From Polychytrium aggregatum (Eukaryota > Chytridiomycota > Chytridiomycetes > Polychytriales), in the NCBI RefSeq assembly GCF_025602895.1, contig NW_026516363.1:24566-88565 (forward strand): a stretch of 64,000 nt of DNA. The letters are read 5' to 3'. This document shows, in pieces, positions 1 through 64,000 of the stretch (position 1 is its first letter; each line of letters starts with the position of its first letter). A program made the translations under genes and the position numbers. A model generated the notes under the pieces. The model did not search any database, had not been told where the DNA came from, and saw only the letters and a program-made list of their open reading frames with translations.

Positions 1-3000
1 TTACCTCTCGAACTGCATCAAGTCGTATAATCAAAGGTTTGATCTATGGCTTTTGTGAACAATGGATCTGTGTGTATTTCTCCCAAGAATGAGATGATTA
101 ATGCAGGATATCCAGCTGCACTGTCGACGCTATCTTGAGCCGGACGGTGACTGACTTTGTCAAGATGATCATGCTTTTTGAAGCTATCCCCAGTCTAGGG
201 CGATACGCTCCCAACAGTCAGCGATATCAAAGTACTGTCGGTGGTTTGTTTTGCCTGGCGAAGAGCCCACCAATCAACACTTACGCATTAGTGGTGGTGA
301 CGGGGCGATTAAGCAGAGGTGTTTCTATCGGGATAGACGAGAGTATCCAGATGCCCTAATACCGTGCGCCGTATGATATCCTGTGCGTCCACCTCTCCAG
401 TGGAAATTTAGTCCGACCCTTATGATGACTTACGTGCATACACTGCGAGCTTTTTATAGCACGAGCGCGCATTGGTCGATATGATCTCATTGCCTGAAAA
501 CATATGCTGCTTGAAGAGCGAAATTGGTCCTGCTTTCACAATTTCGTCCGCATAGTCGTCGGAATCTGAAGGCCAGCAAGCTGTTACTGAGCGATCAGCA
601 ATATCACGACCAGGTTCGAGTCGCAGACTTACCCGTTAGCTTGCTGAGCATGAGCAGCAATTGTTCAAGATGCGACAGATGGTACGTGCGTAGTCCACTG
701 ACTAGAAACTGAACGAATGTAGCTGACGCCATGCGTTTTGCATTATTCGGATCTAGGGATGCAGAGTCAGATGATTCTGCTTGGCTCTATAAGCCCAAGA
801 CTTTGATGACGCAATTCACTATTTGAACTCCCAGATGCACTTGGGTCCACCGATCCAGATAACATGCATACGACTATACGGAGCCCCACGCACCCAGACC
901 CCCTTTCGTCGAACCGGTGCAGGCGAAGGGTCTTTCACCGTACCCTCTCTTGCATTTGCTGTGGTGGCCGACTTTCAGGGACGAACTCGTCGAAACCTCA
1001 TCATATAATCCTCGGACTACCTGCACGCAAGATTTGCGGCACCTGCAATACCGACAGTGCTGACCGATGCCGGCAAATGACTTCATCCTACCTTCGATTA
1101 ACACTCGGAGTATCCCCAGGACTGCCATGAAGATCGGTTCTGGGCAGCAAACAGGAGTACGGCAGCCACATTGATTTAGTAATTGGGTACAGTGCGCAAT
1201 TCGATTCTTTGAATTTCCGGCGCGCTCAGTGTTGTGGTTGATCCTACCATCTTCGCGGAAAGCGACTCCAGCCCCAACGAGCTCTTCGATGATGTATCCA
1301 AAGAGCTCCGACGACAAGCCTACCAATTCAGATGCAATTAGTTCGGTCGATTATCACCGAAGGACACGGCCACGTATCTATCAAAGGATAACACGCCCTC
1401 TTGTTTGCTGGTACATCAAGCAAAGTTTCAACCTGGCCGAGTTGACAGAGTCTTCTTGAGTTGGGCGAGGATAGTCATTTTCTCATCACGATCAGCGGCC
1501 ATCCCTGGGATGATAAAGGGCACTCGCAGGGCGAGTTTTGAAATCAAGATAGACAGCTCGCGTTCGATCATTTGGGCCCTCTTTTGACCATCGATATCCT
1601 CAAGTCGGCGATCCAAATCGATTGTCAATGTCGGTTTCTGGGTAGGTGTTGTCAAGACTAGCGACTGTGCCAGCCCAGGTACGCTTGCTTTGGGGGTAGG
1701 CACAACGATCTCCAATAGAGCCTTGTGCATCGTTTTCTTTGGGAGTTTCGGCGTGAGCGAGTCGCTGAGTTGACTCCTCAGTGCCTTTGGTAGCTTGAGG
1801 ACTGAAGCTAATTTGATGAGCTCTGAGAGGCGTACGATTGCTTCCTCGAACCGAACTTGGTGCGGCACATCATGAATGTATGTCAGCTTACGAATCAGTG
1901 TTGCCTTTGCTTCTGCCAGCTGATCAATCATTTGGTTGCGATCAACTGATGTCTGTAGCCACTGTTCCCGGATCACTTTTTGAATCGTCTCAAAGATGCT
2001 TTTGCTATCGCCAGACTCTACTACCGCCAGGGCTTTGATCATTTTCTGTGGGCCGTGCGCCTCCAGAAAATACCGCGGGAACTGTTCTTTAAGCGGATCG
2101 AGCAAACAAAGAGGAGGGTTGAGAGATTGATCGTGCTCATGCTCTGCTTGGCTTCTACCACACAAAGTCTGACTCAAGCCGTGCGACAGTATCATGACCT
2201 TCTTGAGTGGTAATACTATGTCGTTGCTCGCTATTCCCAGGTATCTCTGGGGATGACCTACTATGCGTTGCGAGAGTAGCCAACAGATCCCAGAAGTCTG
2301 AACTTTCTCCAGCGTTCGAAAGGGTTGATTCCCAGCGACTGATGAGCGAAAAGATGCCCTGACTCCGACAGAAAAGATCCAACGCTTGTTCTACAGTGTA
2401 GTGGCAGAATAGTTGAGCTTTTACAAATATGCTGGATCGCAGAGTGGCCATCGTATGATTGGAGCCTACCGTCCTTCACCACATGGAGGATGGCGCGATA
2501 GACTTCATTTCCACTGCCCTGCTCGAGGATCTTGATGACTGCAGTATTGAGTATTTCGCGATCCAGCTCACGGATTTCGCCGATTTCTTGATGACATAGG
2601 GGTATTTTTTCGTTGTTCAGACACAGATGGCGATGTGAATTCAGGCATCTGTTTCCGCACTAAGATCTGCAAGGCTACACCGGCTCACCATTCAGCGAAT
2701 CGAGCACAAACTTGGCCAAATCCTCGCGCCAAACGGCAAAGCAGCTGTTGATGCACCGAAACAAAGGATTGATCATATCCTTGGGCAGTCCTGTCCAAGT
2801 AACTCAGTAAATATTCCTGCTGGCAGCATCGGCGCGATCAAAGGCTCACGCGAGTCGACTGGGGACTGAGGACTGGACCTCACCTATGCCTCCGATGCGG
2901 ATGATGAAAACGATGCGGCGATCCAGCTCGCCGCCGTCAAGAGGCGGAAAGTTGTCAAAATACTTCAGGACCTTCAGAATCCAGTGGGCCCCCCTGAGAT

Positions 3001-3340
3001 CGATACGTTGATATTCCAGCGATTATATTCAGTGTGGTCAGCCGCGCGCTACGTTCAGCTGTGCGATTACACTTGCGACACTCAACTGGATATTGTCTCG
3101 GGAGAGACTGCAGAGGAGCGCGTGAGACGACAGAAACATGAAGGCATCGTGTGTGATTTGCCGATTCTTTGAGACGGCAAGGACCTCGAGCAAGGGTGAG
3201 GTAGAAGAAACCGAATCCGAGGAGAGCGAAAAGATACGACCCGCTCTGCATCGCAGCCGCACGACAAAGCGGTGGATTAGTTGTCGTCCAGAGCAAGCAT
3301 CGTTGGCCTCCGGGTTGCGCTGGAGCACGATCAAGCCCCG
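1..3340 (-). CDS. Unrecognised multi-exon protein, helical-repeat-like, 3' end beyond the window
   Basis: I do not recognise this gene. A chain of minus-strand exons can be followed: about 3334-3040 (contains ITHDAFMFLSSHALLCSL), 2990-2895 (ILKVLKYFDNFPPLDGGE), 2790-2690 (KDMINPLFRCINSCFAVW), 2590-2470, 2440-2220, 2160-1428, then apparently 1324-1245 (SSELFGYIIEELVGAGVAF) and smaller exons near 700-640 and 570-480. Splice consensus fits most junctions. The join at 1428 to 1324 is in phase but uses a weak GTTGAA donor, so two genes are possible. The predicted protein is rich in amphipathic helices (for example FEEAIVRLSELIKLASVLKLPK), suggesting HEAT/ARM-like repeats. No catalytic motif was seen. 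The stop codon is not in the window if the model continues past position 1. This is inference from reading-frame quality and splice signals, not homology. Confidence 0.35.
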
Positions 3341-3440
3341 GCCCTGGCGATGACGCCGACGATGGCGACTCGCCTTGAGAATGGCTTGCGGAACCCCTTA
3401 CATCGTTGACGACCCTAGTCCCTGAGAGCCGAGGCAGGCA

Positions 3441-3680
3441 ATGCTGTCTCTAAATGATATCGATGCCATGCTTGCTGCACTCTGCCACACCGATCCAGAT
3501 CTCCCTTCCAAATTGAACTGGGATGCCACGGATATGTGGATTGACCGCGTGCTTATTGATGATGAATGCTGGTTGCTTGACCGACGGCGCGCAATGCGGC
3601 TGATTTCACTTGGTTCCAAGAACGTGATATCTCCTCGCTCCAATCGAACACGCAGTTCTGTGGCAGCCAATGACCAATAG
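3441..3680 (+). CDS. Small ORF of uncertain reality (79 aa)
   Basis: A plus-strand open frame starting MLSLNDIDAMLAALCHT reads like protein (acidic and hydrophobic alternation, few rare residues). It has no recognised family, no obvious partner exon and no clear promoter. It lies between the unnamed minus-strand gene and the Fanzor relic. It may be one exon of a lost gene or a chance frame. Reported so the stretch is not blank. Confidence 0.15.
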   Translation: MLSLNDIDAMLAALCHTDPDLPSKLNWDATDMWIDRVLIDDECWLLDRRRAMRLISLGSKNVISPRSNRTRSSVAANDQ

Positions 3681-3689
3681 GCCCTTTGA

Positions 3690-4530
3690 AAGCAAAACCG
3701 ATCACTTTCCCAGCTTCACAGAGGAGATCGTGGATCGCCCCTGGTCTCCATAATCGCCATGCACTCAGCGATCATGTTGCACACTGCATTAGCATCGCAA
3801 TAAAAACGGAACACCCGGATTTTGGTGGTTGGTGAATGTTATCACTCAACTCGCGCGCTGGCCATGACCATTCAGTGATGCGTTTCTGGATCTGAATCAA
3901 GGGTGCTGTCTCGCCCAGATGGCTCCCCGCAAGCGAAAGACACCTCCCAGGCGACCAAGCGGATCCAGAGTGTCCACAAGGTCCTTGGTCTGCAGCAATG
4001 GATGAGCACTGGACAAACAGCTGTACTTTAGCCTGACCCGGCGACGGCAATTCAAGCGACTCGATCACCAGGTGTGCTCACATTGCCAGGAAGCCAAGCG
4101 ACTCGGGAAGGCCGAGCACCTTGATATCGACACACCATGGAACTGTCCAGAGAGTCGAATGCATCCACCACACTCACACATCGAGCGGATGCACCACACT
4201 CACACATCGAGGCATCAATGTCAGTCGATCGTCGCCACAGGAGATTGACCGAGTGTATTCAAGATCATGCTTCCCAAACCAACGAAATCAAAGAGATTGC
4301 CAACCAGGACGGGAACAACCACGCGGCTTGCTCCCTGGAGCCCACGGAAGCTCAGCAGTCATGTGTCGCCGATGCCAGAAAGTGACTGTTCCGTTTCCTT
4401 CTGGATTGACTGTAGCGTCGCAGTTCCACACAGTATGACAGCTGGCATTTCAGCATTGCAATACAGAGCGATGGATGGGCGTGTATCCAGGGCCAGAAAG
4501 AAAAAATCTGTTCCTGGCTCAAAACAATAG
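3690..4530 (-). pseudogene. Fanzor relic, interrupted by a 625-bp related element
   Basis: On the minus strand, 3797-3716 translates to D-A-N-A-V-C-N-M-I-A-E-C..., then a stop. This aligns with the C-terminus of the intact Fanzor (DVNAARNMIAVCKSI). The homologous sequence resumes at 4413-4530, on the other side of an inserted element, with N-A-S-C-H-T-V-W-N-C-D, matching NPSCRTVWNRD (second half of the zinc ribbon and RuvC-III). A TGA stands where the intact gene has the Lys after the third zinc-ribbon Cys. Homology fades near 4530, next to the stop codon of the lipase gene, so the 5' three quarters are gone. The similarity also runs past the stop into the non-coding 3' end (ATCACTTT block near 3701-3708). 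It is an old dead copy. Confidence 0.8.
3790..4414 (-). mobile_element. Non-autonomous Fanzor/mariner deletion derivative, left inverted copy
   Basis: This copy is nearly identical, in reverse orientation, to 7070-7697. It sits precisely at a TA inside the Fanzor relic: GCATTA on the left and TAGCGTCGC on the right are contiguous in the intact Fanzor gene. Its 4386-4414 end has the family terminus (ATTGACTGTA). The 3790 end is partly eroded (TAGCATCGCAATAAAAACGG). Inside it keeps the first codons of the transposase frame (CATGACCATTCAG, 3859-3871) and a short plus-strand frame at 3919 (MAPRKRKTPPRRPSGS) that resembles the basic Fanzor N-terminus. Most of both genes is deleted. A 26-bp tandem duplication lies at 4161-4212. 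Single transitions at both termini (CGGAAC, TGTTCC) distinguish it from the other copy. Confidence 0.8.
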
Positions 4531-4535
4531 GACTT

Positions 4536-6847
4536 TTACGATTGGGCAATTTCTTCACGAATACTAATGTTGCCGTTAAATCGAACGCCATTGGATACTA
4601 GAACGTTGCTCCCTGATTCCGAGACACCGCCTTCGTTCCTGAGGGTAGTCCAGCTCTGGTGTAATGTTGGTCTTCGCTCGCCGCGACCTCTCCTGACGGC
4701 TTCATAGATCTGCTGCGGCGAAATCCATGACACGGTCCGCAGTGTCCCGGATGATTGAGCCACTCGATCGGGAATCTCGTCAGTGTCTGTCATCTGGCTT
4801 GGTGTTTCTATCGAGCTCCCGTAATCATTCAGGAGACCCAAGATTGCCGGAAAGACAGCTTTCTCGATGCCAACACCCCATAGGAAATGTACATGTTCAT
4901 ATTCTGATCGACGTGAACCAAAATTAGTGCGCGAGTTGACCTAAGGCGTCGTCGATTCTTTGCTACGTCATATTTCCTGCACATCGATATTAGTCGACTC
5001 CGATGGTATCTAGGGCTCAAAATAGTCCTGTTCGCAACACCCGCTCGTTGGAACTTGTGGGACATCCCCAACATGTGACCAAGACCAGCCTATATCGTCG
5101 GTGATTATTGCTCAAATCTGACATACCTTCGACCCGGAGGCAGAACACAGTGGTCGGTGCCTCCTTGAGAACATATTTCATGTCGGCGAGCGTGTCCTGG
5201 CCGCCGTAGAATAGCGCGATCGGTGTTCTAATATTTTCTGTCGGGAACTTTGGGACAATATGGCCACGGAGTACTGAAATAGGAGCACTTGTCCTTCCCT
5301 GGCGGACAAAGACCTCGGGACTTTCGTCGTACATCTGGAAACGGCCCGTGCGCATGATCTGGAACCAGTGGACAACGCACTTGACGGAGGTGTAGGAGTA
5401 AAGGTGCTGGTAGGCGACTTCTTTGTGGTTGATGAAGGCCGATTTCCATCCAAACAGGAACCAGACACATTGGTCGATAAACGAGGCGTAGTACCTTGAC
5501 GTCATCACCGACTGCCAGAAGACACATGAAGGAATCAGCGACTTTCGCCCAAAGAGCAGATAGATAATCTCGGGCGAGGTGTTGATGAAGGAGAATAGCG
5601 ACCGATTGGTGAGTGCCGGGGGCTTGGTGACCGGGGCCAGTCCAATAAAGAGGTGGATGCACTGGTTGAGCTGAGGCGACATGGCGAGTGCCGCGAGCCC
5701 TTGGGCCGAGCCTTGGGAAAAGCCGATATAGGCCAGCGACGCTGCGCCTGTTTGAGATAATATGTACTTGGGCGACAGAAAGAAGCCGGCAGATACAGTC
5801 AGCATGCAGGCGCTGTCGTTCGAATCGCTTCTCCCGCCAGTTTGTGCACTTACCTTGACTGAGTTGGGCACATCGTAGCAAACCAGGTGATCGATAGAAA
5901 AGTCCCAGAATCGGCTCTCGGTGAACTTGAGGGTTGTGTGCTTGCACGAGTACTTGTTGCCTCTCGAGTTGCCCAGCCAGACGTCGAAGCCGGCGTCGGC
6001 AAGCACCATCGGCAGGCTCAGCGACCGATCCGGCAAACATACCCAAACCTCTGAGCACATCAGTAGCCCGTGCCAGAAGAGCACAACTGGGCGACGATCG
6101 GCGCCTTCGTCCCCATGGAGTTCCGGCCCTGGGCGCGGCTCGCCATCGAGAACGTCGACAGAGCCCAGCATGTCGCTCTGGCGCGATTCTCTGGATGGTC
6201 GAGGGATTCGATGGAGGGCGATGATATATCCATCATCGGTGGTGACATAGTGCGCCTCGAACGGATAGCCCCTTTGTTGGTCGATGTACCAAGCAGAGTT
6301 GTGGTAAGCCGACGCCGACGTCCGTGAATACGACCTGCCTCAGGCGATGGGCACAGCCAGCGGCCTACCAGTGGCGAACAAACTGCTCGGTGGTGCCGTT
6401 TTCGTTAAAGGGTCGCCGATCCGAGGGATATGGGATCTTGCTGTCCTTGGATTGATGGCCTGGATAACGCGATCGCCGTTCGGGGGCTGGCGAGTGCGTC
6501 GGCAGGATGCGGGCCAGGAGGCCGATGAGGACTTGGATCGGTAACAGCGGGACCACCAGTCGAACAAGCGGCTCGATGATCAGGAGGGAGAAGGCGAGGC
6601 ACAGTCGCCCGTAGTCGCCCAGCGAGAGGCGGCCGAGGATAGGCACGCTTGAAAGCATATCGATCTCGAACTGTGAGGACGAGGCAGCTCGTGCAAAGTG
6701 ATGCCGGACAAACGAGTTCTGGGGTCGGGTTGCCGCCTTTTTCTGAGTCTCGGACGCACGCCCATACTCCCGCAGGGTCAAGATAAGGTTGACGATCGTC
6801 ACTCCATTGCACTGATCTACTGCTTTCCGATCCACCTTTGGTTCCAT
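4536..6847 (-). CDS. Membrane-anchored steryl ester hydrolase / acid lipase (TGL1/YEH type)
   Basis: This is an alpha/beta hydrolase that releases fatty acids from steryl esters, probably at lipid droplets or the ER. The family-typical entry GYPFEAHYVTTDDGYIIALHRI and the lid-side motif VLFWHGLLMCSEVW are visible. So are all three triad positions: nucleophile Ser in IGFSQGSA, Asp in YGGQDTLAD, and His in YEHVHFLWG. An N-terminal hydrophobic segment (LCLAFSLLIIEPLVRLVVPLL) is the membrane anchor. Introns: about 6335-6368 (unusually short, boundary tentative), 5767-5853 (87 nt) and 4904-5126 (223 nt, joining VE to EYEH). The start at 6847 (MEPKVDRK) is chosen over the Met codons at 6922 and 6662 but is uncertain. 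The tail after YEHVHF is long and ends at 4536, right beside the Fanzor relic. The gene sits between two inverted copies of the same transposon derivative. Confidence 0.85.
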
Positions 6848-7069
6848 GGCGGTCTCTGAATTTGGTGCGTCCGAGTAGAGCCGATACAATAGTGATCCAT
6901 CGATCCCATGCCAAATGAGCAAGGGATAAAGCCAATCGTGGGGACTGGACAGCGACCCAATGTCTCCGCCACGATCATATTTTATTCACAGTCTTGAGAA
7001 CAGTATGCATTCAATTCCTTTGGACAGCTTCGTGCAAAGTGTGGCTTCTCGACGTCCAGAGAGTGGAGT

Positions 7070-7697
7070 TACAGTCAATCCAGAAGGAAACGGGACAGTC
7101 ACTTTCTGGCATCGGCGACACATGACTGCTGAGCTTCCGTGGGCTCCAGGGAGCAAGCCGCGTGGTTGTTCCCGTCCTGGTTGGCAATCTCTTTGATTTC
7201 GTTGGTTTGGGAAGCATGATCTTGAATACACTCGGTCAATCTCCTGTGGCGACGATCGACTGACATTGATGCCTCGATGTGTGAGTGTGGTGCATCCGCT
7301 CGATGTGTGAGTGTGGTGGATGCATTCGACTCTCTGGACAGTTCCATGGTGTGTCGATATCAAGGTGCTCGGCCTTCCCGAGTCGCTTGGCTTCCTGGCA
7401 ATGTGAGCACACCTGGTGATCGAGTCGCTTGAATTGCCGTCGCCGGGTCAGGCTAAAGTACAGCTGTTTGTCCAGTGCTCATCCATTGCTGCAGACCAAG
7501 GACCTTGTGGACACTCTGGATCCGCTTGGTCGCCTGGGAGGTGTCTTTCGCTTGCGGGGAGCCATCTGGGCGAGACAGCACCCTTGATTCAGATCCAGAA
7601 ACGCATCACTGAATGGTCATGGCCAGCGCGCGAGTTGAGTGATAACATTCACCAACCACCAAAATCCGGGTGTCCCGTTTTTATTGGATTGGCTGTA
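7070..7697 (+). mobile_element. Non-autonomous Fanzor/mariner deletion derivative, right copy (628 bp)
   Basis: Bounded by TACAGTCAATCCAG... at 7070-7098 and the complementary ...TGGATTGGCTGTA ending at 7697. These are the same ~29-bp termini as the full element at 13706-17341, each carrying ACGGGACA at its inner end. The last ~85 bp match the transposase end of the full element, including CATGGCCAGCGCGCGA at 7618-7633 and the transposase ATG context. Minus-strand sequence further in begins a Met-Ala-Pro-Arg-Lys-Arg-Lys frame like a Fanzor N-terminus, then stops. The order (TIR, transposase start, Fanzor start, TIR) is that of the full element with its interior deleted. The interior Fanzor part differs from the intact copy, so the parent was a related but distinct element. 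Confidence 0.8.
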
Positions 7698-7936
7698 AGC
7701 AACGGTAGCAGCGGTAACAACGGTGGTGACGAGTCCGTGACTTCTGATTGACGAGTCGTTTCATGTCAATTTTGACGAAGCGGCAATCCAGATGCTCAGC
7801 CGTTTCTGTTCGTTGTCCACTGCAGCCACGATCGGGCTTGGCTGGCACACGGCGGGATCGAACGCATGTAGATTCAGGCATCAGTCAACCACACTTCTGC
7901 CTCAATATCACCAGGCGATTGGACGGTATATTATCC

Positions 7937-10871
7937 TCACTCGGAAGCAGCACTGTCTAGACCCTTGAGTTTCTTGGCGGCTTCTCTGTATCCCGGCTCG
8001 ATCGCTGCGGCTCCTTGGCTCTGGGCTTGCGCTGTGCATCGCCGCTGGTAAGTGGGAAGAAAGATCGATCAGAAACATATTACCTGAGTCGGGCTGAGGG
8101 CAGTTGTAGCTCACCCCGATGCATGCATCTAATACATAAACTGCAAGGCTGCTCGAAACGTGCCGTTTTACCAACCTCTGAAGCTCAGCCCGGGGATCAA
8201 ACACTGCATAGTCATCAACTTTGGGCTCATAGACGTTGGCGGCCTCCCGTGCAAACTTTAGCTGATGGGCCATCCAACCAACATCATCGCCTTCGTCGTC
8301 ATCGGCACTATAGCATGATTTGCAGTTTCGAAGCCCATGCAATCGGCACTCATCCTGCCGGCCGTTTTCATTGCGAGGAGAGGAAGCAGGTGCATCGGAA
8401 TTGCGGAGCTTCAGCCGGAATGCCTCCAATGTCTTGAGCACATCGCCTTCATTGCCCTTCCGTCTGAGGCTACTGGTGCCTCCATACTGCGATCGAAAGG
8501 CATCGACAAAGGATGATCCTTTCTTGGAACTACCCTTGCTCAAGCCTTCGGAAGATTCTTTGGAACTGCCAATCCCGCGGATCTCCTTCGTGAGCTGGGT
8601 CAACTCGCTTTGAAGACTCATCCTGATATGCAACACGTGGAAATAATACAACATGTCCGATTAGCAGCAACTCGTTGGATAATCCTCTTTGCTTTGCCGT
8701 GCGTCTATGTTGGGCTGCAAGTCTCCATTCTGGATTACATTTTAGCCTTGGACCCAAAGGCGACTGGGGATCCGACAGAGCTTTCAGTTTTTGGACGCTT
8801 TGGCCGATGGCGGACGGCTTCGCTCTCTCCCTCGCTATCATAATCGGATGCGCTACTATGACCATCACTACTACCGGGACGGCGATTTGATGATTTGAGC
8901 TGATTGGCACGGGCAGGTGTCGCGACCGAGTGTTCTGTTCTTGCATCGGATAACTGGGGTGCCTTCAGCTCATCGGAACTGATGGCAGACTGAGGTCTCA
9001 AGCGCGGATCATCCGTGAGAGCATCGTGGCTACTAGTGACCTTTTTAAAACCGGGGCTGGCATCGGCCTGCACTTCTTCCTCTTCGCCGAAGGAGAGAAG
9101 CTTCAGATTCCTAAATGCCGTGGAAGTCACTGTGCAATTAGCGCCTGCTCTACATGCACCATGCGTCGAGCAAGGCCAAGTTAAAGATGGTGCTTGCCGT
9201 CTATTCTCGTATCTATCATCTTACTTTTTGACCTTGGGCTTTTTGATTTCCGTTCGTCGTTGCGCCTCCAGTCTCTCGGCAGCAAGTTTGGCGGCTTTTT
9301 CGGCTGCGGTAGTGCGAGGAATGATGTCGTCAAAGGGGTTCGAGAGTATCGATGTGGACCGAATGACGACGTCGTAGATTGGCCGCTCATCATCGTTGAC
9401 CTCGGACTCGCCGATCTTGAGTAGGTTGTAAATGGTGTCGCCAACTACCTGTTGTAGGCGAGAGGGTTGTGAGTGTCGGTCGCAGGGCCGTTGATCAGGG
9501 TTCAGTAGCTCGAGCAGGCACGGGAAGAAATACCTTGCCAAAGATAGTGTTCTTCTTATTGAGCTCCTCAGTCTTGTCCAGAGTGAAGAAAAACTGGGTC
9601 TGATTTGTGTTTGGTCCGGTGTTGGCCTAGGTGTGCAAGATCATCAGCGGCATTAGGCAATTGGATCGGTTGATCTAGTGATCTGGTGATCTGGTGCGAG
9701 CCCCTCCACGAACTGTACATCTGCACCATTCATCATGGAGCAGCCCAGACCAACCATCAGCTACCAAGCCGTCTTCCACTCAAGAGTTACAAGCAAACGA
9801 AATACAATCCATATACCAATTCGGTGACAACCACACCTGATCCACGCAGGACTCACCATCGCCAGGAGACCTCGGTGACTGAATCTCAACCGGGAATGGA
9901 ACTCATCTGGAAACTGGGTCAGATGAAGGGAGTGATAATCAGTGAAGGTACGAGCGATAGACGCTATACGATAAAGGAAGGTGAGCTGTCAAGCTTCTGT
10001 GTCTTACCGGCGATCCGTATATGGACTCTCCACCATTGCCCGTTCCTGCAAGCGATCAGATCTATCTTAATACGTGGAGGTGGGAGGGGAAATCCATGGA
10101 GCTTCTAGGATTATTTGCGATCATGGCGGCAAGAGCGGGTACCTGTAGGATCGCCTCCTTGGACAATAAAGTCCTTGACAACTCTGTGGATGATGGTGCC
10201 GTCGTAATAGCCCTCCATGCTGTCCAAGCTCAGGTTAGCTTGATGAAATGGTGGGACGTCTTATGATATTCGAGCAGGAATTCCAGTCGGACGGTGGCTT
10301 CTCTCTAACACCTCATAATCAGTCGTGGTTTGACATTTCGCTGAGTCCGCGCTCTATCCACCGTTCGGGTCGCTCACCATAGCTGAACAAAGTTTCGGCA
10401 TGCCTTGGGCGTTTCTTTGGGCCACAACTACTCGCGATGATGGTGGTATGATATAAATCGACACGATCAGTGCGTCAGTGGCTATGGCGACGAGACACCG
10501 GATGAAGCGACGTTGAGCTTTGATGAAACCAATCCACAGGGAAACTTATAGGTTCGTCGAAAGCGGCTTTTGGTCCGAAGATCGCGAGACTTGTTACGGT
10601 GGACCTATCCTTACCTCGATCTCCAGATCGCCGGAGGATGTGTGAATGATGACCTGTGACGCAGAGTGGCGTAGTTCGTCAAAATCAGTTCCGCATTCCG
10701 GCTGAAACATCTATCTGGCAGATTTTGCAAATGGGTGCGGCCACCGACTGGCCACGGTCTGGTTGTTCAGCCGGCGTGCGAGGAGGTTGGTCAGGTTGCA
10801 AATGGCTGGCCAGCGACGGCAAAGCAGACCTTGCCCTTGGTCGGAGGCTCCGTGGCGTATGCGCTGCTCAT
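7937..10871 (-). CDS. CWC27: CWC27, spliceosome-associated cyclophilin-like protein
   Basis: This is a cyclophilin-fold component of the activated spliceosome. Start at 10871 ([14 protein letters not shown]). Consecutive exons read [100 protein letters not shown] and [15 protein letters not shown]. They are followed by the CWC27-specific tail: [58 protein letters not shown] and [10 protein letters not shown], ending [14 protein letters not shown]. Family members end with the same GWMxH and DPR elements. At the position of the cyclophilin active-site Trp the sequence reads TEELNKK, so Glu replaces Trp, as in human CWC27. The protein probably has little or no isomerase activity. At least nine introns are recognised. 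Divergent from ALG10. Confidence 0.93.
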
Positions 10872-11183
10872 ATCTGTCTCGATGCAGCAGTATCGGATCG
10901 ATCGATCGGTAGGAGCGGCGCTGCCTTGGCGAGTATGGCAGAGGGCTCTGGACGGCGCGAGATCGATGCAAGCACGAAGCCGGCAGGATCGGTGGGCCGC
11001 CAGGACAGAACCAGACCCGCGAGCCGATGCACTGCGCGCCGGTTCTTCCTCCCTCTCATCTCCCTTCGCTGCATCGACGGCCCAGACGATCCAGCCCGAC
11101 GGATATCCCCCCATCCGCTGAAACGAGTGGCGCTCCCACCCGCCAAACCCTGTGCAAGACCCCGTGCATATCGCCGTTCCAGC
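10872..11183. promoter_or_regulatory. Shared divergent promoter region of CWC27 and ALG10
   Basis: The 312 bp separate the CWC27 start codon (minus strand) from the ALG10 start codon (plus strand). They must hold both core promoters. No TATA box or other recognised site was seen. Assigned by position only. Confidence 0.5.
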
Positions 11184-13577
11184 ATGGCCCCGTCTCTCAG
11201 CGACCGGAGTAGCGCTCTGCTCGTTGCAACGGCCGTCGTCTTGGCCGCATCTTCGTCGCTCTTCCGGGTGTGGAACTCGGTCCTGTCCTCAAACTACATG
11301 GATGAGATCTTTCATGTCCCCCAGGCGCAGTCCTATTGTCGCGGTCGTTTCTTGGAGTACGATCCCAAGCTGACGACTCCTCCCGGACTGTAAGTGTGTC
11401 CTGATTTCCGTCGTCCTTGGATCTGCCGTTTTGCAGCCAGCCTTCCCCGCACCAGCATCGTCTCGGCCGGCTCTGCGAGGACGTGGCTGCAAACCTCTTG
11501 CTCTTCGTGGTCTTTGGTTTTGCAATCGCACCACCCGGCCGTATCTAATCTGTTGCTCCCTTGACACCGGACCCCAGGTATGCGATTTCGTTCGTGGTTC
11601 TCAAGGCCGTTTCGGTGTTCAAGTCCGGGGTGTCATCTGTGGCTCATCCCATCGAGGACTCCCTTTGCTCGACGAGCACCCTTCGCTCCGTCAACCTTGT
11701 TTTCTCGGTCGTATTGATTCCAGTATTGAAGGGCTTGCTGGATAGCATCCATGGAAGACACCGCATCAATACTGCCGGCGCCATCGCAATCGCACTGTTC
11801 CCGGTGGCTTTCTTCTTCAACTTCATGTACTATACCGACACTGGATCGACGCTCTTCGTGCTGCTGTCGCTCCTCTATGCCCTACGCAAGAAAACAATCG
11901 CCAGTGCAGCGGTAAGCTCTTGTCATGTCCTCAATCCAGACTTTGATGCACAGCTATGCATGACTACTTGCGACCGGCACCTCTTCAAGATGAGTGGTTC
12001 AGGCGCGGTAGACGAACGGGCACATATGCGGGGAATAGAGAAAACGGACGCATATGTCAAATGAACATATATGAGGAATACGCCCTTCGATCATTCCGGG
12101 CCCCTCGGAAAGGAATGAAGGTCTCCGCGCTCCAAAGTTTCTCGGCGAGACTGACTTACCATCGCTGTTTTTAGGCCAGCTTGATTGCATGTACCTTTCG
12201 GCAGACAAACATCGTTTGGATGATGTTCATCCTGGCTCAAGTCGTCCGATCTCTTCTTGCTGAGAAAGCCGACGCGACCACAAGGGCGCAGGTTCTTGAT
12301 GTCAGGATTCACGAGCTAAAGACCGTCGGTGAGCGCAGATGTGGCCCCTGATGCCGTTTTTGAGTTTGGCTCCTTGGATGGTATGATATTTCATTATATG
12401 GCGAACTAATGTGGGGCTGCTGTACATTGCAGGCTCGGCTGTATTGTTCTTGCGTCGTCTCTTTGCTCTGGCCACGGCGAATCTAGGCTATATTCTCCTC
12501 CGAACCTGGCCTTATCTTGTTGTGCTCAAGCTGTTCGTTGCTTTCCTGGTCTGGAATGGAGGGATTGCCCTGGGCGACAAGGATCACCACATCATGAGCA
12601 TTCACGTTCCTCAACTCTACTACTTTTGCGGCTTCACGCTGTTCTTCTCCCTTGCAACATCAAGAGTCTTGCAGCGCATCCAAACCATTCCCAGGTTCAT
12701 CAATATCTGGTAATTGCTGCTGCTTCTTTCTAAAATGCTTGCGCCATAATCCGATCCCTACATCACATGCAGTCCCAAGAGCGGTGGTGGCTCTCAAGGG
12801 TGTAACGCTCTTCCATACTCTCATCACAGGTCCCTTTTCTGGATCGGCGTCGGTGTTGTAGTGATGGCCTGGACTATTCAAAAGTTCACGTAAGATTCAA
12901 TATGTCGAGAGCAAGTCGTGGTTCTTGGGCACGGCGCGTTGGTGGGATGGCCACGAGATCGCTGCTGATTAAGTACTTTCTCTGTCAAATCAACGGAATT
13001 TAGGATTGAGCACCCCTTCCTCTTGGCAGACAACCGCCACCTTACATTCTACGTCTGGAAGAACATTTACAGGCTCCACCCTCAAGTGCGGTATCTCCTA
13101 ATACCGGCATACCTGTTTTCGGGCGGTGTTGTACTTGGAAACTTGGGTAAGCACTTTTATTGTGTAAAGAACTTTGGGACAAATAGTATATGTTGGCTCT
13201 GCCATGGCCAAGCGACGGTTTGCTTGCGCGAGCTTCCCAATGTCTGCATATATGGGCTCTACTGACGCCCATCGACGTCCGGCTCGGCTCTGACGATCGG
13301 ATTCAATCCTGTAGCCCAACGACAGTCAACTATATGCGTTCTGGCGTTTTCTGTGGCTGTCGCAATCACGCTGATCCCGTCTCCTCTCCTCGAGTTCCGC
13401 TACTTTATCATTCCCTTCATCCTATATCGGCTTCATATTGAGAGACCGTCCCGACCAGCCCTGATAGCCGAGGTGCTCATGGCCGGACTGATCAACCTGG
13501 CAACCATTGCTCTTTTCTTGGGATATACGTTTGAGTGGCCGAGCGAGCCTGGTGTCAAGCAGCGATTCATGTGGTAG
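11184..13577 (+). CDS. ALG10: ALG10, dolichyl-phosphate-glucose alpha-1,2-glucosyltransferase
   Basis: An ER membrane enzyme that adds the terminal alpha-1,2 glucose to the lipid-linked oligosaccharide Glc2Man9GlcNAc2-PP-dolichol. The signature SNYMDEIFHVPQAQSYC, followed by DPKLTTPPGLY, is diagnostic. Later exons carry KDHHIMSIHVPQLYYF, IEHPFLLADNRHLTFYVWK and FRYFIIPFILYRLH, all at expected family positions, between many hydrophobic segments. Start at 11184 (MAPSLSDRSS). Introns begin at 11390 (GTAAGT, ends at a CAG before 11579), after KKTIASAA (~11910), after ELKTV (~12328), after INIW (12712), after QKFT (12890) and after LGNLG (~13147). The stop is at 13575-13577. The Fanzor transposon begins 129 bp downstream. 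Confidence 0.95.
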
Positions 13578-13679
13578 AGACGCTCGAGATCTGAAATATA
13601 GACGCAGATGCGGAAAGAATCGAGGGATGCACATCATCATTGGAGCCGCGACGGAACTGAGACATGGCGATCCGTAGAC

Positions 13680-13700
13680 CGCACGATCGTCGGTCGTGCG
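13680..13700. other. 7-bp-stem inverted repeat directly beside the transposon
   Basis: CGCACGA (13680-13686) and TCGTGCG (13694-13700) form a perfect 7-bp stem with a 7-nt loop, five bases outside the left terminus of the Fanzor element. It could be part of ALG10 3' processing or a target-site structure. On the minus strand it occupies the place where a Fanzor guide would be read from flanking DNA. Confidence 0.5.
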
Positions 13701-13705
13701 ATTGG

Positions 13706-13734
13706 TACAATTTATTCAGAAAAAAACGGGACAA
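13706..13734 (+). repeat. Left terminal inverted repeat of the Fanzor transposon
   Basis: 29 bp, tip TACA, inner end AAAAAAACGGGACAA. It pairs with 17313-17341 and matches the ends of the deletion derivatives. It adjoins the 3' side of the Fanzor gene. Confidence 0.85.
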
Positions 13735-13845
13735 TATAGCCGTTTCCATGAACATGTAGTATGTGCTGTGCTTGCGTCAAGCAAAGCCACAAGAAATAAA
13801 ACAGATCACTTTGGCAGCCTCCGAGTGAAGACCGCCGGTCGCTCT
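13706..13845 (-). ncRNA. Predicted Fanzor guide-RNA scaffold (fRNA / omegaRNA-like)
   Basis: In TnpB and Fanzor systems the guide RNA is transcribed from the 3' end of the nuclease gene through the transposon end, with the guide taken from the flanking DNA. Here that segment is the last ~13 codons of the Fanzor plus 100 nt of non-coding sequence. It contains a perfect 6-bp stem with a 3-nt loop (TGCTTG/CAAGCA, 13769-13783) and a GACC/GGTC stem (13830-13840). The same block (CTCCGAGTGAAGACC, then ATAAGAAAT or ACAAGAAAT) is retained in the 30895-31146 derivative and partly in the relic at 3690. Location and function are inference by analogy; no RNA evidence was available. Confidence 0.4.
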
Positions 13846-16178
13846 CCGATCTCCACAATCGACTTGCACACTGCGATCATGTTGCGCGCCGCATTGACGT
13901 CGCGATTCCACACTGTCCGGCAGCTGGGATTCTTGCAGCTCCTGACAAAGTGGGAATTCGCAACACTGGGCGCATCGAGTCCTTCCAACCGAACTGGCTC
14001 CAGGCACTTGGAGCACACTTGCGAGGTGTTGAACTCGTTCGTCGAGACTACCTTGACGCTTCCATGATGGTGATTGGGACGGCGTCGGTGGTGCTCGAAT
14101 TGCTCAAAGTACTGAGCAAACCGCTGCCTCCTCGGGCTGGATGCATATCCCTTGCCCTGCCGCCATGACGCATTGCCAAAGGCGATCACCACATCAGTCC
14201 GTATCGGGGCGTGCTTCAGGACGGCCTTGCACATCTTGTCGACGGCCACTTGGCGCCTCTTGTGGCCCGTGAAGCGATGGTGACGGGCCTTCTTGCCAAG
14301 GTGGAAATCGAGCTGCACTCGCAGCTCCGGTCGCAGGACATGGGTGAGATGGACCTTGAAAGCCTCCGAGAACGACACCTTGGGCGAGGGGGTGGTCGAC
14401 ATCCAGGTCTCGATGCTGAGTCGATACTTCATGATATTGTGCCACTTGGTGTTGGACTTGTGGCCACACATTTGCTGGTAGTGGCCATTCGAGAATGAGA
14501 CCACCTCGTCTTGGTGACCCGGTGCTTGGATGACCGCCGTGAAGATGGAGCCGACTCCAGGATCGATGCCAATCCAAGTGGTGCGATCGGGGTCTGGGTT
14601 GCCAATGTGGGCCTGGATACGCTGCTCGGCAGACGGAGGAGGCTCGATGGTCTCGGTGCGATCGGTTCGACGCACAAACTTGACGAGACCGATGGTGCAT
14701 CCAATGCCATCGGTGCTGATCTCGTAGTTGAACAGCTTGTGATTGATATCCCGGTCACGGAAGAGGGAACTACGCAGCTTGAAGCAACTGCGCCAGAGAC
14801 GATCCTGGTTGTTGACACCGTCCTCACCTTCTTCCTTGAGCATGTCCCTGGTGAGTCCAAGGCGCTTCTTTGGACCAAGGAGCTCCCAGAGAGTGACCGT
14901 GTCAATCTTGACATACTTGGCCTTTGTAGTGCATAGAGGGACCATCGTGCACACGGCCGGAGGAGTGTCGACGGCGAGCTGCTTGAGTGCCCACTTGATC
15001 CTGGATGCCAGCTTGTTGATCTTGGACTTGGTGGTGCCGAGCTCAGACTTGGCCTTGGTGAACCTCTTGTCGTCGGAGGGAATGCCTTGGGTAGTGAGCT
15101 CGTCCAGCTTGGCCTGGCGCTGCAGCTCGGTGACTCGGAGGGCGGGCATGTCACAGTCGATCCACTTGTGGACATCGTCCTGCATCTTGTCTCGGGCGAG
15201 GATTCCCACATGGTGTGAGAGGCGGTGGAGGGCCCGGAAGCGGTCCTGGTCGTTGCTGTACCGAAACTCGTCCAGGACGTGGCCAAAGTCTGGATAGAGG
15301 AACTCGAGATCGGCCTTGGGTGGAGTCTGCCCTGGTTTCTCGAAGAGCTCGAGACAGGCCTCGATGGCTTCGTGCTTGTGCTTGTTGGCTGGGAATACAG
15401 CAGCACAGAAGCGGCGAAGGAGTCGCCAGTAGGCCAGGTCGAGGTGGGTGGTGCAGTTGGTGGCATAGGCATTGACAGCCAGTGTGAGAAGCTGACTGTG
15501 AGCACCATCAGGCAGACGAGGGGCCGGAGGCAGGTCTGCGTGCCGAGTGGACTGGTAGATGCCAAAGGAAGCGACCAACTGCTTGTTGTATTTCTCATTG
15601 TCCCCGGTCGGCGAGAGGGCATCGGCCTGGACGATCTTGAAGCATTGGCGGATGAAAGCAGGGGTGGACTTGGAGATGACGGGGACGGGAAGATCCTGCT
15701 CGATGCACCGGAGGATGTGCAGGTTGAGCAGCCTGGATGCCTCGAACTGGATCTGGGTCATGGCCTCGACGGTGGCCTGGATCTTGTCGCGGAGAGCGGG
15801 ATTGAGACAACAGCCATCCATCGTCTGCTTGAAGCAGCTGTATTGAGGGGCGGATGACCTTCCATCCACGAGTGGGACGACAGAACTCTTGAGGGGCCGG
15901 TAGTTGGGACACTTGTTGGTGTTGCAACGTTCGTGATCGGTGCCATCGCACTTGGGACATCGCTTGCCGGTACTCGAGGAAGTAGATGGACCAGGCTCGG
16001 TGGGATCGACATCCATTGGATCTGCAGAAGCAGTGGTGGTGAGCGACGGAGCAACAGACGAACAAGCATGCGTGGGATCAGAATACGAACCAGAGACAGG
16101 CTCCGACTGTGACTTGGCTTTCTTGGGCCTGGGTGGCCGAGGCTGGCCATCACCGGTACCCTTGCGCTTCGGAGGCAT
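13806..16178 (-). CDS. Fanzor, eukaryotic TnpB-like RNA-guided nuclease (790 aa)
   Basis: A single uninterrupted frame. The N-terminus is basic and NLS-like (PPKRKGTGDG, PPRPKKAKS), followed by an acidic Ser/Thr-rich linker and a CCHC-like knuckle (C74, C77, H82, C85, C90: CPKCDGTDHERC). The middle is helical (recognition/wedge region). The C-terminal nuclease has RuvC-I WIGIDPGVGS (D539), a RuvC-II strand VVIAFGNAS with Gly at the usual Glu position, STNEFNTSQ with a candidate alternative Glu (E715), a zinc ribbon (C722, C725, C748, C753) and RuvC-III NRDVNAARNM (D760). Fanzors, including one studied from the chytrid Spizellomyces, are RNA-guided DNA nucleases carried by diverse eukaryotic transposons. 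An upstream Met at 16307 overlaps a TATA box, so the Met at 16178 (MPPKRK) is preferred. All catalytic motifs look intact. Confidence 0.92.
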   Translation of the reverse strand: MPPKRKGTGDGQPRPPRPKKAKSQSEPVSGSYSDPTHACSSVAPSLTTTASADPMDVDPTEPGPSTSSSTGKRCPKCDGTDHERCNTNKCPNYRPLKSSVVPLVDGRSSAPQYSCFKQTMDGCCLNPALRDKIQATVEAMTQIQFEASRLLNLHILRCIEQDLPVPVISKSTPAFIRQCFKIVQADALSPTGDNEKYNKQLVASFGIYQSTRHADLPPAPRLPDGAHSQLLTLAVNAYATNCTTHLDLAYWRLLRRFCAAVFPANKHKHEAIEACLELFEKPGQTPPKADLEFLYPDFGHVLDEFRYSNDQDRFRALHRLSHHVGILARDKMQDDVHKWIDCDMPALRVTELQRQAKLDELTTQGIPSDDKRFTKAKSELGTTKSKINKLASRIKWALKQLAVDTPPAVCTMVPLCTTKAKYVKIDTVTLWELLGPKKRLGLTRDMLKEEGEDGVNNQDRLWRSCFKLRSSLFRDRDINHKLFNYEISTDGIGCTIGLVKFVRRTDRTETIEPPPSAEQRIQAHIGNPDPDRTTWIGIDPGVGSIFTAVIQAPGHQDEVVSFSNGHYQQMCGHKSNTKWHNIMKYRLSIETWMSTTPSPKVSFSEAFKVHLTHVLRPELRVQLDFHLGKKARHHRFTGHKRRQVAVDKMCKAVLKHAPIRTDVVIAFGNASWRQGKGYASSPRRQRFAQYFEQFEHHRRRPNHHHGSVKVVSTNEFNTSQVCSKCLEPVRLEGLDAPSVANSHFVRSCKNPSCRTVWNRDVNAARNMIAVCKSIVEIGERPAVFTRRLPK

Positions 16179-16305
16179 GGGGGCAGAGGATGCTGGATGC
16201 CTGCCAGTGGTACTGGTCAGAGCAGAGACTTTCTTTATCGTACAATAGCGCGATGATCCGATCAAGGCGAGATGAGGGAAGAAAGCAGCAGGACGAAGGT
16301 GTGGC

Positions 16306-16312
16306 ATTTATA
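16306..16312 (-). promoter_or_regulatory. TATA box of the Fanzor gene
   Basis: The minus strand reads GGGTATAAATGCC. The box lies about 130 nt before the preferred Fanzor start at 16178. The first in-frame ATG (16307) overlaps the box itself and so is unlikely to be in the mRNA. Confidence 0.5.
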
Positions 16313-16422
16313 CCCGAGAGCAGGAGCCCGTCTGCGCGGGCTGGTTGGGGAAGTGACCCTGTTCAAAAATCGCCGAGAGGTTCAAGCCAGGGATGTGAAC
16401 GCGAAAATGGCGGCGTGATTGG

Positions 16423-16482
16423 GGAGCTCAACCCCAAATTGGAGGAGCTCAACCCCAAATCGGTGGGGACTCAACCCCAAAG
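16423..16482. repeat. Three short direct repeats at the 3' end of the transposase gene
   Basis: CTCAACCCCAAA occurs three times at ~21-23-bp spacing. The last transposase codons (VESPPIWG, stop) are read from this block, so repeat expansion may have cut the C-terminus short. Confidence 0.6.
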
Positions 16483-17255
16483 AAGTTCTCGATGGGATTG
16501 AAGTCGGGCGAGGCAGGTGGGGTGAAGATCACTGACCATCCTCGGCGCTCGATGCAGTCCAGGACAGCCCTTGTCTTGTGCATGCTGACATTGTCCATCA
16601 CAATCACAGAGTCGTCTGGGAAGGTCGCTCGCTCAAAGAACTCGACCATCGAGTGTGTCTTGAATGATGTGGGGATGTACATGCGATGCAGCACACCAGA
16701 GTGGTTGATGGCAAATGCAGCCGAGACGGACTTGTGTTTCATGTGATTGCACTGGCGAAGCGGAGCACCCTTCGGTGAGTATCCGTAAAGAGGGAAAATG
16801 GATCTCCTGATCCCCGTCTCATCGACAAAAACGAATCGTCGTGGGTCGATGGAGCGGACCTGGTCCCTGAACTGTGCCACTCGCTCATCCAGTCGCTTGG
16901 ACTTGTAGAGGTGTGTTGCCCTCTTGTGTGAGAGACCTGCTCGGTGGATGGCAGTGTGGCAGAGTGAGAGTGATACTTTCCTCTGGAGGATGGACTCGAG
17001 CTTGCACCGCAACACAGGACCAGTCTGGAACGGATCCTGTTCAATCAGGGTGCGAATGACTGGACATGCCTGCTCGAAGAAAGTGGATCTGCGAGCTGGG
17101 ACCCGGGATGGGTCATCCAGCTTGCATCCTCGGTGCCATCGATGGATGGTGCTCTTGGATACACTGAATATGGAGGCAACCTTACGCAGGCTATGGATGA
17201 GGGCGTAGTATCGCAATGCGGCGGTGTGAAAGTCGGATGTGTGGCGAATGGTCAT
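16449..17255 (-). CDS. DD34E transposase, Tc1/mariner-IS630 type (268 aa)
   Basis: A cut-and-paste transposase. The N-terminus has a helix-turn-helix (residues ~12-42: LRKVASIFSVSKSTIHRW) and a second helical DNA-binding part to ~120. The DDE triad is visible: D145 in FVFVDETG, D221 in VIVMDNVSMHK and E256 in PDFNPIENFFG, with exactly 34 residues between the last two. This spacing is the DD34E signature of Tc1-like elements. The frame ends 12 residues after E256, whereas relatives continue for tens of residues; the C-terminal helix region is missing or replaced by repeat-derived codons. The start codon (17255) lies 86 bp from the transposon end inside the conserved CATGGCCAGCGCGCGA block. It is upstream of and co-directional with the Fanzor gene, with about 270 bp between them. 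Confidence 0.9.
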   Translation of the reverse strand: MTIRHTSDFHTAALRYYALIHSLRKVASIFSVSKSTIHRWHRGCKLDDPSRVPARRSTFFEQACPVIRTLIEQDPFQTGPVLRCKLESILQRKVSLSLCHTAIHRAGLSHKRATHLYKSKRLDERVAQFRDQVRSIDPRRFVFVDETGIRRSIFPLYGYSPKGAPLRQCNHMKHKSVSAAFAINHSGVLHRMYIPTSFKTHSMVEFFERATFPDDSVIVMDNVSMHKTRAVLDCIERRGWSVIFTPPASPDFNPIENFFGVESPPIWG

Positions 17256-17268
17256 GGCCAGCGCGCGA
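17253..17268. promoter_or_regulatory. Conserved subterminal 16-mer, possible transposase binding site or promoter
   Basis: CATGGCCAGCGCGCGA is identical at 17253-17268, 31058-31073, 7618-7633 and, inverted, 3851-3866, while flanking bases vary. Three of these copies no longer encode transposase, so a cis function is likely. It overlaps the transposase start codon. Confidence 0.5.
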
Positions 17269-17312
17269 TAACATTGGGTAACAAAATATTCGATGAATGG
17301 TCAAAATCCCGG

Positions 17313-17341
17313 GTGTCCCGTTTTTTATTGGATTGCCTGTA
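17313..17341 (-). repeat. Right terminal inverted repeat of the Fanzor transposon
   Basis: 29 bp, reverse complement starting TACAGGCAATCCAA and ending ACGGGACAC. It pairs with 13706-13734. It adjoins the 5' side of the transposase; BBS2 starts 102 bp beyond it. Confidence 0.85.
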
Positions 17342-17442
17342 ATCGGGAAATCCCTCCGCAATGAGGGCGGGAACAGGGCTTGTCAACTTCCGCGCCCTGG
17401 GACTTGCTCCTTGCTCATCACCCTTTCCTACAATCGCCACCG

Positions 17443-20400
17443 ATGCTCCTGCCAACGTTCTCCGTAACCCTTCCGAACGCCATCTATCGATACGCAGCGA
17501 TCGGCCGGTGTAGGTACTTGATCTGTGTCATCGACCGCGGCCGTCATTCGGACTTGCGGCGTGAAAGCAAGCGGCCTCGCCGGCTTTGGGCCAGTGCTTC
17601 ATGATCGACCGCGCGTGGGCGGACGACTTGCGAATGGCGTCTAACGATCGGTTGTGCCGCATATCACCCTGCGCCGGTAAAGTTGATGGTGCACACTCAA
17701 CGCTATGCTATGCAAGCTCGTCGCACCAGCTCTGTTTTTTCAACCTCGGGTCCGCCACGTCTGTGGCAACCTTTGGGGCCAGCGAGATCGCCATCCGCCC
17801 GAGCCATACGTGGACTCTGCAGGATGGTCGTGAAGGAACCCTGGATCTTGCAAGCGAATGTATTGGCTTGGTGGCTGCACCAGACCCACGGGATCAAAGC
17901 AGTCCCACTAGTTCTCGTCGCGACATACTTGTGATTGCTACCCGGACATCGTTGTGGATGTAAGCACATGGAGTTTGAGTCGCTAGTAAAGTGGCGATCC
18001 AAAGCGCAGCCTGAACGATGGAAGTGGCCGTTGGACAATGGGTTGCCGGGCAGCCTGACATCGGATCCAAATATCGATTTCATATGATCTTCAAAGTTGG
18101 GAGGATACCGGGTCGTGCGCGCTGAGGCTCGTTCTCGATAGTAAGCATCTGGTGAAAGCTCTCGATCGAAATGCCGGAACTCACACCTGACACATTTTTC
18201 AGATATGATATACATGAAAATCGAGATGTTAGCTTCCGGGACTTGAACACAGGAAGTCGACATCTTTCAGTATCTCTTCATCAGTCCAAGCACTCCCATT
18301 GCTTTTTTGTCAGTGGCGAGTGTGGAGTAGAGGTAACATCGGCATTATCGATGTATGGCAGCTGGCCGTAATTTGCTGCGGCTCCCGACTGTTTACCGCA
18401 ACATTCAAGCCACTGCAGCATGCTCCGAAAGCACTTGTAAAACCGAACAATCCTCCTCTCTGGCTCCAATGACGCAATTGCGCAATGACCCAATGACGCC
18501 ATGGCCCAATGGCCGAATCTGGATGTCTCATCCGTATTGCATCGTCTCATGATGCAACAAGGCGTTTGATGCACTTGGGCAACCTGCTCACGATATGTCG
18601 ATTTCAATCGAAAATGCAACATGTTCTCTCCCGTTCAACGTAAGCCGTGTTAGACCTCAACTTTGATAGGGCATTATTCGATGTGTGACGACAGCTTCGT
18701 CGAAAGTCTTTCGATTATTGTGGGCCTGGGAGTTTAACTCCTTCGTTGTCTGCGCATAAAGGAAATGCCACTGACTCACCTTCGATGTTGCTGCTGCAGC
18801 ATCATGAGTTGATTGTCGGTGTACAGGTAATTTGTCTCGTCAAAGAGACAATTGGCCACCAACTTGTTGCACCAAGCGTCCACATTTCCCTCATCAATGC
18901 TAGTCAGAGGCATGGACCACAGTGAACTCAAGCTCACTAGCGCTGTTTGCGAACAGGACATTGGTATCAAGTTTTTCCGAAGGAGGGAGTGCGTTCATAC
19001 AATCCATGAGGCTGAGTCCATCTCTCATTTATGCCCACTAGCCAAGAACACATTCGGGTATCGTGCAACCTCGGTTTCGACATGTTGTTATTATGCACAC
19101 CCGGCTCTATACATGGCTTTGTTTCGGAGCTGGGAGCAGCGCATAGTTTGCTCAAGCGCTACAACAATGGATGGTCTACCCACGCATCATAACTGATATA
19201 TGCACTTAAACCGCCTAGGTACGCTCAAATCACCGGGTATGTTGGCGTTTACATCGGTACGCGTCGTGCATGGAGGTTCAAGTCCAAGTTCGAGGTCGTA
19301 TCCCTGGCAAGGTAAGTCAAGATGGCAGATCGCAGTATTCTTCGCTCATATATCAGCGGAGTTGGCGAGTAGAGCTGCGCATCAATTGCCCCACGGCGCA
19401 ATGGCCAACCACACGAAGGACTGCGCCTCGAGACGGAGTCATTGACAGAGCCTGTGTGAATATCCCGCGCACGCGGTTCTGTATTCTTCAACATCTTGTT
19501 CGACATCTTTTTCAACCCGTCCAATCAGCTATGACGTTGACGACGATAAAATACTGGAGCTCGTAGTAGCATTTGCATCGGGGCATGTGGAGGCCCGCAA
19601 GCTGGACACGGGAGCTGTGATCTGGTCCATCGAGGTCCAATATTCAGTGGCATGTCTGCTCAGCGGAGACATTCGGGGCGATGGAAAAACTTGCTTGCTC
19701 ATCTGCCTCAGCAATGGAGAGGGTTAGTAGCGTGGTATAATGCTCCATCATGCTGCTGGCTCGCTTGGGCTGATGTGCTGGGCTCCGATTCTGAATTCAA
19801 TGTGATAGCTGATGGCTCTTCTTCCTCGCGGCTCCGATGGTGCTGGGCGAGAGATTTCGCCCAAGCATCTCCGAGTCAAACATCGTCACTTGCTTGGTCA
19901 AGTACACACAAATCTCACTAACATCACTCTGTATCACAACCCGGTACTAGTGAAAGGATTCATTTCGGCCGAAGAAGAACTGAAAACGGCTCTATCCAAG
20001 AGCACTGATGAGGACGATTTGATCCAGCAGCTCCGGAAAAACAGACAAAAGGTGGAGACCCATTATATCTGAAGTTACCGGGCAAAAATGTGTACTTTAT
20101 CTATCCGTTTACAGTTGCGGGTCGTGTTTCATCAGATGGGCTTTTAATATCGCCCGAAAGCAGGAGCACGCGTCTTTGGTTGCATCAATCGCCGCTGACC
20201 CAAATATCCACCATTTTCAGAATACAGAGGAGGCGCCATATGATAATACTGCCGCCCTTGCTGATCATCGTTTGCGAGGCCATGACGCTGGTTTTCAGCT
20301 CAAGAACACAAGCGATATGGATACACCCGGTACCGCTGCTCGCATGCCGCCGGAATCGACTGTCGAGGTCCCTCTCAAAAAACGAAAAATCAAGAAGAAA

Positions 20401-22787
20401 AGACTTTATTCTAAAGATACCGGCTCACAAGACATTGGCGATGACGCTTTCTTGCAGCAGTTTACTCAAGACGCTGTTATAAGCAGAGGCACAGTCGATT
20501 TCACCGATGATCAAGCCGGAGACTGGGACGGTGGCTATATCAACCCAAGTCTCGAAGAAGATCTTCTCACTGAATACAACAATATGACGATTCGTGCACC
20601 ACGGATGCCGAGCATTGCTTTGATGCCCTTCGATTCACCGAGAGTGTCGCAAAGTGACCAATCCGGCACAAATATCGATGACTCAGAAGCACGGACATCG
20701 ATTCCCAGCGCCTCTGCTCAGCCAACGACTCCACATCCTGATCAAGCCACTCAGGACACAAGCGAAGCCGACAAAGATTTCACTCTGAGAGGATCGACAG
20801 TCCAGCAAATGCATCAATTTGACCGAGGAAATGTAATTGAAGTACAAGAGGCAGAAGCAGAGGAGGTGAAAGTAGTGGCTCATGCCGCCGAGTATCAGAT
20901 TACATCACAAGCCCTCGATGCTACTGCTCGTAACTGTCTGCCTCAAGATAAGGATCCAAGAACATCAACATTCCCGGGGACTCGCGACATCGGGGAGACG
21001 GATCCCCAGGAAGTTTCCGCTTTTCTCAGCGTCGACTGCGCGCGTGGTGTCTTGCTGACGATCCGGGCCATCGATCCCCTTGGTATCTTTGCAGTGGTCG
21101 TAGCGGCCCCTTATGGAGTCCTTGTTTCCGGCGAAATTGTTATGTAAGTTTTTTGGATTGATCCGATTGCTCTGGACATTGGCTGTGGCATGGCATCAAT
21201 GTCTCGAGTTGACAGGAAATGTACATATTCTCACCAAGTTGGTCTCGAATCCATCCTCGCGAATACCCGCCAGACACCCCAAGGACACGGCTGTGCGCCA
21301 GAACACCATTCAAGCCCCAATTGTCCTCGAGAGGGACATCGGTGGCAGGCTAGACATTACCACGATTGTCGGCCCTCGATCTGGGCAAGTGTACAAAGTC
21401 GCTGTGACCAGCACTGGTCATTGGGACAGAGCAGTCCTTGTTCTGAATGCGCGGCAGGCCGGACTGTTCGATCGAGGGAGCTACACTGATTCATGCCGTT
21501 CGTGAAATAGGGCCGTCGAGGAACTGCGTATCGTGGAGTCATCTGTGGAGCTCCCGATCTTCTCTGCATACGCGGCCTATAGCGACGACAGCTGCAAACA
21601 GCCGATTCAGGGTCGCCTTCTTCTCGACGTTCCCGGATTATCGTCTTCGGTAAAATGGAAATATGGGGTCCAATAGCATTGTTCATCGAACCTCGAGTCA
21701 ATGGTGCATGCCTTGCTTGACCACACCAAACCATCGTCGCCAAAGTATTTGTGGCGAGGTGAGGTGGCCTCTTGGTATCGCTATCGTCTCAAATTTGCTA
21801 ACGTTTCTGATTGCGACTAGGTTTGCCGCTGGATTCAAACCTCCTTTCTTGTACAAGAAGCCATGAACCATACGCGCGACTCGAAATCAATCGAATTTAA
21901 GGCGATTGATATTAGGAACAACAGGCCCATCTGCATTGAGTATGTGAACGAAAGGGTGAGTGTATTTACATTGACGGCTGGCTTTCGGAGAGCGTTGTAT
22001 TACTGTGCCAAGTGGAACCTTCACCACAAGCCAATAATCTCCATATCCACTTTCACTCTCCCAATACAGCTCTCAATCCGATCGGATGATATCAATATCG
22101 TTGGGGCTTTGATCCAGAATCTCGTCAGTTTTACTGGATTGCGGGAGGGTCGGTCAACGGTGACATTTCCGAGCGACATTGAGGAGCTGAAGCAAATCAT
22201 TGAAGCAATCGAATCAATGGATGAGTCCAAAATTCGGGGGTTCACCGAGGTAGCCGACTTGGCAGACCAGGCGAAGCAATTGCTCCTCAGGGCCGAGGAT
22301 CAACGACAACTCAGGTTTTGGTACGGCTTTTGTGGCTCCGCTTTGATTGTCCACAATTCAGCTGGGTTTTGCAATATTAACCTTAGTGAGCGCTCCAGGG
22401 ACTCGTCTCGTGGGCTCCACGCTGAGGCTTATGGCCTCAGTCAAGATCTGCTTCGCGAATACAAAAAAAGAGCAGAGGTCTCCAAAGCTAGAGCACTACT
22501 CTCAAAGCGTCTCCACGCTGCTATCGAACGGTTCTCGAATTTGCGTGGTGAGTGTACGACTTTCATATCGGCAAATACAATCTATATATGCAAATGGAAT
22601 GAATGAAGGGGCTTGCACAGTATGGCTTGTGATGCCTGTGGTTAACGTGCTCCTGGCGTATTCTCCTCGGTGCTTCTACTCAGTCGGTTTGGTTCGATCG
22701 AAATGGACTCAAGCAGCAGAGGAGCATCTCCGGCTCCGTGAGCTGTCGCACATAGCTCGAATTTGTGCATTTGGCATATCTGAATGA
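17443..22787 (+). CDS. BBS2: BBS2, BBSome subunit, with large internal insertion
   Basis: BBS2 is a core BBSome subunit moving membrane cargo in cilia/flagella. Diagnostic pieces in order: MLLPTFSVTLPNAIYRYAAIG (start 17443), DGAHSTLCYASSSHQLCFF, YDIHENRDVSFRDL, RRAWRFKSKFEV (TSRYWRIKSK in animals), then the propeller strand DVDDDKILELVVAFASGHVEA with GAVIWSIEVQYSVACLLSGDIRGDG. These are followed by the coiled coil (ELKTALSKSTDEDDLIQQL), the adaptin-like domain start (LSVDCARGVLLTIRA), the platform (RSDDINIVGALIQNLVSF) and the C-terminal helices (YGLSQDLLREYKKRA). The last intron splits CGT G/TC to give LRVG, matching the animal LRVG, and the gene ends at 22787. Between coiled coil and adaptin-like domain the exon ~20156-21145 adds about 280 residues of charged, Ser/Thr-rich sequence with a KKRKIKKKR cluster. 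About a dozen introns. Loss outside flagellated fungi is established for BBSome genes. Confidence 0.9.
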
Positions 22788-23223
22788 ATCCGTGTGCTCC
22801 GCTGCACCTGCACGTTGTTTGGGGCGGAGGTGCCTGAGAGTTTATCATCGACGATAACACTCGATAAATAATAGCATCCACAGAGGCAAATGACCGTTGC
22901 TATTGATCTGTACCATCGATTTCGATGCGATTATCTCGCGGAAGTCGAGTCGCTCGAGTGATTCGAGCAACTACAAACCCGGACCCGAGGCGTATGCTTC
23001 GCCTTATCGCCACAAAAAGGATGAAGCTGTTTGGCACGTGACGGCATGGGTATATTCAATGCTTAGAACCGGCGTTGGATATAGAGACAGGATTTATTGT
23101 GCCATCGTTAAAGCCTTGGTACTGTTCTTGTGGACGACAGCTTCAATCCTCCACAAGTGCGAGCACGAACACGACATCCACGCCGGTGTACAATCAGTTT
23201 TACGGCTCGTCAGCGAGGGAATC
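22788..23223. other. Intergenic, convergent 3' ends
   Basis: Lies between the stop codon of BBS2 (+) and the stop of the next minus-strand gene. Only short chance frames are present. Nothing supported. Confidence 0.5.
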
Positions 23224-26109
23224 TTATGCCACAATTTCCGAGACTGTTGTCTCGCCATTTGCTGTCAATGACTGGTCCGCTCCCGGCAAATACTGTGCAG
23301 CCTCTGCAAAGTGGTCGGTTGGCAGCGGAGGTTCGGCCACGTCTCGAGCGCTTGGACGATCGTCTTCCGGGTGCTCTGTACCACGGTCATTACTCCCAGA
23401 GGCAGCTGGATCTCCAGGGACCTGTGAATCGGATTCAAATGTTATGCCCTTCTTTGGGACCTTTGGAAGTTTCTGCATAGAACGATGTTCATTGCAATAT
23501 CAATTAGTGATCCATCAAAGACATTCGGGGTCGCATGTACAAGTCGATGGACAAAATCAAAGTGACCAACGAAAGCGCTAGAGTCAAGCGGCGATGGCGA
23601 ACCCTCTACCTCAATGCCTTCGGACAAAGGCTTGCCCTGGTGTTGTTTTGATTGATCCCTGTTCTCCTTAATATGTGGCAACTCGACGTCTCGCTTGCCC
23701 TTCGAGTTGCGATCCGCACGGCTGTTGTTGTCATGGGTATGCTGATTCTGTTTGATGTGAGGCAGTTTCTGTCGCGTGCCTTTGTTTGTCGCAGGAGCTT
23801 CTTTCGAGTGCACGAGCTCATGGTGCTTGGCAGAGTCAGATCCATGCTGAACCTGGGGCAAGCCAGTAATCTGGTCGTTTGCGAGCTTCCTGCTGAGTTC
23901 TCTTTCTCTCTCCATGGCTTCAGTGCGGGGATTGTGCTGGTGAATGTGTATACGGTTGCTGGTATCATAAGACTCTGCAATTTGATCCTGAGTGCAGGGT
24001 GGAATAGCAACGTTAGCTTCCCACAGTAATGGCTCGCATCAACGGCGATGTCGGTGGAGCCGCCGACTTGCAGTCGACATCGCCGGTGATCCACTTGAGC
24101 CGAGCATACCCTGAATTTCTTTCGGTACAGTTCCTTGAGGATCTGCAGCTCGTCAAGAACCTTGGCCCGCAGCTGATCAAGAGTGATATGGGCTGCTTGG
24201 CTGGTTCGAGCGGCTGGCGGACCACCTGCAGCTGCAGGAAGCAAAAGCTTCGAGGAGTGCTTTTGATACGACAACTGTCTTGAGCCCTCCACAAGCCGTG
24301 ATACCTGAGGGCCCAAAATGCAAATCACAGGTAAAGATTTAGTCCAGGTCGTAGGCAAGCAAGTCGAAAGTGCCGCAGAAGACATCCTGCTCGTCCTATG
24401 GAGACGTTGGCTATCATCGATGCACAAACACATCGCCATCTAGACTACATGGCTCAGAGCGATGCCTACACAGTCGTCGCAGGTAAATGTTCCGTAGTTT
24501 TTCCGGTATGTTGGCGATGCCACGAATCGAAGGGCATTGCATAACAACACCAGACCACCTAACGATAATATGGTTAATACGACTGCCCCTGAGCCACCGC
24601 TCCTGATAGGAACGACACTCCTGCATACTGACACCGAGTGGCTGTATCCTTACTCTGAACAACGGAATCCTTTCCACCCTGCTCGGAACGCTGAGAGTCT
24701 GGTCCCTCTGTTGCCTCGGCGTGTTTTGAATTCTCTGCCGGGCTTGCTCCAATTTTTGGCACGCAGTTTAGCGAAACAATTCGACCTCTTTCCACATGAG
24801 GATGGTCGTCCAGAACAACAGCGAGTGGTTGACCATTCGACCACCTGTCCAATGAGCATTACATCGTGTGTTTAGATTCCGCAACGCAGTCAAAGCGAGC
24901 GACGGGTGCATGCCAAACGAATCCAAATGGTGGTCCGTTTCGAACATTCCATCATCCAGATATGTGCCGCGTGACAAATCCAGATGACTCATAAACCATG
25001 AAACAAAGATGATGGTCGAGCGACAGCGTGATAGAGCAAACAAGAGTCTGTATCTCCTAGGAACAGCAAAGTACCGTTGGCGGCTGTGTCTATCTCGGCA
25101 TTCCATCCCCGCTGACTTGGGGATAAACCTCAGCCCACTCACCGAGCAATTGTTGTCCCTCCAGCTTCGTTGAGGGCACCAGTTGTGTAAAATGCGTGGT
25201 CGCCGCCAGCAAACTCATTGATTTCAGATAGCAGTGGATGGCCAGATCGCTCGACTTTGCCGAGCATTAGATTCGACGCCAATCTTGGGCGGCCAGGAAG
25301 CAGCGGGTTCAGTTTGTGTTTCCTCCATCGCCCGCCGAGGGCCCACTTGTGACTGATGGCCACCAGGACAACTCCACCGCCGGGCTTGCCGTAGTCTCCT
25401 TTCGGCCCTCCTTGGACATACTCGGCCAGGAGGTCCCCGAAGCTGTCGGGCTCTGGCCACGGCTTGCCGCTGTTTCCCCACACCAGAATCGAATGATATC
25501 GCACGAGAACCTCGGCATTTGGGCGAGACTTGCGGTAGTCGATTTCATCGACCCTGGAAAAGAAACCGGTGCCCATAAGAGCTTGTTGGAGGGCTCCACA
25601 AATATCGGCCGAGACCGCAGAGTGGATGACAAGGACTCGCACGTCCTTCACCGAGAGCGGCTTTGCCGGGAGGCAGTTCACATGGTAGAATTCGTTGCAG
25701 CACCGACAGATCTTGACTGGGCCGCCTCGGGTTCCGCAGAGGTTGCAGACAGCGCTCGCAGCAAACTAGGGTGTATCGAGCGCATAAATCAGTTGGCAGG
25801 GACATAGTTGAGGTAGGAGATACAGATAAAAGACGGCACAGACATGGAAATAGCGGATGCTGGATGCATTTGGGTGGCAGCACAACCAACAGAGCTACCG
25901 AAATGCAGCGGCACTGGTACATAATATATTGTGGGAGGGTCAAGTGCGGCAGATCCGGGACAAAGCAACATCAATTCATGGTACAGTACCCATCCGTTCT
26001 TCATCAGGTGGCGTTGGACAGAGGGCCGTGAGAAAAACTCTTCCAGAGCTGGGTCGTTGAGCGAGTCGTAAATGATAGGCGATCCCATCGCCTTGGTCTT
26101 TGTGAACAT
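23224..26109 (-). CDS. Unnamed multi-exon protein: PHD-like finger plus GATase1-like domain, disordered tail
   Basis: No family name recognised. First exon near 26109 (MFTKTKAMGSPIIYDSL, then LEEFFSRPSVQRHLMKNG), resembling the start of ERICH3-type ciliary proteins. Next, around 25760-25680, a zinc finger: C-x2-C...CRCCNEFYHVNC, PHD-like. It runs directly into VRVLVIHSAVSADICGALQQ, VRYHSILVWGNSG, DLLAEYVQGGPKGDYG and GGGVVLVA, a Rossmann-type glutamine-amidotransferase-like (GATase1/ThuA-like) fold, continued in an exon near 24850-24780 (WSNGQPLAVVLDDHP). Exons near 24220-24110 (LDELQILKELYRKK), 23990-23560 and 23478-23224 give a charged, low-complexity tail. I am fairly sure of the 25139-25760 exon. 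Whether the ERICH3-like exon and the tail belong to the same transcript is uncertain. Confidence 0.45.
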
Positions 26110-27301
26110 GCGTCGTCGCCGGACATTGATCCTGTCGGTGGCAGCACATGTCGTGCCCAAGAACAACGGCTCAGAAAGCAATTCAACAACAACCCACACC
26201 CCTCATCCACGCTTGTCATCAAAGCCAAACGGCGACGTACTTGGAGGGCTCCGGGCGACCTTCCGTTGGACCAAGCGCTCTTGCTACATGCTGAATCTTG
26301 GTTGTTATTCTCTCTGTCGAGCGGATTTCATTCTGTACCGGGTCCAAAGCGTTTGCCATCGTCGATCAACACTCGTAAAGCGATGTAAAATGGGCACTCT
26401 CGACCTGGGCGACTGAAACTATCCCTCAAATGATGAGCTGATGATATGGTTAAGAACGAGGCGATATGCGTAGTGACTGAGTTTGGCGCCGGGTTTGGTG
26501 CTGGCCTCGCCGCCTGAGCGGCAAGCCTGGTGAGGTCATTCTTTTATTGTGTGCATTCAGCCTCAGAGCGAGCGTGCGAGAGTTGCTTGCGGCCTTCTGA
26601 TGTAATCAGTGTTGCTGCGAATCAGCCGATCAGGTATTGGCCCATTGTTCTCTGCATTTCCATTCACACTACGGAAGAGCGGCGTAGTACGAGACGGTTG
26701 GTTTCGCTGAGGAGGGGCATCATTCGTATGTGGATACATCGTGCGATGCACAGGGCGGCAGCTCCACAATGCACCTCGCAGAGCCAAGGAGTGCGGGTCG
26801 TCTGCGGCTCCTCGGGTGTTCTGAGCAGCCCCATCGTCACCAGGTGAAGGACAGCAAGAATGGGTTCATCAGGACGACCCTGTCAAGGTCTACCGCTCGC
26901 ATGTACCCTCGCAATGTTGTGGAGTTATTAACTGTACAGCATGTTGAACAAAAAATGGGACACATCGTTTCGTTCGGGCAAACACGGCGTAGCGCACAAG
27001 TTCACTATCGCCCATGGAATTCGATCAGTATCCGGGACATACTTTCCACTATGAGTTTACGATGAACGATTGGCGGTGGCAGCAGAAACGAAGACGGTCC
27101 GATGTGACCGTCGCCGGCGAGCGCCATTCGCACGCGATATATTGAATACTGCATGATTCTTGGGTGCCTTACGCACGTGGGTTGACCCAGAGGGTTTGGT
27201 TTGATGCCAAAGATGTTATCAGTCGGACTGCGCTGGGGTCGGGCAATCGTGTCGTCCGCCAACGACACGATGTACGCAGTGACGAGAGCACACGTCATGT
27301 T
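26110..27301. other. Intergenic, no gene recognised
   Basis: Separates two minus-strand genes. A 97-residue minus frame at 27005-27298 has no recognised similarity or splice context. The region probably contains the promoter of the downstream PHD/GATase gene. Confidence 0.45.
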
Positions 27302-30300
27302 TCACTGTGTGATCGTTGTAAACTCGGCAGGATCGAGACCAGCCTCCTGTAAAATCTCTTTGAAACTCAAAGGGTGTGGTCGTTCGTGTGTGGGAGGTTC
27401 CGATCGAGCGCCCTGGTGACGAGGAAAGCTCTCAAAGAGGCACCTCCGATTGTCTAAGCGACTGTCGATTTCCCTCAGTTTCTCCCGGTACTCGTGGTGC
27501 CTTTGACGCTGATCTAGAGACAATTAGAATGAAGTTATTGGAAGCGCAGGGCCGAGCGATATAACTGCTCGATTTATCCTCCGGATAGCCACGATGCATT
27601 AGATTCACTGAAGGCAGGGTCGCTGTGCCGGCTATGCCCTGCTGAAAGCGACGAAATTATGGGCGGCTGACGTACCTCGCTGGAATTGCTCGATTCTGCT
27701 TTGCTCTCGCTGAGCCGTATTGGTTTTTTCAGTCTGAAGACGAGTACTGATTTTTCCTCGAAGCTCTCTCAGCCGACGACGCTTTGCTTCCTCCTCCTGC
27801 TTTGCACGGAGCTCGCCCTGCACTCTTCGATCGAGCTGCTGTCGCACACATTCCTTTTTAAGTGCCGAGGTGTGGGTTTCCCGAGCGACAGGGAATTTTG
27901 TTGGCTGGTTGGTCGATTGAGTGCATCGTAACGACAAGCCCGTCGGATGCGATTGGTTGGGTTGGTTGGGTTGGTTCGGCGTGGTGAGATCCAGAAATCA
28001 GGTCACAGATGGGATGGCTACGGTGATAGATCGATGCATTATATGAAAGCAGGGTAGACCAATCACTTCCCCCCACCTTCGGTTTCGTGGATCCAGCAAC
28101 GGAGACTCTGAGCTTTGGGCCTGTTTCCTTGGCCAATGCGGTTGGCGCTTTCAGAGCCGGTGGTGGATGCCTTGTAGCTTGACCGGATTGATCACCGCCC
28201 GATTTGCCAGAGTCGCTCCGTCCCATAGTCTTGGTTGGCAATATTGGCTCTCCAATAGCGCTCACATTGATGGTCGGAGGCCTGCAAAGAATCATGAATC
28301 AGACATATCGGGAGAGACTGCAGTAAGAGCCACACCTTTGCCATAACCCACTTTTCGATGACTGTGCTTTGATTCCGCTTCTTTTGGAGGGTCATCTGGA
28401 AACGCTCTTGAAGCCTTTCAAAATCAGGAACCACTCGATTGATTTTCGGACGGAACACATGCTCTGGAGTCATTCCAGACATCTTCTCATACTCTGATAG
28501 TCATGTGGACGGTTACAACAGAGTCAATACAGATTCGTCATATCCGCCTCCTAATGAACGATCGCCGAGGCTCTCAAGAAGGAGCCGTCGTAAGCACCCG
28601 GCGCTCCAACAGCGCCACATAGCTCTATTAATGAATCCCACATTTCCCAAACGGGATTTCATTTGATTCCATGATGAAATATCAAGTTCCATTGATAGCA
28701 CCAGTCCGTCATACGGCTTTTGACTCCACCAGACATCAATGGGGGAAATGGCGCAAAGCATTACCGCTGAGCTTCTTTCGTCGTTTTCGGCCATCATCTG
28801 CACAGTTTGCTATTATCTTGGAGTTACTTAGGATCGCTTTGGCACGTTCTTGTTGCTCCTTGCGAGTCTTTTGATAGCCAATCTCCATCACAGCTTTGTC
28901 AATCGTGGCATTTCTGCGATTCTATCAGACGGGTTACGGGACATTCATGAGCAGAGAGTACGCCAGTGATGAGCGAGGGCACTGAATACTAGAACCAGCA
29001 AATTAATCACAGCGACAGCCTCGGTTCCGTTGCGACTGCTATTCAAGTGCCTGATGTCGCATTCAACAGTGAACTTGGACGAATGTAGCTATACCTGACA
29101 TAGACACAGGTCCATTGTACAGTCTGCGCCATGCTGCTGCTTTGGTTGCCGAAACCTGATGTTATGGCGCAGTATGGAGCGATCTTTGATGCGTAGCTCG
29201 AATCTGGCGGGCGGACCTTTGATTACTCAATGCGTTCCTGGTGTAGCACTATCGTCACTCTGTCTGGCAAACCGGGCTATGCAAAGGTCTGGTAAAGGTG
29301 GCAGACTAAACTAGACTGGACCAGACCCATGGCTGCTGGATTTGCTCAATTGTTTGGCTGTATTCCGGGCACCCACCCCTTGGAAGCGCTTGGCCTGCAA
29401 GGTAAGCCAAATAAGGAAGCATAACCATTGGCCTACCTCCGATCCAGGGACGATGGTGGGACCGGCGTGGCCCTAAACTGTACTCTGAGCATGGCTTCCT
29501 CTTGCTCTTGCCTCTCACGCAACTCCTGTTCGAGTCTCCTCTGAGAGGTTGTCGGCCTTGGGGCTCGCAGCAGATTCGGTCGTGTGCGGCGCTCTCGGGG
29601 CTGTTGGATGGAGGTGCCGAGTCTGCTGCGAGCGACTCGAGATGAGCTGGTCTGACGTAGGTGATTTCTTCGACGATGCAACTGTTGAATTTCAACTGGG
29701 ACTCCGCTTTCCGAGCCCGAGTAGAGCGTGTCCGAATCTGTAATGTTGTCTTTGTCAGAAATCGCACGATTTAATCGATTCTCTTGCTCATGGAGGCCTG
29801 GAAATGCGTTCTCGTCGGGCATTGACGTGCATTACACAGAGAAGAGCGGGGTTGCAACGAGCCACTGAGGCTTACCTCCGTCGGAGTCATAAGCTTCCTC
29901 GGAGACTTCCTCGTCATTGGGTGCATGGTCGTGCTGACTATGGTGCAGTGTGCTGTGAGATTGCTGCGCCGGTGTGTGCAGATGCAGCGATGATGATGAT
30001 GATGGACCTCTCGCCGCGCTGCATCGAGTATTTGACATCGTTGGGCTGGGCACCTGGCGGGGCGGCCGCTTGCTAAGGGCTCGGTACTCCTGTGCCCATC
30101 GTGTGCGCCAACGCTGCATCTGGTGCAAAACGGATGACCGTTGCCGGGGTGGGTTGCAGTTCCGAAAGGCTTCGACTGCCGGCGCACAGCCCAGCCCTTC
30201 TTCCAACGCATGGAAGAAGTGACATGCAACCTCGGGATTCTCAAGAGGAACCTCATGCTCCTCAAGCGATCGGATGGCATCATGCAACCGTCTCTCGTCC

Positions 30301-30593
30301 GGGCCCGCGGTTGTCCTTGAAGTCGAGTCGCTGAGGGTGTCTCTGGAGACCTCCCATCCCCTGTTCTGCCATCCATAGTATCGACTAGACAGGGGCTTGC
30401 TTCGTGCAGCCAGCTCCTCCTGCATTTTCAATCGCAGGTAATTGCCACGCGACTCCATAAGCTTCTTGTGATGTGCTTCGATAATCTGAAGCTGGTACTG
30501 ATTGCAAGACTGCCTGACGGTTTCGGCCTCAAGTGCGTCGAGCTGCGCAAGCGCCTCGTTGCAACGGCGTGACAAATCTATGGTGTAAACCAT
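27302..30593 (-). CDS. FAM161-type (UPF0564) centrosome/cilium protein
   Basis: FAM161 proteins are coiled-coil microtubule/centriole proteins of the ciliary base. The first exon starts at 30593 (MVYTIDLSRRCNEALAQLD) and encodes helices and a His/Ser-rich linker. Then comes an exon with RRLEQELRERQEQEEAMLR followed by VQFRATPVPPS, the hallmark FKAxPVP element of the family. Later exons carry NATIDKAVMEIGYQKTRKEQ, TPEHVFRPKINRVVPDFERL (FAM161 members have a matching 'FKPKVxKVPDFxxLH' element), a basic coiled coil (QEEEAKRRRLRELRGK) and a final exon ending LSFKEILQEAGLDPAEF. Stop at 27302. Several introns with normal GT..AG ends. Its presence with BBS2 fits a fungus with a flagellated stage. 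The family call rests on two short motifs plus coiled-coil context. Confidence 0.7.
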
Positions 30594-30894
30594 CGCGGAC
30601 CAGCACACACGCGTAAATCGGAAGCAGGGATGAAGCCGCTGGGTATGAGTGCGTATGGCTTTGGTCGAGACGAGCTGCTGTTGGACATGCAGCCATCCGC
30701 AAGAAATGCTTGCTTGCAAGCACCCGAGAGCGACGCAGGGCATTCGTATGAAGGACTGAAAATCTCCGTCCAGTCGAGCCAGACAGCTCTAGACCCAATC
30801 ATTGTGCGACCGAGATCGAGACGCCTGGGCTCGGCCGGTCGTTTTGTTCGCCAGCCATATGGACAGTTTGTGGGATGGATGAGAGCTGTGGTGT
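30594..30894. other. 5' flank of the FAM161-like gene
   Basis: The promoter side of the minus-strand FAM161-like gene, up to the mini-element at 30895. No promoter motif was recognised. Confidence 0.4.
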
Positions 30895-31146
30895 TATGGG
30901 ACACCCTCGCGATCCCATTTATCAGCGTAACATGTGATGAGCGCCTAGCTATGCCATAAGAAATCGAACAAACCACCTCCGAGTGAAGACCACCGGTCGC
31001 TCTCCGATCTCCACAATCTACATGCACACTGGTCTCGGAGTGCCAGCGGTGAATGGCCATGGCCAGCGCGCGATGGTATTAGGTAACAAATCATTCGGCC
31101 AACGACCAATAGCCAAAGTATCTCGTTTCTTTCTGGATTGGTTGTA
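30895..31146 (-). mobile_element. ~250-bp deletion derivative of the Fanzor transposon
   Basis: The right end (31118-31146) is the family terminus, reverse complement TACAACCAATCCAG. Next to it is the conserved CATGGCCAGCGCGCGA block (31058-31073) with the transposase start, reading M-A-I-H-R-W. At about 31030 the sequence jumps to the Fanzor C-terminal coding region and its 3' non-coding tail (CTCCGAGTGAAGACCACCGGTCGCTC, 30978 onward; ATAAGAAAT). It runs to a degenerate left end at TATGGGACAC (30895-30904). All of the Fanzor except ~25 codons and all but ~7 codons of the transposase are gone. It sits between the FAM161-like gene and UTP6. Confidence 0.8.
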
Positions 31147-31384
31147 ACAATCTGGGTTTGTTTCTTTTGTGGGGGGGGGGCTCTGAGTTCCCACATCCAT
31201 GACCCACACCCATCATTGGGAGTTCCACAGATACCTTGACGGTGCAGATTACTCCGTGAGATCTCATCGACGAACCGCGCAAATGCGCGATGTATTCTGC
31301 AATAACAGGGTGCTCGTTTCTTCATATCTGAGCCGGATCCGCCTGGTACAGATAGTGTGTTTCATCAACAGCACCAGCAGTGGA

Positions 31385-34300
31385 TCACACCCGCTGTTTG
31401 AGGGCCTCGTATCCCTTCGAGAAGGCGTCTTGGTTGTCGACCTCTTTGAGCGCCCGCCAGTGTAAATGCGTGACCTGGGTCATGTCTCCAGAGACTTCCA
31501 TCTCGAACTCGATGCATGACAGCCAGGAATCTGTAATCGAGGGCACATCAGTACAGACAATCGGAACAGGTGTTTGGCAGCCTTTGCGGGTCTCCGTGAC
31601 AAGGGAATGAGCAGCCAGCTCGAGGCCGCCGAGCACGTCGCCCGATCGAAAGAGCAGTCTTGCCGGACGAGGAGGGTGAGCCACCTACCGTGTCGCTTGG
31701 TGTCGGCTTCGATCAAGATCTCATACACTTTCCTGATTTGTTTGATCTGCTTGTTCTTGGACGTCTGCGAAGAGCATTGGCTGCACAGCTCGGTCTCGAT
31801 CTGAATCCATCGCTCATAGAACTCGGGCTGACGCGTGCGCAGGCTTCGCAGCCTTTCGCATACTTCGCGGCACTTTGCAATACCGCCGACCTTGTGTGCC
31901 CAATCAATGTACTGGACCAAGAGCGGGGTCTCGTATTCGGAATAGCCAAGCTCGCTGACGGTTGCGCTTTGGTTGAACGTCCGCTCAACGTCTTTGGCTG
32001 GTAGATTGCTCTCCGAGACAACCCAGTCGATAAAGGGAATCCAAATGGTGTGTTTATCTTGTTTTGCTGCGGCCTTGACGGCAGCCTGGAAATGCGAATA
32101 AGTGAACTCGGCGCCTTTGTGCATTGTCTGCTTGATGTAGGCCAGATGCAACTCGATGCTTGTTGGGTGCCTGTCGATGCCAAAGGTCAAAGCAGCCTCT
32201 TTCTCGGACTTGTCTTCAACAAAATCGGACCACATGATATACGCTGTCGGCTCGGCTACTTCGAGATCGTGCGCGAGAACGAACGTCTTCCTCAGTAGCT
32301 TGCTGATATAGGCGCGCTGCAGCGGGTACATGGACCGCGGTCAGTATTCGCTTGTTCATGTGGGCTATCCCGGTAGGACCAGGGTTTGATTTGCTGGTGC
32401 CAAAGCGAATATGTAATCATACTGAAACTCACCAGATTCTCTTCGTCTGTTCGAGCAAGACACGAGCTCAGGAAGCGAAGATAACGCGTGCATAGGACGG
32501 GCGAGCTTGTATCCTGCGAAGGAAAGCGCCAGGTTAGCCATCCAGCATCATAAAGATATCCATAGAGGCGCGGGAAGTATCGAACAGAGTCCAGTACAGG
32601 TTTCGAAAGTCCCGGTAGATATACCAATGGATATCCTTGGCTCAAAATCCCCAAGCCTGCCTGTCAGCCGCTCAAAACGAGAGGGTCAACATACCGTAAG
32701 ATACTCCTTGTACTCGTCGATAGCCATCTTGAGCGCCGCCGGAAAGCCGGGATCGGAGGTCGTCAGGCCAGTCAAGTAGCGCTCGCAAATGGCCGAGATA
32801 GCGACAGGGTCGTCTCCAAAATCTGTCGCCAGACTGTGGATTGTCGGGCGGATCGGGGAGGGTAGGAGGGGTCAAATTAGGGACAGGGTGCGCGCATTTT
32901 GGTACCGCTAACGGGTGCTTGAGGATCCAACCCATTGTCGCTTCTATGACCATCATTGGCGTGCTTTCTGAAGAATGTGTGAATCAATTGATGCTCACCT
33001 CTGGTAGATCTCATCCTGTCCAATTTGAGTATCGTCTCCGGCCTGTCGATACAGCTCCAGAAACTCGAGCCGAAATGGGAGATTGCTTGCGATAGCTGTG
33101 CGAGCACGATTGCAATCGACAGATAGGGGCAATAAGATACCGAGCGATGCCAAACAAAAGCAGCAGCGCATCGCTGGCGGGCAGCATAATGCAAGGAGCT
33201 CTACCTTTGACAGCATTCCGATAGATCGCGCGAGGAATGGCCAACTCAAGGAGTGCCTTTTGCATTGGCGAGAGCGACTTTTCCAGAACACTCTCGGGCT
33301 CGGACGTCAGCGATTTCGATATGACCGGATCCTGGGAAGTAACGAGGCAGTACAAGACACAGCGGCATGCCCGTTTCAATCAGAATGAGAAGACATGGCG
33401 GGTTCGCGGAAACGAGCGTCACTCGAGTCTGCAGAATCAACTCTGGCATGCTTCAAGCTAGAGCATGAACGCCACCCACATTTTCGAGAGGATTTTCCAG
33501 TCCAGACTCTTCGCTGAGAGAAGGGACGCTGACACCCGTAGGGGCCTCATCGCCGTCACGATTGTCGTCGTCGTCTTCATCGTCCAGATCCACATCGACC
33601 TTGTCTGCGTCATTTGGCTTTGGTTCTGGGACCGCGGTCGATTTTTTGGGCTTTCCACCTTCGCCAAACAGCAGACGCCGACGCTCTCTGATCTTGATGA
33701 GCCATAGTAACTCCAGCTTGAAGTACTCCAGCCACAGCTTTTGAGACTCGGGATTCAAGCGAAGACCACGCTGCAGCAGCACTGACAGAGTCGCGATTCA
33801 CAAAGTTAGCATGAGCCGCGACCGGGCTGACCGTAAACTCTGCCTTCAAGGTGAGCCAGACCGAGCGATCATCCTGTCTCGTGTATCACGGCCATTTCGC
33901 TGCGCCCGATGCACCCGTAATCTTGATCAAGGAGTCGACTGGTCGCGATTAGTGCTGTACGAGTTGAGAGACAGCCTACCTCGAGCAGACGAGATGTTGG
34001 AGTTTTCCTCGTACTCCCATGCAGCGGCCATGATCCAGAAGACAGGCTTTGTGGGGTGATATTGGATAACACTGAAATGCAGTCGGCCGTGGATGATGAC
34101 AAACACACAAGGAAACGCGCGGTAGAATGATACATAGCATCGCATCGTTAGGATAATCTGTTCCGGCACTCGAAGTTGGGCGAGGGATCGGCAAGGCCGA
34201 TTCGCGAGCAGATTCATCACTCGCAAGAGAGAGTTCAAGGCACAGGTGTCGTTGCACGAACAGTTGCAGATACGACTGGCAACCGAGGCTGGCGCAAGGC

Positions 34301-35034
34301 GATGCGATATAGAGCGCGAGAGGGCAGGTCCAAACCGCCAGCGTCGATGTCTGGGGAACTCGGAAGCACGACCGCAAAGCGAAGTGCCTGCATCGACAAT
34401 GTGCATTCCAACAACGTACCGGGCAAAGCTCTTGCCCAACAGCTTCGACGATCCGCTCTGCCGAGCCCACTCGAGATACTGGATCCAGAGATGGACATCA
34501 CCAGAGAACTTCTTGAGTAGCTTGTGATAGAGCTGGTGGATGCGTCTGAGGATGCTGTGGTCGGAGAGTGTGATGTTTGGCTCGGACTTGTTCTTGCCTC
34601 GAGGCTTCTTGTCCAGTCGCAGCCTCATCTTGCGCTTCTTGCGGAGCTTTTCAAGGTTCATCTCGTATTCAATATATCGGAGATAGTCGCTCTTCTTGCT
34701 GATGCGCCGATGGATGGCGTACTCGAAATCTGTTCGGCGCTTGATGATGGACTTGACTTCGGCCTGGCTCGGTGGAGGATGTGGAGCGAATATCCGTCAG
34801 AATCGGTCGGGGAAGAATAAAAGAGGGGGTTTTGACAAAGAATGCGGACTGGAGAGCTCATGCATATTCAAGAAATACAGGAGATTACGATCTGAGTGGC
34901 CAAGAAAAGGCAAGAGCGCTGTTGATGCTGGTCCGTTGGATAAAACGCATTACCCTGCTGAAGATGCCTCGCTCCTCGAGATCTTCGAGCTCAGGGAGCA
35001 TGCGCTCAAGATGGTACTTGACAGAGTCGGCCAT
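31385..35034 (-). CDS. UTP6: UTP6, U3 snoRNP / SSU processome subunit with HAT repeats
   Basis: UTP6 is a nucleolar subunit of the SSU processome, binding the 5' ETS particle during 18S rRNA maturation. Start at 35034 gives MADSVKYHLERMLPELEDLEERGIFS, matching the family opening (hxxERxxPELExLExxGIF). Next are SIIKRRTDFEYAIHRR, KSDYLRYIEYEMNLEKLRKKRKMRL, SILRRIHQLYHKLLKKFSGDVHLWIQYLEWAR and the conserved KPVFWIMAAAWEYEENSN. HAT-repeat exons run through 33782-31700 (PESQKLWLEYFKLELLW, HTIWIPFIDWVV, QYIDWAHKVGGIAKCREV). The last exon (31530-31385) reads DSWLSCIEFEMEVSGDMTQV, THLHWRALKEV and ends QRV. About ten introns. Start and end both fit the family. Confidence 0.93.
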
Positions 35035-35515
35035 GGTGTGCTATGACGGTCTCTGCAGGCGTGTGGATGGACCAGGACCGACGGTGCTGCTGTCGGTGCT
35101 GCTGTCGACGGACACTCGATCGGGGAGAACGGCCAGGAAAAACAAAAAAATGAGCATCACGTGTGTGAAACCCCGATGTGCGCAGCCAGCCGTCCCGGCT
35201 TGTTGTGTCGTTGCCACAGGTATCAAGTGAGATTCAAATGACGGGGACTCGCGAGCGTCGCTTGCCCTGGGCTATAAACTTGGGTACTCACAGGCACTCA
35301 TGTATTCACACTCAAGCAAAATGACAGTTCATTGTGGGCGCGCCGAAAATGCGCCCGCCATCACGTCAGCGTGCAGGGTTGGTTGGCTGAGAACGGCAAA
35401 CAGATCCTGCCACCGAGCTGGATGGCGATGGTGTCGCTTACTACCAGCAGCCGAGAATATTGCCGATCGTTGCATCGCACAATACTAAGCCGCAGTTTAC
35501 AGCGACGCAGGTTTG
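35035..35515. other. Intergenic: UTP6 promoter side and 3' end of the SH3 receptor gene
   Basis: 480 bp between the UTP6 start (minus) and the stop of the next minus gene. No coding frame with family similarity and no recognised element. Confidence 0.5.
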
Positions 35516-37715
35516 TTAGATCGGCCGACGTAGATGGTTCAGCGGGACGTATCCTCGCTGCCCCTTTTCGTTTTCGACCAGCCCCCATCCGTCGGACTGT
35601 TCCTGCAGCACTACGACCTGCTGGTACAGGGAAATTGAGAGCTCATCTGCGGCTACAGCCTTGCGTCCGTGGATGACTTCTCGCAAATCGGCCGAGGCGG
35701 GTGACTGGTAGCTCGGCAGTTCGGTTGGAAGGACAGGCATTGAGAGTGACTCCACGGCGACGGGACCTTCCGGTGCTCTCGACAGCCCAGTCGCAGGTGG
35801 CGAGTCTACCAGAGGCGTTGGGTCAGCTTGATGGCCGGGTGTACTGGTCTGATTCTTTTGCTTCCGGTTTACGGCCGCGATTGCCGTCAGCGGGAGCAGC
35901 GGGGCGACCGTCTCGGCTCCGGCGACAGCGCCGCCGACACCTCCAGGAGCGACGCTTGCTGAGCCACCAGACCCTCCGAACCCAACGTTGGACATGCCGC
36001 CGCCTCCTTGACCAACAGAAGCGGGGCCCTGGGGTCCGTATCCACCAGGTCCGTATCCGCCAGGTCCGCTGTACGGGTTGTTGCCAGCGGGAGCGACGGA
36101 GCTGCTGCCACCGCCACCGCCACCGCCACCATGGACGGATGGCCCCGTATTCGGCCCAGGCATTTGCGAGGAGGGTCCGGGCATTTGACCAGGTCCTTGG
36201 GACATTCCTTGGTTGCCATACCCGCCTTGCGACATGCCCGAGCCACCACCCGAGTCATATCTGCCACTAGGTTGACTGGCATTCGGATGGTTGGCGGCCG
36301 GCATGGACGAGCTGGGGCCGTAGTTACCAAAGGCACTTCCGACCTGGCCCAGATCGTCACTCAGCACGGATCGTGTAGAAGGATTGGTTCTCCGGTCAGC
36401 GTGGTCCTGGTGGTGGGAGACTTGCTCGTACGCGATATCGGATAGCTTTTTGGCCTTGCGCATCTGGTAGTACTTTGTGCCGATAAATGCAATAATGCCG
36501 ATGGCCACCACGCTTCCGGCGACGCTGACGCCGATGATGGTACCTTGGGATGGGCCGCTGGCGGGTTGTGGGGTGGGCGAACCGGATGGTGCTCCAGAGC
36601 CCGACTGAGTCGAGGACGCGGTGCTGCCGTCTTGTTGGGTCGAGGAGGGAGGTTCGACGGATGTGGGGATGACGGTCTGGGAGGAGGCTGTAGTGGACAG
36701 CGCCGTGGTATCCTTGGTAACGGAAGCGGACAGATCAGAGGTCGTTGCAGATGTGATGATAGGGATGGTCACGGATGCGGAAGGGTATGTGGTGGAAGAG
36801 GTAGTGGCAGGAGGTGAGGATGTGGCTGGGGGGCTTACAGTCGAGGATGACGAAGGGACGTTGGTCGTTACCGTTGTGGATGCAGACGATGTCGCGGCGG
36901 ACGTTGTGGGCTGAGCCGACGATGTGGTGGTGGTTGTGGTGGTGGCGACGGTCGTGGTGGTAGTGGTTGTGGTAGTGGTCGTGGTCGTGGTGGTTGTGGT
37001 TGTGGTAGTTGTGGTGGACGATGACGACGGAGCAGCAGCAGCCACGGCGATATTAAAGTCGCCGCGGGAACACACCCCGCTTGAGCTGCAGACCGAGATG
37101 CTATAGGATCCTGCGACAACGTTGGAGGGCAGGCTGACGCCAATGTTCTGGGTGCCGGTGGTCAGGGGCACCGTCCCGGACCCGATGCCGTAGGCGCTTG
37201 TGCCCTGTGATGGCAGCCCAAGACGAAACGAGAACACAGTGCATGCGACAGAGCGCATCAACATTCGTTGGTTGGTTAGTGGCGAGCGCCGGAAATCCTG
37301 TGCCCGGCAGTGAACCGACGATCTGGAGCGAAGGGGCTTACCGAGAGAAGAACGGTGAACGAACTGCCGACGAGGAACCCTGTTCCACTGTTCCAGTTGA
37401 CGGGAAAGCTGTAGGACTGGCCGGCGGTCCATGGACCCTGGCGATCCGGAGGATATGGGAGCGGGTAAGCCTCGTGATAGACCTAACAGCAGCAACAGAA
37501 ACAGAAACGGAGGCAGAAACGGAAGCAGAAACTGCTGCAAGAACAGCAAAACCTCCCTCCCGAAACCGCTGGGAACTGCTCGGAACACCGACCACAATTC
37601 TGGGGATCAGGGCTGAGAGCTGGGGCGTTACAATGACCGAGCTGGAGCTTGGAGCAGCGATCAGGACAAGGGCCATGATCATCCAGCAGAGACGCACTGG
37701 GAGTCTGTGCTGCAT
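35516..37715 (-). CDS. Single-pass cell-surface protein with Thr-rich stalk and cytoplasmic SH3 domain
   Basis: Start at 37715 with a signal peptide (LCWMIMALVLIAAPSS). An intron in 37550-37450 (it holds an AGAAAC-type repeat) leads to TAGQSYSFPVNWNSGTGFLVGSSFTVLLS. A second intron (37346-37200) joins this to LGLPSQGTSAYGIGSGT..., giving a small beta-sandwich ectodomain like fungal Ser/Thr-rich wall-anchored proteins. Then come a run of about 22 Thr, a long Ser/Thr/Pro stalk, a transmembrane segment (GTIIGVSVAGSVVAIGIIAF), basic residues (KYYQMRKAKK), a Gly/Pro/Ser/Gln-rich cytoplasmic region and a C-terminal SH3 domain (LYQQVVVLQEQSDGWGLVE, then RGYVPLNHL). Likely a wall or surface sensor coupled to Pro-rich partners. 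The layout recalls yeast Sho1 or Wsc sensors, but with an SH3 on a heavily O-glycosylated type I protein. Function is inferred. Confidence 0.75.
36922..37018. repeat. GTGGT-type simple repeat encoding poly-Thr
   Basis: ACN-codon run of the surface protein stalk (GTGGTNGTGG on the plus strand). It creates spurious Val-rich frames on the other strand. Confidence 0.8.
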
Positions 37716-38494
37716 GGCTGGAAGGCGTTGAGGGTTGGGAAAGCCGCAGCAGGGGGGGGGGGCAGGACAGCAGGGGCCGAGTGCGAATGGAGAAGAAATT
37801 GGGTTGGCGATGGCTTGCAGAGGAAGCCAAAGAAGCGGGGAGACGTTCAGAAAACGGGGGGCGAGACGGAGGCCGGCAGCGGCGAAGGGCGCTAAATGGG
37901 TCCAGGACCCACAAGCAACAAGCGGAACAGGCGTTCATACAACGGCCGACGCGGCGCAGCGACTCGTTTGTGCGTGGGTCATGATGACCGCACCAAAGCA
38001 CCCCGCCACCAACGACACGGCAGAGACACGTGCACCCAGCACACACCGCGAACGAACAAGTGATTGTGATGGGTGATGGGCGGTGTGTGTATTCAGGCCC
38101 GTAAATCAACGACAGTCCTGACTCAAAACAGGGATTCCCGTTTCAAAATGGGTACGCTGTAGATATAAAAAGGGCGAGGGTAGGAGAGGGCATGGGTTGC
38201 GGTGCAGCACAGCCTGATGCTGGGCAGGGGCTGTAAAAATGAGGGCTTGGACAGGCAGGCAACGAGGAGGGGGGAAAGAGGGAGGAAAGAGGGAGAGGTG
38301 AGCGAATCTTTGATGATCGATGGAGGGGGACACTTGAGTCGAGTATAAAAATGGAGAGATCCAACGTCGGCAGGGCGATGGAACGTTGGTGGACCTTGTG
38401 ATTGTGATTAGGATGAAGGATAGGCGATGGACTGCATTCTAGAGTCAAAGGCAGATGAGGGGGGAGAGCTGACCACCCAGCGCGCAGGAGCTGC
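37716..38494. other. Intergenic between two minus-strand genes
   Basis: Holds the promoter of the SH3 surface protein and the 3' flank of the chitin deacetylase gene. An 11-G run lies near 37750. No gene recognised. Confidence 0.5.
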
Positions 38495-40640
38495 TCAAGC
38501 GTGGCGGGTGAGCAGAGCAAACGCAGCAGCCGGAACGAGAGCCAAGGCGAGGGAAAAGTCAAAGCGGGAGGCGGCAGCGCTCTTGGAGCCCTGGGAGGGA
38601 GAGGTGCTGCTCTGGTTGGAGATGCCGGGGATCTGGATGCCGGGAGGGGGGTTGAAGGGAGCCTCGCCGGCCACAGCAACCTTGCGCTTCAGGTTGACAC
38701 ACTGGCCCGCAACAGGATCCCAGGTACCGGCGTTGGGGCAGCCGGCATCCGGGATGAAATGGCGAGTGCTGGTGGTCGAAGGGTTGGGATCGGAGACGTT
38801 GGGGGCTTTGGAGGGGCAGCCAAAGCACGACGAAAAGTACGCATTCTGGTCCATGTAGGAGCATGACTCGGTCAGGCCAATGTCAATGTTGCCGTCGCCC
38901 TTGTTGTCGACACCGTCGCAGACTTCGGCATTCGAGGGATCCCGGGCCGCGATGGTGCAGCCCAAAGCCGGGTTGGTCAGCGAGCCCTGGGTGTCGGTGG
39001 GATTGCGCATCCACGCCAGGAGCTGCTGGTTGGTGACCCAGTAGACGTCCGGGTAGGTGGACTGAGTCCAGGAGATGAACTGCATATAGGCAGTCAGGCG
39101 CTGGGGCTCGATCGTGGGCAGAGCAGGGGTGGCGTGGAGGAACAGACCCATGGGGGTGCGCTGTCCGTTGTAATGCTTCAAGAAGTTGAACTTGAGCATG
39201 GCCAAGATGCCATCCGAAGTGAGCGGAGCAGTGGCAGTAGCGAGAGGGTCCATCGAGGTGTTGATGGTATCATCGGGGTTGTTGAGGTTGGGCATGGGAA
39301 TGGACCACAGTCCCGGGAACGAGAAGTTGCCGGTGCAAGATCCGGTAACGCATCCGATGGCAGGGCCAAAGTCCAGAGTGTAGCTACAAGCCACGAAGGC
39401 ATCGTATCGATGTGAGATAGAGCGAGTAGAGCAGTATGTGAGCCATCAGAGGGATGAAAGCGGAGATGACAGGAGTGCGCTTGACGAGCACCTTGCCGCA
39501 AAGCGTGCTCAAGCAACCAGGGCGACGGCAGTGGAGGACATGTCGCAGAGTATGGCCAGCGAACAGTTGCGTTCAAAGTCGCGCCTGTGGGTTGTGTGCG
39601 GGGCAGTTCGATGACTACAGAGATGACTACATACGGCCAGATAGGAGTGTTGGCCTCAACAACCATGGACGAGTCGTAGAGGAATGTGCCGAGAGAGGCC
39701 AGGTTCTGATAGGACTGGGTCGAGTAGAGCAGGAAGGGATGGCGGAAGCCCAGGAGCGAGTTCTTGGGAACACCTCCGTAGTGGTTAAGGGCAATTTGAG
39801 AGCCCTGGATCTCCTCGACGGGTGGATTTCCTGTAAGCCAAGAGGGAAGGCGAGGCACTTAGATCGTGAAACGGTGGCGGGCGAATCACTGGGAACATAT
39901 CGGTGATTGGCAGGAGTTGCACATACCGATATGGTTCATGGTGTGGCAGGCAATCTCGTGGCCGTTGCCGTAGAGCTTCTGGACTCTCCAGTAGTCTGTC
40001 CACTGGGTGGAGACGAAGAAGGTGGCCGCAAGAGGGCAGCCGTTGGGGTTGACATGGTAGTTGGTCAAGTTGTAGATGACGGGCTCGACGACCGAGTTGA
40101 CGGCATCATCGAAGGCTGAGGGTGGCGGACATCCAGCGTAGTCGATGGAATGTGGATACCAGGTGACAAAGGGCGGAAGATGGAAGGTGAGCCTCTGGAC
40201 TGAAAGGCGTTCGGATGATTTGCTCGAGACGTGGACTGTGTTCCGATGTCCAGCCAAGAGCGCGGCGATTTCAGGCTGCGACGGACAAGCCGAACGAGAA
40301 CGACAGGAAGAAGCGTGCTTACTCAGAGTAATGAACTGGGGGATCTTGGCGGGAGTGAGGCCGCCGGGTGGGTTGCTGCTGGCGCAGTAGCACTTGGGCA
40401 TCACGCAAGTGGTGGGGTCGCACTTGTAGCTTGGGTTGAGGGTGGAAGGACCGGTGGCCTACAACGAAGTATCATTGGTGAGCAAGCCATGATCAACGCA
40501 GATCCGACAGAGGAGATGCGGATTCGAGGCAGGGCAGAGGCGAAAGAGTCGAGCGGGGTACTCACACCGCCCTCCTGGGCGAGGACGCCGCTGGAGAGAG
40601 CCAGCAGCGCCGCAGCGAGACGGATGAGTTTGAGCGACAT
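38495..40640 (-). CDS. GPI-type chitin/polysaccharide deacetylase with a MopE-like metal-binding motif
   Basis: A secreted carbohydrate esterase 4 (NodB fold) removing N-acetyl groups from chitin in the wall. Start at 40640 with signal peptide MSLKLIRLAAALLALSSGVLA. NodB landmarks: AFDDAVN (motif 1), HTMNH in GNGHEIACHTMNH (motif 2, zinc-binding His pair), GFRHPFL (motif 3), and a C-terminal motif region FLHATPALPTIEPQRL. Beyond the catalytic domain is AEVCDGVDNKGDGNIDIGL, the Asp-rich CDGxDNxxDGxxD pattern known from bacterial MopE-type metal-binding repeats. The protein ends with a hydrophobic GPI-attachment-like tail (SLALALVPAAAFALL). Introns are seen after QEGG (40560), near 40320, 39930-39840 and 39600-39380. 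Family assignment is firm; substrate is inferred. Confidence 0.9.
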
Positions 40641-41433
40641 GGTTTGTTCTGCTTTTGCGGAATAAGACGGAAGAGGTCGATCGAGACGAAGAGACGAAGC
40701 AGTGCTCGAGCGGGAGAAGAGCAATCTGATCGGCGAGACGGACGAGCGAGGCCGAAGCGAAGAGCACGCCGAAGAAACGGGGAGCGAAGGAAACGCACTG
40801 AATTTTAAGGCGCGGCTGGCCGCATTTGGGCTGTTGGCCAGCGGCCCCCACCACCGCCCGCCGCCTGAGCGGCCAGGCAGACAAGGGCGCAGAAGCAAGC
40901 GCAGAAGCAAGCGCAGAAGCAAGCGCAGAAGCAAGCACAGAAGCGAGCGAAGAAGCAGACAAGAGCACGCCCTTGTTGGCAGTGTTCTATTTTGCTGTGT
41001 GGTGCGTTATGGTGTCAGTGGTGGGCCGCACTGTCCTGTGCTGGTCTGCTTGCTGCGCATTCTGTCAAGCAGCGCCGACATCGCCGCCGGGCCACGGATT
41101 CCGTTTGTTTGTGTTCTCGGTGTCGCATCCGGCAGGGCGCACGCAGACGAACGTGCCCATTCCCGCCTTGTTTGCCTGGCTGTGTGCTGTGCGGTGGCTG
41201 GTTCCAGAACGCCCACCACAGACCGACGCGCGTCCGTCGGCTGTGTCACGCCTGTGTCCCCATGCGCGTTTGCACCGCCGCCCTGCCCTGGCCCTTGCCC
41301 TGTTCATGAAAGCATCACACCCCGTTTGGCCATTCTCGACCGGGTGTATGGTATGATCCGACCACGGCGTGCATCTTGTCGGAATGAGACAATATGTCCC
41401 CATTGTTATTTTCACCATACTGTACAGGCGGCA
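40641..41433. other. Intergenic: chitin deacetylase promoter side
   Basis: Contains the 5' flank of the deacetylase gene, a 12-bp tandem repeat at 40889-40960, and the 3' flank of the flavoprotein gene. No gene recognised. Confidence 0.5.
40889..40960. repeat. 12-bp tandem repeat (GCAGAAGCAAGC), about six copies
   Basis: Consecutive near-identical units with decay at the right end. Located ~250 bp upstream of the chitin deacetylase start. Confidence 0.8.
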
Positions 41434-42904
41434 TTAGTACTCGACCGCAATCTGCTCATAGGGCTTGCGGTGCAGGTTGGGGATGGTGGCGTTGTTGGCG
41501 GGGTAGCCCACAGGAAGCAGCAATGAGACCTTTTCGTTGGCAGGGCGGCCCAGAAGCTTGCAGATCTGAGGCCCGCAGTTCATGGGAGTGGAGGTGAGGG
41601 TGGCCAGACCGGCGTTGTGGATGGCTGTGGAAAGGGTATGACAGCAGCAGCACCTTCGATCAGCAACCGCACCAATGCATGGCCACTCAAGACCACGACA
41701 GAGCAATGTCAGTGATGCCCGTGTCGACCAGACGCTGCAGACTCACCAGAGATGAGGAGACCCTGGGAGATGGCGACAGAGTGTTCAAAGTAGTAGTGGT
41801 TCTTGCGCTCGCCGTTGTCAGTGATGCCGTAGGTCTGAGACGGGAGGGAACGCACCATGTTAAACCAAGGCTATGTTGCAGCGCATCGCAGTGTTCAGGT
41901 TCTTCCAGCAGGGCTACGATCATTGCAGCAGGGCTGAGATCATCGCTGGCCACGCCACACAGCCACGTCTCTGTGCAGGATCAGCGCCCGACCTGCTTGA
42001 GAACAACGATCAGGTAGGGTGCGGTATCGAGATATTCCTTGTGCCAGTCGGTGCCCTTTTGATATCGCAAGAAGGAAGGGTAAACGTCATTGTCGTCTCG
42101 TGGTCGAGTCTGTGGAGGCTGACAGCCGAGGAAGCCCGTTGCAGATCACGGCCGGTCGTGCCTTTCGCAACAGACAAGTGGCTCCAAGCCAGACACTCAC
42201 CAGGGGAGCAAGGTCGCTGACCCACTGTCTGGACATGCGCTTTTCGTAGTTGATCTTCTCCTCGGCCTCGATGATCTCGCGGAGCTTGTGCTTGACGACA
42301 GGATCCGAGACGATGGCAAACGTCCAGGGCTCAGTGTGAGCGCCCGAGGGAGCCGTGCCAGCAGCCTTGACACACTCGCGAATGACCTCGATGGGAACGG
42401 GGTCGGACGAGAACATGCGGACGGTGCGGCGCTTGTTCAGATGCTCGTAAAACTCGCGGGAGCGCTGGAGCATCTCGGCTTCAGAGAGGCGCTTGAAGTT
42501 CATGGGCACGTGCGGGAGCGAGAAGGGATCGACGAAATCGGCACCGGGCTCCTGCAGCTTGAGGCCCGGGCCGGAGGGACCCTCGGTGATGTCCTCGTCG
42601 AACGGGGTCATGTCGCCATTGATGTTCTTGCGGACCTGCCAGCCAGAAGACGAAATTGGTGTGAGCGGGAGGAAGTGGTGCATGGGCCGATCGACAACAG
42701 TACGTATGGATCCGAATAGATGTGCATGGCGACCGAGACAGACGGAAGTGCACATCGAGACGATCGGAGCATGCCATCAGGAGATACCTTGTACTCCTTG
42801 TAGGCCAAGTAGCCAAGGGTGCCGGCGAGAGCGACAACCACGGCGGTGAAGTAGGGGTCCTCGTTGTTGAGGAGCTTTTTGGCGAGATTGCTGAAGATGG
42901 CCAT
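41434..42904 (-). CDS. Iodotyrosine-deiodinase-like FMN reductase (nitroreductase fold), membrane-anchored
   Basis: The first exon (start 42904) gives MAIFSNLAKKLLNNEDPYF and a transmembrane helix (TAVVVALAGTLGYLAY). The catalytic part begins FYEHLNKRRTVRMFSSDPVP with GTAPSGAHTEPWTFAIVSDP, EKINYEKRMSRQWVSDL, TDWHKEYLDTAPYLIVVLKQ, ISAIHNAGLATLTSTPMNCG and VSLLLPVGYPANNATIP. This matches IYD-family proteins along the whole length. The Glu, Tyr and Lys that hold the amino-acid part of halotyrosine in the animal enzyme (E-x3-Y in EKINY; K in WHKEY) are present. IYD homologues reduce halotyrosines or related substrates with FMN; the natural substrate in a fungus is unknown. Introns: ~42790-42630, ~42205-42050 and 41830-41620 (boundaries approximate). 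Stop at 41434. Confidence 0.93.
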
Positions 42905-44888
42905 GGCTGCGACGATGCTGGGAAGGAGGGGGACACGGAGGCAGGGGGGAGAGCAGGACGGATCGAGCGACGGTATATATCGGGAGGATCTTGTTGGGGG
43001 GGGGCTGGTGCCGGAGCAAGGCAGCAGCAACAGGACGGGAAGCGGGGCTGGCGATCGCGAGGGTCGCACGGATGCCTTCCGATCGGGCCAACCACGAGCG
43101 CGTGCGGACACGCCATCGGGCGATCGCGGGACCGGATTGGTGCGCCGGCCGGAGACGCCCGCCAGGTGACCTGGCGTGGGGAGAACACAGCTTTGTCGGC
43201 AACAGCGCCCATGTTTGCCGAGGCTGCGTTACGCCGGTGTTGATATCGATGCCGGTGTTGGTATCGATGCTGGTGTTGATATCGATGTCGTTGATATCGA
43301 TGCTGGTGCTGATATCGATGCTGGTGCTGATATCGATGCTGGTGCTGACAGCCATGTAAATGTCACCCACCCACACCGAGTCGGGACAGCATGCGGCGGG
43401 CAGTGTCTGTCCATCCATGATCGCCATGAAGCCCCAGCGGGTGGAGCGACACATCCACCGCCTGGCACTGCCCTGGGCCGCCGTCACCGCTTCTCTGGCG
43501 GGAGGGGAGCCACTCCCGCACGCATCCCCATGCATCCGCCCGGCAGTGCTGGCCGAGCCAATGCATCCGCGGAGGTGGGTGTGGATGCGGAGGGCAGAAT
43601 GAGCCGGCCAGCGCCGACCAAGGCGGACTGGGCACCAGGAGCAAGATCCAACAGCCCACGTCGTGGGGGAAGATCGCGCCTCGATCCGGAGTCGTCCGCC
43701 GAGGCGGGTGCGCTGTCGGCTTTCAGCCTGAACCACAGCAATAGGGGTCGATGGGCTGCAGACCGAATCGAGGGTGCTTATGCTCGTCTTTGAGCCGAGC
43801 ACCGGCGCTGAACTCGCATCCAAGCCATCGCCCGGCCTGTGCCTGTGCCTGTGCCTGGACTGCCATGAATGTGGCGCGACACTACTGCCTTTTTCCTGGA
43901 AGAACCAAATCGACTCGTTGGTTCGCAAGGCCCTGTTAGATCGCGCCAGGCCGCAGCACCAAAAGCGCCGGTGCTGCGGGTTTGATGTTCTCCCAACGGA
44001 CACGGGGTCCGGCATCGCTGGCGGCTCGGTCGAGCAGAGGACAGAGCCTCCGTCCAAGCACCAGCACAGATGCGAGCAGGAGATGGGCTTGCCCCGTTTG
44101 CCCCGTTTGCTCCGTTTGCCCTGCTTGCCCAGCCCGCTCGACATGATCTGCTGGTCCGGGATACCCGCCAAGCCACACCCGCCCAGCTTCGATCGCTTTC
44201 CGCCGTCGTCGGCTGCCTTCGCCGTGCTTCTGCGGGCTTCTGCCGCGGCGAGCAGCGAGGAGGGCAATTGGCTTGGGCGAGAGCGCTCTCGGCGCGGCCT
44301 CGCCGGCGCGCTGTTCTCGCCGAACAGATTAAATTCATCCTGATTCTCGCCCCTCGCTTCTCGCCCGAGCGAGACGGCCTCGGCCGAGAGCGCGACGCGG
44401 CTCGACAGCATGCCCGCCACATCAACAGTGTGCGCAGCAGCCTGATACCGCCAGCACAGCGCCGCACACAGAGACTGCGGCAACCCGGGCGCACAAGGCG
44501 CGTCCGTCGCACCACGCACCACGCTGCTGCGCACAGAGAGCGCTCTGTGCGACCAACAGGGGCATTCGATTTTCGGTGTCCTGGGCTCTCGCCGGGCTTC
44601 TCGCCGCAGCGAGCCTCGCCCGTGCCTCTGTTGCTATCCGCCTGGGAAGCCGCTATATAAGCTCTTCTCGGCGCCATTTGTTATCGAGATCCACCCGCCT
44701 TCGTTCCCCTCTGCCCTTTCCTGCGTCTCGGACTGCGAGGTGAGCCTGGCGATGCCGTGAATCTCGGCACTGCCCCTACGATCGGTGCACCTCGATAGCC
44801 TGGCTGGCTCTCGGCAGCCCTATCGGCTCTATGCGCTGACCCGCCTCGGTATCCTGGGCATCTCCAGATCCACACACACTCTCTCACA
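42905..44888. other. 2-kb divergent intergenic region with minisatellite
   Basis: Between the start codons of the IYD-like gene (minus) and the DnaJ gene (plus). It holds both promoters, the repeat at 43233-43348 and short CCCCGTTTG-type repeats at 44094-44130. A TATATAAG sequence lies at 44653-44660, about 230 bp before the DnaJ start. Long open frames here are GC-driven and lack family similarity. Confidence 0.5.
43233..43348. repeat. 18-bp minisatellite GATATCGATGCTGGTGCT
   Basis: About six units; the later three are almost perfect and earlier ones vary (GATGTCGTT). Each unit contains the palindrome GATATC. Confidence 0.85.
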
Positions 44889-47425
44889 ATGGTCAAGGAA
44901 ACCAAATACTACGAGGTCCTCGGTGTCGACCCGTCGTGCTCGGAAGTAAATATCCCGCATCCATCACGCCGCACATCATCGTATATCGCGCCGGCGGACC
45001 GGTGCAGCGCACCCCAACTGCTCGTGCAGGAATCCCACGAGAGAGCGACAGCTTTCCACCCTGCTCGACTGCACTAGCAGCAGCCGCGCGGACACATCAC
45101 GATGATCTTGGGGTGCGATCCGTGTGAAGACCTATTGGGAATGTGATCACAGCTTCACCAAGCAGCCCCAGCGACTCCGTTCTGTGTCCTAATCGCTCCT
45201 CGTGCTTGGTATTCCGTCGCCGCTTTGCTCAGAATGATCTCAAAAAAGCCTACCGGAAGCTGGCTCTGAAATACCACCCAGACAAGGTACGTGTCTCCAC
45301 CCGCACCGCCTCTGCTGATAGCTGCTGCTGCAACCGCTACCACCCTGCTCGACGAATCGCTCGCTCCAGCCTCGTGCGCCACCGTCTGGACCAGACATCG
45401 TTTTCGGTAATGGCCATCGTTGATGCTTACATTCCCACAATCCTGTTTTTCCAGAACCCCGATGCCGGTGATCAGGTACTTGTTTTTCCTTATTCGCAAG
45501 CCCTTGATATCGAGCTCGTGTGGGATGAGCTCTTTGGTGGTCCCCAGCCCTGGCGTCAACAAAACAGAGGACTGTGTGGACGAGTCACGTCCCAACGACT
45601 TGCGACATGAATGGCCTCGTGATCTCCCAGCATCATCCGCTCCGCATCCACTCCCGAGCGATATGGCTCGGATGCGGATCGAGGTGGCAGCAATTGGCGT
45701 GCCGGGCGCTCTTTGTTGATGCCGTGCTGTGACGGAGATTGCCGCTCTGAGTTGATGGTGTCGGATCTGTGAGCGAGGAACTCCCGCCGATAGAGCTGGA
45801 TGCTGTGCATCTCCTTGACAAACAGATGCCCTCGTCCGAGTCGCGATCTACCCCGCTGACATGCCGCTTTGCCTCTCTGCCTCTTCCTCGTACTTCCTCC
45901 TCGCGTTGGATCTTGGCGGCTGCAGTTCAAGGAAATCTCCCACGCCTACGAGATTCTCTCCGACTCGAACAAGCGACAGGTCTACGACCAGTTTGGCGAG
46001 GCCGGTCTGAACGGCGACGGTGGCATGGGCGGCGGCATGCCGACCGATATTTTCGAGCATCTGTTCGGTGGCGGCCATAGCAACTTCTTTGACCGTCGGC
46101 CCCAGGGCCCCCGCCGCGGCAAGGACATGCTTCACAGCCTCAAAGTCAGCCTCGAGGACCTCTACAAGGGCAAAGTCTCGAAGTTGGCCCTGCAGAAGCA
46201 GGTGCTCTGCGCCAAGTGCGACGGCAAGGGCGGCAAGGACGGCGTTGCCCCTAGCACCTGTCAGGGCTGTGGTGGCCGCGGTATCAAGGTTGTCATCCGC
46301 CAGATGGGTCCCATGATCCAGCAGATGCAGCAGACCTGCCCGGACTGTAACGGCGAGGGCGAGATCCTCAAGGAGAAGGATCGCTGCAAGCAGTGCAACG
46401 GCAAGAAGATCAACACCGAGCGCAAGGTGGGTATCTTTCTGACAGCGTCGAGCGAGTTGTGTTTGCGCACCACCGCACCATCCCAGGCTCACAGGTTGAC
46501 ACCCCTGTGCCATTGATCCTCCTGGCTTGCAATCTGCTCACTCGACTCGATTTCTGCTTGGCGTGTACGACTGTGCTTTTGCAGATCCTCGAAGTCTTTA
46601 TCGAGAAGGGTATGCGCTCGGGCCAAAAGATTCCCTTTGCCGGTGAGGCCGACCAGGCCCCTGGCATCATCCCGGGCGACATTATCATTGTTCTTGAGGA
46701 GAAGGAGCACGCGCGATTCACCCGCAAGGATGATGATCTGTTCATCAAGGTCAAGATTGATCTGCTGACTGCGCTGACTGGCGGCCAGTTCTCCATCAAG
46801 CACCTCGACGACCGCATCCTGCTCGTCAACATCCTCCCGGGAGAAGTCATCCGCCCTGGAGCACGCAAGTGCATCCGCCACGAGGGCATGCCTCGGTATG
46901 TGACTGGGCCACATGCTGCCGTTGGGCATGATGATTTGGTCTGGGCGTGGATGTCGCCTGTGCAGATTCTTTGGCTCTCCTGGCGGGGGGGGGGTGCTCC
47001 GACTGACCTGCACCGATTTCTAATCATGTCTTCGTCACTCTGTCCAATTTGCGCCCTTGATCCCCTCACCCTCGTCATCGACTATGCCATGTACCACATC
47101 CACCCGATCGTCCGCACACATCCCGTCGCTCCTGCTTGGACTGCGCAGATACAAGAACCCCTTCGACAAGGGCGGCCTCTTCATCGAGTTTGAGGTCGAG
47201 TTCCCCGAGAACAACTGGGTCACCGACGAGGCCAAGTTCAAGCTGCTGGAACAGGTCCTGCCTGCTCGCCAGCCGCTGCCTGCGTTCGGCAACGCTGTCA
47301 TCGACGAGGTCGTCCTGGCCGATGATGAGCCCTCGTCCGGAAACCGATCACGGTACGCGCACGACGACGACATGGACGAAGACGAGCGCGGACACGGCCC
47401 CCAGGTGCAGTGCGCCCAGCAGTAA
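44889..47425 (+). CDS. Type I (class A) DnaJ / Hsp40 with C-terminal farnesylation motif (Ydj1/DNAJA type)
   Basis: An Hsp70 co-chaperone. J domain split over exons: MVKETKYYEVLGVDPSCSE (44889), NDLKKAYRKLALKYHPDK (HPD motif), NPDAGDQ, FKEISHAYEILSDSNKRQVYDQFGE. A short Gly-rich region follows, then four zinc-finger motifs (CAKCDGKG, CQGCGGRG, CPDCNGEG, CKQCNGKK). The next exon gives the C-terminal substrate-binding barrel (ILEVFIEKGMRSGQKIPFAGE; DLFIKVKIDLLTALTGGQF). The last exon starts NPFDKGGLFIEFEVEFP. The protein ends VQCAQQ, a CaaX box predicting farnesylation as in yeast Ydj1 (CASQ), so it likely acts at ER/mitochondrial surfaces as well as in the cytosol. At least five introns. A TATATAAG lies upstream near 44655. 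Confidence 0.95.
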
Positions 47426-48177
47426 AGGATGAGTGGGGCCGCGTCCCTGCTGATCATAAGAAGGCTGTTTTTTGCCGGCGGGTGGCCTCGTTCTGTCTCC
47501 AAGCCTGCGCTGCCCCCTCCCACCGATCTGCACCAACGCTCGTCAAGAAGCAAGGCAGACACGCATCTTCTGCGAGAAGAGAGAGGGTCATTTCATATTC
47601 TCAACTACCCCGTCCGCCCCGCTGGCTCCACACAGCATTCCCTGCTGGCCTTGCCACCACGCCATCATCACCACCCACCGCCCCCTTGGTTCATCTTCAC
47701 CCCCCCCTCCTCCCTCTCCGCCCTTTCCACGATTCATTTCTTTGCACGATCCAGCCGCACACTTGTCATGCAACCTTTATGTACAGTCTGTGCAGAATTT
47801 AAAAGAAAAAACGAGACTGTGCCCACTTTGAGTGCATCGGTCACTCTGTTTTGGCTTCAGAGGTACATTTCATGTTCAGTCCATGGCACTTTGCTCTGTG
47901 AGTTGGGGGGGGGGCCGGGCAATCCAAGACACTCGATTCTGTGTCAGCACACCTGCGATTCTGCACACGTTTCCCATTTCTCGTGCAAACACTCGATTGG
48001 AGCCACTGGCGATGATCCGATGGCAGAGAGCGAGTCTATTGAGGCCAGCCGCGCTGATGGCCATCGGGTGGGCGGTGAACCATCCACGAGTGGAAGGGCC
48101 TCCCTCGCGGCTGGATAGCAACGGTCCCGCCTCTCGACCCTTCGCCCCTTCGCTTCTTTGCCCATTTGCCCATTTGC
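47426..48177. other. Convergent intergenic region
   Basis: 3' flanks of DnaJ (+) and CDK10 (-), partly C/T-rich (47640-47740). No gene recognised. Confidence 0.5.
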
Positions 48178-51100
48178 TCATGACATTCGGAACTGCTTGA
48201 ATGCCGGCGCGCCGAGTGGCAAATAGTCGTCGTAATCCACATCGTACTCACGCCGCTTGCGCTCCGCCATGTCGGGTGGGTGGTCACCCGAGCTCCGCAG
48301 GAGCAAAGCGCCGATTCCGCCGTTTGCGTTCGCTCCCAGTTTGGCGACCTTGGATGCGGATTGCAGACTCGTTGTCCCATTCGTCAGCGAATTGGTGGTG
48401 TTGGTGCCGGAGATAGCGGTGGTGTCGTCAAGACCATGTACCAGTAGCACCGCCGCCGCTGCTGCTGTTGAGGTGCGCTTCGATGTCGACTGGCCAGCCG
48501 GGTCCAGATCAAAGGCATGGACGTTGCCTTGGCGCCCGCCCAAGCCCAGGCTCAGGCCCAGACCCGCCCCCGTGCCAATCTTGATCGAGGCACGCTTGAG
48601 AACGCCCGAGTGCAAGGTTGCCACGGCTTGGGATGGTGTCGAGGCCGTGGCCGTGTTGCCGTCGCCGTGGTGGACACCTATCGCGCGGGGGACTCGGTTG
48701 CCGTTCGTTGGATCGGCTGCACTTCCACTTGCACTCGGATAGACATGGCCGTTTCTTCGGGTCGCCGCAGAGGTGACTGGCGGCGGTGGTGGCTGCGGTG
48801 GTAGAGGCTCCGATGCATACGACTGCTCCTTGAGATGTGGCATTGGGAGAAGATACGGCGCGCATGGCTGTGGATACTCTTTAAAGTACGTATGCTTCAG
48901 GGCCTGGGACACACGGACTCGCCGCGAGGGCCGGAAGGTCAGGAACCAAAAGAGCAGGTCCAGTTCGGACTGGGTGGCATTGGGGAAATGGTGACGGGCG
49001 CTGTTGCGCTGGATGTTTTGGCTGGTGCTGCTCTGCTGGGCTGTCGGCTTGAACGTGTCGTAGTACGGCAGGTCGGCCAATTCGGGCCAATCTTGCAGGC
49101 TCGGAGGCCCCAGGAACTTGTAGATGAGCGATATCTGCTCCAGCTCGACTTTGCCCGGCAGCAGAGGGGAGGATTTAAGGAGCTCGCCAAAAATGCATCC
49201 GATTGACCTGGGGGACAGGGGGTATGAGAGACATTGAGTGGGAGCAGTGTGGTTGAATAGGGCCAACCGTCATCTACCCTGCCCGGAATCATCGCTGTCA
49301 AAGGGCACAGTCGCACCGCCGTTGCTCAAGTAAACTGACCACATGTCTACGGCCGTCGTGTAGTTCTTGTCGCCGTACAAAAGTTCAGGTGCCCGATACC
49401 ACAGCGTCACAACCTTGGGGGTCATAGGGTGGCTTGGATATCCAATCTTTCGAGCGAGACCAAAATCCGCTGTCGGGACAAGCACGAAGAAATCTACGTC
49501 AGCCTCGGCTCCATGTTTGTAAGGGGGGGGGAGATCAAGAACGAGAGAGCGAGACCGGCGCACTTTGTTTCTCTCAGTCTTACTGCAGTATGGGAATGGT
49601 ATTGGCGGACCGCTACTGAAAGCGCAGACAGAGCGACAGAAACGAGGACATACCGATCTTGAGGATGCCTGTGGAGGTCAAGAGCAGGTTTGAAAGCTTG
49701 AGATCCCGGTGGATGATAAAGTTGTTGTGCAGGTACTCTGTGTGGAATGAATTGACGAGAGCAAGTGATTGATGGAGCGGGTGCAATGATGTATAGGAAC
49801 AAAGTTGATGGAATGCCATCGTAAGAACAGCGACAACTTCAACATCGGTAATGCATTCGCACTCCAGCAATCCGTTCATGACAGCAAAAGCACCCTGCTT
49901 CATGGTCACATCGCCCGCCTGCATTTGCTGGATCCTCACCAAGGCCCTTCAAGAGCTGCAGCATCAGGCACTTCACTTTTGGAGGACAAGTTGAGCACAA
50001 GTAGAGCACGAGTTGAGCGTTGGCAGAGGACATCCAAGGGCAGGATTCATGGGAGGTGATTCATGGAAGGCGATTCAGCAAAGTGGCAACGCAAGCGATG
50101 CTCCGTCAGTGACGATCAACAGTCCACGCAGGATCAGCAGGGCAGCCGCAGTTGGGTGAGTTGGCGAGGCCTCGTGTTCACTTTGGCTTTGAGTTCAAGC
50201 GGCCATGTGCGATCTGAGCTGTCGCATTGAGAGCGTTGATACTTGCCGTGTGCCGGTTTGTACCCGGGAGACGGGCCCATGTTGATAAAGTTGTCCATCA
50301 GATGCGCCATGTCGTATTCACAGAACTCCATGACTGCAGACCGTGAAAGCAGCATGGATCGAGAATGCATGGTCAGACCAATCAACCATTCCCGGAGCAG
50401 CAAGCGGAGACGAGCAGCATTGACCGAGCGATGAAAAGAGTATCAAAGCGCCTGTACGTACCCATGAAGATGCTGTCTGAAGCGCAAGAGTGAGAGTGGA
50501 ACGCAAGCGAGGAAATGTGAGTCGAGCTGTACCCCAAAACAGCGACTGGACGAGGGTCTGGATAAACACAAGCTCGTCCATGCATCAGAGAGTGTCCAAC
50601 GCTCAGATGCTCCAAAGGCGGTGCATCCATTCCAGTATGGTGCCAGGAGCCGGATAGAGCGCCACAGGATGTTGAAGTGTGAAGAGGACAGAACACCATC
50701 GAGCTACGGCAGAGCACAGGACGAGCAAGCCGAGCAAGCCGAGCCCAGATCGCCCAAGCGAGGATATGGCGGCATTCGTGCGGCATCGTGCTGGCCCGGC
50801 AAGCCGAAGCGAGCAGAGCGTCTATAGGATGGCCCTTATGGAAACGCCGCCGAAAGGCACTGTCGAGTACTCGGTCAAGGAAGAAGGGACGAGGGAAATG
50901 GAGGACCTACCCAGCTCGGTGCCAACGATGACATCGTGGACTCGGACAATATTGTCATGATGAAGCGATCGCAGCAAGGCAATCTCTCGGATGCTGCTGA
51001 TGGGTAGGCCGTCGGTCTCGAGCTCCATCCGAATCTTCTTGAGTGCCCAGATCTGGCCAGACTTGAGATGCCTGGCTTTGTAGACGACGCCGTATGTGCC

Positions 51101-51253
51101 TTCGCCGATCCGGCCAATCTTGCCGTAAGCATGAACGCTGTCGCAGGTGCCCTGGAAGCGAGAGGGATCGACATAGATGGGCGGGACATCCTCGTTGATG
51201 GAGTGGATCGCCTTGATGTGCGACTGGGAGGGCGGCTGGACAAATTGAGACAT
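48178..51253 (-). CDS. CDK10: CDK10-type cyclin-dependent kinase
   Basis: Start at 51253 ([12 protein letters not shown]). Kinase N-lobe: [16 protein letters not shown] (P-loop), ALKKIRM (catalytic Lys), then [14 protein letters not shown], the C-helix motif. In human CDK10 it reads PISSLRE, so this is PISSIRE. Later exons: [53 protein letters not shown] (HRDLK), [10 protein letters not shown] (DFG), [16 protein letters not shown] (activation loop with APE), [24 protein letters not shown], and a C-lobe ending FKEYPQPC. A ~200-residue low-complexity tail follows (Pro run, Gly/Ala-rich, ending FKQFRMS), longer than in animals. CDK10 pairs with cyclin M in animals, where it controls ETS2 and ciliogenesis; partner here unknown. 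Seven or so introns. Confidence 0.93.
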
Positions 51254-51555
51254 GATGCCGAATGGTCTGGACGAGTATCGAGTGCACGCAGACAGAGCCG
51301 AAAGAAAGGGACGCCGGCGAGGCAAGAGCCAGATCCGAGAGCAGATCCTGGAAGGGAGGTGGTCGACGGTCCGAGCAAACGACAGAAAGTGAATCCGAGA
51401 CACAGCCGGATCGGTGACGGTGGTGGTGACGGGGTCTGGAGTACTTCTTGTTGGCCGGGCGCAGAGAGCGAGGCAGCAGGAGCAAAGCAGCAGGATCGGG
51501 ACAACTCAAAGGGGACGACAGGACTTGCGAGGCGACATGAGAAGCACGGCTGGCT

Positions 51556-51627
51556 GGAATGGACTGGATGGACTGGATGGACTGGATGGATTGGATGGAT
51601 TGGATGGATTGGATGGATTGGATGGAT
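51556..51627. repeat. Short tandem repeat GGATGGACT/GGATGGATT
   Basis: About eight units of 9-10 bp, ~300 bp upstream of the CDK10 start codon. Confidence 0.85.
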
Positions 51628-52871
51628 CGAGCCGGACCTGCACTGCCACAGCGCCACTTCCGCGTCCTGTCCCCAGATGGAAGGTGCCAAATGTGGCTGG
51701 CGCGACAAGAGGCAGCGCGTCCGCCAATCGCGTGTCGCGTGGTCTGGAAACGTGGTCCAAGCCCTTGGCCGGCGCGCTCCTGAAACAAATGCACAAAGCA
51801 GCACCCAGCTACCAGCGCCCATGGCTTCGACCACCAACGAGCGCATTTTGCGCAAAGCTGCAGATCGCCCAGATGCTATCGAAGGCACTCGTGCTGGGCG
51901 TCCCCCCACGCACCGCCTGGCGCTCAAAACTGGCCTTGGATGAGATTGCGGCTCTGGCAAGGACGAAAGCGGAGGTCTGCCGACACATCGGGCGATGCTG
52001 GGGAGGGATTCGGCGACGCATCGGGCAGACCTCCTGCGATGGAGCTTTGCGAACAGCTGCGTTTCGCATCCAACATCGCCGACGGCCTGCTGCTTGCATC
52101 CACTCGCCTGGCAACACAGAGACATGGCGAGACAGCGGCCCCGATGGCATGCGCGGCAGGCCGCTGTCCAGGCCGCTGCACTCTATCGATGGCCGCAACC
52201 CAGCACCCGCATCGAGGGTCCCGCTGGGCTGATGCCTCGGGCTTGGCACGCTTCATGGAGCGGCGAGCACTGCCGCACGTGGAAGAGCGCTCCGATCGAT
52301 GCGACTTGAGCTGGGAATCGATGCGACTTTGGCTGGGAATCGATACCATGGCCAGTGGGATATGCCATGGCCAGCAGGACCTGGGCTTCGACATACAAAG
52401 GCACATCTGCCAGCCCAGAGAGAGCAGGCAGCCGCCGCAGCCGCCGTCGCGAACCAGGCGAACACGCAGCCCATGGCCGACAAGAAACCCAACGGCAACG
52501 GCATCCCCGCCGAACAAGCAGCGCACATCCGCCCTTGCTTGCACGCTGGCGGCCTTGCTGCCCCGTGCGACATTGTACCGGCTGCTGTGCATCGGCCGAG
52601 GCCAGGCAGCGAGGCGTGTGACGGGGGCTCTCTTCCCGCCTCGGCCGGGCGAGACCCGCTATTTCGGCGACCGAGACGGGGAGCGAGAGTGTGGCAGTCG
52701 CTGGTGAGGGGGCGGCTGGCAAGGCTCTCGGGGATCGGCCCGAGGCACGATGGCCAATGTCGCTCCTATCTGATCCGCCTCCAGTTCCTCCGACTTGCAC
52801 CGACGCCCGCTGTGCTGCCCTCGGCCGTCTGTGACTGCCACCCTTGGCCGCATCGCATCCAACCGGACGAG

Positions 52872-53050
52872 CAGAATCCAGTTGCATCGAGCTGAATCGT
52901 GCTGGATCGAGCTGAATCGTGCTGGATCGTGCTGAATCGTGCTGGATCGAGTTGGAGTCGTTGAATCCAATAGGACCGATTGAATCCAACAGGACGATTG
53001 AATCCAGAAGGACGATTGAATCCAGCAGGACCGATTGAATCGGACTGGAT
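52872..53050. repeat. Two adjoining tandem-repeat families (GAATCGTGCTGGATCG and GATTGAATCCAACAGGAC)
   Basis: The first half alternates GCTGAATCGTGCTGGATCGAG units. The second half has 17-18-bp units GAATCCA..AGGAC(C)GATT. The two share GAATC cores in different registers. Confidence 0.8.
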
Positions 53051-53320
53051 CCCGCCACATCGAGTCCGTACCGAGTCTGTACCGAATCTACCAAGTCTGT
53101 ATCGGGTCACTCTCGTCTCCCCCGCCCCGCGCCGTTCTCTTACCCACCCACAGATTCGACTGCTTCGGCTGCAGCGCCCAAGCGGCGGCGCCTTTCTCGC
53201 CCTTCCCCGCCTGCATTGCTGAATCGGTCGCAAACTACTTTTCATTGCCCCGTTGCCGCCTGCCCATCGGCGTGACTATTTGTTTTGGTCCTGTCGCCCC
53301 GCCCGTTGCCCTCCCGGCCC

Positions 53321-53354
53321 TTGCATCCCTTGCATTCCTTGCATTCCTTGCATC
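53321..53354. repeat. Short tandem repeat CCTTGCATT
   Basis: Four 9-bp units (CCTTGCAT with C/T variation). Confidence 0.7.
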
Positions 53355-53463
53355 GCACCTCGGCCCCCAATTAACCGCCTGGATTAGATTGCTCAGGGTA
53401 AGCCCTCATGTCCTTTGCTGCCTCTGTCCAGCGCACCGTTGCCGACTCGACCGCCTGTCAGAT

Positions 53464-53548
53464 ATGCTGAATCTGCTGGATCTGCTGGATGTCTTGGATA
53501 TTCTGGATGTCTTGGATATGCTGGATATGCTGGATATGCTGGATATGC
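53464..53548. repeat. 9-bp tandem repeat CTGGATATG / CTGGATCTG
   Basis: About nine units. The last ones are uniform CTGGATATG. Confidence 0.8.
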
Positions 53549-54127
53549 ATTCCGGCGGCATCTCTGCATCCACACTCCATCCCGCCGCCTCATGCATCCA
53601 TGTTGACTCCCCTGCACCATGGCCTCGCCAGAGTGACCCCCTCGCCGGTACACTCGCTCTTCTTCTCCACCGTGGCTTTGTCCTCTCCGTCTCGGCTTTA
53701 CTCTGTTTTGCCTCCCACTCTCCAGCGACCGGCTGTCGCTGCATGGTCACAGCCGCCTCTGCGTCCATGCAAATCTGTCGTCGCCTTTGTCGGTCCCTTA
53801 TTCGGCTTTGTCAATCTGCTGCACTCTGACCCCCTTCCCCGTCGTTTTTACATTATCCGGCTATCTATTGTCCGCGCCGACTTGCTTTTGCCGCCGCATA
53901 TTTGTTCTCTGCCCCGGCCAGTCTCTGCCTGCTCGTTTTCCGGCCTTTCCAATTCCAGGCACCGCCCAACCCAACCCCGTTGTGTCGCTGCTCGTCACGC
54001 CTCGTCGCCCATTCCATCTCCCCATCTCCCGGCTCGTTGCCCACGCTGGCCACTACGCCTGCCACCCGGCACACCAAGCCCGTTCGCTGATTCGCATCTC
54101 CTCCGCTCGTCTCCCTTCCCATAGATC

Positions 54128-57100
54128 ATGGACTCTGGCAACGACAAGCCCTTTTCGCTCTCCAGCTTCCTCCCTCGGCCTCGGGCTGCCTCGCGGACCC
54201 AGCTGGCCGTCACCACCGCCCTCCCGGAGAGCGTGCCCGCCGAGCGTCCTCCACTCACCGAACGCACCACATCCCTGGATGTGGTCAGCTCCATCACCAA
54301 CGCCGGCTCCATGTTTCCGAGCATGGACCGCGGCCAGCGTCTGCTCTCGCCCAGAACCCGCCCCCTGCCCGACGACCTTCCGGGCATGGGCCGGACCGTC
54401 GACTCGCCCTTGGACTCGGCCCAGTCCCGCCCTTACGACATTCCCGTCGATATCCCTCCCGCTCTCCGCGCCCGGCCCCCTCCCCGAAAGACATCGCATA
54501 TCCCGCCTGGCCTCCCGACTCCGCTGATGATTCCGCTGCATCCGTCGACACCCGTATCCTCCTATCCATCGTCGTCGTCGGCAAAGTCGCCGTCGGCTGT
54601 CTCCGGCCCTCCGCCTGTAACACACTTCATCCCGCCGCCTCCTCCCCCAGCCCCCCTTGCCCGACTCGTGATCCCTCTCCCAGCCCCGGAGAGCGATCGT
54701 CCCGAGCCCCTGTCGCCAACCCCGTCGCTCCTTCGCTCACGATCCCAGCCCAACATCATTGCCGGCCGCTGGGACCCGCAGGCCAACCCCGACGTCTTCG
54801 CCAACTTCCCATCGCATCCCTCCTCCCCTGCCTCAAGCACCCCACCGCAGTCGCCCTGGAGTCCGAGAGACATTCGGCACATTACCCACTCCCACAGCGC
54901 CGGAACCCTCTCACCAAAACCCATCCTCGTCGTCAACGTCGCAAAGGCCTCCTCGACCGCTTCGTCGGCCTCGGCGTCGTCGTCGTCATCCTCTGCCCGA
55001 TCCCACGAGCCGTTGGTATCCTCGCCGCAGGCCCAGAAATCTGCCCCGGCCCAAATCCGGCTCTTTGAGCGTCCGCGGCGATACCGTCGCTCCTCGGAAC
55101 TGCCCTATCTTGTCTCGGGCAGCGGCAGCAGCAGCAGCCCCTTCCACACCGACCCGCGCTCCCAGGGCCTTGCCCCGATCCAGGAACAGGTCCAAGTATA
55201 CACCTCCGAGGGCACCATGCCCCTCCCCCAGCTTGCCTCCCGATCTGCTCCGCCGTCTCCGACACCTTCGAGCGATTCGTCAGCATCCGATAGTCCGCCG
55301 CAGCCGATCGCACCCAACGCCATCCCCGCGGAACAACTCCTGTCTCCCCGGCTCCAGTTCGAGCGGCCCCCGCGTCCGACAAACCGAGTGAACCGAACTC
55401 CTGTGATCCCTGTCAATGCCATGATCGCTAGTCCCCCAACCGTGCCGCTGCCGCCACTGCCGCCTGCCGATGAACCCCCGAATATTCCTGTCGCTGCGAG
55501 CTCGTACGTGGACCAGCCTGTGGCCCAGTCTGTGGGCCAACCTGTTGCTCAGCCTGTGGGTCTGCGGGTGGGCCAGCCCGTCAACCGCCCCTCGCGCCCT
55601 GGGCAGTTCCGAGATCCCTTCCGCCCCAATACCGCGCCTCTGCCCAACAACCCTGCGACATCAACGCCAGCCTCCCTGAGCCGCCCGAAACCCGGCGGCG
55701 GGCTTCCCGTTCCAAAGCAGCGTCCCGACTTCCCCGTCAAGGATCCGATCCAGCAAGTCCTCGGTGAGCTCAAGCAGACCATCAAGATCTACCACTCGAC
55801 CCAGCACGCGGAAATGACCAAGGTCTTGGTCGACTATGACCAGTTTCTGATGCGGTTCCTTCGTGCAAAACGCTTCAACATCCAGGAGAGCCTGACGATG
55901 GTGCTCTCCTACTGGAACTATCGAACAAAGGTCCTCAAGATTTCGCTGGATCGGTAAGCTCGCCGTACAACCGCTGCGCGCTCGAGGAGTGCGATTTTGC
56001 AGGAGGCCCTGCCATGGTTTTGACCTGGGCAGCACGGCAACATCCCGTAGCACTGGCCGAGTGGCATTGGCCGAGTGGCATTGGCCGAGTAGCATTGGCC
56101 GAGTGGCGCCTCCATGCTACGTGATCACGGGGCTCGGCCGTCAAAATCATGGGATTGTATCGCCAGGATTCTGGTACATCCTGGTCTTGCCGCTGTATCC
56201 CTACCTCGCTGACATGTCCTTGCCCTGCCAGTGTCTCTGACGCCGTCTGCGAGATCCTCCGAAGCAAGTTCGTGACGCTGCCGCCCATCCGGGACTCGGG
56301 CAAGCGCCAGGTCATCCTGCTCCACACCCGGCGGCTCTCCAGCAAGTCGGACCAGGGCAAATTCGACAGCATGGACATCATGCGGGCTCTCTGGCTCGTG
56401 CTGGAGATGGCCTCCGAAGACCGCCTCACGATCATGTATGGCGTTACCATCATCAATGACGCCACCGGTGCTGGATGGGTATGTTCGGGCTCTATGCTCC
56501 CCATATGAGTTCCATGTGCTTTATGAGCTTTATGGGTGGCAGAAATGGTCGTGAAGGCTGGAAACCGACTTTGAGAGGCGGCAAACGTCGCGTTGCATTG
56601 GAGCAATTGACCACGCAGGCAATTGACCACGCAGGCAATTGGCCACGCAGGCAATTGGCCACGCATGCATGGACAATCGTATGCATGGACAATCGCACAG
56701 CCGTGCATAAGTGCGGCCCCTTCACCACCTTCCTCACCTGCACGATGAGTCCCCTTCATGATCGACTCATTCACGTTGAACACCACTCCCCGTCACCACC
56801 AGGACAACTTGAGCCCGGGACTTCCCAAGCTACTGATCAGCTCCCTCCAGAACCGCTTCCCCCTGCGGATCGGACGAATCTACGTGTTGTACCCGACCCA
56901 GATCATGAAGCTCTTCTGGACGACGATCAAGTCCCTACTCAAGACCAAGCTGATGTTCCGGGTCGTGCTGCTCGAAAACGAAAACGATGCCTCGCAGGTT
57001 CTCATCAACGACTTTGGCCTCGAGTGTCTGCCCGAGTTCATGGGAGGCAAGGTTCCCTTTGACGAAGCCCAGTGGACCGAGGAGGTAGGATTGGCCGGCT

Positions 57101-57463
57101 TTGATGTGTGTGGCCCGGCACAGTGATCGCTCGCTGTTGCTGCTGCTGCCGGTGCTGTTGCTGTATGTCGAAGCGGATGGAGGACGCTCAGCCAAGTGAC
57201 CGGCGAGGAAGCATAATGTGAGGGAATCAGTGTCTTCGTCCACTTCCGGTGTCTCGGCGTTCCCCGCTCACAATCGCCATTGTGCTGCAACTCCCACACG
57301 CCCATCCCAGATCCTGTTGACGGTGCTGCAGGCCGACAGCCAAACCAAGACAACGGTGCTCAACCGCCAGCTTTCCAACAACCGAAAGAATGTCGTGATC
57401 GCCCCCAAGCCGCGAGTCAACACTCAAATCCAGGGGCTGTTGGACCAGCTGCCTCCCTCCTAG
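54128..57463 (+). CDS. CRAL-TRIO (SEC14-like) lipid-transfer protein with long disordered N-terminus
   Basis: Start at 54128 (MDSGNDKPFSLSSFLPRP). The first ~500 residues are Pro/Ser-rich and low in complexity, with many potential phosphorylation or SH3-binding sites. The CRAL-TRIO N-terminal helices follow (VDYDQFLMRFLRAKRFNIQE, SYWNYRTKVLKISLDR). The lipid-binding domain is spread over exons: SDAVCEILRSKFVTLPPIRD with GKRQVILLHTRR; IMRALWLVLEMASEDRLTIMYGVTIINDATGAGW; LSPGLPKLLISSLQNRFPLRIGRIYVLYPTQIMKLFW; LINDFGLECLPEFMGGKVPFD. The last exon reads ILLTVLQADSQTKTTV and ends DQLPPS at 57463. The FLRAKRF and LPxEFGG-like elements define the family. Ligand is unknown (phosphoinositide or sterol-type possible). 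Introns 55955-56230, 56480-56800 and ~57085-57310; two carry tandem repeats. Confidence 0.9.
56053..56107. repeat. 15-bp intronic tandem repeat TGGCCGAGTGGCATT
   Basis: Nearly four units in the first intron of the CRAL-TRIO gene. Confidence 0.8.
56604..56667. repeat. 16-bp intronic tandem repeat CAATTGRCCACGCAGG, four units
   Basis: Four head-to-tail units in the second intron, followed by two ATGCATGGACAATCG units. No spacers, so not CRISPR. Confidence 0.85.
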
Positions 57464-58845
57464 AACCATATCATCTCGACCCAGATCACAGCGGGGAAGA
57501 GAGCGAGGACACGATCCTAGCCCTCAGACCCTGGCCCTCACGCCCTGGCCCTCACGCCCTGGCCCTCACGCCCTGGCCCAGACAAGAACAATTCGACACA
57601 TGTACAAACAAAGCACCTCGACGGCATTCAATATCTCCCGCCTGATCACCACTCACGGCGCATCGTACATCGCATGCCATACTCTATCCACCGTGTTTCT
57701 GCCTCCGCTCCCCTGCCCTTCTTCCAGAATTCATACGGCCAAGCTCAGTAAGCATCGTACAATGAAGCCTTGCAGGAAGTCGAGGCCCATCCAACGTTGA
57801 TTCGGGACCGTTTAACTTGATTTCGTTTCCCTTCTCGCTCTCTCTCCTCGCGACTCTTGAGAGGTGATGGGCTATTCGTGCGATTTATTTGTTATCGATT
57901 TCAGCTCCACTTCATCCCTCTTGGCGCCTTGCGTCCCTGTCCTGTCCGATTACGCCGCGTTTGTCCGAATACGACGAAGTGTCCCATTTTTTTCTTTTTC
58001 TCCGGCGCGCTGTATATGTATCTGTCTATCTATATGTTGTATTTATTGGATGTGCTGCACCCTGTTGTAGGCTGTTCTTATTTTCTCCCTTTCCTTCTTG
58101 TTTCACTTGATAGCTGACCAACGCCGATAACCCGTCTTGCCGCCTGGGACGATTTCCACTTGCAGCTGCGCGAACGTTGCTGTTGCTGCTGCTGTTGCCA
58201 CTTCTATCACTACTTCCACTGCTACTGCTGTTGTTGTTATTGCTTTGTGCCAACAAATGAAGCTGAGCGTGCTGCTTTTTACAGCTGTTTGCTTGATGGA
58301 TGGGAATAAACACATCTTTCATCCACAATGACGATCCACCCTCGTTCGACCCGAGGAACAGCACTTCGTACGGAGCGGTCCAAATGCTCGAACATGTATT
58401 GGTGGGCCAGGAGGATAGACGTGTACTGGTATACGTAGACTCGTGCAAGGGCAAGGGCAAGGGCAAGGGCGAGGTGCAGCAGGACAGGACAGGAGCTCTC
58501 AACCAGAATGTCGCTGCAGTAAGCTTGTAAGGTGGGCGGGGGAGATGGGGGATGGCAGCGCGAGTGCGGCCATGGAATCCAAAGAAACACGGTGCCAAGC
58601 AACAGAAGCAAGCACGCATAGGCTTAGGGAAGACAGAGCGTGAGAGAGGAGGTGCGGTGAGAGTGTGCGAGATTGGAGCGGAGGCATAGTCTTTGTGGCT
58701 TTGTAACCCCCGGAAGACAAGTGGCCAGGAGGCTTCAGGGAATCAACACGAGCCACCCTGGAGCAGCACGATCATCATGTCCGCCGCCCTCCCCCGCCTC
58801 TCGACAAGGTACAGATCCTATGCGGAGCGGCCAGGAACCAGCCGC
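57464..58845. other. Convergent intergenic region
   Basis: 3' flanks of the CRAL-TRIO (+) and F-box/ankyrin (-) genes. Contains tandem CCCTGGCCCTCACG (57529-57579) and GGGCAA (58445-58470) repeats and a T-rich stretch near 57990. No gene recognised. Confidence 0.5.
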
Positions 58846-61457
58846 CTAAACATCGTGTAGATGATGACCAAGCAGGCCCATCTCCATCGGCAGAGTCGCA
58901 AGAGCAGCGGCATTTGGCCCGATGATCCGCGAAATCTGTTCGTCGTAGCGACTGCGGAGCGGGCATTTGGTGGGATCCGCTTGTCCATCGGATCCGATCG
59001 AGCGGGTGCATCGATGATTCTCCAGCACAAACCGGAGCAGCCGTGGTCGAGTCAGCAGCTCATCCAGGATCGTGAACGACATTGTTAATGACTGAGATCC
59101 AGTGGGGTGGGCCGCGACGGTCGAGGTTGAGGCGGAAGCTGAAGCTGAAGCAGGCGCGGGCGCGGGTGCAGGGGCATGGGCAGGGGTAGGGACGAGAGGC
59201 AGCGTTGAAGAAGTAGTAGACGGCACCGTGCGCTGTCTTGGTGGATTAGAGTGTGGCGGTTGTTGGCTTGCGTGGCTTGCGTGGCCGGCCTCGAGCGACG
59301 AGCGCCACGACGGCTGCATCCGTGCGTGAGGCTGGGCCATGTTTGGAACTGACTGAGGCCAAGGGTTCGACCGAGTCGGAAAGTGCTCGATGGACGGAGA
59401 CAGTGGCGTAATCTGGATGAATTCCTGGTGGACATCGAGCCGGTCGAGAGCCAGGCGGATGATCTGTTCTCGTCGAGATTCGGCTTCACGAAAAAGTGCC
59501 GGATCAATCCATCGAATGTCGGCATGGTTCACGTGAAGACGGGCCTCTGGGTTCCCAGCGCGGCCTGTTATCCCGTCCATCGCCAGGGCTTGTGGACGAA
59601 GAGGCATTCGAACATTGGCGACTTCATGGGGCAGCCAGAGGGCGCACTCTGCCGGAGCAGCATGGACAGCACCCCAGAATGCATCGCGCGGACTTGACTC
59701 GCGCTCTAGCAGCCAGCGAACCATGTCGACATGGTACTGACTGGCGGCGAGCATCACCAGGTCCGAGGACTGGATCCGAATCGGCTTGTTCAGGGCCCCT
59801 TCGTACGGATGACCGATGGACGCTCCCTGCGAGATCAGGTATTCGGTGACATCCACGTGTCCGTAGCCGATCGATTCCTTCAGGACTTGCCGCAGTATCG
59901 ACTTTGATGTCGGAGCATGTTTGAGCACGCCAACATCCTCGATCAGCCACTGAACCAGCTGCCGATCACCCGCCCTGACACAGCCCAGCAGCCAGGGCCG
60001 CGAGGAGTGCGACGGCGACAAAAGCAGCCCGTTGGACTGCAACAGCGTCGCGAGGTCGAAGCGTGGGCAGTTCGGACCGGCGATGGCATCGGTGATGTAA
60101 AGATCGGTCACTACATGGCCGTTGGCGATGAGGTACCGCAGCCCGTCGAGTCGACCATCGGCTACACCGATATGCCATTCGCAAACAACTGGCTCGTTTG
60201 TCGGTAAGTCTCCTGGTTGATCCGCGGCCCGCAGCGAGACCTGGCGCAGAGTAAGCTCGTCAAGAACGTCTGGTCGCGAATACAGGATGCCGAGCCTGAG
60301 GGCGTACTTGAATATATCCTCAATCTCGGGCCAGTGGCTGGGTTGGGTGGCTGGATGGGCAAGGGTGTGTGCTGAATGTCTCGATACAAAGTCGAGTTGC
60401 AGCGCATACCGAAACAGGTCCATGTGGCCGTGCTGGATTGCCATTCTGATCATGTACTTCCATACCAGTAGCACATCCCGCTTATCGTCGTCAATGGCTG
60501 TGGCCAACGAGTTGGTCAAGTACCGAGGGAAGGATACGTCGTGCCGGAGAATAAAGTCGATTGCACGAATGTATCCGCTCCTGAGGACCCAGCCAAAGAA
60601 GCTCAGACATGACTCGCGATGAGGATATTCCCTTGGGGCTCGATGGCGGTCCGTCAACATTTGGTGATACTCGTTTCGGATGAAGTTGTCGGGAACCAGG
60701 AATAGCTCGTGTGGGGACCTGCGACCAAGCCAGCGGTAGTAGCAACGTCCGGGGATCCGTTGGGCATCCAGGGGACACCGTACCGGACTGAACGATGGTA
60801 GGGCAGGATGAAGTGCACGTCAATGAGGAGGAGAGTTCACAAGGGTTGGGGTCGACAGCCCGAGGCCGTGAAGTGAATTCCAGCAGGCGAAATGCGAATG
60901 GATTCAAGGAAGGTCAGCACACCGATTAGAATGGCGTCGGTGATGGGCAGGAGAGAGCGAAAGTGGCTAGAACGGAAGTAACAGCGACAGGAAGCAGAGC
61001 GAGCCGGCCTTCAGCAGGATCGAACTACGACAGAAGAGCAGCGGTCGACTTACGAAATGGGCATATTGTAACCGTCGAGGAGTTGAAACGCAGTCCAGAA
61101 CTGCTTGTGGGCAATGTTGAGAGGAGGACAGCTCTCTGGTCGATGGCCCCCGGCCGAGGCATCTTGGGCGGCCCGCCGGAGAAGCGAGAGCACCAGCTCC
61201 TCAGACCGCAGGAAGGTGAATGGCAGCACCGGGAGCTGATGCAGCAGCTTGTCCAGCGGAGCGTAGTGAAAGAGTAGCCACCGGATGCGCCACTCATCCG
61301 AGACCAGCGAGTAGGTGCGCCGACAGGAGCCAAGAAAGGCCGATGGACAGGGCAGGCGGATGAAGATATGGCAGAGCAGCTCGTTGGGCAGCTCCAGAAG
61401 GCCGACAGCCGGCGCCGGCGCCGAGGAGACTGGCTCAGGAGCAGCAACAGCCGACAT
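58846..61457 (-). CDS. F-box-like / ankyrin-repeat protein
   Basis: First exon 61457-61060: after an Ala/Pro-rich start, LLELPNELLCHIFIRLPCPS, an F-box-like helix pair. Second exon: CPLDAQRIPGRCYYRWLGRR leading into PDNFIRNEYHQMLTDRHRA and a long run of degenerate ankyrin repeats (for example YMIRMAIQHGHMDLFRYAL, HIGVADGRLDGLRYLIANG, VLKESIGYGHVDVTEYLISQ, SDLVMLAASQYHVDMVRWLL). Then comes an Ala/Pro-Ser/Ala low-complexity linker and a C-terminal tail ending HHLHDV. This layout is common and expanded in chytrid genomes. It suggests a substrate adaptor for an SCF ubiquitin ligase, though the F-box is divergent and no Skp1 binding can be shown. Intron between about 61050 and 60800; its acceptor is uncertain. 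Confidence 0.7.
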
Positions 61458-62553
61458 GGATAGGAAGGACAGGGGACGGTGGACGCAGACGGTTGCGGGC
61501 GGACCGCTGTAGATATGGCCACGGCTCGAGAGCAGATCGGCCAGGACGGCGGGTGCGCTGGGAACGGGGTCGATCGGGCGATGGAGGAGTGTTTAGGCTT
61601 GAGGGCAGAAAAATGGACCGACAGCACGGCGTTGCTCGGAAAACAAACGCGGCCTGAAAAAAAAAAAGTTGGGCGGCTGACAGACATGCATCCAGAGCCG
61701 AGCATGCAGCACCAGGTCAAAAAAACAACAACGGGCTCTGGGGCCATTTGATTGAATTGTCTGGTTGAGTTGTTTGGTTGAGTTGTTTGGTTGAGTTGTT
61801 TGGTTGGACGTCGTTACAACCATCGTTACAACCATTGTTAGAACCATTGTTAGAACCGTTTGTATTTTCGGTTGGAACACAAGCGGGTATGATGGCGTTG
61901 CTGCAGCGATAGCACTGGCACTGCATCGTTATTTCTCGCTGTCATGTTCCGAGGGCGATTGCAGTTCGCACTCAGCGACGACGGCGTTGGTCCCAGCCAA
62001 CCACCCCACAGCCCGGCCTCCTCCCCATTCCCTCCCGCTCCTGCTCCTGCCTTCCGGGTGCCGGCACCAGCAGCGCCCATTGCCACGGCGTTGCTCCCAC
62101 GGCACTGCATCGGCCCCAATCCAGGTCGGCTGGTCCAAACAAATGCTCTTGGTGGTGCCGCCCAACACCAGCACGGCATCAACACCGCAAGCGCTTCACG
62201 TGCGCAAGCCCCTTTTCCCGATCATCCGATTTGTGGGGTTTGGGTTGGGTTCAAATAGACCCCGGTCGTCCGCTCCGCTTTGCCAGATGTCTGCTCCCTG
62301 ATCTCTTTGGAAGGAGCTGTCTGCTCTGGAACCTGGCCGCCCGACATGGTAAGGGCATGCTTTGCATGGAGGAACGTCCCTCTCGGCCGAGTGTTGCTCG
62401 ATGGTATTCGATGCTGCACAGCGTTTGCACGGCGTTGTAGCCGCATCCGCCTGCAACGGGCAGATCCGATGATGCGGCATTGGCAGGTCTGCTCGGCAAC
62501 GGCACGGCAGGAATAAAACAAGCCTGGAGACGCCTCGTCAACTCGTGTTGTAA
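61458..62553. other. Divergent intergenic region
   Basis: Promoters of the F-box/ankyrin gene (minus) and sphingosine-1-phosphate lyase (plus). Repeats TGGTTGAGTTGTT (61754-61806) and CATTGTTAGAAC/CATCGTTACAAC (61811-61862). Probably contains the first exon and start codon of the lyase gene, not identified with certainty. Confidence 0.5.
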
Positions 62554-64000
62554 CAGCTCCCTGTCTTGTCTCAACCCCGGCCAACTCGGATCCACTTGCA
62601 GTCCGAACCAACCCAGGTCGTCACGAGGGCCTCAGCTGCAGTGCTGGACGCACTCAACAATCCCCGTTTGAGCCTGCTCAAAAACATTCTTCTGGTGGTG
62701 TTCCTGCACCAGGCTGCCCGCCAAGCGTACCGGCTGGTCTTTGTCCGCGGTGTCTCGGCCTCGTGGCAGCAGTTTTCCAAGGAACTCATAAAGGTACGCA
62801 GACCGGGCCTGGCTCGATCTCTGGCGGATGCGATTCTGCGCATCGCTGGATGGCCGACAACTCGAAGCCACCGGACGTGAATATGGCATCGACTGATTCG
62901 TCGACAAGAGCGAGTGCACGGAGAAACAATCATTCAAAGCTGCTCGCATACGGGTATACGACGCTAACCTTGTTGGAATGTGGGGCTTCAGTGGTCGATC
63001 AAGATCATCCGAGCCACTGTCCCGGGCGTGGATGCAAAGATCAAGAAGGAAATCGAGAAGGCTGTCAAGTCAATCGAGAGCAAGAATGCACCCGACGTCC
63101 CTGGTGAGGTCAAGTACCTCACACTTCCGACCGAGGGCTTGACTGACGGGGTGCTCCGAGGCGAACTCAGGCGCTACAAGGGCCTGGAAAGCGATGAGTG
63201 GAAGTCCGGCAAGATATCCGGCGCCATCTACCACTCGGTCGAGTCGCTCAATCAGCTCACAACCGAAACGTACGGGATGTTTGGGCTGGCCAACGTGAGT
63301 CTCTTTACCATAACCCAACTCGATTCGCTGACAGCTAACCGGGCAACAAACAGGGCGGGGCCGGCTCGGCTGGGCAGGGCTGGGCGGGATAGTAACACCG
63401 ATCCTCTTCCATACCCATCACATATCGGCAACACTCAGCCCCTTCACCCGGAAGTCTTCCCAAGCGTCCGCAAGATGGAGGCCGAGGTCATTGCCATGGT
63501 CCTGAACATGCACCATGCTCCGGCCGAGGCATGCGGAAGCGTGACCTCTGGCGGCACCGAGAGTCTTCTCATGGCCGTCAAGACCTACCGTGACATGGCC
63601 CGGGAGCTGCGCGGAGTTACAGAGCCCGAAATGTGAGTCAAAAAAATGGTCCGCTGGTGGTGTTTCTGCCGACTTGGGGGCCGCTTGTGGAGTTTTGAAA
63701 TGCTTGGCGGGCTATGATGTTCGACCTATGACGGGCTCGACTGTCTGTGGCCCACAGTGGCTGTTGCCCTTGAATTGCTGTGCAACAATCTGCTTCAACC
63801 ATCGAGCTCACTTTGTTGAATCCCTCAGGGTCGTTCCTGTGACAATCCACGTCGCTTTCGACAAGGCTGCCCAATACTTTGGTGTCAGGATCATCCACAT
63901 CCCAGTCGACCCAGTCACCTTCCAAGTCGATGTTCGCAAGATGGATCGTGCCATCAACCGAAACACCATCATGGTGAGGCTCATTCCAATACCCCTCTCA
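62554..64000 (+). CDS. DPL1: Sphingosine-1-phosphate lyase, 5' part (continues past the window)
   Basis: A PLP-dependent ER enzyme that cleaves phosphorylated long-chain bases to fatty aldehyde and phosphoethanolamine. Exons: [20 protein letters not shown] (membrane anchor) to QFSKELIK (62809); then [49 protein letters not shown] and [11 protein letters not shown] (to 63294); [40 protein letters not shown] (PLP-phosphate pocket) to PEM (63634); [35 protein letters not shown], cut by the window end. The order and motifs follow yeast DPL1/human SGPL1. The catalytic Lys lies beyond the window. No in-frame ATG precedes the first recognised exon, so translation probably begins in an upstream exon within 62340-62510. 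Confidence 0.92.

Follow-up and report, generated by a model that had tools for sequence, protein, structure and literature searches.

Fanzor1 proteins within Tc/mariner elements have been published since 2013, with PGv-1, PUl-1 and HMa-1 as examples, and in PGv-1 and PUl-1 Fanzor1 and a mariner-like transposase are encoded in one element (PMC3627910). According to the sections of that report that describe them, the three were found in a virus of Phaeocystis, in Pythium ultimum and on a Hydra contig of possibly viral origin. A chytrid system is also available for comparison, namely SPu-1/SpuFz1 of Spizellomyces punctatus, which has the target-adjacent motif (TAM) CATA and for which the relevant sections of the two reports give no transposase within the ends (PMC3627910, PMC10432273). 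The 2023 Nature paper of Saito et al. likewise states, in the part that deals with these elements, that a transposase was not found between the ends of Spizellomyces Fanzor elements (PMC10432273). Fanzor1-bearing Tc/mariner elements are thus known already; the element described here is a further one of this kind, located among eukaryotic genes and with its transposase in cis.

We analysed a stretch of 64,000 nucleotides from the chytrid Polychytrium aggregatum (contig NW_026516363.1), referred to as the window. It very likely holds, at 13706-17341, a Fanzor1-carrying IS630/Tc1/mariner-type DNA transposon whose transposase frame is shortened and whose Fanzor is intact as judged by ORF and motifs. 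Its main parts are as follows.

13706-17341, minus strand: the probable Fanzor-bearing IS630/Tc1/mariner-type element, TA to TA, 3,636 bp (from sequence, terminus scan and the relative R31)
13706-13733, plus strand: inverted terminus of 28 nt on the Fanzor side (tail), agreeing with the family consensus at 24/28
17314-17341, minus strand: inverted terminus of 28 nt on the transposase side (head), agreeing with the family consensus at 27/28, T preceding TA
16449-17255, minus strand: transposase ORF of IS630 type, 268 aa, D145/D221/E256, C-terminus missing in this frame
13806-16178, minus strand: Fanzor ORF, 790 aa from MPPKRK, with D539, E715, D760 and TDG at 489

The transposase gene precedes the Fanzor gene, both on the minus strand. 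The element resembles PGv-1 and HMa-1 in having the transposase in its 5' part, and all three published elements in its terminal inverted repeats and TA sites; unlike them it lies amid eukaryotic genes and, compared by published descriptions, its transposase frame is shortened (PMC3627910). Fanzor1, short terminal inverted repeats and TA are shared with SPu-1/SpuFz1, as are a scaffold (here a candidate) between stop codon and element end and short derivatives without the Fanzor gene, as far as the published accounts describe these, whereas the cis transposase and the head flank TTA set the Polychytrium element apart (PMC3627910, PMC10432273).

The TA borders at 13706 and 17341 are both present as originally predicted. 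The predicted 29-bp inverted termini hold for 28 nt, which are imperfect (21/28 identical), while the 29th base is mismatched. When 200 pairs of 100-nt stretches were drawn at random from the window, the best pair had 19 identities and none had 21. TA target site and inverted termini are of the kind expected for IS630/Tc1/mariner elements. Scanning the window with the 28-nt consensus gave five termini at 24-27/28, among them both ends of the element, the tail diverging more than the head; the top score in five Markov-simulated windows was 21. Since the consensus was built from those same copies, the scan is a measure of consistency and not independent proof. The terminus pattern had no match in a viral contig set, and a tRNA search of the window found none.

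The transposase ORF has its catalytic triad in the DD34E spacing that had been predicted. It matched Pfam DDE_3 (5.3e-21, profile positions 2-127 of 146) and the NCBIfam IS630 equivalog (117 bits, cut-off 100, positions 4-269 of 299), and its N-terminus resembled Pfam HTH_23 below the cut-off (E 0.0044, 17.2 bits, cut-off 24.6). The top Foldseek match of its low-confidence structure model (pLDDT 58) was Mos1 at E 4.6e-6 but TM 0.32. Five IS630 transposase relatives from cyanobacteria (L008-L012), each itself an open-frame fragment within a range of 110-205 aa, are 30-41% identical over the shared part and have the same motifs; three stretches returned from the viral contig set were unrelated. 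All five relatives keep 51 residues after the catalytic glutamate, compared with 12 in the 268-aa ORF, in whose frame the C-terminal part of the catalytic domain past this residue is absent. The frame terminates inside a tandem repeat, and two further features bear on its end.

16420-16486, no strand assigned: 21-bp tandem repeat, about 3 copies, at the transposase ORF end
16183-16266, minus strand: possible leftover of the transposase C-terminus, weak and out of frame, with 12 of 28 aligned columns identical to L008

From the reading frame, the transposase of this copy is probably truncated, with about 40-46 C-terminal codons lost from the frame; an intact transposase is not confirmed, and of the original prediction of an autonomous or recently autonomous element the first form is not supported. 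This weakens the case for autonomy of the copy, the only one in the window that carries a transposase, and leaves the assignment of ends and catalytic core to their family as it is. We regard it as improbable that the element is autonomous after all, with a transposase complete at 268 aa or supplied with its C-terminus from another frame via splicing or frameshifting. The catalytic triad and an ORF above the IS630 cut-off would fit such a reading, as would the downstream, collinear stretch 16183-16266 on the same strand, which was the best tblastn match to the L008 C-terminus (E 0.08, a score equalled by 2 of 400 random 380-nt window stretches) and leaves some doubt on the truncation. Against this stand the relatives' longer C-termini, the early end of both profile matches and the repeat at the frame end; 16183-16266 itself is absent among the 21 best-scoring frames listed for a profile of the five relatives, has no match in NCBIfam and in Pfam only DUF629 (E 0.096), which is no relevant family. 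GTAAGT and GTATGT are the splice-donor consensus; neither form occurs among the eight listed GT sites, leaving 16183-16266 without a good splice site before it. The three minus-strand frames downstream of the transposase showed nothing obvious that an intron or frameshift could supply as its end. Of the claim that both genes are intron-free, the open Fanzor frame bears out one half; for the transposase, the end is missing or lies elsewhere.

In case of the Fanzor gene, 790 open codons would arise with a chance of about 4e-10 given the stop rate of the window. The frame is open upstream to 16307, giving 833 aa from the first ATG (13806-16307); as this ATG sits within the TATA-like sequence GTATAAATG, the MPPKRK ATG at 16178 is the likelier start. 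The protein matched Pfam PF07282, TNB (OrfB Zn ribbon), at 38 bits (cut-off 26.3, 1.8e-9). The Fanzor1 motif of Bao and Jurka, given as D-X(125,275)-[TS]-[TS]-X-X-C4 zinc finger-X(5,50)-RD in the motif description of PMC3627910, is present from D539 to RD at 759-760 with CSKC and CKNPSC. Further Fanzor1 signatures, according to the corresponding part of PMC10711439, are DPG with a relocated catalytic Glu, and TDG in the WED domain; here we found IDPG at 538, E715 in NEFNTS and TDG at 489, a position taken from sequence alone. The 790-aa protein agrees with the Fanzor/TnpB motif, and the gene is apparently intact. The structure model (pLDDT 40) is unusable for judging a bilobed fold with REC2 insertions. 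In comparison with solved structures the sequence match to SpuFz1 was weak (E 0.59), behind LaTranC (E 0.023) and a Cas12m (E 0.21), and LaTranC was the sole match of the full-length protein among PDB sequences (E 0.13). In the viral contig set, four stretches returned for the protein were unrelated, and two DNA patterns for a Fanzor motif gave one and six stretches (L001-L007), none a relative as judged by ORF list only for L001 and by translation and tblastn for L002-L007; a related pattern had no match in the window, so such patterns would miss the 790-aa Fanzor itself. By its motifs, the protein may act as a working RNA-guided nuclease. That a host has kept this Fanzor for its own use in a decayed transposon, unlinked to transposition, seems quite improbable to us: a shortened transposase beside an open Fanzor ORF with its own TATA-like sequence would agree with it, yet the copy retains its two ends and a tail resembling a guide RNA, and its relatives elsewhere in the window carry deletions or are dead, the pattern of a transposon family.

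These related copies are the following.

30876-31146, minus strand: R31, a relative with internal deletion, consisting of head end, 56-nt Fanzor 3' coding block and tail
7070-7697, minus strand: m2, 628 bp, derived by deletion from a related element, both termini at TA, without transposase
3790-4414, plus strand: m1, an inverted copy of m2, tail terminus complete, head damaged, TA at 3790 inferred
3694-4464, minus strand: F3, a Fanzor C-terminal relic in two parts, split by m1

Ends and TA borders of the element are common to other copies in the window. R31 (tail terminus unrecognisable, left border uncertain at about 30876) combines within about 270 bp a head end alike at 73/99 nt and a Fanzor coding block alike at 53/56, which exceeds both the head (Fisher p 0.001) and the following 27/36 (p 0.01). 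In m2, Fanzor remnants are weak, with a start MAPRKRK seen by eye and a C-terminal part 35% identical over 74 aa (E 0.065). There are 2 differences in 617 nt between m1 and m2. Gene conversion is an alternative cause of this near-identity. m1 sits inserted in F3, of which the part at about 3694-3797 is clear (E 8e-13 when searched with the element) and that at 4415-4464, taken by itself, weak (E 0.21 and 1.4). That a mariner remnant and an unrelated Fanzor element adjoin here by chance is hardly credible and largely refuted, because R31 holds the transposase-side end and the 3' coding end of the Fanzor within a single unit, even if the more divergent tail terminus and the weak remnants that are all m2 contributes would suit it. 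R31 thereby answers the objection of adjoining elements to the predicted joint mariner-type element. Given the open Fanzor ORF and the near-identical derivatives, the element possibly was autonomous until recently.

We then considered the tail and the target site, for which two candidate features were placed.

13706-13805, minus strand: putative scaffold of a guide RNA (omegaRNA/reRNA), with two hairpins in the predicted fold
13691-13705, minus strand: predicted native guide, about 15 nt flanking the tail end, position only, inferred from SpuFz1

The 100 nt from the Fanzor stop to the element end fold with z -2.57 (2/200 shuffles), compared with +1.17 for the head end. As well-folding stretches made up 2% of 150 GC-matched window stretches, and 4% of 150 unmatched ones reached z -2.3; shortened to 80 nt, the tail had z -1.20. 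In the predicted terminal stem, UACA pairs with UGUA of the inverted repeat and target site duplication, and participation of inverted repeat and TA in this stem is as reported for Fanzor1 guide RNAs. Rfam gave no match at the gathering threshold. We read these last 100 nt, terminus included, as a candidate guide-RNA scaffold. Everywhere else in the window, sites have at least three mismatches to the predicted guide. Tails of the relatives folded no better than shuffles (m2, z -0.24, longer +0.92; R31, +1.19). Together with the unrecognisable R31 terminus, this led us to reject the deletion derivatives as guide-only "ghost" loci and to keep that idea only inside the co-adaptation reading given below. 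T precedes the head-side TA in 4/4 insertions (the element, m2, R31 and m1; p 6e-4 given 15.6% in the window), a pattern noticed post hoc and clear in 3/3 when m1, with its inferred TA, is set aside; adding a less similar terminus at 26935, with G before TA, makes it 4/5. The next bases on the tail side are C, A and G in the three readable insertions. The insertion target is apparently TA, more narrowly TTA on the head side.

For the transposon as we read it, a DDE transposase would bind to the 28-nt ends, cut the element out as double-stranded DNA and integrate it at TA, apparently at TTA; as the transposase frame is cut short, movement would need the transposase of a complete relative. By analogy with SpuFz1 and insect-virus Fanzor1, about 15 nt of host DNA past the tail may act as guide on the 100-nt scaffold and match the empty site (TTA plus guide) on donor, sister or homologous chromosome. 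Following the TnpB model, a cut at that site would have to be repaired from the copy with the element, and the element would thereby be kept or multiplied. More tentatively, and in our view rather unlikely as a whole, this may be a still-mobile family in which a cis IS630-type transposase and Fanzor1 are co-adapted, such that the TA duplication would serve both as transposase target and as Fanzor motif (in the form TTA solely at the head), the tail repeat would be re-coded as guide-RNA stem, and derivatives with the Fanzor 3' end would give extra guides in trans.

If true, this co-adapted family, with its transposase, would form the counterpart to the orphan SPu-1 and the ghost loci of Spizellomyces. 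On the role of Fanzors for their carriers, a eukaryotic element with both proteins between the same ends offers a concrete test pair. With deletion derivatives nearby, it makes addressable the question whether a cut-and-paste transposon is preserved when its Fanzor cuts the empty site, for which the transposase would probably come from a complete relative.

The element, a Fanzor-bearing IS630/Tc1/mariner-type transposon at 13706-17341, carries two genes, and we refer to its transposase side as the head and its Fanzor side as the tail.

17255-16449, minus strand: transposase ORF, upstream of the Fanzor within the element
16178-13806, minus strand, open upstream to 16307: Fanzor ORF, following the transposase

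TA borders are found at both ends, as originally predicted. The inverted termini had been put at 29 bp; 28 nt were borne out (21/28 positions identical) while the 29th position is mismatched. Random pairs of 100-nt window stretches scored at most 19 in 200 trials, short of 21. Scanning the window with a family 28-nt consensus returned five termini at 24-27/28, two of them belonging to the element, compared with a top score of 21 in five Markov-simulated control windows; the consensus was built from the same copies, so that the scan indicates consistency and is no independent proof. A distinct but similar terminus with the core AAAAAATGGGACA lies at 26935-26991 and 57951-57992 (42 nt, 83% complementary). 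Window self-comparison yielded no partner ends for these two, which are probably relics of another mariner-type family.

Relatives of the element were identified in the same window:

about 30876-31146: R31, a deleted relative; head end, then Fanzor 3' block, then tail
7070-7697: m2, a deleted relative; both termini at TA, Fanzor remnants, without transposase
3790-4414: m1, which repeats m2 in inverted orientation with 2 of 617 nt different; inserted into the Fanzor C-terminal relic F3

The R31 head end matches that of the element at 73/99 nt. Next comes a block of 56 nt from near the 3' end of the Fanzor coding sequence, identical at 53/56 positions to 13818-13873, which in the Fanzor itself is followed by three codons and the stop. 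Of the R31 tail, 36 nt could be aligned (27/36), and its terminus is not recognisable. The m2 head end scored 21 in the gapless consensus scan because of a 1-nt gap, yet is alike at 75/96 positions when aligned to the element head. Further, m2 contains a stretch that by eye resembles a Fanzor start (MAPRKRK), and a weakly matching remnant of the Fanzor C-terminus is also present there (35% across 74 residues, E 0.065). R31 is strong evidence for the head end and the Fanzor 3' end moving as one, and m2 agrees. Two separate elements that happen to adjoin are countered by R31, where head end and Fanzor 3' block form one unit.

F3 consists of two parts, the smaller of which is weak by itself. With the m1 flanks joined, it differs from the element Fanzor at 11, 11 and 9 sites in the three codon positions, about equal numbers as expected of a dead copy. 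The inverted 617-nt copies (3798-4414 and 7070-7686, 99.7% identical) surround 2.7 kb holding an alpha/beta-hydrolase-like gene (5017-6171), a segment whose inversion they could mediate. At the m1 head junction (3785-3802), TA is followed by GCATCGCA, the expected terminus being CAGCCAATCCA; GCATCGCA resembles GCGTCGCA following TA on the opposite side, as if insertion or repair had been aberrant.

The predicted Fanzor length of 790 aa holds when read from MPPKRK, which is likelier than a start at the earlier ATG because the latter sits within TATA-like sequence. Its nuclease motifs were likewise recovered: the 2013 motif is satisfied, and IDPG 538, the relocated Glu 715, RD 759-760 and TDG 489 are present (DPG, relocated Glu and TDG are given as Fanzor1 signatures in PMC10711439). 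Pfam assigned a TNB domain above cut-off (1.8e-9), and NCBIfam TnpB models matched below their cut-offs only. Against PDB sequences, the whole protein matched LaTranC alone (E 0.13-0.14), and its C-terminal part matched LaTranC (0.023), Cas12m (0.21) and SpuFz1, the Fanzor1 protein of the chytrid Spizellomyces punctatus (0.59). Structure prediction from the sequence alone gave a model of too low confidence to use (pLDDT 40). Residues 74-93 in the N-terminal extension (15900-15959) form a Cys/His-rich stretch, CPKCDGTDHERCNTNKCPNY, that is zinc-knuckle-like by eye and has no Pfam match.

The transposase exceeds the cut-off of the NCBIfam IS630 model (117 bits, cut-off 100) and has all the claimed catalytic residues, D145, D221 and E256. 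Foldseek returned Mos1 as top match (E 4.6e-6, TM 0.32) for a low-confidence six-sequence model (pLDDT 58). An intact transposase was not confirmed, as the C-terminus is absent from the frame: the NCBIfam profile was reached to 269/299 and Pfam DDE_3 to 127/146. Five of 36 candidate stretches in GTDB contigs proved to be relatives, all from cyanobacterial MAGs and themselves open-frame fragments of 110-205 aa. All five have 51 residues after the catalytic Glu compared with 12 in the element ORF, only the first few of which still align. On this sequence comparison the gene is probably truncated. The ORF ends inside a 21-bp repeat of about 2.8 copies, and an assembly error there would be one alternative to truncation. 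Another is a split gene. Downstream on the same strand, in another frame, 16183-16266 shows some likeness to the absent C-terminus (12/28 columns identical, E 0.08 by tblastn), a score equalled by 2/400 random 380-nt stretches. This segment was not among the 21 best-scoring frames listed for the profile of relatives (threshold E 100), had no NCBIfam match and gave only DUF629 (0.096) in Pfam; neither GTAAGT nor GTATGT occurs among the eight GT sites listed.

The 100 nt from Fanzor stop to element end fold with z -2.57 (2/200 shuffles as stable; -2.54 to -2.69 with other shuffles), the predicted terminal stem including the inverted repeat, with UACA pairing with UGUA across TA. As window background, an equally good fold was seen in 2% of 150 GC-matched stretches, and z -2.3 was reached by 4% of 150 stretches taken without GC matching. 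A longer stretch with coding sequence and flank gave -1.91, an 80-nt stretch -1.20 and the opposite, head end +1.17. The predicted fold gives moderate support to a candidate guide-RNA scaffold at the element tail. Tail folds lend no support to a scaffold in the derivatives (m2 -0.24, m2 longer +0.92, R31 +1.19). Predicted Fanzor1 scaffolds are reported to contain TIR and TSD (PMC10711439), and a scaffold is reported between stop and element end with a 14-15-nt guide beyond (PMC10432273).

T precedes the head-side TA at 4/4 insertions (p 6e-4, background 15.6%), a pattern spotted post hoc in small numbers and with one border inferred; counting the less similar terminus at 26935, where G precedes TA, T is found at 4/5. 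No comparable base preference was seen on the tail side in three insertions. This asymmetric TTA could reflect a motif of the Fanzor instead of a preference of the transposase; CATA and TTAA are given for two studied Fanzor1s in PMC11423790.

Neighbouring genes are eukaryotic, namely ALG10 pieces (10656-12710) and DnaJ, nitroreductase and CRAL-TRIO domains. Short tandem arrays at 43215-43357 and 52868-52957 (spacing 15-18 nt and 10 nt) sit in regions where both strands have long open frames that overlap.

Fanzor1 and a mariner transposase in one element were described in 2013 (PMC3627910). In the parts of the literature surveyed, which take in few subscription papers and preprints, a fungal Fanzor1 whose element also encodes a mariner transposase was not encountered, and we do not claim priority for this element. 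In Spizellomyces punctatus, the Fanzor1 element SPu-1 is reported to have no transposase inside its ends, 134 loci to carry SPu-1 ends without the Fanzor gene, and help in trans has been suggested (PMC10432273).
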